From the NCBI GenBank assembly GCA_028015205.1, contig CM051516.1:32812230-32876229 (forward strand): 64,000 nucleotides of DNA. Direction: 5' to 3'. A model generated the notes under the pieces. It ran no database searches, was not told where the DNA came from, and saw nothing but the letters and a program-made list of their open reading frames with translations. Positions 1 to 64,000 of this stretch are shown here, piece after piece. Every line of letters starts with the position of its first letter. The first letter of the stretch is position 1. The DNA comes from Mytilisepta virgata (taxonomy: Eukaryota > Mollusca > Bivalvia > Mytilida > Mytilidae). Both the position numbers and the translations under genes were made by a program.

Positions 1-774
1 AAAAGTTGAACAACTGGGCCCAGGTTGGTTAAATTCTAAAATTTTTATTCTAATTTACGTATTTCAGCTTTGATCATCAAACCAACAGTATATTCATTAT
101 GTCTAATGTTATGCAGGTATTCAGAAGAAATTAAACTCTGACGTACAGTATTCGAAAAAATTCACGATACGAAGAAGTTTCAATGCTTGCTTTTTCTGTC
201 TTTAAGTTGTTTGACCTTTAAAAAATAACCCCAGAAACCCAAAGTAATTTTCTTCTTTTATATAATAAATAAAGACCGTCATACATGTATTTTGTAAAAA
301 TGGAACAAAAACATTTCCAGTTTATTCTCCACATCTGCTGGTATATACTCTGCGAACATGTTACCATTAACTGCTTGAAATGACGCCTAGTTAAAAGAGC
401 GGAGTAAGAATTAAATAATACAAAAATGCATTTTCACCTTGAAAAGCTATCTGAAAAATGGCAAATATGTGTTAAAACTGTCGTCCAAAGGTATGTAGAA
501 AAAACTTACTTCTTTCAAACAATGCAGTTGTTATTAGCAAATCTTTAGAGACTACATACGATAATATGCCTCCAGAGATTTGAAAGGTTTTAGGCGACTT
601 TTTGCTAATGACCCTAGAGATGAAATAAGTGCAGGGGAAAATAGCCCTACTTCTTTGTAATATTGTTATGGATAGATTCTGTTGAAAGATAAAGAAATAC
701 AAACCAATAATAACCTACTAATATACTATCAACAGAAAAAGCACAATGTTCTACCATTTCGTAAGATAACATAC
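1..774. other. Non-coding; probable intron or 3' part of the PAN-domain gene
   Basis: The sequence is AT-rich and I can support no complete gene here. It lies downstream, on the minus strand, of the PAN exon that ends at 775, so it is probably the first intron of that gene. A stretch at 510-613 (minus) has a plausible acceptor and a GTAAGT donor. Its only open phase does not match the phase 0 donor of the PAN exon, so it is not called. Confidence 0.4.
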
Positions 775-1080
775 CACATCCCAGTTGTTAATTTCACTAT
801 ATTGTCTCCCGTGTATGTCAGAGAGCCGATCACCAGGGTAAGACACAGAGAGTAGCTCGCATCTCAATATATCACGCCAGAAATTCACAGCATTGCAGCC
901 ATTGTACAGAAAACAATTCCTAACACACATGTGTGGTCCTGTATTTCCCAGAGCAATAATAACATTTGAATCCATGTATTTGTTTATTTGAAATAATCCA
1001 CCTGATATGTTCCATCTGAGTGTCGACATATTTTGAAGTAAAGACAATATTATACTTATGTGTAATAGAATTTTAAACAT
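775..1080 (-). CDS. PAN/apple-domain secreted protein, 5' exon (partial gene)
   Basis: This is the first coding exon of a gene that continues off the left edge. The start is the ATG at 1080-1078; an upstream in-frame TTG is less likely. Residues 1-17 form a hydrophobic signal peptide (MFKILLHISIILSLLQN), so the product should be secreted or membrane-bound. Residues 25-102 look like a PAN/apple module, with Cys52, Cys56, Cys62 and Cys74 and the typical core CNAVNF followed by CELL. PAN modules are small disulfide-bonded folds that bind proteins or carbohydrates, and they are common in molluscan lectin-like and adhesion proteins. The exon ends after 102 codons at a GTATGT donor (774-769), phase 0. 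No downstream exon could be assigned, so other domains, a membrane segment and full length are unknown. The domain call is by motif only. Confidence 0.6.
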
Positions 1081-2116
1081 TGTCAAACAATTATTAACTG
1101 GAAGAATAAAGTATATGCAAAGGAAATAACACTGAGAACGATTCTGAAGTATTTTTCTTCTGTATATGTCGTCAGTGTTACTTTCAAATTAGTAAATGCA
1201 GAAAAATAACTTTAGATACAATATTAATACCCCACTTATAGAATCTGTCATCAAATTTCTGATATTGTCTAGTTTCCCATGTCTTTGATTTATGGTCAGA
1301 TTATATAGATGACAAATAATCAATTAAAAAGGTAGATTTCGGATAAAATAGGAATAAAATAAAGACGTATCCATTAATCATGTTGATTTGAAAAACAACT
1401 CTCCTCTATATGCTTCTATTTAAGCAAATAAAAAGATAAAGGAGTTTAAAGAAGACAAAACGATAAGCGTGTCATTAATTAATGAAATTAAGCGATAAAC
1501 GTGTAATTAATTAATGAAATAATAAACTTTAATTAAACCATTAGAGTATATACCGTTACAATTCTATCAATATTTCACAGTTCTGTCGTATTTGGTTACA
1601 TTTAAAGTTTATTTTTTATATTTTGTATTTTCTATTTTTTTTCAAAAATTATCATCATAGTGGTAATAAAATCAAAATAAAGATATGGTTTATTTTTATC
1701 CATTTCTTTATAATTTTTCATTTTTATTTTACATAATACAGTCACTAAGGAATTATCTTGTGATTAAAGGATGTTTGTGGGCCACAAAGTTAAATTATAA
1801 AGGAAGAATATATTGCACTATACTGTAAATGCAAGACATGTCAAGAAATATTTAAGGATGGTCACTTGTGAGATTTTTGAATTTTGGTCAGCTTATGCGA
1901 ACTCCTCAGGGTTAATCCATTTATAGTATGGGATATTTTTAACCAGCGATCCCCTATTTTCTTTGTATTTATTTATTCTACATAACTTAAAGATCTAAAT
2001 GTTATGAAATTCTATATATTAGTTTAATTTTGATAAACTTTAAAGTTCAACACATTTTCCATTGAAACCAAAGGAAAAATCTAGAGAGACTCGTTTTCCG
2101 CGAAATTTTTAACACC

Positions 2117-2392
2117 TTAGAGAGCAACCATTTCATTTTTATGGGCCGGGGGGGGGGGGGGGGGGGGGGGGGTGGCGGTAGGATCAAATGTTTGACCCTG
2201 CATATTTTATCGTCGAGATTTAAGTCCTGCATTTTTTTCGGACTCTTTCGCGGCCTAAATTTTTATTTTCATTTAAACCCAAAACTTTCACACCGAAAAT
2301 GATCTTGTCTTTTTATTTTGCCAAAATCTTGGTCCTGCCTTTTTCTTTCAAATTTGATCCCCCCAATTAAAAATCAAATGGTTGCTGTCTTA
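2117..2392. mobile_element. MITE-like element with 25-bp terminal inverted repeats and an internal G run
   Basis: The left end (2117-2141, containing GCAACCATTTCATTTTTA) is the near reverse complement of the right end (2368-2392, containing TAAAAATCAAATGGTTGC). The 276-bp interior has no coding potential. It holds an almost pure G tract of over 20 bases at about 2149-2171, which would be prone to replication slippage. The ends resemble those of the larger element at 29,749-31,358 (both begin near a CAACCATTT core followed by a G run), so it may be a deletion derivative of that family. Confidence 0.55.
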
Positions 2393-3960
2393 TTGTATCT
2401 CAGAAATGAGTTCGGCAACATATAGTTTTCTTTTTCTTATTTTGTTATTGATTCAACCTCTATCTACATATAACAGTATTTGCAAATCAATATATTAAGA
2501 CTCTCACCAGTCACCATACTTAATTAAAATGCACGTTCATATGCATGTAAACTTCAGCCATGTTACATGTAACAAAATAAACTACAAGTAATTCTAACCA
2601 AAAGGCAATTCAAGTAAATATCTTTCAGTGTTTTCATCTTTGGACATTCTCTGATTTTAACCAGGTTCTAACGGTAAAAACAACACTTATTAGTTTAGTT
2701 TGTTTATGTAAGGTGGGCGGACGAGCAGCTCCAAACAATGATGATATAAAATCCTGTTGGCTGTAATTCAGGCAGAACTTAAGGTATTTTATTTTATATT
2801 CGTATTTTTCTTATTTATTTAGTTAATTCAACTAATTATATTAGATTCTGGTAGCTCATAAATCCGTTTGCGCATGTGAACAATTTAGTATTACGTTTTG
2901 CCCACATTTACTTCCTAAAATAAACCATGCAAAGACTTTACACACAACATTGGTTCAGTGCTTTAAATTGAAGTGACACCTATGAAATCTTTATTTGATT
3001 AGAAATATTTTATCCTGTCTGAAAATCTATTTAATTTCAAAAACTTGTAAGTGAAATATAATTTATGAAAACTCTCAAATTATTTAAAAAATACAATTTT
3101 TGAAGTAAGACGGAATATCTATGCAAGTAGCAAACCAAACAAAATTATAACAAAACAGTAAAAACCTAAAACACTAACATGTCCTACTAAGTGAAATCCA
3201 CCGACAAATCCGGTAAAGTGTAATCTTAATGGAAATGTAAGAAACTTCGTATCAATTGAAGGTAACAAGCACATTACCCGTATTTACAACTAACAACACA
3301 GTGTTCGGGACCAATTTCTCACGCTGCGGGAACTGTTCTGTTAAAACAAATCAATATCAGGGTTAAAAATACTTATCAGTATTATGAGGTCATAATTGTT
3401 GCGACATAAAACACGGATCATATTCGTAAACCAAAAATGGCAAAGTTTTCAATGATTTACCCGATGATGTAACATCGGAAGGAATATTCCTTGATGATTT
3501 TGGAGAGAAAAGTGGTAAAACTTATGATTTGTTGGTTACATTGGAAATATATGATAAACAGTTTATGACACCCCATTTCGAGAATGAGGTGTAATAATCT
3601 ATATATATTAATGTGATGTTTCGTATAGTGCTGATAGTGTCTCAAAGGTCAATAATGGTCAGTCGTCACAATTCGTGTATATTTGCTCTTACGTGTATGA
3701 TTTGTCTGTGATAGTTTTATATATTTATCTGATGAGTGACACTTAAATAAAATTAAATCTTCGATACCAATTGGTTTCACAAGGTAGACACATTTATGAC
3801 TCCCCAGTTGAGCTCATGTCCTAAATTGTTCAGAGAAAAACAATAATCCAAACGGTCGAAGAGAATATTCAAATAAATTATTATTATTATTTTTGGAATG
3901 TAAATGCAAAAACGGTTACAAAATTCGAGATTCTATAACAATTCCATAATATCATTCACA

Positions 3961-4052
3961 TAATTCACAAACTAAAATACCAGTGTACCAGAGTTGCTGT
4001 TACCAATAATTCACAAACTAAAATACCAGTGTACCAGAGTTGCTGTTACTAA
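3961..4052. repeat. 46-bp tandem duplication
   Basis: Two adjacent copies start at 3961 and 4007 (TAATTCACAAACTAAAATAC...) and match through GAGTTGCTGTTAC. They are nearly identical, so the duplication is recent. Confidence 0.85.
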
Positions 4053-4547
4053 TTATAGTAAAAGTAATTTGTTTAAAATAATTTTTAAACTATTTACAAT
4101 AATATTATATTTTAAGATTTAAACCAATGTTTAAAATAAATTCTATATTATATTTTATTTTGTATTTCTTATATATTCTCAATGAATGAACGGGGCAGAG
4201 TTATAAAAATGGAAAAATCACTCTCTCATTCCACCTACACACTCCGTGCATCAATTCGCATACCGTCGGAGATCAAATTACCAGGGAAACAAATCCCAGC
4301 ATAAAGACCGCATCACAGATAAGCCAGTTTAGTAAAACAAGAAATTAAACCCACCATATCCAAGATCAGAATTGCCGAAACAATTAATTATTCAATATTC
4401 ATTGATTGCTGAACAAAGAATTACTAGTTCGTCTATCAATAATTCAAATACTTAGAAAATTCCTATTTCGTTATTTAACAAAAATATTAAATAATAATGG
4501 TAATAATTATACCATTGATTATGCCGAGGTGACGAAATGGTGCACAA

Positions 4548-4785
4548 CTGCTCAAAGTTAACTTGGTGAGAGGTTATGTCTGCACCTAACTGTAACATTA
4601 ATCATGCATGTGCAAAATAATAGTCTCGGCTTATGAAATAGTGCGTTCCTCTTCGAGTTGTGCACAATTTCGTCGTCATATGAGTAACGCACAATTTCGA
4701 AAGCCGAGCCTACTATTTTGCACAAGTATGATTAATGTTACAGTTCGGTGCAGACATAACCTCTCACCAAGTTAACTTAGAGCAG
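4548..4785. repeat. Foldback element with 85-bp arms
   Basis: The left arm (4548-4632, beginning CTGCTCAAAGTTAACTTGG) is the near-perfect reverse complement of the right arm (4701-4785, ending AAGTTAACTTAGAGCAG). A 68-bp spacer between them carries GTGCACAATTTCG-type sequence. There is no reading frame. A partial third copy of the arm (AAGTTAACATGGACGAGAGG) occurs at about 5382-5401. It could be a foldback transposon or MITE; transcribed, it would form a long hairpin. Confidence 0.8.
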
Positions 4786-5420
4786 TTCTGCTGACTGCTT
4801 AAGAACTGCTCTAGAATATAATCCTGACCGATTATGACTGCTCTAAGCTGTCATGGTCAAGAACAGCTCTAACCTGTCATGGTCTAGAACAGTTTTATAA
4901 CCATAAACTTAAAGTTTCAGTAAAGTCTTTTTGTAACACTATAAATAAAAATACCACACTGAAATAAAGCCGATGATCAAGTTGTAATTTTTGCATAATT
5001 ATTAAGGGGGGGGGGCTTTTTTCGTGATGCGTGATTGGGGTATTTGTTTTTTTTTTCTTTTTTTGCAGGATCAAATATTACAATTTAATTAAGTTGTTCA
5101 TATGATTGGAAATATTCCAGTTTTGCATCCCAACATGAGGCCCTTACTGCCTTTTTGTTAAATGAACCGATATGGTCGCAAAAGCAATAGATCAGGAGTG
5201 CTCTAATTCTTAACCAGAGCTGTTCTAATAAAGGAGTACTGAACCAGGCCTGCTCTGATTCTTGACAAGAGCTGTTCGAAAAAGCAGTCGTGGACCAGGA
5301 CTGCTCTAATTCTTTCCCAGAGCTGTTCTACTTCACGACCAGAATTGTTCTTGATTAGAACTATTCTTCTTCCTGACTGTTCTAAGTTAACATGGACGAG
5401 AGGTTATGACTGGTCGCAAC
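4786..5420. repeat. Degenerate short-repeat tract based on GCTCTAA / AGAGCTGTTCTA
   Basis: Short words such as CAGAGCTGTTCTA, GACTGCTCTAATTCTT and GCTGTCATGGTC recur with imperfect spacing across this tract, next to the foldback element and ending in a partial copy of its arm. It is best read as the internal repeat region of the same element family. There is no coding potential. A G run lies at about 5007-5015, and a T-rich stretch follows. Confidence 0.5.
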
Positions 5421-6317
5421 TGTACATACAACACTATTTTTGTTACCATTTCTTATTTTATTTATTTATATTTTTTGGTTTAAATTTTCTATCAAATGCT
5501 TGAAGGTATTGATTGATGCATTTGTGCTACTTTTCTGAAAAATAATGTCTATCCTTCTCATTTTCACCCTTTACAAATCGTTAGTGATAAGCACATACAT
5601 AGTCGCTGTAACGCACTACCCACTTCAAAGAAATTGTATGGTGGAGTACACAATTCCAAGGCTACACCTACATGTATGTCAAGATAGCTTCTGCACAACT
5701 ACGACATGATAGTTTCTCAGGAAACATCATAATGATCAATAATGAACTGTGTAATACAAAATCTATAATCCGTATGACATAAATACACTTACAATGTATC
5801 TCAGGTTAATATTTTTGACAATTTTCAATTTGAAAAATGTCAGTGCTGAATATTGAATATTGGTCCATGATAATTTCGGAGACGTGTAAATCGAAATGGA
5901 AAGTTTACATGAAACGCGACTATTTGGGTCGAAATATAAATCTCGGTTATGCGTTTGGAGGTCATACGGTGATAGACAAAAAACCAAATCCGAATAACCA
6001 AATAACTTATGTGCCAGGTCGACTTACAAACTTTTTTTATCCTCGGTTTAGAGTCTGTAGGCCATATGGCTAATATTTGAAAAATCTAATGTGCATTACC
6101 AAAAGGAAAATGAATGAAAGTTTAACACTGGGGACAATATTTTAAACTTTGGTTATCTCAGTTTTTCGTTTGGAAGCCCTATTTCGAATAACCAAAGCGA
6201 AAATTACAGTGAAAATATCTGGATAGAAATATGAACTTTAGTTTTCTTGATTTTATTGTCCATGACAATATCCCGTTTCCTGTATTCTGCTTCAACTTTT
6301 TCAACATTCAGACAACA
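5421..6317. other. Intergenic sequence, nothing recognised
   Basis: Only short chance reading frames occur here. I see no domain, splice structure or repeat. Confidence 0.45.
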
Positions 6318-6712
6318 GTTCTTCTAGTTACAAATAGTAACCTCACCTACTGCCTCGTGTGAAGTTCTAAGGACATCTTCAATTCTGTGCGTGACGTTCC
6401 TTTACGCCGCATCCTGTTTAATTTGGTTCCAAGTAGCTTGAATCGGATTCAAATCGGGATCGTAAAATCTTGAGTCCCCTCTCTCTGGCTAAATTACCAA
6501 TAAAAATTTTAGGATTTTTTATGATTTATTTTTTGCAAAAGAAGATGAGGACGAAGAATCTTTTTGTTGAACGGAATTCCATGATCTATCAACCAAGTAT
6601 TTATTTCTGCTTTCTTTGTGTTGGGTATCGGGCATTTATCGGACTTGACAGAATGGTAAGATACATTATCTATGATAATCACACACTACTCAGGATTTTT
6701 TCGGTGAATGGT
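6318..6712 (-). pseudogene. DDE (IS630/Tc1-like) transposase pseudogene
   Basis: Translating the minus strand gives, after a frameshift near 6,685, the strand around the second catalytic Asp (VIIIDNVSYHSVKSDKCP). A charged segment follows (KKAEINTWLIDHGIPFN), then stop codons. Further along is the third-acidic-residue motif region (YDPDLNPIQATWNQIKQ) and a tail beginning RNVTHRIEDVLRTSHE. This is the order found in DDE_3-type transposases of the IS630/Tc1/mariner superfamily. In the known motif DLNPIE the final Glu is catalytic, and here it reads DLNPIQ. Several stops and frame changes interrupt the gene, so it is dead. The amino-terminal DNA-binding part and the terminal repeats were not found. 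Confidence 0.65.
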
Positions 6713-9439
6713 TTTATTTGTTGAAATTTTCGATGTTAGCTGAAAAGTTTGTGTTGTAGATTTATAAAGCATTTTCAGCAGGAGGTTCTGGCTGTCAGGA
6801 AAGTTGATTTATTCTTTCAAGCAATAGTACAATAAGTCAATGGTCGGGAATTGACACCGAACCGTATAAAATTCATGGATTTTATGGCAGATTGCGCATT
6901 TGTCGGAATCGTCTTATGGCTTATACAATTCTCTAGGCTTCCTTTTCTCTGCTGAAAATAATCTTGTCTTCTGTTTTTCTTTAGGAAGCCTTCGAATGGC
7001 AGCCAAGTTCAAAGATTAGCTTCTGATGTCCTTTCTGTAAAGACATTTACCGGGGTAGCTGTCAGATTATAATATTATAGGCTGTTTCAATTATTTTTCC
7101 CATTCAATCTTAAATTAATTAGTTATTTTGAAAGAATTTGTAATAATCAAAAATGAATATATTTTATTTTACAGCAAAATTTAGACATTTTTCAAAATTA
7201 AAAAGTGTAAACTTATGAAATTTAGAGAAAATGGCCATATGCAATTGTCGGAATTAAAAGTCTACAGTCATGATGGTTATGTGCTAAAGAACTTTGTATA
7301 AATAAGTTGAAAATACCATTAACATATGAAACAGGTATGCATTTAGGTAAAGTTTACCGAAGGAACAATCGTTCAATACTACTTACAATATCCGTATTAC
7401 AATGTATTATTCAGGTTGAAATTGGGTTTCGTCAAACATTGACTTTTAATTTAAAACCGACAAAAGTAAATAAAATTGATAAAAATGGTCCATTGTTATC
7501 TTGTCAATTTGTCATATAGTATGAATTAGATGACCTTGTAACAAAGGAGGGGGGAATATCGTTTTATCTGAACACAACCGATGAAGGACGCAATAGAGGA
7601 TATGAAAAATATAACTTGTTGTTCATTTTTATCCGATTCTTTTATGAAAAATTAGCTTGTTAAAATAAGGATAATTTGGTCTCGTTCTTAAGCTAAAGCT
7701 GCGGCTCAAATAGTTGATTTTTTAGGTATGACATGATTAAACGATTTAACACAAGGCAATAGGAAGAAAATATTTGTTTTTAGGAAGTCAATTTTTTTTC
7801 GTGGTATCCATGAACCTGCCTATCTATTTTTTATTTTAATTTCTTTTATTTATTTATTTCATTTTATTTATTTATTTTATTTATTTATTTATTTTATTTA
7901 TCAGAATATTCTACTAGTTGATTGCATTTGTTATTTAGTCTCGCCTTTTTCGTCAAATTTTGGAGCCTGCCTTTTTTCAATTTCCCTGTGTGGCCCCACT
8001 CCCCACAAAAAATCAAATGCATGGTTGGGTCCTTTATATTATTAAATTCTGCGTTGTATGGTTGAATTTAATTTAGTGAATCAAGGCATTCTTTAATAGC
8101 TAAAGCCGCTATCATATTTTCTTATTTCTTAACTTTGTATGTTTTTCGATTCTTGTCGTGTTCTTTAAGATTTTTGTACATTTTTTGGAATACTGATCGT
8201 GTTTTTAAATATGTTTATGGATACTGGTAGTGTTCCTTAACATTTTAAGTTTCTGGTCTTTTTCTTTAACATTTGTTTCAAATATTGTCTTGAGCATCAC
8301 TTAAGATAAACGTACAACTTGTCGAAATGTATATGTTTTGCATCAAAATATAATATAAATATATTGTCAACAATGAGACAAGATTATATAAGGTACGTTT
8401 TTTCTTCCTCCTCAGATATTCCTGACTTGCGGTCGATTATCCCGCCAAAAGTTGTCGTTCTTTAAAGCAGGTGTCTCACTAGGAACACCACGATTTATCT
8501 TTCAATCCGAATGATAAAACAGAAAATCCCGAAAGGTGAAGGGAATTCCTGGTTATATAGGATGTGCTGTCAATTTTATGTAGTTGGGATTCATTTGAAA
8601 ATTTTCAATTTCTTACCAGTCCTCAGTTCTCGATTTTTCAGTTAAAATTGTTTTTAAGGAATTCCATTTTCGTTTAAATTCCTCGATCTTTTCCCTTCAA
8701 TTCTGTTGAAATGCCACGAGCGGAGGATCACGAGTGACCTCGAAATCACACCTACTGTGAGGAACGATAACTCTGTCAAAATATGATAAAATACGTATGC
8801 ATCCCGAGCTCTGCAAGTAGGGAATATTTTGTATGGACTCGTGCGTTCAATATTTAAATAAACCTGACGCTTGAAGAACATATGGACTCGGTGTTTCTAT
8901 TTTCATAAAAAAAACATAAGGACTTGGTGTTGGTGTTACTAAATCAAGAACTAGAAATATTCTAAAACAAGTAAAAGTAAAGGAACACATAGTTTTACCA
9001 CAAACCCCGTTTCCGCATGGAAATGACTGTAATTCCGGATCTATTGTTTTAGCTTTTTTATTTTGCTTCTGGAATTATTCACATTTTGAAATATATTCTT
9101 TGACTGTGTCACTTATTCTAGGATATTTCATCCACTTTTCCTGACAAAAAATATCTAATTTTAAAGTGACAATAACATTGTGCAGAATTTTAAAAACAAA
9201 AGTATGGGTTTAGACATTTGCAGAAAATCCCTAGAAAAAACGTGATTTTACATCTATCCGATGCAATTTAACATGCAAATTAGGTAAGTTTTATGCGAAA
9301 AATTCACAGAAATTAATATAATTTGCATGCTTAATCTAATGTCAAAATTCTTATGGCTTTGTCACCACGATTACCACTTACATTCCAGATTTGTGGTGAC
9401 AATGTTGGATCATTTATAGAAATGACCAGAAGCATAACC
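6713..9439. other. Intergenic sequence with ATTT microsatellite
   Basis: There is no supported gene. An (ATTT)n microsatellite occupies about 7,836-7,905. The segment 7,780-8,035 contains CCTGCC / TTTTT words and ends with an ATCAAATGCATGGTTGG box like the ends of the MITE-like elements at 2.1 and 29.7 kb, so it is probably a decayed relative. A hypothetical 70-residue frame at 7,307-7,519 has no recognisable feature. Confidence 0.45.
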
Positions 9440-10067
9440 TCTGTACTGCAAATGTGCTGAAGAAGTTGCTGAAAAAGTGGCAGATACGATTTGTAAATAT
9501 GGGCCACCAGAAGTTGTCATTTCGGATTGTGGCGGAGAGTTTAATTCTAAAACAAAACATGAGCTGGTGATTAGTTTTGGCATAAAACATATAGCACAGC
9601 TCCCTGACTGGGACAAGAAACCGAACAAATCATTATTTGCATACCGAACGTTACAACATGGAAGTTCTAACTTTACTCCTTTTGAAGTGTAAGGAAAGCC
9701 ATTTTGCCAAATGAGGTATCTATTGGTCAAGTGTCTGCTCTCCAAAGTAAAACTAATGAATGTATGTATTATTGTTTGTGAAATGTAACAATATTGAATA
9801 TCAGGTAGAAGAAAACATGGGATGGCTGCTGTTGAACAACAAAGATACAAAGTCCCATTTGTAATAGTACTGTATAATGGCAAAGAAAACTACTCACTCA
9901 AAGAAAAACATGTAGATAAGCTAACTGTAGTAGTTGAAATTGTGGCAATTGTTCATATTAGTAAAACTTCTAATGTATCAGAGCACAATGTAAATTTTAC
10001 TCATAACAATGAAACGGTTGACGAGTATTTTTCTTCTTGCCAGTCAAAATTTCAACGTCCTTTGTAA
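9440..10067 (+). pseudogene. Ty3/gypsy-type integrase relic
   Basis: The segment 9,477-9,692 encodes a piece of a retroelement integrase core. It has the region around the second catalytic Asp (PPEVVISDCGGEF, normally SDxGxEF), then a segment ending AYRTLQHGSSNFTPFE, which fits the conserved YRT...TPFE block. A one-base frame change near 9,690 is needed to continue into the next conserved block (KAILPNEV). A further frame (9,822-10,067) may be the integrase tail, but that is weak. The copy is short and frame-shifted, and no LTRs, reverse transcriptase or gag are visible. It is a dead fragment of an LTR retrotransposon, or of a domesticated integrase gene of that origin. Confidence 0.6.
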
Positions 10068-10297
10068 GCAGTGTCATTTGACTTAAAGAATTAAATAACA
10101 GTGGTAATGAAATTCAAGTAATTGAAAAATTACCCTTCCCCCTAAACGCAGACGAAAAAGATTGAGACAATCAAGTATTCATGAAAATTACTGATAATTA
10201 TATTCAGACCTTTATGTGTATTGATGTTTGCTGGATGAATAATTAAAAATTCCTTCTTTTTTTTTCACTTAAATAACAGGTTACTTTATTGAATATT

Positions 10298-10423
10298 ACA
10301 TGGCTTTTTTCATAGCACACCCCATAACAAGCTGAGATGCTAATATCAGTCCAAGAGCTTTAGCTCGAGTGTCTGATATGGGTCGAGGGTTGATATGGGG
10401 TGTGATATGAAAAAAACCATATC
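10298..10423. repeat. Foldback repeat with 29-bp arms
   Basis: The left arm 10,298-10,326 (ACATGGCTTTTTTCATAGC...) pairs with the right arm 10,395-10,423 with about three mismatches. The middle holds a second, smaller inverted repeat, AGAGCTTTAGCTC. There is no coding potential. It is MITE-like. Confidence 0.7.
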
Positions 10424-12397
10424 ATATTCTATTTATCATATATTTAAACCTTGCATGAATTGACATAAAAAGAGTTTCATTTCTGACATTGTTTTGTGTC
10501 CAGTAAAAGATACTTGCATACATATATATGAAAAAAATCAGATTTCCATGTTTTCACCTCTGAGACAAAATATTCCACCATATGGTCATATAAATTAGTT
10601 TTTAGGTTTCATTCGCTATGGACACGTGTTCGTCTGCCATCTTGTGTCTAAAGACGTCATTCTTCGATCACGTGATTTTGTAAGGATGGGATGACTATTA
10701 AGTATGACATTATTTCATGTTAGTTTGTCCTTGGACAATTTTTCATATGTAAATGTCTTCCAGGTAGGAAGACAAAATTTCACAGCGGGGGACATTATTT
10801 CATAATGAAATATTGTCCAGCACATATTGAAATTATGTCCTCAGGACAGTTTTTCATGTGAGATTTCGTCCTATGGGGCAAAATATTTGATTATTATACA
10901 TATAAATCTGGAGGATTAATACAGACCGAGGACGATGTCCGAGTTTGATATCAAATTAAAAGGTATTTTATGTACATGTATAACTTACCAATAACTAAAG
11001 TACTTTATACATGTACTTGTTCAAATTTTGATAGATATCACTTTACCGGGTCCATAAAACAACGTTTGATAATGAAACACATATATCTCAAACAACTGTA
11101 TGTACAAGTAATTGATATATATTGCATGCAATATATCACAAAGCTTTGTCATGATTTGTCCTTCAATAGTTTCATAATGCATTCGTACTTAACCCCTATA
11201 TAACCCAAATACAATAGTATGATAAACGGTGTACTTTATCATAAAGCCTTCATACTAATAAAATAGATAAATTTTTAATATGGGACTACTTCTCTTTTAT
11301 CTTTTTGTATGTCACCATGTAAAATACCTTTCAGTTTGGTAAATTAGCCTTTTAAGTAATATTGTTTGTGTATATGAACAGTATTAGAAAACATATTTCT
11401 GAATGAAATTTTTAAGATAATTACATAATTTTTATTTCATACTTAAATATCCTTTCAAGTCAATAAATGTAATGTATATATTAGCCTTGTGCCTTAGAAA
11501 TGACGTTAAAAGACTTCATGCAATACTTTGTATATTGCTATTCGTTGTTATAAACTATAATCATGCATACCATTTACAGAGCGAAATTTAATATGTAATT
11601 ACAGCCATTTTTGAAATCAACACAAGATTATATTGAAATGATATAACTATACACACAGTGGATGAAGTCCGAGTCTATATTGCTTATTTTAAGAATATAA
11701 TATATTAGGGCGTTATATAAAGGGACAGAAAGTGCATGACATATACAAAGTAACTTAACCTAATAATGGTCACATATTGAATAATATTTTGCTGTAAAAA
11801 TGCAAAAGAAAATTAGAGAGTTCTATCATGTCTATAGTTAATAGATAAATGTATGCAATATTACAAGCCATTATGTTGCATTTTCATTGGTATGACGAAA
11901 CCTTTACCTTTAATGAGAAAAAAAACAACTTGTGTGAAGAAAAATAAATAAAAAAATAAAGAAACAGAAATGAAACATAGAAAAAAAACAAACCAGCAAA
12001 TTTTTAAAACATGAAAGAAAAACACCCTTTAAACGGAATTCGAGTAACAAACGTACAACGGGGAGCTCTTAATGGTGTATATTAAAACGTTCTGAAGAAA
12101 TCCAACCGAAACAAAAAAATTATGAAATAGAAACTATATTTCATTATGGATTATATATATGTTTCTTTACCTAAATACCCGTATTGTTCTAGCATAAAAA
12201 TATAATTGAACAAAATTAATTAAAAATTCTTTAATTTGGTCAATAGCTCAAACAACATTTAAGGCAGTTTAAGTGTGAGAAACAAGGCTCGCGAAGATTT
12301 TAAAGGAAATATTTGTCCAAGACAATAATAAACATATAAACGGAAATACCGTCTACTGCGTTCGTATACATGTACACGATATAGAATATATAGTCAC
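10424..12397. other. Intergenic sequence, nothing recognised
   Basis: The sequence is AT-rich with only short random frames. It contains no repeat or RNA gene that I can support. Confidence 0.45.
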
Positions 12398-12403
12398 TTT
12401 ATT
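12398..12403 (-). promoter_or_regulatory. Polyadenylation signal AATAAA
   Basis: AATAAA on the minus strand lies 60 bases after the stop codon of the 334-residue gene. The position fits the 3' end signal of that transcript. Confidence 0.55.
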
Positions 12404-12462
12404 CCGAGATTTCCCTGACGTCATACGACCTGTTTTAAAATTGGAATATGGAAATTGTAATA

Positions 12463-13467
12463 TCAGGAAATTGCAGGATCAATTGTTTTTGTTGTCCATT
12501 CGTTAATTTTCATATTTCTTTGGTCAAGTTCTAATTTTTGTATATATTCTGCGACTTTCTTAGTGCTAGCTGTAATCTTATTCCGTTCTTCACGAATTGC
12601 GTCCTCCATTGTAAAAGCAACTTTTACCATGCCATGGTTTCGTACTTTTGCTAGTTTTTGTAGCTCCTTCCTCAACTGATATGCAGCTTGTGATCGATCA
12701 AAAAATGTTGAATTGGGTTTTCTAGTTTGTATTTCTCGCTGTAAGCTCACCTTTTCAGTTTTTCTTGGGTTGATAACCGGTTTAACCACATTGTATGATT
12801 GTTCATGATTATTTTCAAGGAAATAGTCTCCGGTTTGCATCATAACACTCTTACTCCGGTAGCTCTGTGTGTCCGGAGAAGTTACGAGTGATCTTTTTTG
12901 TGTAGCTGACTGACTTCGTAATTTTATTGCATTCTGTTGTGCACGATTGTCTGTCGCTGTTTTAACTTTTTCTATATGGTCATCATTTACTATTGGTACC
13001 ACTTCATCTGAAAATTTTACGTTTCTATTTCTAATTTTAGTTATTACACCGGCCTTTGGAATATCATCCCACGCGTTATTGATATCACATCCCATACCTG
13101 AACCGAAGGTCTTTTCTCTCGTAATCCCTCTGGAAACATTTTCTGATACTGTACTTGAAAGGTCTGAAATCCCTACCGATGTACCAATGTCACCAGCAGA
13201 AATAATGTCAGCCTTGTATCGTTTGCGAAATTTGTGGGCTTCGTGTCGAATGCTTTTTTGTGACGATTTCTGCTGTATTTCAATATCATCTAAGAGCATA
13301 TAATACCGAGTTTGAACAACTTTGTTCCTTCGGAAAGCGTCTTTTTCATTATCACTCCAGAAAACGATCGGTCTTGGAAGTTTTCGTTCACTATCTTCCA
13401 AACGATATTTAGATCCTGAAGTATTTTCCTTTCTCTTATTTCCATCTTTGTCCAAAGGTATTGCCAT
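12463..13467 (-). CDS. Hypothetical basic, low-complexity 334-residue protein, intronless
   Basis: This is the longest uninterrupted frame in the window. The ATG is at 13467-13465 and the stop at 12465-12463, with an AATAAA 60 bases further on. I do not recognise a family. The protein has no signal peptide or membrane segment. Residues 1-90 are highly charged (KRKENTSGSKYRLEDSERKL near the start, then a K/R-rich stretch ending HKFRKRYKAD). The middle is Ser/Thr/Asn-rich and probably disordered. Residues 265-334 are predicted helical, with a Lys/Glu-rich segment (QLRKELQKLAKVR, then TASTKKVAEYIQKLELDQ) that could form a coiled coil. Such composition suits a cytoskeletal, ciliary or nuclear scaffold protein, but that is a guess. 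The lack of introns could mean a single-exon gene or a retrocopy. The frame is intact and the composition is not random, so I think it is a real gene. Confidence 0.65.
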   Translation of the reverse strand: MAIPLDKDGNKRKENTSGSKYRLEDSERKLPRPIVFWSDNEKDAFRRNKVVQTRYYMLLDDIEIQQKSSQKSIRHEAHKFRKRYKADIISAGDIGTSVGISDLSSTVSENVSRGITREKTFGSGMGCDINNAWDDIPKAGVITKIRNRNVKFSDEVVPIVNDDHIEKVKTATDNRAQQNAIKLRSQSATQKRSLVTSPDTQSYRSKSVMMQTGDYFLENNHEQSYNVVKPVINPRKTEKVSLQREIQTRKPNSTFFDRSQAAYQLRKELQKLAKVRNHGMVKVAFTMEDAIREERNKITASTKKVAEYIQKLELDQRNMKINEWTTKTIDPAIS

Positions 13468-15820
13468 TAAGAAATTTTACAGTTCAAAACAATACAAAAA
13501 TATGATTAAAATCCGATATTATTGTATTTGTATCTCCAACTGAATCGTACTAAATAACGATAGGCAAGAACTTTTACTTCGACAGTTGATAAATATTTTC
13601 AATATTTTAAACGATTCATAATCACATAATTTGTCCATTTAAGTTTTATTTCATGTACGATCGTAAATCACGCTACCTAAAGAAACATGATTTAATTAAA
13701 ACAACTTTTAATAATGTCATTGTACACCCTCGGTATTGCAAACTAATGATTTTTTTCTCTTCAATTAATTTAAAAATTGTATATCACAGTTCCAATTGAA
13801 ATGTTTGTTTCACGTGTATAATTATACTTTTTTTTGGCCGCGAATATTTGTATTTCTCAACAGTTTCTCGGGTGCAACAAACTATCAATCCAATTTTATC
13901 AATATTAAATACTGATTACAACTGTCTGTTTCAAGAGTTGTACAAAGAAATTTATACCTACAAAATCAATACACATAATAACATTGTTGAAGCATATACA
14001 TAGACACTCGCAGATCACCCGGTAATCCACCCCTTCGAAGATACGAAACTATCGCATTGCAACTTTACATGAATTGTCATTAGTTTTACTGAAATGTAAC
14101 TTGTCCTGTTTGTTTTTTTTAAGTGGACAGATGTCCATCTCCAATTTATTGTAACATATAAACAAATGAAGCTTAGAAGAAAATAATCCACTGTAAATTC
14201 ATAATTCCTCAATAATATGTTTTTTTTTACATTTCATATCTCCGGAACGAGGAAAAATAATGATAAAGTGTGTCAGAATGGAAATAATCGTTAGCCTTCT
14301 GAAGCACACACGAAAGGTATTCTATATAGAATAATAATCTGCTGCTGGAAATTGTCAAAGGAGATACAGAATTATGAATTTTTAATATCAGTTCTCACTT
14401 GCAACAAACGGTATCGCTGAGAAAGGAATTAAATGACGCGGTCTTATATTATTTCGTTGGTATACAATTACATACGTATAGATTGACATGTGAAACTTAC
14501 ATTTCGATATTTAAATTTTTCATTAAAAACTTTTAAAATATTTACTAATGTCCCATGGAAAGAACAATCGAAACTGTTTAAGAAATATAAAAGCAAACAT
14601 GATCAAAATCAATTTCTTATATCGATCTGACAGGTACATTTATTTCCATAAAGAAGTAAAAATTTAAAACATAAGTCCTTGGTGAAGTTTTTACGAACAA
14701 TTATACGAAAAACGTGAAAGAAACAATGTAGATTACATTTAAATAAATATAGGGCTTTGGTCGAAAGATCTGAATAAGGAGCAATATTAACGTTTCATTT
14801 ATTTGTGAAGATTTATTAAAAATGTACAACAATTTGAGAAATTGAATCCAAATCAATTTAGTTGTACATATATTGTATAGGATCACTGTTGGATTTAAGG
14901 AAAGTTTTCAATAGTCAAATTCTGATAAAAAAAAATTGACTTACATGTTTCTAATGGCGTTGCCATGATACGTTGTGCATTTATTTACGTTTCACAAAAA
15001 TAATGTAATGACGATGGGCTTTGAAACGATTAGTATTCACTTTAGTCTTTGAGACGGTTCTTCACCGTCCAAAATTTGGATAATTTTACGAATATAAAAA
15101 TAGAAAAGTTTTCGAAACGCCCATGCATACTATTGGTTGATAGTTTGTATATCTGTGTTACATGAACGACTTATCACCAGCTCAGTTGCTAGTATTTCAA
15201 TACTAGCCCTGATTATATTGATATTATTAAAATACGATAACTCCAATAAATAACTGTTTCAACCCTTTTTTTCTTTTAGCATTAGAATCTATAATTCACA
15301 ATGTTTTGTGATATTGTTTCTGATTTGTTAAATTTAGGTCTTAAACACTGCAAAATGAGACATAAATTGGCATAAAAAGTCTTTATGACCTTTGAATCTA
15401 CTACGATTTCCAAATAATCTACTTATTAAGGGATGTTTCAAACCAAGCGATGAGCTTTGTATCATTATATTGTGATAACGTCATATCTATGAACTTTTAT
15501 TTAGCAGCCAGTATTGACATAATTGAGTTCGATGGCACTTATTGACGATTTGTTGACATTTTATCAAAATTAGAAGTATGAAATATCAATCATCATAAAT
15601 ACAATAAGTATGAAATGGTTAAACATGATAGGTATCAATTGGTGTTTGTAAACATTTTGAGAATCAACAAATTTTCAGCACCGTAACTGTATATTACAAA
15701 ATTACCGGCAATAAAATAAACGAATTGGACATTGACTAGGGGAAATGAAATTAAAAAGGAGTTATATCAGGTGATATGAGACAGATTTTTTGCATATGTA
15801 TCTTAAATTAAAATCAACAA
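13468..15820. other. Intergenic or upstream region of the 334-residue gene
   Basis: No gene is supported. The first few hundred bases (13,468-13,900) would include the promoter of the minus-strand gene, but I see no confident TATA box or other site. The rest is AT-rich unique-looking sequence. Confidence 0.4.
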
Positions 15821-16700
15821 GGGCAAAGCAAAGCGTGGCATCCCCTCTCCGTGAAAAAAAATGATCCTGGAATTTGAACATGTATAAGTGTTCACAAGGG
15901 TGTAAAGAATTTACAAGTTTCACTGTGACCTTGACATTTGACCTATGACCTTGAAATCAATAGAGTTCTAGATATTCATAAGGACTAAGTATGTGCCAAG
16001 TTTGGTCAAAATGCAGTGTTCACAAGGGTGTTACGGAATTTTTCAAGAATTAAAAATAAAAATTTCTAGCCCGCTCCAAAAATTTGGTGAAAAATAGGAA
16101 ATTTTTCAATTTTTGCAATATTTTAGTTACGAAAAGTGTGCCGCACGTAAATTTGACTTTCGCCTAAAAAAACTGGTCTGCTAGAAAAAACAAAGATTAA
16201 AATTTTGCTCGCTCGCCGACACTTATTTTTGTCATCCAAAAATCCAAAGAACTAAAAAACAATTTGATGTGGTCTTACGAGGTTTTGATCACGAGCGTGC
16301 CTGTTGAATGTTAATCCAGAAGGGATTGTATGCAAGGAATTCGGTATCATTTTACAAAAAAATCCAAATTGTATTGTCTGCTGTAGCAGTAAACAACTTG
16401 ACTTGCACCGCTGCAAAATCATGTCACTTATAAAATAGTTTTACACACACTGCAAATATTGTTGTGGAAATATTATCCATTTTGTTATTTACTTGTACCA
16501 TTGTACAATTTAAGAGGCACTTGATTTTCAGAAATTAATGGACCGAGGTAATATTTGTTCAAATTTGAATCTCACTTATCCGGTCAATCATAGGTAAATC
16601 ATGCATTTCCTACATTTAGAAATAATTTTTGACAAGTTTACCAATGACAAAGACGTTGGCAAATGTACTGTAAAAACTTAATTTAAAACAAGCCTAGCCA
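15821..16700. repeat. Dispersed repeats with TGACCTTGACATTTGACC words; partner of the 47.3-47.6 kb repeat
   Basis: The stretch 15,830-16,035 contains two copies of GTGTTCACAAGGGTGTTA-like words and the TGACCTTGACATTTGACC phrase. The stretch 16,040-16,260 matches, as a reverse complement with many differences, the sequence at about 47,390-47,640; the shared word around CACGTAAATTTGA is diagnostic. Neither codes for protein. Confidence 0.55.
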
Positions 16701-18316
16701 AACCCTCGCTGGTTGCTCTCTTAATGATAAAAGAACAACACGAGGCTCCCAATAGACTGAATCGCTCACCTGTTATATTTTGTGTACATCTTGCATCAAT
16801 GATTACTTTTGCTATTTAATGTATACCGTCCTAAAGTTCTCCTTAATATTGACCTGTACAGCTAAAATATCCTAAAATATCCAGAATCCTGAACCCAAAT
16901 AGGTATGGTTGTGAGGACTTTTTTAATGACATTGACTCTTGACCTTCCATTTTGGAACAGGTAAATTGTAGGGTCCCGAACTCAAACTGGTTGCTAGGGA
17001 CTTTTCCATCGGTTGCTATGCATTTTTTTTAATAACCTTGACCCTTGAGCCTCCATATTGAGCTATATTATAGGGTCCTTAACCTAAATATATATGGTTG
17101 CTACGGACATTTTCATCCGTCGCTAGGGAATTTTTTATCGGTTGGTATGGACTTTTTCAATGACCTTGACCTTTGACCCTCCATTTTACTTGTACAGCTA
17201 CCATTTAATTTATTTTAAGTTATGCTCTAAACATCTGTGACAATATGTCAGACTATTATTTTCTGTTTACATGTAAATATTCCATCAAGGGCAATAACTC
17301 CTATAAGGGGTCAATTAACGATTTTGGTCATGTTTACTTATTTGTAGATCTAACTTTTTAACAGCTGAACATTTTTGCTGTTTACAGTTTGTCTTTAATA
17401 AAATTCAAGTTAATAACCTAAAACTGCAAAATTTCCTTAAAATTAACAATTGAGGGGCAAATAACCCAAAATTGGTTGACCGATTCGTCTGAAAATTTCA
17501 TAGCAGGTAGACCTTGACCTCAGCAACATTTTTATTACTTGTCAGTTTTGCTCTAACTGCTCTAGTTTTTGAGATATGAGCCAAAAAGTGCATTTTCACC
17601 TATGTTCTTTTTTTTAGCCATGGCAGCCAGTTTCTCAATGACAAGAAAATAAAACACATGTTTTTTATTATATTCCTTAGGGATCTTTCAGCCTAAGTTT
17701 AGCTGAAATTGATTATGTATTTTCAGAGGAGAAGATTTTTGAAAGTGTACAAAGATAACGAAAAAATGTGAAAAACTCTCTTTAAAGGGCAAAAACTCCT
17801 ATAAGGGGTCAATTGAAGATTTTGGTCATGTTGACTTATTTGAAGATCTTACTTTGCTGAACATTTTTGCTGTTGACAGTTTGCCTTTATCCATAATAAT
17901 ATTCAAGATAACAACTTAAAATTGCAAAATTTCCTTAAAATAAACAATTCAGGGTCAATAACCCACAAAGCGTTGACTGATTCGTCTCAAACTTTCATAG
18001 CAGGTAGATCTTGACCTGATGAACATTTTTATTCCATGTCAGTTTTGCTCTAAATGCTTTAGTTTTTGAGATACAAGCCCATAACTCCAGTTTACCCTTA
18101 TATTCTATTTTTGGCCATGGCGGCCATGTTTTTTGACGGATAAAAAAATAAAACATAAACTTTATTCTAGATACTCTAAGAATCATACAGACTAAGTATG
18201 GCTGTAATTGGTTCAGTCGTTTCAGAGGAGAAGATTTTTTTAAAAGTTTACGACGGACGGACGACGGACGCCAAATGATGGCAAAAGCTCACATGTCCTT
18301 TTAGGACATGTGAGCT
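16701..18316. mobile_element. GCTCACCTG-bounded dispersed element, copy A, with internal tandem units
   Basis: The left part holds GAGGCTCCC...GAATCGCTCACCTG (about 16,742-16,772). The right end is a perfect 14-bp hairpin (18,286-18,316, AGCTCACATGTCCT with its complement). Inside are gene-less tandem units. About 500 bases containing GGGGTCAATTAACGATTTTGG recur at 17,281 and 17,780, and CCTTGACCTTTGACC phrases occur at 16,920-17,190. The same units appear in opposite orientation in copy B (49,713-51,515). No transposase is visible, so it is non-autonomous. The family looks like a repeat common in bivalve genomes, but that attribution is from memory. Confidence 0.65.
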
Positions 18317-18808
18317 AAAAAGTATAACAATCTGGTACCAAAGACTTCTTTGTTTACTGGTGTTATTGCATTAACATTGATTAACTTTGTCTCGAGCATA
18401 ATAATACATTGCACGATATATTGCAAAATAATATTTATTAATATATTTTAATATACAATCATTATTTTTCGAAGGGAAATATTCCCAAATATTCAGCAAC
18501 TACTCAGCATTATTGTAGAGCAAAATATTTAAAATTTACGAAAGCAGTATCTTGAATTTTATAAGCAATATTGCAATGAGTACAATATCATAGAATATTT
18601 CACGCTAAATATACATTAGAATGCAATAACTTAATTAAACAGGTTGTAATTGTTGACCTTTCCTGTTATACGTTTATTAGTGATCAGTAACTTATCAATA
18701 TTGAGGCCTTCTAATATATTAAATTAAATATGCACAAAAAATAAGTAAATACTAAAATATAAAATTTATACATTATTTACAATTATTAAAATAATACAAG
18801 TTAATAGT
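18317..18808. other. AT-rich intergenic sequence
   Basis: Nothing is recognised. The composition is strongly A/T. Confidence 0.4.
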
Positions 18809-19100
18809 GTGTATTGTTGTCCAAGAAAAGGTATGAATACCGAAGTGTCAATAGAGGGGAAGTCGATGGACAAAAATCACAACCGGGAACACCAAAAACA
18901 CGACAAAGGACAAAGTAACAAACAACACAATAAACAAAAAGTACATAAAGAAACGATCAGCACTAACCCCACTAAAACCCGGGTGCCCCGGAAGGGTGAG
19001 CAGTTCCTGTTTCTTGCAAGACACCCGCGGTGCTGCTCGTTGAAAGTCATGTCCGGTGAAGGAGGAAGAAGATGCAAGACAGATGGAGGTTTTTAGTCAT
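18809..19100 (+). repeat. Dispersed repeat family, copy 1 (CGGGTGCC...GACACCCG core)
   Basis: The core (18,979-19,030) is GC-rich and contains GGGTGAGCAGTTCC and a CAAGACACCCG box. A reverse-oriented copy lies at about 22,560-22,690 and a more diverged forward copy at about 45,265-45,500. A 95-residue open frame runs through it but does not recur in the other copies, so I do not call it coding. Confidence 0.6.
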
Positions 19101-20254
19101 GTTGGAAACTGACATTCCATAGCGGTTGATCAGATCATGGTGACAACAATAGAATTTTCGAAGCGAGGACCTCAATCTATGGGTATCATACTAGTAGCCC
19201 TGTCCAAATAGCTTTTGCGTAAGCCACTGAGCCCTATCCAGAAAATCGGAATGTTTCATATTTTTTTTTGTCAAACAGAATGTTGAAAGTTTTACAGAAC
19301 ATGGTATCGGCAGGTTTATTTTATGATTTAGCAAAATTTGAGTTCGTCTTGATCATCTTTCACTAATGTGTAAAATCTTTATTTATTTTTTGAGACCTTA
19401 CAGGGACAGTTGAAGATACACAAGAACAATAAAACGGTATTCACATGCTTTTTGTACTATGATATGTTTCAGCATAGACGAATTTCTAAGCTATACTACT
19501 AAAATAATAAATTGGACAATAAAAAAGCAAGCTCTTTTATTGCTGTTCTTAATCGTAAAGACGCTGTAAGGCCTTTAATGGCAGGCCAAAAGCCAAAATC
19601 AGGATGACCCACTAGTTTCGGCTTCAGCCCTACTGCTGCGCGGTCGTATTTAAGTTGTTTTCACACGTTCAGAAGTATAAATGCTGACATGGAACTACTT
19701 GTAAAAACTGTTATCTATTTGACGGATAAAAAGATGTGAAAGACGAAGTAAACTACAAGGCGAAATGCAGACAACTCGGGAAAAGTAAGAAAATTGGGAT
19801 GCACTTACAATTAAGGTATCCGGACCATAAATGACCACGTGCTTATTCAAAAGTTCCCGGATGTTCCATACAACGCAATTGAAATGACCTCGGTAATTAT
19901 CGGCAAACCTCGGAAATGCCAATATAACTAACTTATATTTACAGACTCTGCATATAAGCAACAAAGTGGGTTTCAAGTTGAGAAAATTATATATACAAAA
20001 TTCCAGTTTAAATTGTTTGGTTCAGCCATTCACGGTAAAAAAGAAATACAATTTTCGATCATGATCTATTATGGTCCGGATACCATAAATTTTCCCAAAA
20101 TGAATGTATTATCACATGATGTTCTCATATGAGCAAGACATCCAACACTAAAATAAACTGGAAGCATACACGTGCACTTCTGTGCATAACCTGACAAAAT
20201 CTGTATAAATATAAACCCTTACACATATGTGAATGCACGTCCAGAGTTTTCCTT
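19101..20254. other. Intergenic sequence downstream of the TPR-like gene
   Basis: No supported gene. It would contain the 3' untranslated region of the minus-strand gene ending at 20,255, but no AATAAA was found close to the stop. Confidence 0.4.
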
Positions 20255-21317
20255 TCAAAGATTCTGTGCAATTTTTAATTGTTCCATCACTTCTTTTTCA
20301 AATTTCGAGGTTACTGGTCCAAGAAAAGGTAAACGCTTCTGTTCTGCTGCAAGTCCAAAATCATAATACTTGAGTGCATTTACCTCATCTTTAAATCGTA
20401 CTAAATATAAATTTGATAAATTGTAAAATGCATCTGGATATTGTTTGTGACAATCAGGTGCAGTTTCTATGTATTTTAAAAAGACTTGTAGCCTTTTCTG
20501 GCTCATGTTCCATACAGTGATATGCGACAGCAAAAATAGCACTACAATCACAAGGATCTAAATTGTAACATTTTTGAAACGCATCTTTCGCTCTGATTGA
20601 CTGTCGAGTAATGTGATATACAGATCCAAGCGTATAATAAATATTTGCTACTATATTTTTGTTTGCAGAAACAATTTGCTTTTTCTTCAAAAGTTTATGC
20701 AAAAATTCTTCAAGAGTGATGATATTGGTTTTTTGTAAATCAAAGTCAGAAAATCTATTGGATCCACATTCAGAAATATTTTTCCTGATAATTGCTATTA
20801 CTTTCAAATATTCTGACAATGTATCTTCTGGTCGGAACTTAAGATATTCTTCAATGAGTGTAATAATGTTATCGGGAGGTCTAAACCGATTATAAAGATT
20901 GTTTTCAAACAAATATGCAATTACGTAATTATGAAAAGCAGGTTGGAGAATTTCGCAATCGCCCATGTTTTCTACGGTTATCTTTGGGAAGCCGAGTAAA
21001 ACTTCTCTACCTTTTGAATATAGATGATATGCCTTCAGGTATTTTTGCGCAGTTGGTGATCTAGGATACTGTTCAAACAAGGAAGGCAATAGATTTCCAA
21101 AGTATCTCTGTGTATTTAACGTTAAGGAAGACTGCTTTGCCCGTGAAATTCCATGTAATTGCCATTTATAATGCCAATTCAGAAACTGTTTCTTTTTGGG
21201 ATCTTTGAAATAATCTTTAATCTTTTGCACGACGGTTTCATCTAAATTTCCGTCTGGGGTTAATCTTTCAGAGACGAATTCTTCAAACGTGTCATGTGAA
21301 TGTGTTGGCTCTGACAT
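20255..21317 (-). CDS. TPR-like repeat protein, single exon, with one frameshift
   Basis: The frame opens at ATG 21317-21315 (MSEPTHSHDTFEEF) and runs 281 codons to 20475. The reading then moves by one base at a TTTTTAAAA run (20474-20482) and continues 72 codons to the stop at 20255. Together this gives about 353 residues. The protein is soluble and helical. The part spanning the shift contains two TPR-like helical pairs: NIYYTLGSVYHITRQSIRAK with AFQKCYNLDP, and after the shift YPDAFYNLSNLYLV with ALKYYDFGLAAEQ. These pair with the usual small/large residue spacing of TPRs, which serve as protein-binding scaffolds. The homology flow across the shift (HEPEKATSLFK, then YIETAPDCHKQ) makes it near certain that both frames belong to one gene. 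The shift may be a sequencing or assembly error, an allele, or early decay. I do not recognise the orthologue. Confidence 0.65.
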
Positions 21318-22899
21318 TGTAAAAACGTCTGAAATAAATAGATGTTCAGTACATAATTTAATTTACTTGAACTAAAGCAAATTGTTCACACTTTTTTTCA
21401 TTTTAGGATTTATTTTGAACTTTTTTCCTTCGTATTATATCTTTACTTATATCACTAGAAAAAATAGGGGGAAATTATTTATAGAGCAGCTTCCTTCTGA
21501 GTATATGCTTTTCATGAAGGGAGAAGGATATACCAGACTTTAATATCGTGACATTTCTTAATATGCTTTTACCCATACATTCGGTTCAACCCCACCACTG
21601 TTCAGTGTCTGTAGCAAGTCACGGTTGTGTTTATGATTATGTGTTGTGCTTCTTTGTTATTTTTATGTTGTTAGTTACCTTTGATTAATTGGTATGTCAT
21701 TATTGACCTTTCCTGTTATCAAATTTGTGGTTTAATCTTTGATTAGATATAGTCAATTTGTAAGCTTTATGCCTTAAATGGAATTTAAGCCTGTTTCACT
21801 CCAGGTATATCGTCTTTGTATCAGTGTTTGCGTTTACCACTGATTTGCTGCCTCTGCTTGTGCATTAGTTGTCGTGCACAAACTCAATACGCAGAAAAAT
21901 TCATATTTGTAATTCAGAAATATTATTCCCATAAATTTCGATAACTGTCAAATATTCTTACTCAAATGTAGGAACAGGCTCCTCCTCCTGAATTATTTTC
22001 ACATTTTCAATACGACACTATTGCTTTTCAAAATTTGTCAGGACATAGTCTAGTAATTATTCTCTTAGATTTGATAATAATAACTATCAATTAAGTTTTT
22101 TTTTTCTTTTTTTTTTAATGTATTTATATTTTATTGAAATCTGTACCTTATCCCGACCTAGTTAACCTTAGTAATCATATATAAATTAATACAATTGTTA
22201 GTATATGTTAGTTATTTTGTATATAATGACAGATATTTCAGTTTTAAATAAAAAAGTTTTAGTGTAACAGAAAAAAAGGAATATATGTTATATGTTTGAT
22301 GGTATAGTTTAAGCTACTATGAGTACTAACCGGTCTGTATTTTTTCATCCTGAAAAATTCTTGTTGGTACCTGATCTTAGTAGTTATAAAAGAACAAGGG
22401 TATATAGATACATATAGATGCATGGATAATTAAATAGTAAGATCTACACTTGTGTATTGGATAGGCAGATATATTTATATTTGACAGGTATGAAAAAACC
22501 GTTTCCCAAATGAAAATGGACCTGTTCCATTGATATTATCCCTTCCTCATATCGGATTTTACATGGACAGCATGGCGGGTGTCCTGCAGGAAGCAGAGAC
22601 TGCTTACTCTTCCGGAGCACCTGAGTCTACCCCCGGTTTTTTGGTGGGGTCCATGTAGTTCATATGTTTTTAGTTTTTAATTGTAGTGCATGTATTGTTT
22701 TGGTCTTGTCTTCGTTGTTCTCAGTAGTCAGTTGTTACGATTTTTCTCTCGTTCGAATATCCCTTTGGTATTTCTTGACTTTACTTACAAAATCATGAAT
22801 AGCCTTCAGAAATTAAAAAAAATACAACAACAACAACAATACATATAAACGCTTTGTGTCAATAAATTTAATATAACTCAGTTCAAGATAGCATTCCAG
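21318..22899. other. Intergenic sequence with dispersed repeat copy 2
   Basis: No gene was seen. The segment 21,590-21,760 carries a GTTAGTTACCTTTGATTAATTGGT phrase also present, diverged, inside the 37-39 kb duplication. A reversed copy of the CGGGTG...CACCCG repeat lies at about 22,560-22,690 (GGCGGGTGTCCTGCAGG, then CTTCCGGAGCACC). The rest is A/T-rich. Confidence 0.5.
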
Positions 22900-24022
22900 G
22901 GACCCCAGTTAATATTAAATTTCTGTAGTGAGATATTATTAAGAGATACGTTTTTCCAATTCAAGATTTTCCTTCAGATATTTTTTTAAAGCCAGATTCT
23001 TCATTTAACTTAGTTCTATATATATATATAAAACTTTGTCAAAAGAATAATCTTATTTTTTACATAATTATGTTCTACATAATTATATAATCCAAATAGT
23101 ATTATTTCTAAATTTAGGGACAATTCAACACTTGTCATTTCATAAATCCAACTGTTTAGGTCATGCCAAAGAACTTTATAACATCCCCAAAAAACATGCT
23201 CAATGGTTTCTGGTTGTTCCTTGCAAAAGGCACAAAGAACAGAATCTTTGAGTTTGAGTTTATGAAGATATGAGTTTGTACCAGGTATTCTATGTACTAT
23301 TCTATACTAAAACCACTTATATTTGGTGTTAACAGTATATTTTATAGAGTTAGACTGTATCTTCTTCCAATTAAGGCTATTTTTATGCAGAATAGTACCC
23401 CAGTTTTATTCTGCCCAAGGCATGGTGTTATTTTTATTTAATAATAAATACATATCTTTCGATCTGTTTTCAGATTTAAAGAAAATATCAATATTAAATA
23501 GACGTATTTGTTTTTTACAATATTCCATATCATCGATATTTAGCATTTTCAGCCATTTTTTAACAGAGATAGTTATACAATGGTATATCAGTACATTTGT
23601 ATTAATATTATAGGTATCACTACATTTCTGACATGACATGAATTTACCATTTTCATCTAATAAATAATTTAAAATCAACTTTTGTAATAGACTCCTGAAT
23701 TGCCAATTTCTATTTCAGGGTTTCTCCAAATGGAACAACAAAGGGTCTCTTGAGCAGTCAGTGGTGCATTAACTAACTTTAATGCCTTCCATGCATCATA
23801 AACATCTTTCCAGAATTTGTTTTTCATTGTTCCATTAGGACCTACATATGCAAGCTCATCCAAGTTAAGGTTTTCAGAATGCTGTAATAAAGTAACCCAC
23901 CTGGCGTCAGATTTAAAGAGTCTGCGTATCCAGGTAAGTTTAAGTCCTTTAATAAAGACTGGTATATTAATCATCTTTAATCCACTTTGAAAATATTCTT
24001 TACATAGAAGATCTCTTTTAAT
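22900..24022 (-). pseudogene. L1/Tx1-like LINE, 3' segment (end of reverse transcriptase ORF)
   Basis: Read on the minus strand this continues the LINE interrupted by the insertion at 24,023-24,770. It encodes LLCKEYFQSGLKMINIPVF and WIRRLFKSDARW, the region after the polymerase domain. Beyond several stops it ends in a zinc-knuckle-like motif near 23,150-23,240 (LCAFCKEQPETIEHVFWGC), which is known at the carboxyl end of L1/Tx1-group ORF2 proteins. Many stops and frame changes show an old dead copy. The exact 3' end and any tail could not be placed. Confidence 0.65.
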
Positions 24023-24770
24023 TATACCCCTCTTTGAAAAGCCGGGGTATATAGTATTCGTTGTGTTCGTACGTCCGTCCGACCTTTGTATCCGCAACTC
24101 CTCCTAAACTACTGAATGGAATTTGATGAAACTTTCAGGCAATCTTCATCCCACGATGGCATTGTGCACCTCCTGTTTTAGAATTTGATCGGACCAATTT
24201 TTTTGGGTTTCCCATAGAAAAACATAGCCTTTGACTTTCAATGTGATAGGGGATATCATGATGCCATCCACAACTCCTCCTAAACCACTGTATGGAATTT
24301 TGATGAAACTTTTAGAGGATCTTTATTACATGATACCATAGTGCACCTCCTATTTTAGATTTTGATCTGATGAATATTTGGGGTTACCCATACCAAAACA
24401 TGGTCTTTGACATTCATTGTGATAGGGATACCATGATGCCATCCGCAACTCCTCCTAAACCACTGAATGGAATTTTGATGAAACTTTCGGAGGATCTTTA
24501 TTACATGATGCTGTAGTGCACCTTCTATTTTAGATTTTGATCTGACCAACATTTGGGGTTTCCCATAACAACACATGAACTTTGACATTCATTGTGATAG
24601 GAGGTTCCCATATGCCATCCGCAACTCTTTCTAAACCACTGAATGGAATTTGATGAAACTCATCTCCCTGCTGTTGGAGTTTTCCTATCCAAAATATTGA
24701 CATTTGCTTTTATGTATCTTATGTAAGGCGGGGGTATCAAGTAGTGAGCTTTGCTCACAGTATTTCTAGT
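24023..24770. mobile_element. Non-autonomous element inserted in the LINE, with about 170-bp tandem units
   Basis: The insertion interrupts the LINE reading between the codons for ECKPDK and RDLLCKEYF. Its left end is TATACCCCTC...GCCGGGGTATA and its right end GGCGGGGGTATCAAGTAGTGAGC...CTAGT. Inside, a unit containing GCAACTCCTCCTAAACCACTG recurs near 24,090, 24,265, 24,445 and 24,620. It has no coding potential. The GGGGTATA end is shared with the element at 43,540-43,960. A clear target-site duplication was not found. Confidence 0.6.
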
Positions 24771-25734
24771 TTTATCTGGTTTACACTCCCAAATGAATGC
24801 GAATAATTTATCTACAAGAGATTTTATCCAATTTGTATCTGGGTCTGGTAATGATAAAAATAGATAATTAAGTTTTGAAATAATCAATGTTTTAACTATC
24901 GTTATCTTTCCTAAAGGTGAAAGTCGATTTAGACCATATCTTAAGTAAATTTTCGATCTCTTTTAATCTGGGTATAAAATTTAAATGAAAGATGTCATCC
25001 AAGTCTATAGAAAATTTGATACCCAATAAATTAAATCTACTGGAGCCCCATTTTAATCCCACTTGACACAAATAGTATCCTGATTTGCTCCAAATCCATA
25101 TCACCCTGTTTTTTTCAATATTGATTTTAAGTCCTGAAATTTCTGCATAGAATTGTAGAATACGAAGAGATGCATCCAATGAAGAAGAAGAACCATTAAG
25201 TACAAGAGATGTATCATCTGTATTATATCTTTTTTTAATAAAATTCTCAGTATCTCTGCACACAGCAGAAATATGTATGGAGGCAAAGGATCTCCTTGCC
25301 TGCATCCTCTCTGAATAGGAAATAAAACAGAGAAACGGCAGTTCTGTGTAATTGAGGAAGTAATATTTTGGTAAAAGTGTTTATCCAGTTACTAACAGAA
25401 TCTCCAAAATTAAAAAAAAATCATAGTACTATATAGAAAATTCCAGGAAATGGAGTCAAAAGCCTTTTCGAAATCAATCAGAAGAAGGATTCCAGGAATA
25501 TTATACTCTTCTGTAAAATACAGAATATCATATATTAATCTAACATTTTCTCCAATATATCTACCTGGGATAAAACCTGTCTGATCACTGTTATTAAATG
25601 TGATAAAACAGATTTTAACCTCTCAGCAATACAACTTGAAGCTAGTTTATAAGGGTGTTGTATTAAATAAACGTATGAGACGCCAGTTTTTCATATAATG
25701 CTTTAGTTTTCCATCCTTTGGTATACATATTATT
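24771..25734 (-). pseudogene. L1/Tx1-like LINE, middle segment (reverse transcriptase)
   Basis: The minus strand encodes the polymerase palm region. The catalytic box reads YNTDDTSLVLNG, where family members have YADDT. It is followed by AEISGLKINIEKNRVIW and FNLLGIKFSIDLDD. Further 5' (25,647-25,740) is the CIPKDGKLKHYMKNWRLI block that normally reads KNWRPI. The frames are broken in several places, and the Ala of the catalytic box is replaced with a frame disturbance. The copy cannot be active. Confidence 0.7.
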
Positions 25735-28129
25735 AAGTCTCCCAAACAAAGTGGGAGACTTACAGATTTTGACATTTTGCGACTTTTATTAAACATTTTT
25801 TTTCTTTCTCTCCGATTTTGTTCGTTCGAGTTCTCAATAACCGTCAGAGATATGGATCTGAGATTTTCCATGATGAAAGATCAATGTTTCTAGATGTGTC
25901 TAATACTATTCATTTGTCACTGGGAACTGAGCAGTTCAAAGAGGCTAGGGGTTTACTATAGGACCCTATGGGGATTTTTTTTTCATCGAAAAACTCTACG
26001 AGAGTGACCAATAACCGTCTCATACCATATATTTTATTATACACCGTGACAACACTTATTAAATGACATATACCTCTTTCATCTAAGGGGAGGGGGTCAT
26101 CCCCACCCCCAAAAATTTCATATGCAATTAAAATCTATGGCTTTAAATCATATATTTTATTATTCTCCGTAACAAGACGAATTAAATGACATGTACTTCA
26201 TTCTTTCAGTAGGGTGATCCTCACCCCAATAAATCAGAATGTCCAATTATCTCATAAACCGTTAGAATCTTCACCCCTAAACCATATATTTTCTTATTCC
26301 ACATAGTAAGACGCACTAAGTGACACATACCTCGCTTCCCCAAGGGTGTTTCACCACTCCCGTCAATAATGTCCAATTATCTCATAAACCGTTAAAATCC
26401 CCACCCTAAACCATATATTTTCTTATACCCCATGGTAAGACGCACCAAATAACACATACCTCGTTTCACCAGGGAACTATCACCACTCCCTTCATATCAA
26501 TAATGTTCAATTATCTCATAAACCATTAAAATCCCTACCCCTAAACCATATATTTTCTTATTCCCCATGGTAAGACGCACAAACTGGCACATACCTCGCT
26601 TTCCCAGGGGCTTATCACCACTCCCATCAAATCAATTATGTTCAGTTATCTCATAAACCGTTAAAATCCCCAAACCTAAACCATATATATTCTTATTCCC
26701 CATGGTAAGACGCACATAATGACACATGCCTTGTATCCCCAGGAGCTTATAACCACTCCCATCAAATCAATGTTAAAATCCCCACACCTAAACTATACAT
26801 TTTCTTATTCCCCATGGTAAGACGCACCAAGTGACACATACCTCGCTTCCCAGGGGGTTTTCACCACTCCCATCAAAACAATAATGTTCAATTATTTCAT
26901 AAATTTTTGACGGTCAAGCGCGACGTCATAATGAAGATACGACATTATAGCGGCACTGAGAGCGATGCGTATAAACAATACCGTGATTCCCCTTTATTCT
27001 CAATGGGCGTCATTCTCGCCCCCTTAAACCAATTGTCTTGAATTATATAAAATTAAAAATCTGTAAGAAACCTGATATCTAAACCATATCTAAACCGTAT
27101 ATTTTCTTATTCATCGTCACAAAACGCATGAACTGATATATACCTCATTTACCAAAAGATTCATCCCCACCCCCTTTAATCAATTGTCTTTAATTATCTT
27201 GTAAAGCATTGAAATCCCTGCCTCTAAATCATATAATTTCTTTTTCCTCATTATAAGACAAACAGATTAATAAAAAGCTAACACCCCCACCAAAAAGGGG
27301 AAAGGGGGGGGGGGGTTATCCTCGCCCCTCGAATCAATAATTTTTAATTATTTCAAAATCCGAAAAAAAAATTATCCCTGTAACACGTTTTAATACGCAA
27401 TGTTCAAATCTCAAGAATCATTTAACTTCATACCCCGTAACCGCATATATTTCTAATTGCCTATAAAAAGACGCAATAAATGATTTTACACATTGTCCGG
27501 GGAATGGGGATATTCCCTCGTGAAAAATCAACAAAAGACATTGAGGTCCTTTGACCTTAATTATAAACATTTTTATTCTTTGTGAAAATCTCATATATCC
27601 TCAGAGTTCATGTCCGACCCTTTTAATTAAACAATGCATGTATCATCAGTGTTTCTGAATACCTTCGAAACTGCTGGCCGGGATAATCATTATGCCCAAT
27701 TGGTATTGCTCGAGGGGATAATTTACTATTCCCGGAAGATGATAACTTGTTACAAATGTATATATCATAAAAAATATTTTCCAATAAATAATATAAACTG
27801 TATTGGTCGAACTTTTCATTTTTTGTCTGATTTTTATGCAACTCAAGATACAATAAAATAATTTCTCGTAAATGGTTCAGAAATATTGGGATATATCTGT
27901 CAGTGCAGCATGATGACATTGTATGACTAAAACTCGAGTCACAAAAAATACCCATATCACGATTTTCAAGTAACCTCTCCATTAAGTATGCATAAACTTT
28001 ATAGGAATAATTTCCCTAATTCAGTCTCTGAAAAACAAATAATTTATTGAATACAATGTAAGGTATTCGAGATATTAGTTACTTCGTTTGGGAGACTTCG
28101 TAACAGTTCACTGTTACAGTTATTACTCG
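25735..28129. mobile_element. 2.4-kb insertion with terminal inverted repeats and TTATT target duplication
   Basis: It splits the LINE reverse transcriptase. The 5-bp TTATT occurs on both sides (25,730-25,734 and 28,130-28,134), and removing the element plus one copy restores the LINE frame as QGIICIPK. The left end AAGTCTCCCAAACAAAG is matched, reversed, near the right end by CTTCGTTTGGGAGACTTCG (28,083-28,100), and about 30 bases of hairpin sequence follow to the border. There is no transposase. The short frames at 27,623-27,982 are not credible genes. The interior contains the tandem array at 26,013-27,260. Confidence 0.7.
26013..27260. repeat. About 130-bp minisatellite array, roughly ten units
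   Basis: The phrase AAACCATATATTTTCTTATT recurs at about 26,020, 26,150, 26,278, 26,406, 26,546, 26,676, 26,791, 27,097 and 27,225. It is accompanied by CATGGTAAGACGCAC, CACATACCTCGCTT and CCACTCCCATCAA. Units are 115-140 bp and diverged. There is no frame. The array lies wholly inside the 25,735-28,129 insertion. Confidence 0.85.
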
Positions 28130-28134
28130 TTATT

Positions 28135-29735
28135 CCTTGTTTTTGAGTATAACTGATATTTCACCAGTTTGATAGCCATAATTTATGGATCTTATACCAA
28201 TATCAATCCAAAAAGAATTTAAAAAATTCTGCAGTATATCCATCTGACCCCGGACTTTTATTATTTTTTAATCTTTTAAGTGCGGCTGTTAATTCAGAAT
28301 AGCTAATTTCACCTTCCAAGGATAATTTTTGGTTATTATCCAATTTTGGTATATCTTCATAAAGAATTTGCCCCTCTAGATTAACATATTTCAGATTTTC
28401 ATCTTGAGAATAAAGACTTTGATAAAAAATTTTGGCTTTATTTAAAATATCTTTCTGTTTCACAATACAAATGCTATTATCTGAAATTAATTTTGGAATA
28501 GTTTTGTTTATATAATTTCTATTTTCTATATTACAAAAATAATTTGTAGGTTTTTCCCCTTCTTCTATCCACCGAGTTCTAGATCTAATGAAATGTCTCC
28601 TCAGTTTTTCTTGCCTCAACAGTCTCGGTCTTTTTTTTTCTTGAACTGTATCGAAATTATCCCCTGTTTGAATCAGTTGTTCTAAATCTCTGATTTCTTT
28701 AACAACATTGTTTTCCAATTGAACTTTCTCCCTCTTTTTAAAAGATGAGTAAGATACATGTATTGCCCTCCCCGAATTTCCATCAATAGAGTCTCTAGAA
28801 ATAACTGATCATTTATCATAAATTGGATATCTAAATTACTAACATTTTCTATATTTTCATGACAATGTACAAGAGCTGAAACTGTTTTTTAACCTTTATT
28901 ATTTCTGTTTTAACAGCATTAACAAAGTCTTCACCATAAAGAAGTGAATTATTAAATTTCCAAAGCCCCTTACATCTCACAAAATCGTTTATTTGTAAAT
29001 CTAATATAACAGTTGATGATCCGATCTATAGCTATTGTCAATAAACACATCACTAATACCATGAAGAAAGTTATCAGAAACAAGGAAGAAGTCAAGACGA
29101 GCTTGTTTGAGCGGTTTTTTTTCGCCAGGTGTAACGTCTATTTTCTGGATACATTTCTCTGTATGGATAGACAAGATTCTGGACTTCCTTGAACCCCAAA
29201 ATCTTGTCTCTTGCTCCAGGATTATTGATATGTAGATAATTAAATATATCCATAGAGAAGTCTTGAACTAAGTTTAAATCAACTGCAATAATAGTTGACT
29301 TATTTTCGAACAAGTCAATGACGTTAGACATCTTATTATAAAATCCAGGTGTATCCGTATTGAGACCATAAACATTTATTAAGGTAATACGTTTACCTTC
29401 TAATGAAATATCTAACCCAAGAAGGTTACCATCCTCATTATTTTTTAATCTATGAATATTTAAATTCAAAATTCTGATTGAAGAGGATCGCAACCCTCCT
29501 TTGATTAGAAGCAAAGAATTAAATATACATTCTCCATCACACTGATTTCTTATTTGGGTTTCATCCCTTCCCAGAAAAGGTGTGTCTTGTAAAAGATAAA
29601 TATTAAAATTTTTGGACTTCAGGTAATTAAGTACATCTCTCCGTTTCTCTTTTGTAAAAAGACCATGACAATTATAAGTATTTTCAGTGAGTTTATCTTC
29701 ATGTTTGCAGATTATTAAACATGTGCCTTATACAG
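28135..29735 (-). pseudogene. L1/Tx1-like LINE, 5' segment (endonuclease and start of reverse transcriptase)
   Basis: Translation of 29,092-29,700 (minus) gives an apurinic-type endonuclease domain. It begins near NTYNCHGLFTKEKRRDVLNY, continues FNIYLLQDTPFLGRDE, then LINVYGLNTDTPGF and AVDLNLVQDFSMD (family: GDFN). The segment 28,203-28,718 encodes the linker and first polymerase blocks: RWIEEGEKPTNYFCNIENRN, then LKNNKSPGSDGYTAEFFKFF. The order endonuclease-reverse transcriptase and the GEKPT / KSPGxDG wording match the L1/Tx1 group. Frameshifts lie between 28,718 and 29,092. The 5' end abuts the terminal inverted repeat of the next element at 29,749. Confidence 0.75.
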
Positions 29736-29748
29736 AAATGGACACTTA

Positions 29749-31358
29749 TTAGGGACCAACCATTTTATTACCGAGGGGGGCCTGGGATTTTTTCGAAAAA
29801 AATATTTTATGTCCAGATTAGTCTGAAAAAAATATTTTCATTCTCACTATGTCCAAAAAAATTTTTTTAAGTCTGAATATTCCCGAAAAAATTTTTTTGT
29901 TCCAAATCAAATAATTTCAAAAAAATAATGTATATATTAAAATAACACTGACAGTGGAATCTTCAAAAAGTGTATGCTGTGCAGATTCAGAAGACTGGAA
30001 AGGACCATCACAACTTTATAAGAGGTAAATAAAATTATTTCACGTTTTTTGGTTGCTACTATGTACAGCACTGTATTTCTGTGTTTTAAATTTTAGTTTA
30101 TAGTTCCATAATGCATCACATCATGACAAAATTTATAGCTATTCTAAATTTTATGTCAAAGAAAAAAATAACAAGAACATGTACATCAACATTCAACATA
30201 CTTTAAAACCAAAATATGAACATAATACTGCTGGTATATGAACACAACCATGTGAAGTATAAAGTACTGTGACTAGAAAATAAAAAAATGGATGGATTTG
30301 TTACTCCTGAGTAGAAAACGTCAATTTAATTACAGTTTAGAACATTTTTTTCCAATCAACACAAGAAATCGGGGGTATATATGTGACTTTCATATCCTGA
30401 GTAATGTCTTTAGAATTGTCATCCTTTGTAGTAAAGTACATATCTACAGTTTGAACCCTGCGAGTTTTCTTTTCACCAAGCTGACACTTTTCTGCTGCTC
30501 TTATTTTTCTTTTCTCAACTTTCTTCTTGTTTTTCTGTTTTTTGTGGATAAGGCCTTTCTCTGTAGCCGACGTGGTCTTCTCAAATGGAAAGAACATAGG
30601 AAGAACAATAAAACCTATATACAAGGCTAGAGTCGCTGATGACGGTACGGCCTCGATCAAATTAAAATATATAATTGATTCAAATAGGTACCTGAAACAC
30701 TTTGGCCGGTCGAATATATTGGAACGGATTGGGAGTGATCTCATTTCAGTAATAATGAACAGTACTGAAGAATGTCATTCCACTAACTTTAATAAATTCA
30801 TTTCTATTGAATAATAATCTTTTTGAACATTTTACTTTGTTTCCAATAGCAATAAAATTAAAAATTGCACTTGAAAGAATGCATATAAATCACTTTTATG
30901 GAGCTGATAATTTATCTCCTATATATAATCTTTCTATCATATGCTATATAGAAGAAAACTTTTTTTTCAGTTACTCACTCCTGGCAATAACTTACGGAAA
31001 TGGTGGACATTTCAATTGTAGCATTGTGATACAGGGGTCGTGGTACTTGTATGATGGACTAAGAGAATATCACAGTGTTGGAAGTGGCCTAAAAAAGCAA
31101 CCTATACCTCGTCCACGACCTTGGTTACAGACAAAGCCATGCACTTTTTTGTAGAAATGAAATATCTGCTTGAACAATGTATTTGAACTTTTTTTGGAAG
31201 AAAAAAAATTTGCTCATGTATATAATAAAAAAAAAAATTCTGTTTTGCTTGATGTGTGAAAAAAAAATTTGATTTTCGACTGACCTGAAAAAAAATTCTA
31301 TCAGGCATAAAAATCCCAGGCCCCCCCCCTCGGTAAAAAAAATGGTTGGTGCCTTAGT
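29749..31358. mobile_element. 1.6-kb element with about 45-bp terminal inverted repeats
   Basis: The left end (29,749-29,795) contains GGGACCAACCATTTT, ACCGAGGGGGG and CCTGGGATTTTT. The right end (31,309-31,358) is its reverse complement with small length changes in the homopolymers. Immediately inside both ends are A/T tracts rich in TTTTTTC and GAAAAAAA. The interior carries plus-strand coding-like sequence (see 30,580-31,154). A TA target duplication is possible but not certain. It is best read as a DNA transposon or large MITE. Confidence 0.65.
30580..31154 (+). CDS. Unidentified protein fragment inside the inverted-repeat element
   Basis: Two plus-strand open stretches may be exons of one gene. 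The first (about 30,580-30,814) gives YKARVADDGTASIKLKY and RYLKHFGRSNILERIG. The second follows a good acceptor (TTTTTTTTCAG at 30,960-30,970) and gives LLAITYGNGGHFNCSIV, then QGSWYLYDGLREYHSVGSG. The GGHF...WYLYDG pattern recalls the His-containing strand pair of papain-like deubiquitinases or Ulp1-type proteases, often carried by metazoan transposons; this is a resemblance only. The catalytic Cys part is not seen. I cannot name the product. It could be a captured host gene fragment or a transposon-encoded accessory protein, and it is probably incomplete. Confidence 0.3.
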
Positions 31359-33994
31359 AATATTTGTGAATGTTGAAAATAGCAAACATGCATAATGAGA
31401 ATAACAGGACCTAGTTCAATTCTATTGCGAATTTGATTGTAATAAGTATGAATATTAAAGCACAATTTACCTGTTAACTAGAGTTTCCCTTTCAGATTTC
31501 TGTATTTCCCAATCCTTATAACACCTGTACCAACAAATAAAGTTTTGCAATTTATAATAAGTATATGAAATGTATATGCCAAAAATGCAAAAGAAAACAT
31601 AAAAGCAAATACTGTCGTCCAAAAAAGAGATTTCAAATTGTTTTGTATGATAAGATTGGCTATTACTGTTTAAAGAGAGATAACTCCAGTTCAGCAATTA
31701 ATGATATTGTTATAATTTAATATCTCTTTCTTGTACATACATGTTGTTTATAAAATAATTGGTACAATTTTCCTTTGCATACACTTTAAATGTATTTATC
31801 ATTTATATGACAATCTTAATATTGCATATATAGAACAAGTTTCTTTTTCAATTAGAAGGCAAAGAAAAACTATAATTTCTATATACTATAATAGTTTATA
31901 AAATCAATAACAACATCAAATCAAATCATATCTGTGTATAAGGTTGATTATCCTGCAGTACTCTGATTCTGTAAGGTTATTGTTATCGTTACAAGCCAAT
32001 CCAAATGTGTTGTTTATAAATAGGGCTTTTTAAAAGAATAATAAATATTAATCCAAATTACCATACATAGTAACCAGAAATAAATAAAAAGAATGATCCA
32101 CGTACTTTTTATTCTGTCTGGACTGAAATTTAAGGTTTTATAACTGTTTTGAACTCAGAAATGCTATTATTTATGAACCAGCTGTTACTTTTCTCTGGAA
32201 TGTACAGAATTTTAACTATTATATTCAACAACCTACATACATGACGTATGCATAATATACTAATTATATTTTAAAACAAATTCATACACACAAAAATTTA
32301 AAAACCGGTCCTGAGAGATCATCCCATTTGTCATATTTTTGGGTGACTGGGTGTTTTGGTAAATGTTGATCACTCAGGACAAGGTTCTCTGAAATATAGT
32401 CACATGAACGGTAAATTATAAAGCATAAATAATAAACAGATTCCATGCAAGTAGACATAAACAAAATAATATAACATAAATAACAGCAAAGGCAAAAAAA
32501 GTAAATAAACAGAAAAGCTTCAACTAAATATATTGTAAAGAAGCAAACTGAAATTAATTAAGCTAAGCATAAGCATAATTCAAACACTATACATTCGGCA
32601 AGATTAGTTTATTTCAATTAAATCATATAAATTTTAAATTGAGTATCCTTCATATTTAGGCATATGGATAAGTTCTTTCACCTCATATATAGCAAAAACA
32701 ATTCTAGCAACAGAAAGTAAGAGGAAAGCTGGGTCATATTTGATTTCAAAAGGTATAAATATATTTTGTTTGGGGTATTTTACAAAATGAAACAAAATCT
32801 TACACCCCTCCCCCAAAATTATTATTTTGTTTTTAAATTTTTACTTATTTAGATTTAGATGCGACCCACTTTGATCCCCCCTTTCTTCAATTTATACAAA
32901 CAAAGATGTACAGGCACATCTGTATTTGTATACATGTATATATTTGTCGCCTGTCATACTTACTAGTAATATAAACTACCTTTCTTTTAGAAAGAAATAT
33001 TGGGATCTACTGTTTTTACTACTTATTTTGATGCACATGTATTATCTGTACAGAGAATATTACCATTTTAAAATATAGATAAAAGATATACTTGTGAATA
33101 TAGATTCATGCAACATTTTCTTGTGTGTGTCGTTATGTCTTTCACAATTATTGTTTGCTTCAGGTTTAAGCCAGATATCACAAAAAGTGACAGTCTTGGT
33201 AATATTGATATATATTATGTTTTTATTTTATATTTGAAAAGTACAAAAAACGAATTCAGAAAAAGTCAGGTCGTAAAGCTTTTGTAGAACAGTATATACC
33301 CAATATGTCTATAAGGAGTACCTTTATTTTTTGACACTTTCAAAATTGTCAAAATTACTATCATTGTGACTTTTTTATGCAAGTAACTCACTTTCAGACC
33401 TTATGGAGTGTTTTTTTCATCATTATAAATCATTTTAGCCATATATTTTGTTGTGAAATGATACATGTATCGTCAGTGAATTAGTTCATAGGGTTGAAAT
33501 CTATTCAAATATGTTAAATATTAAAGATCTTATCGATTTATAAAATATCTGAAGGTTTCTACTCTATCGATATACTGCCAGAATTAATCATATATAGATT
33601 ATCCCAGTCCTTTAACTTACTATAAGTTGAAAAACTGAAATTTCAATTCTTTAATTGAATTGTGTATAAAAAATATACTGAATGAATGACAGATGTTTAT
33701 ACTTGTAGATAATCCGTACTACTTGAAGTTTTTTAATCACTCCAATATCAGTTACTTAATTAGCGGATCCAGAGCGTGCCTAGAGGGCGTAACCCCCCCC
33801 CCCCCCCTTTCCCCCTTTCCCTTTTTGATCGGCAAAATAATATTTATTTAATCGATATATATGATTTTTCACCATAAAATCGTCAAAGGAATTTACATTT
33901 TCCAATTATAAATTTTACGCCCTCTTTTCAAAAATCCTTGATCCACCCTTGGACTTGACTAGTAAAGACGAAACTGGTTTTGAATGTATGAAGT
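31359..33994. other. Intergenic AT-rich sequence
   Basis: No gene or structured repeat is supported. A C-run tract lies at about 33,791-33,820 (C and T homopolymers). Confidence 0.4.
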
Positions 33995-34015
33995 CATTTG
34001 TTCGGAGAACAAATG
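33995..34015. repeat. Hairpin CATTTGTTC/GAACAAATG
   Basis: A perfect 9-bp inverted repeat with a 3-base loop marks the left end of the repeat-rich block that follows (TGACCTATGACATC phrase at about 34,030). Confidence 0.6.
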
Positions 34016-34159
34016 TGAGGTCTTTCCCTTGACCTATGACATCATACAACTTGGACCCAACAGACTTGTAGAGTTCAAAGAACAAAGTTCAAGCAAGCAA
34101 CATCTTTTCTGTTAGTTTTTGTTCTAAAGTTTTAAAGATAAACACTATTTTTAATATAA

Positions 34160-35265
34160 AGGGGCCCTGTCAGGACAAATTTATATAAACTAGATATCAT
34201 GGAGATGGTACCCATCTCTGTGGGCCCCGCTATAAAAACCTGGGCACCACAGGGCACCCATACAAAACCGAATTATTTAACCTTAAGACCGCAGATCAAG
34301 ATTGAAGGTAAGGTAATCCAAGGGTGGAGCAAAATGAAACAAACTTGATCTGCACCTCGTCAAGGTAGACTTACATACCAACAAGAGTTAACACTTAAGT
34401 ATGTCTTGCCTGCTGGAACCTTCAAAAACAATAATTCTTTCCACTATATTTTCATAAATTTATAAGGATTTTCAGTTTCTGAGACCAAAAGGTGTTTATA
34501 AAACTTGAACATTGCTAATATATGCAATAAAAATTATCAAAGTCACTAAACCAGAAAATCAAGGTCAAGGTTAAAAGATAGGGATGCAACTGTGCTAAGC
34601 TATTACTAGGGCATATGCATACCAAGTTTCATCAACCTAAGACCTATAATTCTTGAGATATGGATGTGCTCATAAAACCTTAACACTGCTATTATATGCA
34701 TTGAAAATTGTCAAAGTCACTCAACCAGAAAATCAAGGGCATGGTCACAAGATGGGGATGCAACTGTGCTAAGCTACTACTGGGCATATGCATACCCAGT
34801 TTCATCAACCTAGGGCCTATAGTTCTTGAGATATGGAGGTGCTGATAAAACTTTAACACTGCTATTATATGCATTAAAAATGGTCAAAGTCACTCAACCA
34901 GAAAATCAAGATGGGGATGCAACTGTGCTAAGCTATTACTGGGGCATATGTATACCAAGTTTCATCAACCTAGGACTTGTAGTTCTTTAGATATGGAGGT
35001 GCTCATAAAACCTTAACACTGCTATTATATGTATTGAAAGTTGTCAAAGTCACTCAACCGGAAAATTAAGGTCAAAAGATGGGGATGCAACTGTGCTAAA
35101 CTACTACTGGGGCATATGCATACCAAGTTTCATCAACCTAGGACTTATAGTTCTTGAGATATGGCGGTGCTCATAAAACTTTAACACAAAAGTCAACGCC
35201 GCAGCCGTCGCCGGTAAAGTAACACCTATGTCCCGCTCTGCTTCGCAGGCGAGACAAAAATTGGT
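34160..35265. repeat. 160-180-bp tandem repeat, four units, in a dispersed element
   Basis: The word AACACTGCTATTATATGCAT and its variants recur at about 34,505, 34,684, 34,853 and 35,013, with TCAAAGTCACTCAACCAGAAA and CATACCAAGTTTCATCAACC in each unit. The block closes with CGCCGGTAAAGTAACACC and CGCAGGCGAGACAAAAA. There is no coding potential. Confidence 0.8.
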
Positions 35266-35395
35266 TCAATATCTGGAAGAATTTGTTTAAAAAAGTGCGG
35301 GAAACTGAAATTTTAGTAAATTTTTTCTAAGTCCAAGGGGCATAAATAAAATAACAATCCAAAGATACCAATATTAGATATAGTAAATTTATACT

Positions 35396-35442
35396 ATGCT
35401 GTATACGACGCATTTCAAGGAGTTACCTCTCATCAGCAGCAT
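35396..35442 (-). ncRNA. Type I hammerhead ribozyme, downstream copy on the minus strand
   Basis: Read on the minus strand: stem I 5' strand ATGCTG (35442-35437), core CTGATGA (35436-35430), stem II GAGG/CCTT with loop TAACT, then GAA, stem III ATGC/GTAT with loop GTC, the cleavage base A (35402) and stem I 3' strand CAGCAT (35401-35396). Stem I is six perfect pairs. Stem II has one G-U pair next to the core, and stem III has one G-U pair. All conserved core bases are present. Cleavage is predicted between 35402 and 35401, after the triplet ATA. Confidence 0.85.
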
Positions 35443-35773
35443 TAAAACCGAAACATTTGGAAGACCAAAAACCAAACTTATATTAAACAAGAAGTACTCA
35501 ACCAAAAATACCGAAATAGTAAGCCAAATTTCAGCTAAGGAGATCTACCATGTGCAATACAAAGAATGAACCCTTAGTATTTCTATTATTTTTGAATTTT
35601 GCTAAATACTGGTAATTTCTGTAACAAATCAATGAATAATCATGTCAGACAAGTCTGACGACTGGGTTGGCGAATACCCTCGGGGACCTAGGGTCCACCA
35701 GCAGAGGCATCATCCCAGGAGTTTCAAAATAACAATCCAAAGATACCAATATTAGATATAGTAAATTTATACT

Positions 35774-35820
35774 ATGCTGTATACGACGCATTTCAAGGAG
35801 TTACCTCTCATCAGCAGCAT
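35774..35820 (-). ncRNA. Type I hammerhead ribozyme, upstream copy on the minus strand
   Basis: Its sequence is identical to the ribozyme at 35,396-35,442. The core CTGATGA is at 35814-35808 and predicted cleavage lies between 35780 and 35779. The pair of cleavage sites defines a 378-nt excised RNA. Confidence 0.85.
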
Positions 35821-35911
35821 TAATTATCGTAGTGGAACGAAACGTAAACTTGATCTGTAACTCATCAAGGTAGACTCACACCAAAAATCAGCTTGATATC
35901 TGCAACCATTT

Positions 35912-36930
35912 AAACAAGAGGCTCCCAGGAGCCTGAATCGCTCACCTGGTCCTTAGGGCCAAAAGGGTCTCTTCTACATGGAGTAATCTGACAATTTTAA
36001 TCTAACAGAGGAGTTTCTGGTAAGGTACTCTTGTTGCTAAGGCGTGACCTTGAGATATGACATTTGACGTTGGTCTTAAATTGAAGCTCTTTTCTTACTG
36101 AACACAAAAAGTATACATGTTTACTATATAATCTGTAACGGTTTAAAAGTAATTGGTAAATACCGCAGTTTACAATATGTTTTTGGCCGCCATTTTGAAA
36201 ACACTCAACCAAATCATGTAGTGTTTGGGCTCAAATTGTAGGTCTTTTAATTCTCTATCAAATGATAATTTATTCATTATCTTTTATGGTTAAAAAGTTA
36301 TAAACAAAAAAGGGAAAGACCTTAATAAGAAGAACTTAACATTTCGTCTCGTATGTATAATGTACTTTTCCAAATCCTTGACGGTGACGTGACTGTGGTA
36401 TTGGTTGTACATATAAACAGCTTGTAGGTTTTGTATGTTTTTACTCCTGGTCAAAAGATTTTAACAAGCGAAACCATACGATTACTGAAAAACTTCTGTT
36501 ACAGGGTTATAGATTTCTCAAGCTTGCTTATTGCTATTAAAAATGTTATAACTATCTTTAAGCATACTACCCAGGCTCTAGAAAAGTTTTTATGGCGAAT
36601 ACTGCCGGTTTTCATTGACTTCCATTAGGAGATAACATTAAACACTTTGTGGGAGTTTTATTTCTATTTCGTTTAGTAGATACTGTATCCGACCAGCAAC
36701 TATGGGGGCCATAATCTAGGGTTAAAGATTTCAATGCTTTCAAATGCTTTCAAAAAGTTTAATAATAACTGTCAACATGTTTTAGCTAAATACCTTATAA
36801 TTATCACGAATACTGCCGACTTCCATTGACTTCTATTAGGAGATAGAATTAATCACTTTGTGGGAGTTTCATTTCTATTTCATTTAATAGAGCTACAGTA
36901 TCCGACCAGCAGCTATGGGAGCCTTAAGAA
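35912..36930. mobile_element. GCTCACCTG-bounded dispersed element, copy C, with an internal 210-bp duplication
   Basis: The left end AGGCTCCCAGGAGCC...GAATCGCTCACCTGG (35,917-35,953) matches the end of copies A and B. Inside, about 120 bp beginning CGAATACTGCCG and containing CACTTTGTGGGAGTTT and GTATCCGACCAGCA occurs at 36,597-36,715 and again at 36,807-36,925. No frame is credible. Confidence 0.6.
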
Positions 36931-36959
36931 AACGAAAAATTCCTGACCCTGCTATGTAA

Positions 36960-38560
36960 ATGGACTACCGTTCAACCAATGTTTTCAGTTCTTTCAAGCG
37001 GTCATTATGTTGGTAATAATACATTATGTTTCGTTCACCGGAGTATCAGGATAGAAAGGGGTGGTTTGGGTTCCAATAAACAGGATTAACTTTTCCACTG
37101 AAGAGTGTCTTTATCAAGTCAGAATATCCTTCATTTCTGTGGTGTTAATGTTTGTTTTGTGCTCTTTAATGTTAATATTTTGTCAAGGCGTTGATTGATA
37201 GGTACGCTATTGTTATCTTTTTTGTTGTTTAGACAATGTCCAAACCAACGAAGTCGATTATAGTCATCGCCCATATGTAGCACAAAAATAAAACTGTTTA
37301 AATTATCTCAGACGGGGAAGTATTTTCTACGGAAACTTAAACATAAGTGAATTAAGAGGTTCGAGTTTAAATTTCAAGTGAAGATTTTCGATTATCGTGG
37401 GAATTTGAGATTTTTAAAAAATTATCAAAATCAAACATATGTATAAAAGAAGAACTTTGTCACTTTTGCCTTCGCGAAAGCGAGTGTATATTGACTCATT
37501 TGCTTTTCCGTCACCCTTTCATTCCGCATTTCAATTCTAGGAGATATCTGGGGTTACGATGTCGATGCATTGTACGGGTTGAAAAGATAACAAAGAGGAT
37601 GTGCCCTCATATGTCAGAGCACTGTTACTTAAGACAGAATTTGCATTTCAGAATTTAAAAAAAATATATTTCCTTGTCCGATTAGAATTTAACATAGGCA
37701 AATGGTAGGAATAGGGAAGATGAGAATCTTTAAATCAATTACAAGGTCATTACGTCAAAGGTCATGGTTATTTACTAATTATATAACTTTTGTAATGAAA
37801 AAATGAAATAATGCGGATGGAAGTGCTACGCCCAGTGATTTTGAGGTCGTGTGAAACCCATCAAATCGGACCTGGAGGAGCTTTATTAATTAGTGCTTTT
37901 TATTTATCATACACATTACTCTTAACCATCATAAGACTCATAAACATTAATTCCACAATACAAATATCAGCACAATTCTATTTTTTTATTCAGTAAAGTG
38001 CTATGAATTGTATCCTCTGATATAACATTGCTGCACATAAAAGATTTCATTACCTTTATTCCAGTTTATTACCACTTATTCTAGCCAATCAAACCCTAAC
38101 GCTGCATTATTGTGAGCAGAATATTTTTTCTTTGTAAGATACATACTGATGTTAAATTGTTTCATGAAAATATTTTTCAAAGAATTCTCTTTCCAGCTTT
38201 TTCTTCGTGTTGCAATTCAAAACTCCCTTCAGTTGTTCATTTGTTCGATTGCTAAAATTATAAAAATGTGGGTAGTACTGACAATTTTTTCCTACATTGT
38301 ACTGTTTTGAACTAATTAAAATTAGAATAATCCGCACAACTAAAGCATGCATATAATTTTCCATATTACATTTGTGTAGCTCGTGTTTCACCTAAAAATA
38401 CTATATTGGACCGAGGTCTTTTAAACCCGATTTAACATGCATATCTTCAACTGTTGAACATGAAAACTTTCATGGTACTGGAATGATTTATTTCTGTTCT
38501 GACTGAATGAGAAACATTAGTGCCTTCTGTCCCTTAGCGAAGTTATTCACATGTGATAAC
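36960..38560. repeat. Tandem segmental duplication, unit 1
   Basis: This unit matches 38,782-40,060 in order and orientation. Paired landmarks are ACCAATGTTTTCAGTTCT with ACCAATGTTTGCAGTTCT, the AATGTCCAAACCA word, the CAGACGG...GGAAGTATTT word, GATTATCGTGGGAA with GATCGTCGTGGGAA, and AAAGCATGCAT followed by TGTTTCACCTAAAA and CAACTGTTGAAC. The copies are clearly diverged. No gene was recognised in either copy. Confidence 0.65.
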
Positions 38561-38781
38561 TGTAATTGTCGTATTTCCACACGCCTATCTTGGCCTTCGA
38601 AGATAAACTCCAGTGCAGGATGAACCAACTATATAATCAGCAATGGCTTATGAACCGAGTCATCACAGACATCACGATTTTAACTTGACGTTATTAATAT
38701 TTGACCTGAAGTCCTTAGGACTTCCAAACGTACAAAAGCTGCAGTGTATTCACTGAAAACAGTGATATCACTTATTCTCAC

Positions 38782-40060
38782 CAATGTTTGCAGTTCTAGC
38801 AAACAGTCATCTTGTTGGTAATCATACTGTCATGACTGTATTAGTTTTTATTGTATGTTTTCTACACCAGTGTCAGGATAGATAATAAGGGGAGGGGGGG
38901 GGGGGGGTGTTGGTGACGTTGATTGATTGGTATATCATTGTTAACCTTCCCTGCTATCAATCTGTTTAGGCAATGTCCAAACCATCTGTTTATTGCAAAG
39001 AAGTTGATGGTCATTTTCCCATATGAAGAAACAAAATAAAACTTTTTTTACTTTCTCGCAGACGGTGGAAGTATTTGTTTTAGGAAAACTAAAATATAAG
39101 TAATTTAAAAGGTTCAGGTTTAAACTTCCAGTGAACAGTAAGGAATCTCGATCGTCGTGGGATGATGGATGAATTATTGTTTAACGTCCAGTGGCAACCA
39201 GGTGCATATCAAGACGAGAACATGTTGATATGATAATGAATATGATCCCTGCTTTGTACTAGACCGACACGCTAAGTCGGATTTTTAATGTGCTAGCTCA
39301 CGAGGTAACTGTCCGCAGGAAGACATATAACCTCACTCGGACACATTATACTGACTCCGAGCCGACCAGTCTTTGCTCTTACTCCTAGATGCCGCGTGCT
39401 TGGCGGAGAAGCAGCAAATACCAATTTTAATGTCTTTGGTTTGACCCGGCCGGGGATCGAACCCGCGACCTTCCGCACTCGGGGCGAGCACGCTACCACG
39501 AGACCATCGAGGCGGTCGATCGTCGTGGGAATAACTGATTTAAAAAATATAGAAATCTAGTATACAAGATTTTTTTAATTGCCTTCCCTTCACCCTTTTA
39601 TTCTGCATTTCGTTTCCAGAAGATATGTTTAGGTTCCGTGCTCGATTTACATGCAATGCGCAGTTTGAAGGGATAACAAAAAGAGGAAGTACCCATGTCA
39701 CCTTTAATAATATATCTTTGGTTTTGCATCAGAATTGGAATGAAAGTTTTACAGATGGAAGAAATGGGAAAGGGAAAATATTTCTTTATTTTGAAGTCAG
39801 TTGGTCGAAAGTCAAGATCACTTTTAACTTAAGATAGAGATTGCATTTCAGGAAGAAAATGAACTCGAGTCTACCATGTCCGATTACAATGGAACATCTC
39901 AAATCAATTAGAATAAGAACTAAAGCATGCATCAAATTTTCATATCAGCTCATGTTTCACCTAAAACACCATATTAGGCTCAGATACATATATTTAACTG
40001 TTGAACCAGAAAAATTATATCTTACTGGTATGATACATGTCTGATATAAGGTCAGTAGCT
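38782..40060. repeat. Tandem segmental duplication, unit 2, carrying a SINE insertion
   Basis: This is the second copy of the 36,960-38,560 unit, about 1.8 kb downstream. A SINE (39,163-39,515) is present here and absent from the equivalent site of unit 1 (about 37,395), so it inserted after the duplication. Short open frames at 39,625-40,044 have no counterpart in unit 1 and are not called. A G run lies at about 38,890-38,907. Confidence 0.65.
39163..39515 (-). mobile_element. tRNA-derived SINE with perfect 15-bp target-site duplication
   Basis: Read on the minus strand, the 5' end has RNA polymerase III A- and B-box sequences: TGGTAGCGTGC and GGTTCGATCCC. The tRNA-like head is GACCGCCTCGATGGTCTCG. 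A long unrelated body of about 280 bp follows. The flanks TCGATCGTCGTGGGA (39,148-39,162 and 39,516-39,530) are identical, which marks target-primed insertion by a LINE machinery. A second, truncated family member is at 40,732-41,005. Confidence 0.85.
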
Positions 40061-40118
40061 AATACATAATTATTTTTTTTTTGAATGAAACTTATGCGAT
40101 TGAAGTACTACGTTGTGC

Positions 40119-40255
40119 TTATTAATTCATCATTATATCTTTAACCGGTTTTCCAATATCTTTATCTCGAGCACTGCTGATGAGTTGTTAGTCAACGAAA
40201 TGGCCATACAGTGCATCAAATTTATTTCGGTATTTTGTGATACGTTTTACTACTA
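40119..40255 (+). repeat. Hammerhead-bearing repeat, copy 1
   Basis: About 135 bp beginning GCTTATTAATTCATCATTAT and ending TATTTTGTGATAC recurs at 49,023-49,155 in the same orientation, with scattered differences. The middle is an apparently intact hammerhead ribozyme (40,171-40,214). With only one ribozyme per locus, this may be a solo repeat of a retrozyme or of a Penelope-like element. Confidence 0.7.
40171..40214 (+). ncRNA. Type I hammerhead ribozyme with minimal stem III
   Basis: Stem I GCACTG (40,171-40,176) pairs perfectly with CAGTGC (40,209-40,214). The core CTGATGA is at 40,177-40,183. Stem II GTTG/CAAC has loop TTAGT, and GAA follows at 40,197-40,199. Stem III is the palindrome ATGGCCAT (40,200-40,207), and the cleavage base is A40208. 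Stem III has no room for a normal loop. It could form only two pairs with a GGCC loop or act as a dimer, as known for satellite and retroelement type I hammerheads. All core bases are present. Confidence 0.8.
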
Positions 40256-40731
40256 TTATAAAGGCGTGTGAAAACCTTCAAATCTGACAGCCTTAGGGTT
40301 GAGATCTAGAGCGCCATTGAAACCCAAAGGCGGCAGTGTTGCGAGCGATGGCGAATGGCCAAAATCACCAACGTCACAATATTTGACCTAACATTATTAA
40401 GATTTTATCTAAAGTTGTCAGAACTTCAAAACGTGGAAAATCAATAGTTTTTTCACAAAAACCACTCGTTAAGAATACGATAAAGAGACAATCAGATTTT
40501 CTGCAGATAGATATTATCAAATATCAACCGCTAAAAAAAGAAGACTTCATTATTGTGATTCAAGCTGATAATTATGATATAATTCTGCAAAAAAAAAATC
40601 GATAATGCATACGTGTCTCGTTTAACCCTAAGGGCTAAAGGATTGTTATTATATTGTTTCCCTTGGGTAAATTTGTAAAATGAGTCAGCTGACGTGTTTT
40701 TCAGCTCAACGAAGTACAAACTGTATTAAAT

Positions 40732-41005
40732 GCCTCCTCGATCGGTGGTCTGGTGGTAGCGTGCTCTTCTACAGTACGGAAGATTGCGGATTCAATCCAC
40801 GGCAAGGTCAAAACAAAGCCTCTAAAAATTTGTATCTGCTGCCTCTCCACCAAGCACGCGGAATATAGTAGTTAGAGCAAAGACATTGGCTCGCAATCAG
40901 AATAATGTGTCTGGATGGGGTGACATTCCGACTCCGTGTGTCTGTCTAGTACAAAGCAGGGTTTATATTCATATCACAATAATCCACTCATCTATCCACC
41001 CACAA
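40732..41005 (+). mobile_element. tRNA-derived SINE, second family member
   Basis: It is the same family as 39,163-39,515 but on the plus strand. The head contains TGGTGGTAGCGTGC and a degraded B box (GGATTCAATCC). The body shares GCACGCGG, AGAGCAAAGAC and GTCTAGTACAAAGCAGGG words in the same order. It is more diverged and apparently truncated, and no target duplication was found. Confidence 0.7.
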
Positions 41006-42295
41006 CCTGTATCAGCTGGTTGGTCCTAAAATCAAAATGCAGTATTTTCTTTATCATCTTTTCAGGAAGACAAAAATGACTTGCAGAATAAAAATATATG
41101 TCAGTTTTTTTATTGTAATATATCTGCTGATTTCCTGATGGTATACGGAAATTTTTAATGAGCTTCTTGATTTCTAATTTTTTTACATAAACTTTATCAT
41201 TTAGTTCCCACAATACTCATACTGTATATAAGCTGTTTATGACTTGTACGATACAAGCAGACATACAGAGAATTTTAAGGAAACGTAAGTATTTTCGTTG
41301 TGGCGGTTCTTGTTGTTGTTATTCATTTATTTTTGGGTTTTAATATTCATTCATCCTTTCAACACTAAAGTGGTAGGGGTAAACTAGTTTTATAAGTACC
41401 AAACCTCAGCATTTTGCATTCGGACTATTCGATACAATATACAATATGATCACCTACAAGGTGTCCTCAGAGCTAGAACAAGTAAAGTGAAGACATGACA
41501 CTAAGTATCGATAACTGGGTAAAAAATCGCTCATTAATGCTCTATCGTGCATTAACAGATTATCATTTTACTTCATGTTTTGTGAAGTGACAGTCTTTAG
41601 AGAAAACAGTCTTGCTCTGGGTTTCTAAGAGTCAACATCTTTTTGTTTTTTCATGCTTGTGATCAAGGTCATATTGGTCGAAACGTTGGGCAATTTTGAC
41701 TTTTAATTTCAGTCGTTAATTTTTGTTTTTTTTTTTTATGATTTTGTATTTAGTTTGTTCGACTTTTATATTTTGTACATTAAAGTCGTTTCATGCCCCC
41801 TTTAACAGCTCACCATTTCCATTTATTTTTCTCTCGTATTAAAAACAAAGAGATGAACTATTATCGAACGAAACAGAAATTTAGTGTTAAATTCATTGAA
41901 GTATTAAATTCTTTATATTATTAAAAAAGTGATTTTTAAAATCTGTTTTGATACTATCATTAAATTTGATGCTTCTGAAATAAACCACCACAGGATTCAC
42001 AGGGGTTTAAAGCCAATTTAGACATGTCATTTTCTCAACTTTGATTTTTTGGTGTTGTTTCTACTAATTTAAACACATTGTTTTCTGTTAGGAGCATTTA
42101 AGATTTGCCACATGGTATTGGTTTTCCCACATATTGAAGATCGTGTATTGGCCACTGAATGGCAATTTTTATCCGCTCAGTTTGGAAATGATATGTTGTC
42201 TTCTGGACATTTTTATTCAATATGCATTTTTTCTTAAAGATATAATTACATAAAGCTCAGATAGCTTATAATTTTTTTTCTTATTTCAGGTAAAT
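41006..42295. other. Upstream region of the four-exon Ig gene
   Basis: No coding feature is supported. A TTATTTCAG acceptor-like sequence lies just before the start codon (42,282-42,290), so an untranslated first exon may lie within this stretch. Confidence 0.4.
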
Positions 42296-45200
42296 ATGGC
42301 ACTGCAAATCGTTTGTAATTTTTTGTACATTTTTACTGAAATGCTTCTACTATCATCACTTTTTCGTAAGTATGACCAAGAGAGTAATCACACTAACAAT
42401 TTCTCCGCAGTGATTTTATTGAAAAATTTAAATACTGAAAATGTTTAACCATACAAGTCGTGTATTTACCTTTAAACCTACGACTTGGTTTGATTTTCCA
42501 ATTAACTAATTACTTACCTTTTTTACAATTTTCAATTTAATATACCTCCACCTTATATTTTTTTAAATACTTTCTTTTATATTTTATATACTTGGTAAAG
42601 CATGTTTCAATTTCAACAAGAAGTTGCTTCTTTCAATAGATTTTGGGAGCACTGATTTGAAGTTAATAACCTTACGTAAGAACGAAGTAGCCTTACAGTG
42701 TACTTTCGGGTTGGATCACGTAACAGATGCAGAATTAATCAAATATTGCAACAATGGTTCACCTATAGAGCGGTACACTCTACATATACATGATATACAT
42801 GTATTTGGAAATGTTGCATCCAACAACAAGCACGAACATGGATTTCGATTTCCTATAAAGAATTTTACAAGTACTGATTTGGTGTACTATGAATGTTCCA
42901 ATTCTCATGATTTTCATTATTCTCCACATATTTACAACTTAAACTTGAGCCGTGAAAATTTTGAAGGTAAGTGTAATTTTCACATTTATTAAGATGCGTC
43001 AATGGCATTCGTTTAAATGATAATGATCTAAAAACCTTAATATTTCTTTTTTCAGTTTCACAGTATATGCGACGTTCACTGCATTGAATTCAAGAGTGAA
43101 TAAAACCTAGGTTTTATTTTCGAGATAGCTCATGTTGCTCGAATTCATTTTGTGTTATCTTTAACTTGTAGAAAGAAAGAAAAAATCCAATTATTAGAAA
43201 TTACGTTCATGAATGTGAGTATCTTTGGATATGTCAGGCAAAATCAAGGAAATCGCCATAACAGTTAGGAATTGTTACCATGTGACTCAAAACATTAAAC
43301 CCATCTATGTACAAATTGCAGCAAACATTGTCACGAGCTTTAAACAAATTAGGTCAAGCCAAAAATGTAATTACAAAGTATTATAATAATTATAAGCATC
43401 TCTTCAAGTAATAAATTGTCAAAACGTATCGATCATTAAACATGTCAGAGATATTCACTAAATTAAATAGGTGTAAATACGATGTAGTAACGTGTGTATT
43501 ACACTATTTTGCAGTTTTTAGATAAGTTTTCGATTATTATACCCCCGCAAACATAGTTTGGGGGTATATAGGAATCGGCCTGTCCGTCTGTGTGTATGTC
43601 TGTCTGTCCAGAATTTTTTTGTACCCGCAGTTTCTCAAAAATGCCTTATCAGAGGTTAATGAAACTTTGCATACTGTTAGATCCTAGTACGTAGATGTGC
43701 GCATGAGAAGTATGTCCTGGTCCAATACTTTTTTGCCATAATTTTATACCCTTTTGGACTTAGAAATTCTGTCTATCCCCCAATTTTGTTTTTACCCCCA
43801 GTTTCTCAAACATGCCTAATCAGAGGTTACTGAAACTTTCCATACGGTTAGATCCTAGTACGTAGATGTGCGGATGCGAAGTATGTCCTGGTCCAATACT
43901 TTTATGAAAGCATGTCAGATAAGTGTTTTTTTCACAATTTTATAATAACTTCTATCTGCCAATTTTTTTATTGTACAAGAAATTACTTTCCCTATATAAT
44001 CTATATAAAATTTACCAACATTAAGTCTCAATAATATCTCAGAATTAAGAATGGTGACCTATGTTTTTTTGAAATTGAAATTTCAAAATATATCCATCCG
44101 ACATCCTGCCTGGAAAAAATTAGGAAAATATATCTGCAAAAAATATTATTATTGATCTAACTTAAGTTAAAACTTATTTATTTATAGTGGATTGGGAAGC
44201 AAGTTACACCAACTTATTCTAATCCCTCTCCACTTATTTGAATTTTACCCTACTCTTTTTCTACATCTACAAGGGAGTCTTTAATGCTAAGGATGTTGGT
44301 CATCCGTAACACGCGACAGTCATTTTTTCGTCCCCTTCACACGACGGATTAGCAACTTTTACCGAGACCATCCTCGTAACTGGTGTCGATAGGGCGTCGG
44401 AAATTTGACTCCTGAAATTTCCATTTCGAACGGGAATCGAACAGGGACCTTTAGATCCGTAGTCCGTGTCGCTAACCACTAGCGCCTTAATGCTATATTA
44501 TAATTTTGAGATGATAACCAAATAACATGTGATATCAAATGGTTTTTTTTCAGCATTTCCAAGTAATGAAACTTTGAGATCGACATTTCGTAGAACACAC
44601 AACACACTTAGTGGCAATATAATGTTTTTCAAAATTCATCCTGTACCAGAATGCTACTTCACTGTTGTAAGTAGGTTTTAAATAACTATCACAAAAACCC
44701 CAAGAACTAAACAAAATATTAATAGAAATATGTAGGACATGTATTCCCCGTTCCTATGAACAAAGAACTACCATCTGTTATAGGGGAAATCATTTTGCGA
44801 ATAAGTTTAAATATATTACATATATGATAGTGATATATTATATCATGCTTATATGAGTTATGATTCAAATATGATCTGCTAAATGACAGTATTTTAATGA
44901 TATAGTAGAATAGATATACTGTAAATTCATTTATTTTGGGTATCAATTTGATGGAATTTGAAAAAACATCCGAAGGCCCATCAAAATGTTTTTAAAACTC
45001 AGAGGGGCCGAGTGGTCTAGGTAGTTCGTCATGACTACTAATGATCACTAGCCTGTCAACACTGAGGTCTCACATGTGGCGGGGTGTGTTCGACACCGAT
45101 CTAAATTGACAAGGATTGCCAATTTTCTCACCGAAGGTCGGTGGTTCTCTCCGGGTACTCCGGCTTCCTCCATAATTAAAAACTGACCGCCGCGAAATAG

Positions 45201-46927
45201 CCAAATGTGCTGAAAACCGAATGTGAAAGTTTAAAGTTGAAATAAATCCCACTTTTAAGAAAAAGCAAACACAAAGGTAAAAAGGGGCATAAAGAACAAC
45301 ACAATCATTGAAAAGTACAATATCACAAAAATAACATTAAAAACAAAAGCATGAACAACATGAATCCCTCTATGAACCGGAAATGAACTTATATAATTAT
45401 GGGCTCTGGAATGGTAAGCAATTCATGTCTCTTATCAGACATCCGTCATGTTGCTCGTGTCAAGTCCAGTAAAATGTCACGTTCGGTGATAGAGAAACAA
45501 TAAAACCTTGTCAAAATGACGAGATCAGATTTCATTTAGGTAATTGATAATTCCATAACGATCAACATGTTCGTGATGACCGAAGAATGTTTTTTGAAGT
45601 GATATCTTCAGGCTAACAACAACATGCTCATTCGTGAGTAGCTTTCCGACAGAAGACGAACTCTTTTCAGGATATCATTGTATTTAAATGCAACAATTTA
45701 AAGATACTTATTTCCGTGGTTTCATTTATCATATAAAAGTAACTAAACAATTGTTTGTGCTTGGGTGTTTAGATTTGTGGTCTCTTACTTTCCACGAAAT
45801 CAAGAAAAACTGGAATTCTATGAATAATGAATCCACAACAATAAATTATGAGATTTTGACCGAAATAAGTCATTAATAAGCATATCAACGGCACAATATT
45901 CTGTTATGTCTCTACGTTCTGGTAGACCATGTTAATATATTTGTAACAGCATCCTACATTTGTTATTCTGCTTACTTTTTGTGTGAATATTAATTATATC
46001 ATGTATGTGGGGACGTCGTCAACTTTCTGATTTAATCTTTCCCATTAGTCATCGTTAGTAACACACTTCTGATTTACACCTGTTATTTCTGCCTTGATTA
46101 ACCCTTTCACATTTGTAGGTCGTGGTGACTCAAATATTTCTTACATGGGTTGTACTATTAAAAATAACTGAAGCGGTGTAATATCATTAATATAACTCAA
46201 CAAATGTATGAGAAATATTAACATACACGCAAAAACTTAACCGAGTCACTCAAGCAAGAAATGTAGATCATTGTGACACAATTTTTCGAGAAACAATTAT
46301 ATCATGTAATAAAGTTACATGATAAAGTATCACTGATACAACACCGTCAACTGCTATGATATCAAATCAAATATAAAACTTTGTCAAAACCACTTTGAAC
46401 AAAACAAATTAAACCGGACTTTAAAAACCACTGAGCGTGCGCATGAGATAATGATCCTATGTTCTTTTCGATTTTAACCAAATTATATATGATGTTGCAA
46501 ATAATCACTCCAGATTGAAAGTTTTTTTTTAAGTCAAGAGAAATAAATTCTATTTTCTTCTAAATTTTCATTCCACGCATTGAACATGGTGTATGTACTA
46601 AATAGGCGTTGTGTGCCCTACATTCAATATATATTTATTTTGATTTTGAACCAAAAGTCCTTTTTATCCACTGCATCAAAACCTGTGTTATAAAATAGCT
46701 TACTTGTTAATTTTACTGTTATGTACTCGCTTACCTTTTTTAATAAGGGGAAAAGACGAAATGACAGATGGTTAATGTCAGTTAGACCTAGAGGATTATT
46801 CTACGCTGTCAGATACAGGCTTACATACAGGAGCAAAGCAAACAGCTGTGGCAAATCCTATGACATAACTTGTAAACTTGGAACTACAGAAATACTGAGA
46901 AAAAATGGAACTTTTGAAAGTTGTTGA
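42296..46927 (+). CDS. Secreted two-Ig-domain protein, four exons
   Basis: The exon model is 42,296-42,365, 42,640-42,966, 44,554-44,666 and 46,748-46,927. Donors are GTAAG in the first three exons. Acceptors are CTTTCAATAG, TTTTTTTTCAG and a weaker TTTTTTAATAAG. Phases agree at every junction (1, 1, 0), giving 229 residues. Residues 1-23 form a signal peptide ending TEMLLLSSLF. Exon 2 is a V-like Ig domain with Cys44 (VALQCTF) and Cys109 (LVYYECSN) but no canonical Trp. Exons 3 and 4 together look like a second Ig-like domain split by an intron: Cys166 (PVPECYFTV) in exon 3 and Cys212 (SYDITCKLG) in exon 4, with extra Cys204. The frame ends at TGA directly after Cys229, with no membrane segment, so secretion is predicted. 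A recognition or adhesion role is inferred from the fold alone. Exon 4 is the least certain part. Confidence 0.6.
43540..43960. repeat. Dispersed repeat in intron 2 of the Ig gene (TATACCCCCGC...)
   Basis: It begins TATACCCCCGCAAAC and GGGGGTATA, which form a short inverted repeat like the end of the LINE-borne insertion at 24,023. Two about 180-bp tandem units share GTTTCTCAAA, GATCCTAGTACGTAGATGTG and AAGTATGTCCTGGTCCAATA. There is no frame. Confidence 0.65.
44289..44486 (-). mobile_element. tRNA-derived SINE in intron 2 of the Ig gene
   Basis: The minus strand begins AAGGCGCTAGTGGTTAGCG (A box), with GTTCGATTCCCG as B box. The body is about 150 bp. The identical flanks TTAATGCT (44,281-44,288 and 44,487-44,494) are a target-site duplication. 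It belongs to a different family from the 39-41 kb SINEs. It sits 67 bases before exon 3. Confidence 0.75.
45003..45258 (+). mobile_element. V-SINE-like element in intron 3 of the Ig gene
   Basis: The head GGGGCCGAGTGGTCTAGGTA resembles a tRNA-Leu/Ser-type A-box region. The 3' half contains CGGGTACTCCGGCTTCCTCC and the CGCGAAATAGCC core found in V-SINEs of molluscs (the RUDI type, by memory). It is moderately diverged, with no clear target duplication. Confidence 0.65.
45265..45500 (+). repeat. Dispersed repeat family, copy 3, in intron 3
   Basis: It aligns with the 18,809-19,100 copy through GGGCTCTGGAATGGTAAGCA, GACATCCGTCATGTTGCTCG and AAAATGTCACGTTCGGTGA. It is diverged and non-coding. 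Confidence 0.5.
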
Positions 46928-49022
46928 GGTACACATTTAGACTTAAATACAATAATGTTTACTTTACTGTAACACCATCACTAATTGCAATAGTATCAAA
47001 TTCCAGTCAATTTCCCCCTTACATCACACGTGTGTCATTTATTGAAGAGAACCTGATACTACTCTTTTTAATATGAAATTCACATTTTACCAATCATTTT
47101 TGTATTGTGTGTTTAAGCTTTAAATGAGAGTAAAAGGCATTAATTTTTATTTTGTTTTATGTCAGTTCTAATCAAATGTGATGAAATATGCAAGAGAAAG
47201 AAAATGGGCATGAAAGTATATTCCTGAAGAAGAATTCATGTCTTGATAGCTCTAAAAATACCTCATTGCTAAAGCTGATGAGATTTTCATAAAGAGTAGG
47301 TTGTCAAAATAAGTCTCCTGTCGACTGTATCATGTGTATACTTTCCACCCCGACATCCCAAACCAAATCGATTATAAGTTCATTAGATTTTCGGATGGCA
47401 AAACTATGAGCGAGGGAGCGAAATTTTATTTTTTTTTCTTAAGGACTAGTTTTCTGAGCGAAGATCAAATTTACGTGCGGTACACATTTTAACAAAAATA
47501 TTGAAAAAAAACATTTGAAAAATGTGAAAAAATCCCGATTCTTACAAAATTTTAGGAACAGACGAACAATTTTTGTTTTTAATTTCTTGAAAAATGGAGA
47601 ATTTGGGGCGAATTTCAGCATTTTTGCGAAATGGAGCAGCAAAAAAAAACGTTTTATATACATGTCTGTAAAGATGAATAAACCATGCAGTAAAGCAAGT
47701 TTCTATTACTAAATTTTTATGTCTATTCTATAACAAAAATTATTTATCAAAATAATGTCGTTATAAACAGGCACATTTTGTCATTAAAATGTCAAATCTC
47801 ATAATATCGAAGACAACTGCAGCAAGAAGAAATAATGTAAAAACATTAAAATCAAATTATATTAAAACAATATAACGACTTATTAATGCAATTCAGTTCT
47901 TCGTGTTATTTTTCAGATAAAAATGTTTACAGTCGATTATTTAGACTTTGGATACTTCGTGGTTCTAACGTGTTACAGAAGACATGTTGGTATAAGATAG
48001 ACAGTTTTAATCTTTAAGAGAGAACTGGTGTTAGATAAATGTATATCTTGTATATAGTCATATGGAATATATATTCCAATCCAACTATTTAGAGCAGCGT
48101 TTTAATATAATTCCCATACGTGTATTACCATATGATCTATAGAATTATGGCACATCATATTTTATTGCCCAAGGCCAACGGCCGCGGGCGATATTGCTTT
48201 AAGTGGCCCATAAAACATGATGTTTCACGACAGTGTTGTAATTGTTTTATTACATTTCATTCTTAATTGAAAACACCTTTTTCTAAAAAAAAATAGTTCA
48301 CCGTGCAATATTACAAATATGGACTGGTTCGAAACACACTGTTTCTTCATATATCAAAAAGTACGAAATGTAATAAATTAACTTATGGGAGGACTTCACA
48401 TACTTTTTCCGTGAAGTGTTCAATGTTACATTTCTCGACTATGGCGTCATATGCACATTTCTCTGTATCATGTGTATTTCGTTACCCTTAGCTATAAGAA
48501 ATGATCCAACATACATTACACTATGTATACTCGTGAGATTACAATATCATTGGCCACTTATACCTTAACAATCTTAAGTTTTAACTCAATTTATCAGCAG
48601 TCTTGAATTTTTATCTAATGAATATCAACCTCACCATAGGTTACAGAAAAAACAAATTACAAGGGGTCAATGAGACAAAAACAAATATTATACTTAATGC
48701 AAAAATCTTGATTCCTCATTGGTTGACAGAGATATGGCATTTCATCCCTTAAACTAGGCTCCACCACGGTTGACGATGGGTGGTATCCATCCTTAGCGAC
48801 AGGAAAAAACACATGGGGGAATAACATCCTCTTGCCAGGATACCACCCTCCGTACCGAAAATGAGATTTAGTAAAATATTCATTACTTAAATGACTTTAA
48901 ATTCTCCGTACAAAATTTGACAAAAAATTCTAAAAATGTCTAAGGCTCTTCTTTTCGATGCAGAGGTAAGCCTTAGCTGAGTTTGGATTCCTGTTTTATA
49001 TTATTTGGTTTTTTAATGGTTG
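46928..49022. other. Intergenic sequence with diverged repeats
   Basis: About 47,390-47,640 is the inverted, diverged partner of the 16,040-16,260 repeat. About 48,150-48,225 is a small foldback (CATCATATTTTATT against AAAACATGATG around a GGCCAACGGCCGCGG centre). GGGTGGTATCC (48,778-48,788) pairs with GGATACCACCC (48,838-48,848), another short foldback. No gene is supported. Confidence 0.5.
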
Positions 49023-49155
49023 TGCTTATTAATTCATTATATCTTTAACCAGTTTTCCAAAACTGATCTCGAGCACAGCTGATGAGTTGTCAGTCAACGA
49101 AATGGCCACACAGGTGCATCAACTTATTTCGGTATTTTGTGATACAATTTATAAC
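49023..49155 (+). repeat. Hammerhead-bearing repeat, copy 2 (decayed ribozyme)
   Basis: It matches 40,119-40,255. The ribozyme region (about 49,067-49,115) keeps CTGATGA, stem II GTTG/CAAC and GAAA. The base that should pair with the A after GAA is now C (GGCCACA), stem I carries GCACAG, and the 3' strand has an extra G (CAGGTGC). Self-cleavage is therefore unlikely. Confidence 0.7.
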
Positions 49156-49712
49156 AAATGGCATTCAGTATAATATAACACATACTGCCTTCAGTTGAGG
49201 GTGGTATATCAGATATAATATCACCCTCGTCTACGTTTCCGTATTTTGCCTTCGCGTGGTAATCGAACTGAAAGCAGTATGTGTCTAATGCACAAAAGAT
49301 AAAATGACAAATTAAAAAAGTAACGATTAAGCTGAAAAATCTTTAAATCATATGCACAAAAACAGATGTTAATTTTGACAAAAATAAACTAACTGCATAA
49401 TTTGAGACCACTCTCATCCAGACCCCCGGTCCAGACCCGCTTGGGTGTTGGTCACACGTTTACTCGTGCGAGTTGGATATGGGAAAGTTAAGTAGTGTTT
49501 TTATATTATTTCCTAACTTCAAAAGAAAATATGTTTATGGAATAGTAACCCTAAATCATTTAAATGAATGTATTAAAATGCAAAAAAGATATTTCTCCTT
49601 TTGTTATCAATACTAGTACATGACTAATTAAATATGGTAAAGGGAGATAATCCAAGAACATTATAACTTGTCTTTTTGTACATATGATACCCCGACATTA
49701 TTTTCTTCTTTT

Positions 49713-51515
49713 TAGCTCACCTGACCTGAAAGGTCAAGTGGGCTTTTCTCATCACTTGTCGTCCGTCATCGTCGTCGTCTGTTAACTTTTACAAAAAATC
49801 TTCTCCTCTTAAACTACTTGGCCAAATGGAACCAAACTTGGCCACATGGAACCAAACTTGGCCACCATCATCATTGGGGTATCTAGTTTAAAAAATGTGT
49901 CCGACCACCCCGCCTGCCAATCAACATGGTCGCCATGGCTAAAAATAGAACATAGGGGTAAACCGCAGTTTTTGTCTTATATTTCAAAAACTAAAGTATT
50001 TAGAGCAAAACTGGGGTAAAAATGTTTATCAAGTCAAGATCTACCTGCCATGAAATTTTCAGACGAATCGGTCAACCCTTTGTTGCGCTATTGCCCCTGA
50101 ATTGTTAATATTAACAAAATTTTGCAGTTTTAGGTTATTATCTTCAATATTATTATAGATAAAGACAAATTGTAAACAGAAAAAATGTTCATCAAAGTAA
50201 GATCTACAAATAAGTCAACATGACCAAAATCATTGATTGATCCTTATAGGAGTTTTTGCCCTTTAAAGACGGCGTCCGGCGTAAACTTTCCTTTAAAAAT
50301 CTTCTCCTTTGAAACCACTGGGCCAATTTGGACCAAACTTTGGTGGAATGGTCCTTGGGTGGCCCCCTTCCAAATTTATATCCGGCATCCCGACTTCCAA
50401 GAACATGGCTGCTGTTACTAAAAAAGGGGGAATGAATTTAAAAAATCTTTTTTCATAAAATTACAAGGCCAATTGAAACCAAACTTGGCAGTAATGGTCC
50501 TTAGGAGGTTCTTTTTCAGAAATATGTCTGATGACCCAGACTGTTAACCAAGATGGCTGCCACAGCCAAACTTAGTTTAACAAAGGACCCTATGGGAAAA
50601 TTCATTGAAAAATCTTCTTGTCTAAAACCACTTGACCAATTGGAACCAGACTTGGCAGTAATGGTCCTGAGATGGTCCTCTTTCAGAAATATGTCTGATG
50701 ACCGGGACTGTCAACCAATATGGCCGCCACAGCCGAACTTAGTTTTACATAGGACCCTACGGGAAATTCACTCAAAAATCTTCTTGTCTGAAACCTGACT
50801 TAGCCCATTAGAACTAGACTTGGTAGCAATGGTCCTTAGATGGTCCTCTTTCAGAATTGTGTCAACCCGGACTGTCAACCAAGATGGCTGCCACGCCTGA
50901 ACTTATTTTAACATAGGACCATATGGGAAAATTCATTGAAAAATCTTCTTGTCTGAAACCACTCGACCAAATGGAACCAGACTTTGTAGTAATGGTCCTT
51001 AGGAGGTCCTCTTTCAGAAATATGTCCGATTTTGTGGAGTGTGAACCGAGATGGCCGCCACACCCGAACTTAGTTTAACATAGGACCCTATGGGAAATTA
51101 ACTCAAAAATCTTCTCGTCTGAAACTATTCAGCCAGTTGGAACTAAAGTTGGTAGCATGGGTCCTTAGATGGTCCTCTTTCAGAAATGTGTCCGATCATC
51201 TTGATTGTCAACCAAGAGGCCACCACAGCCGAACTTAGTTTAATATAGAACCCTATATTAAAATCATTTAAAAATCTTCTTGTCTGAAAGCACTTAGCCA
51301 GTTGGAACAAGACTTAGCAATAACGGTCCTTAGATGGTTCTCTTTTAGAAATGTGTCCATTGACCTGGACTGTCACCCAAGATGGCTGCCACAGCCGAAC
51401 TTTGTTTAACATAGAACCCCATAGAAAAATTGACTGCAACACTTGAATGTTTAGTCCTGCTCAAGGTGAAAAGTTAAATCCAGGTGAGCGATACAGGCTC
51501 TAGAGAGCCTCTAGT
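49713..51515. mobile_element. GCTCACCTG-bounded dispersed element, copy B, with about 180-bp tandem units
   Basis: The left end is TAGCTCACCTGACC...GGTCAAGTGGGC (a hairpin) and the right end is CAGGTGAGCGATACAGGC...GAGAGCCTCTAG. The interior from 49,900 to 50,260 is copy A sequence in the opposite orientation. From 50,270 to 51,430 about six units recur, each with AACATAGGACCCTATGGGAA, AAATCTTCTTGTCTGAAACC, GGTCCTTAGATGGTCCTCTT and CAAGATGGCTGCCACAGCC. Frames through the units are by-products of the repeat. No transposase is present. Confidence 0.75.
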
Positions 51516-52620
51516 TTTAACATGTATACGCTTTTGTAAAATATCAGGAAATTGTAACTATTTTGCTTTTGTATCACGTCTCGCTGCCCACTTGTCGTTG
51601 TTCAATTATAACAAAAAATATTTCATGTTGGTCAAAGTTTATTTCATCATACATATATTTATTTTAATTTGTGTCGTTTGCTTGTTTGTTATGTTAGCTT
51701 AAACCTTAAGAATGTATATGCATTTAATTTAAAAAAGTACAATTCTAAAAATTGGCCAAAAATGCTTCAGGCAAGGAAATTTGTTATTGCAGTTTAATTT
51801 GATATGAAAGCACAGTGAAAAATTGATGAATTGGACGGAAGAGTGCTGATTATAGGAATAATAATGCTTTTTAATTAAGAAATGTTTAAATGCACTGATA
51901 AAAGATAGCTAAAAATTTAAGGAGCCAAGAATTTAGACCTGTTAGACAAAGAAAGGGATTCCAAGTGCAAGCTTATTTAGCACAAGTCAGTCCGAAAAGA
52001 AAATCAGTTCTGAAGCAAGAGTTTTTTTTAAAGCTTTGCATGTTGTGATACGCAGAAAATGTAAGTAATTTCAGTCCTCATTAGCCTTTTTTTTGTTGTT
52101 GTTGACATAATAAAGTAATAAAGTTTGTTTTAAACTATACGTTTATCGTTTTTTATAGTGTACTATCGTCATCACAATGTATTCAACTTAATCCACTTTA
52201 TATCGTAAACATCAAGTTTACTGTATATCAAATAGGGATTTTTAAAAATGTACTCTACATTATATTTCGTAACTGAATACTTTGAATTAGACCCGTTCAT
52301 TATTTAAAAACAAAATTTAAACAATGTAATAAAATGCAAGTAAAAATTGTGCTAACGGGAAGCACTATTTGCATTTGTCAAGGACGAACGAGTTATGGCT
52401 ATTAATAACCAATACTGAAAAATAAATAAATTTTATAAAATATATATACAAAAATTAACAATGTTCACCAAGATAGAAAGTTACTTCCTTTTAAATTTTT
52501 ACTACCACGGGTTTTATCATATACTGTAATTCAAGCTATGTCCACCATACAACGGACGTGTAGTAAGCTTAGACACACTCCCGAATACGTCAGTTACGTC
52601 ATACAGCACTAACTACCAAA
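51516..52620. other. Intergenic AT-rich sequence
   Basis: Nothing is recognised. It separates the copy B element from a minisatellite. Confidence 0.4.
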
Positions 52621-52735
52621 ATACTGTCATTACTGAACTACTGGACTACAGAAATACTGTCATTACTGAATTACTGGACTACCGAAATACTGTCATTACT
52701 GAACTACTGTACTACTGCATTACTGTCATTACTGG
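52621..52735. repeat. 33-bp minisatellite
   Basis: Units beginning ATACTGTCATTACTGAACTA start at 52,621, 52,654 and 52,687, with a partial fourth unit near 52,718. Confidence 0.9.
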
Positions 52736-52890
52736 GGCCTATGAAATACAATAATCTCATAGCTAGCCTATTGTAAAAAATATCTTGAGCACCTTAATTA
52801 ATTTACTTGTCAATCCAACATATTCAAATATATGTATTATACTCCGTACACAAGTCGGTACAAACATGAATACAATTTCAATATACTATT

Positions 52891-52960
52891 CCGTGCTCAT
52901 GTTTTACATATTCTACTACTCCGTGCTCATGTTTTACACATTCTACTACTCCGTGCATAT
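52891..52960. repeat. 30-bp minisatellite
   Basis: Units beginning CCGTGCTCATGTTTTACA start at 52,891 and 52,921, with a partial unit at 52,951. The CTCCGTGCAT word reappears at about 53,071. Confidence 0.9.
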
Positions 52961-54802
52961 GCGGCTTGCACAAAATACTCATAAATATAGACTAGTGCGC
53001 TAAACGTCTTTATAAACTGTAGAAAATACTCCGAACATACGACACTCATTACACCGCGCAAACTATTTCATACTCCGTGCATTTGAAAGCACAAAAATAC
53101 ATACTCAAACTAAACAAAACTTCAATTTGTATGTGTTCAACAAAATTAATATTTATTTTTAAAATGGTCAAAAGTTAATTGTGTTACACAAAGGCTTCAA
53201 CGGAATGATGCCTGACAGTTTTAGCACCGTATAGTATTAAATTAAATAAATAAAGCCGTAACTAACATAGAAAGCCAGCGCCATATCCACTCTATGTAAA
53301 ATTTTCAGACATCTCTCTAGACAAAAAGACTTGTTGTGTCTACTGGTGACAATCGTTAACTGATGTCACAATAGAATGTAATTTAAAAGGAAAGTTTTCG
53401 TTAAAGTCCGATAATTGAGGTATTGTAAAGGACATTTAAAGGCCGATCGATAAATAACACACAGAGTAATAAACCAGTTTGAAATCGAAAAAAAACATTA
53501 AAAAAATGGTTTTGACAGCACTAAAGATTTTAGACCCTTACATTTAATTTGAAAATTAAAAAATCTGTTTCGCATCTAGAGAATATCGTATAAAAACAAT
53601 ATTAACCATATATTCTTTTATGTGTAATTTCAAATGATCACAAATGGAATGTCGAATTTCTGATGCTGTGCAAAGGTTGATATTTGCTGTGCAAAAGAAG
53701 ATATAAAGGTAGGACCAAATTTCAACTTGACTGTTATGAGATCGAAAGTTCAACACCAACAGCAAAGTTTAAAATTCTAGGCCTTACTGCACATCAGTAT
53801 ATGATAAAAAAAATATTACATACAATTAAATTTACTGGTTAAATGACAACGTATGAGTTATGGAAATATGTGTAAACTATCAATTCAACCGTTATTGTCC
53901 GAAAATGTTTACCCTCTTGAGCAAATTTCAAAACTTACAGCCTTAATACACTGCTACACAATTTCATATCAAACTATGCATTAAAATAAAATTTGCTGAA
54001 ACTAAAAATGGAAAATAATATTTATAGAAAAATCCAAATAAGCAATTTAACATTGTTGGTCTGAAAATTGTACCGCTGGAAAACATTTGAAAAACCTTGA
54101 GAGCAAGGAACAATACTGTATGCAAACAAATTGTCTGAAAAAAAACAAGTAACTAAGAAAATGAAGCCTAGTTTGCAATGCAGACATTCTCACAATTAGA
54201 CCACAATAGAATTCGCCGACAATGTTATACCTTCTTAATAAAATATTAGATACAAAGTTCTGGAATCAAGAAAAAATCGACTATTCAGGTCGGAATAATT
54301 GATTTCTTGATAGAAATTGAATTTTTAAACACTTATTGCACATCACATGACCACATAATATTGTGGAAAAAAATCAAAACAAGCTGAAGGTTTGGGAAAT
54401 ATGCAGTTTATCTGTAAGGCATAGCGTTGTCCTTACTTAGGATTTTTCATTGATCATTTTCCCTCATTATGTATCAGCCTTTCAAAACTTTTTTCTTTTG
54501 ACTTTACTCGTCGTGGTAATTTTTTATTTCTACCAACATTTGTGGTTATCATATCGATTTCCCATTTTTTTTTATTTCAATTACTGAAACTAAGAAGTTA
54601 ATAAGTATAATGAGAGCAAAATGATTTGAGTATTTAAATACATATAACATTGGTTATGGCATCACGTAGTTAAAAACTTCTAGTACTTAAAATATACCCA
54701 AACAATGTAACGCAAAAAAATGTCCCTCGATAGTTGTGTTGAAGATGGAAGTGACCTTAGTGTACTGATTATACGCAATATGCATATATAACCAGTGGCA
54801 TC
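52961..54802. other. Intergenic sequence 3' of the Ig receptor gene
   Basis: No gene or strong repeat is supported. Confidence 0.4.
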
Positions 54803-54923
54803 TACGTGGAATATTAACGATTTTTTTTAACACTTGACTTAAAACTTAAACTACACATATACCATAAAGTTTTCAGTGATGTGAGACATGTTTAGACTCC
54901 CGAATTCGGAAGTCGAGCTTTCA
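54803..54923. repeat. Duplicated 3' flank of the Ig receptor gene, copy 1
   Basis: About 115 bp containing GACTTAAAACTTAAACTACA and GAGACATGTTTAGACTCC recur at 63,885-64,000 in the same orientation with only a few differences. The copy lies directly 3' (minus-strand sense) of the AATAAA of the receptor gene, and the homology is still running at the right edge of the window. Confidence 0.85.
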
Positions 54924-54929
54924 AACTGC

Positions 54930-54935
54930 TTTATT
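54930..54935 (-). promoter_or_regulatory. Polyadenylation signal AATAAA of the Ig receptor gene
   Basis: AATAAA on the minus strand lies about 160 bases after the stop codon at 55,097. Confidence 0.5.
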
Positions 54936-55096
54936 TCAGATTGCAATATTTCTAAACTACCCTAAAAGTCTATATAGCTAAATCGAAAAAAAAAGAAATT
55001 ATGGAAATCCTTTTGGTTTGATTTCAGGCTGCTTTGTGGGCATTTTTGGGTTAAGGTTTAAGATATTTATTGATCGCGTTCGTTTGTACAATATAT

Positions 55097-58000
55097 TTAT
55101 ACAGACGATTCTGAAACTAAGCTTGACAGGTTATGTACAGCATAGAGTGGATTTATTTCGGTTTGTGTTGTTTGTCTGTCATCAGTTAATTCAAGAGTTT
55201 GTTTTATACACGATTGTCCAGGATCAGGTTCATTCTTTCTAGTGTGATTCATGACCGATAGTTCAGTGTTCATATAATGATTGACGGACGGTTGTTCATT
55301 CGTTGCAGAACAATCCAAACTATGTTCATTGTTCATTATTTGGGGATTCATATAGTGTTGTTCATTAACTATCTGATGATCCATGTCAGCTTGTTCACTG
55401 TTCATTATTGTAGGATTCATATACTGTTGTTCATTAACTATCTGAGGATCACTGTTAATTTGTGGTTTGGTTCTTTGCCGATTCATATAGTCTTGTTCAT
55501 TACCTAACTGGTCACTTCTGTCAGTTTTTTGTTTTGTTATTTGGGTATTCATATACATTTGTTCGTTGTTCATGCCAACTATTTCCCTGATTACATTGTT
55601 CAAGGGAAATCGTTCATTGGTTATTGGTTGATTCAAATTGTGTTGTTCAACAACGGGGTTTATTAGCACATAGGGGTCAGGTCCAGCAAGCAATTCTATG
55701 TCAGGATTATCATTGTTGTCATCTGTAACGATAATATTGGCTTGATTAAGATTATCCCGAGTCTCAATCATAGCGTCTGGCTGGGGATCATCTTGCTGCT
55801 CATCCATTTCATACGGATTGAAAAAATATGAAATCATTCGGCTTCTTCTGAGTTGTAAAAGACTTCTTGGGCGCTTGATCTTAAAACTTTTGTATTGTTT
55901 TAAAACACAGGCAAACAAGAGAGGCACGGTTAATATTCCAAAAACTACCAATCCATAAATCATCATTAACACTTCAAGGGAAAATTCTACAAAAACAGAA
56001 GAAAATATATAAAGAAAAACATTCCAATTAAAACATACGGTTTTCAAAAAAGCCTTTCTCTATAAAAATTATTTGAAAGAAACGTTTAAACTAGAATTTG
56101 TTGACTAAATATTTCCACTTGTTAATAAAATACACTAAAAATAAATAAATAATTCTTGATAAATTCACTAATTCATATTCCTTGTCAAGATATGATGTTA
56201 CTCGCAAACCTAGTCCAAGAATTTGTTTTCGAATTGAATGGTGTCGTTTGACGTCGGAGCACACTCAATATATAATTCTGGAAAACATTACATGCTTCTA
56301 AAACCATTCTTCTCTTGAACAAATTTATAGTTTGAAGCAAAGTCCCCACAGTAGCAAATTTAAAGACAATTAATCATACAAGATTTTCATAGCAGAAAAT
56401 TTATTTGGAATTAGAAAAACATTGTCCAGTCTTATATATGTAGTGTGTGCTCTGACTTCCGACGACCACCACCAATTACAAAACAATCCGACGGACGCAA
56501 ACCGCAAGATCATACGATTTCCGATTGAAAATGCAAACCCAAAGTGAAAATAAAAAAACAATTCAATTGCACAGAGATGTAACAATTTGTAAAAATAGGG
56601 TTAAATGCAATTTATTTTAAATACATATGTATCAAATGAGACCAACATTTAGAATATGAAATTTTGAAGACATCTTGAAAAGACGAGTTTAGTGTATCGA
56701 TCCCCAACCAATCAATTCACTACTAACCGCTTATTAAATTTAACCAATAATTTAATTTCAAAGATTTATAATGTTCATTTACTTCACATGTGGAAATGCT
56801 AAAAAGAAAACTTAATTTGTTTGTAAGAATAATTACAATTAATGTCTCAAACGTGATTGGGAACGGATAACATTAGACAACCACACTTGTTAACCAAGTA
56901 CACTAACAAAACAGAAGACCATTTAGAATTGCAAGACTGTTTCTGAAACACTTTAATAGAAAAAAGACATAAAAGACGCAGAATGGAGTCTTTAGCTCCC
57001 TGAGTTTTGCCCAATCTGGATTTTATATCTAGAACTGAATATAACACAGAACGTCATCTCGAATGAATTACTAACCAATGTACAACAAAGCGACCACAAG
57101 CTATATCAACAACTTAAACCCGAAGGCTGCAATGCAACATTTGATTTGACCACTTAAAGCAAAACGATACGATCGATTTAAGTAGATATCCTGGTATGAT
57201 TCTAAGTGAATCAGTCGGTTTCTTATAGAAAGATCTTTAAGGAGAATGTTTCTCTCATTTTCTATGATAAACTAATTAAGGTCGGCTATGATATCTATCT
57301 TGATTGTTGGTCAATCTTATTGGATAATAATGTAATTTTAAGAGATGAACAGCTTAGGATTACTTTATCCAATGATTTGTTATTACGGCGGAGAAGGCCT
57401 TTAAGCGAACTATGTAGGTGATGAATTCCACTACCTTTTCACTTGCACCGTAAACGAAGTTATGATAATTAGAGAAAAATGCATCCCTAAATATTATACT
57501 GAAAACCCCCGATGTCATAAATTATACAGAATGTTAATGAATTGTCATGTAGAACTGTACGGAAATATAGCTTCATTCCTGAATTCACTTGTAAAAATGT
57601 TATAGGCTCGGTTTTTGTTATTATTATTGTTCTCGTGTAACTGCATGTATTGCATATTAGATGCTTGTCTTATAATACTATGTTATTTTGTCCTGTTGTA
57701 CACGTGTGTGCCTGAGGTTCTAATAAAATTTTGTCTTGTCTTGTCTTGTCTTGCAATTTAATGTAACTGATGAATACAATTACTTTGATTTGTTAATAAC
57801 GCTGTTTCATTTTTGAAAGCCAGACAAAAATTAACTGCTCAAACACAGAAAGCTTTGTTCTCAATTTAACAAAGATTAGAAAGCATTGGAGATTCCCACA
57901 GAACTACAAATTAAGATCAAAATGTTATGCTTTTGAAATAGACTGATCAGCAATAATGACAGACTTTCTAGTATTATTTATAAATTAATGTTTATAAATT

Positions 58001-61000
58001 ACATAAAAATTGCAATATCAACATTAAATGGGCTGAATATAACAGATTTTTTATGAAACAGGGTACAGTAATATCTTGCGTGAACATTTAACTTTTAATA
58101 CAGAGTTCTTAAAAAATGTTATGAAAGAAAGGTTACAGAACCAATGTATTCAAAAACTAGTTTCTTGGCATGTTTAATTCTTCTCGAAGAGATTATTTCT
58201 CAAAATTACAAAACAGAATGGAAGCTAGAAAATTATCTTTTAAACTTGAGTTCTGTAGATGGAGGCTATATCTGTAAGCTTCGAACATGCAACATGAAAA
58301 GGAAATGAACGTTTTTGTTCCCGTCTCGCATGCGAATCAAAAGCTAAACAGAGGGAACCAGTCGTTAAAAAGGACCAGAATTAGTCTCATGATTGGCCGT
58401 CCCAACGTCATGAGATGGACGCGTGCATCATCAACGGCCTCTGATTGGTCAGTCAACTGTAGTCTGTGGATGCGTACATGATAGCACCACCTAAACTAGG
58501 GGAAATCGTCACGGGCTGTACAACATACAATATTTGTTCAGTTTACCGTAGTAAAGATTTAAACTTATCGCTGGGTGTCTAATAAAACACAGAACTTCAT
58601 TTGGCGCTTTTAGTTTTGTTGCTTTAAAAAGCGTGTTTCACACTGTACATCGGCATTCTATTAATAGACAAATAGCGGTCATTGATTGGATACATATCGA
58701 GATACATTTTAAGAGCATTAATCTGGAATAAGAATAACTATAGATCTGATTGGCTAACCCAACGAGGGGAAGATTACTGATTTGTTAGAATCTTCCTAAT
58801 GTCTAAATACCTTCAAGTAACCACCACATGTCTCCTGTTCCTGTCCCAAGTCAGGTCGTGGTAATTGGTTAGTCTTTGTACTTTTTATTAAGAGCCTTAT
58901 TGTATTTACATGTATGATTGTTAATTTTTACAAATGTTACCACAATCATACATTTCACAACATAAACATTGTAATAGATATCGTCAAATGTCACCCCTTA
59001 CGTTTCGGAAGTTAACTTTAAAGATAAAGGCTTTTACATATATCTGTATGGCAATGTTAAAAAAAATCAAGTATAAAAATTTGAAATCTTTGAATATCCT
59101 TTAGTAAAAAAATACAGCCCGAAAAAAACATCAAAACACAGACTTTAAAAAAACTATGTAGTAATATATCTATTGAAATGTAGTAATAATACATATAATA
59201 ATGGAAAGTTTAATGTGATGACATTACCAACATTTAATGATACATAAAAAAAATTATACCCCTTGTTGGTTAGACTGGTAATTTTTTACTGTTGGGAATG
59301 TTTGGAAAAATTAAGGCGTATATCCTTAATGAATAGCTCTGTCCTTTATATAATACGACATCTTTTCTTTGGGCATTAAAACGTGCTCTTTGGACAGATT
59401 CTTGTTTTTTGGGGGAATTTTCAAAATTCCGCCATGTGCACTGTTCGTTATAAACATGATAAATACATTTTTGAAATATCAATATGCAGGTTATAAAATT
59501 GATTTTTTTTTTGTTAATATGTTAACACTTACGTCTGTTCTGTATATTGATGGTTGCGTTATGTGACTTATTTACGTTATCTATAATGATAAACAAAACA
59601 TCATATAAATAAATGCACACCATCAACAAAGTTTAAACATTTAGTCACTTTAAATATATATATATATAATTTTTTTTTAAAGTGACTAAATGTTTAAACT
59701 TTGTTGATGGTGGTAGCCTTCCGCTCTTTTCTGCTCTTTGGTCTCTTTGACCCATTCCCGTTTCCATTCTCTATTTCTCTATTCTATTATAAATGAACAT
59801 ATTGCCCCCTGATTCAGCATTCTCTGTTAGTATAATATTAAAATTGGCAATATGGAGTTTCCCAAATTGTATGCTTTTACAAGACTAAAGCGCCAATAGG
59901 TCTTCTTGGACTGGTTCGTACGAATTATTCATATGCTGGATGTTAACTATATACTGGTATTTATATATTTCTGAGAAATCTTAATATGTCGATCAATCCT
60001 AAATATATGTTACTTTCCTGTGTCTCAAAATTCTGAAATATGTTCACGTTGCATGATTCCTGGGACTATTATACTAGTATAATAGTCCCAGATGATTCAT
60101 ATCATTTTGTTGTGTACAAACAATAAAGAATGTGACGTTTGTTTATTTCAAGTACATCATCCGTGGCCGTGAGTTTTGGGGACACACACATATGATGAAC
60201 ATGTCGACGGCTATAGTTCGATTTCACCAACATATAAAATATTACTTTACATTCTGCAATGGACGATAATGCTTAGGACAAGTACTTTATTTTTGTACAT
60301 ATTTAAAAAATTCAAATGGCAAAGATAATGGGTGGCTAGTTTTCACTATGAACAATTCTTACTCTCATTATAAACAAATACAAAAATATAGATTCTCCTT
60401 CATGTACGAGAAGTTATGGAATTTATCCACCCGAGATAGTTAAATTTGATTTTCAACGCGCGAGCTTTAGCGAGCGTGTTAAAATCTAAATTTTAACTAT
60501 CGGGGATGGAGAACTTCTATAACTCACGAGTAAATTGAAGGGGAATCTGTTTCTCCTATGATTTTCAACAAAAAACCTCAAGAAAATGCCGTTCTACGCA
60601 TTTTGTTTACATAAACGCCATTCGGAACTTCGTTAGTTTATCTTTCAAATAAACGTAAAACAACGGCGGGAATATCCATGCAGAAATTTGATCGCCGGGA
60701 AGTGGTAAAAAAATATTATGTATTTTTATTTCATCGATTATACACGTAAATAATAAGAGAAAGTTAATTACACAACACTAGCATGACTAGTTTAAATACG
60801 AAAAACAATGGATGAGGGTTCATACTTTCAAAACAAACCACAAAGATTGTGTCATGGTGGTTTTTTTTAAATAACCCACAATAATCAAAGTTTCTCCTAT
60901 ATCCTGGACTCTAAAAGGTTTTTTATGTAACAGCTAAAAAACGGGGGGAGGGGGGAGGGGGTATTTGAAAACTGATATGCCAAATATTCATATAGAACAT

Positions 61001-63553
61001 GATAAAAAAAAACCTTTCTTACCTTTAATGTATAAAGTAATTTCTCCTGTAGCAAGTGTACCATTAAGTTTTGTATCACATCTGTAAGTGCCTTCATCAC
61101 TAGCGTCAACGTTTTTTATTTGAAGATGTAACTCGCTAATGTTGTAGTTCCCTATAATTGCATATTTTGTCCCGGTCAAATTTGGATTGATGGAAAGTCC
61201 ATCTGAAAAAACTACTCTTTTGTGAGTCCTGTGCCAGGTAACGGTATCATTTGATTTAAAAGGACATTTAAGTAGGACTGTAGTGCCAATATGTACAGGA
61301 ATGCTTGATTTCTTTAAACAGCAGTAACCTGGAACTAAATATTCATATTTAAATGTTTTTTTTATTAATGCTCGTTCTTTAACTAAATGGTATCTATGGA
61401 AATAATTATGAATATCTGCATTGTATTATGATATTTTGGATTTGATTGTTGCAAATTACGTTTCTGAATACGGATATGTGCAACCATCAAATTGAAAACT
61501 GATGAAAGCAAATATTGAAACACTACCATTATCTCAATTCTAACTGTCAAGATTTTGATTAAATCAGATGTTTTAAATTGCGTCATACGGCTTTAGTTTA
61601 AGAATTGAGGGCATGCGATTTTCATCCTTTTCCAATGTGTTCAATTGACTGCTAATCTACTGTGATGAATTTTACTTCTTTGTTGTTCTTAAATTAGATT
61701 GGGGCGATTTATTAAACGTGTATTATTCAACGTTTGAACAAGGCTATCTATTATATCCTTGGCTTTGGCGGGAAAGTCAATTAGTCGAGTTTATGCAGAA
61801 AGAGTTGTTTATTGCATGGAACACCCCTGTCGAATATAATAGTATAACCCATCGGGTACTATATATTCAGGCGAGAACCGAGTCTCGGCGTCTTATAGCT
61901 CCTGGTAAAGACGACAGTGCAGTATATGCAGTTTAAAAGTATACTGTATAAATAAGATCAGAAAAACTCTTGCTTGTGTAGCAGACTGATTTACAAGGAA
62001 AGTATTACCAAAAAGATACAAAGCGACCCGCTGTCACTTACTTTTCAACAATTATGTAGCAGACTGTCTCGTATATTGAGGACAATCTGTCCATGCAAAC
62101 CTGATATTGTTCAGTCACTGTGTATATATTTTGTAAATAGGATTTTATAGCAAAGAGCTATTCTACATATTTTAGTTCATTGTGTTATAACTTGTTGATA
62201 TTATATGATATATTTGTATAAGGGGGCATGTTGTACCCTTATTATTTGTGAACAGACAGCTTGAATCCTAGGTCAACCTGGAACGAACTAATAACACCTT
62301 GGCGGCTACATTACACTACTATTGGAGGTATTCTAGGGATAAATCTCATCTAGTTAACCTGCGCAGCATGTCGGTGATTTTGAAAGTATGGTATTTTAAA
62401 GCACAGAAAAAGAATCTCAATTTGATTAATTCATAAACATTTTTCAGATTTGACATTAAATTGAAAATTATTTTTATTTTTTACAAATAAAATTAATATT
62501 ATAGTCCTTTCATGTACAGTTATAAGACATCTCGTTTTTAAAGATAAGGACACCTATTATGGATTCTGATGTACCTTGTTCCGTTATTTGACATTTAATT
62601 CTGCAGTACAACGTGTTTGGTTTATTGTTTAGGGTTTAGAATTTTTGGCTTTAGCATTCTTTACATTTGCACATTACTCACACACGGTTGCATCAAAATT
62701 GGCACCAGAGAATTATTCTTTTATTTTTCTCTCAATTAAATAAAAATAGTAACAATGTATATGTTGAATGATATTTTTAAAAATCTACAATAATCAGTAA
62801 TATCGGTTATATCCACATCACAGGTATCTTAAGGAGAAACTGCCACATTTGGACACCTTGTTTGTTTTCCTAACCGTTACTGCAATCTAAATGCATGTGC
62901 AGTCAATCTAAGCAAACTTAAATCTCCAAACCCATACAATAATACAATAATAAATAGAAGGACTTCGAGTATGATTCATGGTCTACTTGTCCAATTTAGC
63001 CTTTTGTTTGCACACCTGACGAACCCCAAAGCCTATTCCCATCCAGTCTGTAACAGAATGTAAACCACGAAAGCAGAAATTCAAAGAACGCCAAGTGCCA
63101 TGCCTGAAATAAAAGTTTTTTCCTCTCTTCTTGATTGCTAATCTTTATTCAAACTTGTCAACTTTTAAATGCCCGTAATGCAGGTTTGAATCCACCACAA
63201 ATTGGAAAATTCAAAATAAAAACGTTATCTCGTTCGTTTGTCATTGAGCTTCCTGCAATGGCTTTGTAAAGGAAATTGGCGATTGCGACTTTGGCATAAA
63301 AATATTTCGCCAACTAAATACAGGGAAGTTGACATGCAATTAATGATTATTTTCTGTTTTAAAAATTAACTTTAAGCATTATTTCCTTTTACTTAAAAGG
63401 TTAATTTTATTCAGAAAAGTTCTAATAAAGGCAGTTTAAAAAGTGAAAAAAAAATTGTAAGATATATCTGATTAGAATTTGTGAGATTAAAATCATACCT
63501 TGTAGTAATAGAACGCCAAGGAGTGTTCTCAAAACTGAATCTAGTACTTTCAT
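55097..63553 (-). CDS. Single-Ig type I membrane receptor with five YMN motifs in the cytoplasmic tail
   Basis: The exons on the minus strand are 63,553-63,499, 61,334-61,023 and 55,986-55,097. Donors are GTATG and GTAAG. The last acceptor has a long pyrimidine tract (TTTTCTTCTGTTTTTGTAG). Both junctions are phase 1, giving 418 residues. Residues 1-18 form a signal peptide (MKVLDSVLRTLLGVLLLQ). Residues 20-122 form a V-like Ig domain with Cys42, Trp52 and DASDEGTYRC ending at Cys104. A membrane helix spans about 128-150, followed by a basic stop-transfer segment (RPRSLLQLRRSR). The tail is Asn/Gln-rich and repeats a roughly 23-residue unit around NEQxYMNP. Tyr267, 289, 311, 334 and 360 all lie in YMN, matching the pYxN consensus for Grb2-type SH2 domains; none is YxxM. 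An immune or adhesion receptor signalling through adaptor recruitment is inferred. Two acceptors six bases apart before the Ig exon would change two residues only. No classical ITIM or ITAM is seen. Confidence 0.75.
57190..57755 (+). pseudogene. 5'-truncated LINE end with (TTGTC)n tail, in intron 2 of the receptor gene
   Basis: After one frame change near 57,410 the plus strand reads VGDEFHYLFTCTVNE, then REKCIPKYYTENPRCHKLYR, ending at a stop at about 57,605. This matches the C-terminal zinc-knuckle-like segment of mollusc LINE reverse transcriptase ORFs (E-F-H-x-L-x-x-C, then PxYY). A 3' region follows, with AATAAAATT and four to five TTGTC units (57,733-57,753). Ending in a short tandem repeat is known for CR1-like LINEs. 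It lies antisense to the receptor gene. Confidence 0.6.
59618..59712. repeat. Perfect 35-bp inverted repeat with AT-rich loop
   Basis: The left arm 59,618-59,652 (CACCATCAACAAAGTTTAAA...) and the right arm 59,678-59,712 are exact reverse complements. The 25-bp loop is only A and T. The total is 95 bp in the long intron of the receptor gene. It could be a very small MITE or a hairpin RNA precursor; nothing here tells which. Confidence 0.9.
60060..60091. repeat. Perfect 32-bp palindrome
   Basis: CTGGGACTATTATACT is followed without spacer by its exact reverse complement. It could extrude as a cruciform or be the closed centre of a foldback. Confidence 0.9.
60391..60547. repeat. Foldback repeat (about 157 bp)
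   Basis: GATTCTCCTTCATGTACGAG...GATAGTTAAATTTGATTTT on the left pairs imperfectly with the right half ending GAAGGGGAATC, around a CGCGCGAGCTTTAGCGAGCG centre. It is non-coding and MITE-like. Confidence 0.65.
61335..63498. other. Intron 1 of the Ig receptor gene
   Basis: The intron separates the signal-peptide exon from the Ig exon. No further exon, repeat or RNA gene was recognised. The 72-residue plus-strand frame at 61,718-61,936 has no recognisable feature. Confidence 0.55.
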
Positions 63554-63884
63554 ATCTGCTCATCCAATTTCTGTTAACAAAGAAGACTGGTCCGTCTAAT
63601 ATTATGCTTTATTATAACGGAATATAAATCGTTACATGTATGAACACTTTTTTTGTACTGCATGGATTTAATTTCAACAACGGAAATATCAAGACTTATT
63701 TCCTGTTAGGAAACTAACAAAATATGCTTTAATTTCTGCCCTTTGTATCAGTCATTCAAAACCTACAAAATTCTAAAGTCATGACATACATAACAATTAT
63801 ATTTTATTAACTCGGAGATGAGATATATTAATTTTGTTTTAATATTTTGTGGAGCATAATTGTTTTTAAGATCTTTCCAATATC

Positions 63885-64000
63885 GTAGAATATTAACGAT
63901 TTTTTTACACTTGACTTAAAACTTAAACTACACATATACCATAAAGTTTTCAATGATGCGAGACATGTTTAGACTCCAGAATTCGGAAGTAGAGCTTTCA
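63885..64000. repeat. Duplicated 3' flank of the Ig receptor gene, copy 2 (cut by window edge)
   Basis: It matches 54,803-54,923 with few differences. By analogy the AATAAA and last exon of a paralogous receptor gene should lie just beyond position 64,000. Confidence 0.8.

Follow-up and report, generated by a model that had tools for sequence, protein, structure and literature searches.

What kind of element occupies positions 35348 to 35823 of this 64,000-nucleotide stretch of the Mytilisepta virgata genome (the window, meaning the whole of the DNA analysed), and how might copies of a unit that holds no reading frame of note find their way back into DNA? The locus was first singled out as a retrozyme, in which two identical 98-bp repeats, each carrying a hammerhead ribozyme on the minus strand, bound a 378-nt unit. 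We followed up this original prediction in the window and in the whole assembly, and present first the element itself, then its ribozyme, its relatives and the way in which they appear to have been inserted.

A 378-nt tandem unit

The repeats are as originally described, being identical at 98 of 98 positions and spaced 378 bp apart. The term 'dimeric', which had been applied to copies of this type, was not borne out: the window copy is 1.26 units long, and other arrays reach about 6 units. The parts of the insertion are listed below; the RNA sense is the minus strand.

35348..35823, minus strand: whole insertion, a full unit of 378 nt and a partial one of 98 nt
35348..35445, minus strand: direct repeat copy 1, the 3′ copy in the RNA sense, 98/98 identical to copy 2
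35726..35823, minus strand: direct repeat copy 2, the 5′ truncated unit in the RNA sense, 98/98 identical to copy 1
35396..35442, minus strand: type I hammerhead of copy 1, predicted cut 35402/35401 (descriptor, Rfam and covariance model)
35774..35820, minus strand: type I hammerhead of copy 2, predicted cut 35780/35779 (descriptor and covariance model)
35402..35779, minus strand: predicted self-excised 378-nt monomer (repeat spacing and predicted cut sites)
35347..35348, plus strand: fixed junction, putative start of first-strand synthesis (RNA ...GGAUUGUUAUUUU; array starts)
35662..35718, minus strand: GC-rich hairpin, candidate reverse transcriptase binding site (z about −2; putative role)

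The GC content of the 378-nt unit is 36%, and that of the window is near 32%. No notable reading frame is present in the unit, where no stretch between stop codons exceeds 60 codons when the sequence is read as a circle, in agreement with the earlier statement that the body of the element has no frame, and a search of 28000–43001 in six frames returned no Pfam domains at E ≤ 0.001. The terminal repeats of the arrays are partial units of variable length, and not LTRs. In the surrounding DNA, approximately 45 bp to the right of the retrozyme (35836–35880) are 84% like a stretch at 34333–34375, 1.5 kb upstream, and a 173-bp tandem repeat at 34490–35187 lies between the retrozyme and this flank-like sequence. 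Elsewhere in the window, an open frame on the minus strand at 60988–61425 contains an immunoglobulin V-set domain. A 287-aa ORF of the window gave no match among 485 candidates, and one scan of prokaryote contigs returned no relative.

A predicted hammerhead ribozyme

The 64-kb window was scanned for type I hammerheads with a descriptor that requires CTGANGA, stem II of at least 3 bp, GAA, stem III of 3–6 bp, H17 and stem I of at least 4 bp. It identified two sites, each located inside a repeat and on the minus strand, and found none in 300 Markov-1 simulated windows. In each copy, stem I (AUGCUG/CAGCAU) is followed by CUGAUGA; stem II (GAGG/CCUU) has a 5-nt loop and is followed by GAA; stem III (AUGC/GUAU) consists of 4 bp with a loop of 3 nt; and an A precedes the predicted cut. 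All three stems and both cut positions agree with the original prediction, to which we add that the stem II pair adjacent to the core (10.1–11.1) is a G·U wobble.

Two of the checks that had been proposed for this ribozyme went against it. With Rfam, there was no match at the gathering threshold, no match of any kind on 1.6 kb at E ≤ 1, and no hammerhead on 521 bases at E ≤ 10, a search in which a CyaR match at E 2 was dismissed as chance. When 61 bases were submitted, the sole family returned was RF00163 (Hammerhead_1), which aligned to 35396–35442 on the minus strand over model positions 1–45 of 45 with a score of 15.0 bits against a cut-off of 34 (E 0.2). The lack of a hit above the model threshold had been named in advance as a refutation and, taken literally, that is the outcome. 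Folding of the minus strand was also unfavourable, as the standard energy model prefers a different fold for the 47-nt core (−12.6 vs −7.1 kcal/mol for the hammerhead), with the qualification that nearest-neighbour models contain no terms for the hammerhead core or for loop contacts. On the window alone, some doubt would be left about the hammerhead.

Other loci bear on the same question. Among the 72 loci scanned (L031–L102), an identical hammerhead is found in 102 units at 39 loci. L042 and L060 contain four further units with small differences, which affect loop II, one stem III pair that is still paired, or the stem I flanks; L042 is the array locus without the identical hammerhead, and the loop II variant is present in both of its units. 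Broken hammerheads occur in some units of L055, L064 and L070. Hammerhead patterns gave no matches in viral contigs (one exact pattern) or in prokaryote contigs (one degenerate pattern).

A second hammerhead family in the window

A covariance model built from three near-identical retrozyme hammerhead sequences detected a second hammerhead at 40168–40217 on the plus strand, at 32 bits and a rough E-value of 5e-6. In its sequence, GCACTG CTGATGA GTTG..CAAC GAA ATGGCCAT A CAGTGC, helix III is palindromic and very short, and resembles that of the minimal Penelope type. It represents a separate, dispersed family, found at 2,682 places genome-wide with ≤2 mismatches (reversed control, 0). When aligned to the model, this hammerhead occupies every one of the 14 modelled pairs, six of them changed on both sides; as the two inner pairs of its helix III would leave no loop, 12 pairs can form in a single molecule and five two-sided changes count, and all of these compensated changes come from the single second-hammerhead sequence. 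The alignment used was that of the covariance model, which leans towards the model structure, since MAFFT aligned the 3′ halves of the two sequences incorrectly. A decayed copy of the second family is present at L091 (296–345), with an 87% match to the window copy over 99 bp; it falls below the cut of the model alignment and is outside the pair counts.

Copy number and dispersal

The original prediction had called for a search of the genome for other copies, and these proved to be numerous. In the assembly (1.03 Gb, 109 contigs), a search for bases 1–35 of the unit, allowing ≤2 mismatches, returned 12,590 places, and none for the reversed control. A search with the complete 378-bp unit yielded 118 matches from the 40 scored of 958 candidates. 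Grouped and taken with their flanks, matches gave 40 arrays, including the window copy, with total lengths of 1.0–6.3 units; since 40 of 958 candidates were scored, the sample favours near-identical, full-length copies. An assembly artefact, which had been raised as a possible source of the repeat pair, is ruled out by these 40 arrays, whose flanks differ in all but two (L039 and L053).

Recent mobility had been read from the identity of the two repeats in the window. That recency stands, but it is other evidence that carries it: identity over 98 bp is weak evidence when taken alone, and recent mobility is strongly supported because, among the 40 scored of 958 candidates, units are identical over all 378 bases at at least six loci besides the window. 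Our results indicate a dispersed, genuine and recently active retrozyme family.

The 100 unit starts listed of the 12,590, all exact and on contigs C1–C5, fall into 59 clusters. Most of these (40) contain a single start; 9 clusters contain two starts, 5 contain three, and the other 5 contain between four and eight. Among these matches, neighbouring starts are mostly 378 bp apart, and a few clusters have spacings of 377, 379 or 358. Two of the longer clusters, C2:11783434–11786121 (eight starts) and C4:41922414–41923964 (five starts), are spaced at 379 rather than 378, a one-base difference in unit length that extends over the array as if each had been made from one template.

Starts, ends and targets of the arrays

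The arrays start at nearly the same place in the unit. Thirty-seven of 39 resolved starts lie at unit bases 1–3; by BLAST, 36 of the 40 arrays start within these bases and 33 start at base 1. The start of L049, read by eye from its flank, is at base 1 with a short deletion, and L060, which starts beyond the stretch examined, was left out of the resolved set. L039 and L053, both on contig C20, start at base 42 and end at base 63 within TTAGGG-like flanks and differ in unit number; they probably derive from the duplication of a single locus in telomere-like repeats. Far ends are scattered over the unit in a manner compatible with a uniform distribution (38 arrays, KS p = 0.42), some of them being approximate since BLAST misses very short last pieces (L062 runs on for about 16 bases). 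No far end lies within 3 nt of the cut site, a result that has a chance probability of 0.49 and carries no weight.

The junction is AT-rich, with A or T at flank base −2 in 33 of 36 arrays and at base −3 in 30 of 36. Long target-site duplications stand out in two of 36 arrays, one of 13 bp at the junction (L035) and one of 18 bp that is set back from it (L068), and four further arrays share 8 bp between their flanks. Shared flank words of ≥8 bp are commoner in arrays (6/36) than in mismatched flank pairs (3.4%), and short, displaced target-site duplications may be present. For the window copy the longest shared word is 5 bp, which is at chance level, and there is no visible duplication. Read in the RNA sense, the fixed end of the arrays is the 3′ end (...GGAUUGUUAUUUU), the outcome expected of target-primed reverse transcription that begins at a fixed site. 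Judged from the genomic copies, the variable end is the point at which the enzyme would have stopped.

The unit was also examined for RNA structure. As a predicted 378-nt circle it is not more structured than shuffled sequences (z = −0.74; linear form, −0.56), in contrast to published retrozyme circles, for which a high degree of self-pairing has been described. The most structured part, moderately so, is the GC-rich hairpin at 35662–35718, located just 3′ of the initiation point in the RNA, and by folding prediction we consider it a candidate binding site for the reverse transcriptase.

A probable single template for each array

Differences between full units average 1.46 within arrays and 4.68 between arrays, and 0 of 5000 permutations gave a value as low as that observed (75 full units in 38 arrays, of which 17 have two or more full units; L039 and L053 were dropped). 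Variants that are common to other arrays are fixed array-wide in 54 of 60 cases. Of the private variants, eight are present in every unit of their array that covers the position, and the 58 that are not fixed could be later mutations. Six units of L046 carry 121C/126A, and four full units of L066 carry 22T, 141G, 173G and 207A. Because units mostly carry the variants of their array, we favour a one-unit template that was lapped several times. A circle fits as one such template, and would explain the homogeneity within arrays simply. Shared variants are mixed in L039, L049, L053, L057 and L060, and this counts against a pure one-circle origin, which does not predict mixtures. The last units of L055 and L070, which are much more diverged than their neighbours, are a second point against it.

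The mixed arrays speak for a different template, namely a long multimeric transcript read from an array already in the genome and left uncut, in which case the hammerhead would be of consequence in some other step or in none. Daughters of a homogeneous donor array would likewise be homogeneous, and PMC11167929 reports that the hammerhead of a Penelope-like element is dispensable for insertion in vitro, where unprocessed RNA is the main substrate. The strength of the homogeneity within arrays argues against this account, as do the eight private variants that extend over all covering units and the 54 of 60 shared variants that are fixed, and we regard a multimeric template as possible but rather unlikely. 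A lapped circle of one unit is the template we prefer.

A candidate helper

Matches to the GIY-YIG domain, which is not unique to Penelope-like elements, number at least 95 in the genome (150 of 491 candidates scored). At L102, the one long frame examined is a 911-aa ORF with RVT_1 and GIY-YIG domains. The ORF lies between direct repeats of at least 703 bp in L102 (1–3875), which are 3,172 bp apart and 99.9% identical and each contain the motif CTGACGA...GAAAT. The same motif was seen by eye in 21 of the 30 loci L071–L100, some of which overlap; the L102-type motif is minimal-hammerhead-like, yet it failed stricter hammerhead descriptors. On these sequence features the host genome holds at least one Penelope-like element, and the one at L102 looks young.

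A comparison of the retrozyme unit with the 32 GIY-YIG loci L071–L102 showed no similarity at E ≤ 0.01, and because no sequence is shared the helper link is circumstantial. That a Penelope-like element is the most likely helper is plausible by analogy, given the shared layout and the behaviour in vitro of another Penelope-like enzyme, for which PMC11167929 describes internal initiation at a site non-homologous to the AT-rich target.

The shared layout could also mean that the repeats are the pseudo-LTR pair of a gutted Penelope-like element, which moves in trans by the same signals and retains the hammerhead as a relic. A 5′-truncated copy followed by a full copy is the Penelope-like arrangement (PMC8969392), and a hammerhead within the repeat, an AT-rich junction and the lack of a regular target duplication are features that would be expected of such a derivative. 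Its helix III would then have 4 bp, unlike the L102 motif, its hammerhead would have stayed unchanged in 102 units, and it would have no sequence in common with any of the 32 loci; we consider this origin distinctly improbable. Ordinary satellite spread at the DNA level, by unequal crossing-over or reinsertion of extrachromosomal circular DNA, is disfavoured and very improbable, for although it would suit the tandem units, the internal differences or duplicated changes in L057 and L064, and the differing unit numbers of L039 and L053, whose ends are identical and whose flanks are telomere-like, insertion of circular DNA should begin anywhere in the unit, whereas 37 of 39 resolved arrays start at bases 1–3, and crossing-over does not scatter copies of 1–2 units across contigs C1–C14.

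A model for re-entry into DNA

Taken together, these results make it highly probable that the locus belongs to the metazoan non-LTR retrozymes, as a protein-free retroelement that does not move autonomously and is copied by a helper through a circular intermediate from a fixed start and over multiple laps. The minus strand would be transcribed through two or more hammerheads which, to judge from their structure and conservation, would cut the transcript into 378-nt RNAs. Each monomer would then be closed into a circle, as shown for its relatives in PMC7229834. The reverse transcriptase of another element would start at a fixed internal site in the RNA, between ...UUAUUUU and GAAACUCC..., where the fixed start is read from the copies and the enzyme is a presumption, and would probably be primed by AT-rich target DNA. 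From the genomic copies, the enzyme appears to complete between one and about six laps of the template and to stop at no fixed place. Joining of the cDNA to the target would follow, in most cases leaving no clear target-site duplication.

We lean modestly towards a more specific version, in which the copies are fossils of rolling reverse transcription by what is probably a Penelope-like enzyme, acting on a defined structure of a self-made RNA circle, starting each time at the same site and running for one to six laps into AT-rich DNA. If this is true, the re-entry of retrozymes into DNA, which has so far only been proposed, becomes readable from sequence, and the GC-rich hairpin would be the recognition signal. 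The added value of the family is genomic evidence for fixed-start, multi-lap reverse transcription that is unusually clear on DNA re-entry; because the family is young, abundant and uniform, its start site could be placed almost exactly and a candidate recognition hairpin proposed. The Penelope-like element with nearly identical repeats in the same genome is a candidate source of the enzyme.

Comparison with known systems

Metazoan non-LTR retrozymes were defined by Cervera and de la Pena (2020; PMC7229834), with circles in coral, mussel and axolotl and a proposal that tandem cDNA is made on circles by a LINE or Penelope-like enzyme; PMC7761336 and PMC11722881 repeat the metazoan retrozyme model. 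In the available passages of these three papers, we found neither a fixed start nor private variants that extend over whole arrays. Members of the class are tandem repeats of 150–450 bp, in dimers to multimers, and the present family has a 378-bp unit in 40 arrays of 1.0–6.3 units. They carry a type I hammerhead, as does the unit described here (at 15 bits against the Rfam cut-off of 34, and broken in some units of L055, L064 and L070). A GC content below 45–50% and the lack of a coding frame also characterize them, for which the values here are 36% and 60 codons, and target-site duplications, when present, are longer than 4 bp. The class is further described by the lack of LTRs, primer-binding sites and polypurine tracts, by self-cleavage, and by linear and circular RNAs of unit length in tissue. 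Because unit size, type I hammerhead, GC content, lack of a frame, tandem units and high copy number all match the description in PMC7229834, we assign the family to the retrozymes, and the organisation that had been claimed for the locus is upheld.

Plant LTR retrozymes (PMC4918200) likewise have a ribozyme-bounded, non-coding unit and a circular RNA model. According to PMC7229834, they differ in that their hammerheads are of type III, their units measure about 700 bp, and LTRs are present. Penelope-like elements resemble the family in that a truncated copy precedes a full one, initiation is internal and at a fixed site, the target is AT-rich and the repeat contains a hammerhead, according to PMC11167929, PMC7761336 and PMC8969392. 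They differ from it in carrying an ORF with reverse transcriptase and usually GIY-YIG, whereas the retrozyme unit has no ORF, and in a minimal hammerhead without helix III, where that of the retrozyme has 4 bp.

The closest counterpart is in Mytilus galloprovincialis, for which PMC7229834 reports about 5000 type I hammerheads, usually in repeats of 350–390 bp, and circular RNAs. As described there, those repeats likewise have a type I hammerhead in a tandem, frameless unit of low GC content, are present in thousands of copies and share their genome with Penelope-like elements. The 12,590 unit starts found here stand beside about 5000 ribozymes in that species, the two being counted differently. 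The evidence supports a family of metazoan non-LTR retrozymes, a kind known from animals such as mussels.
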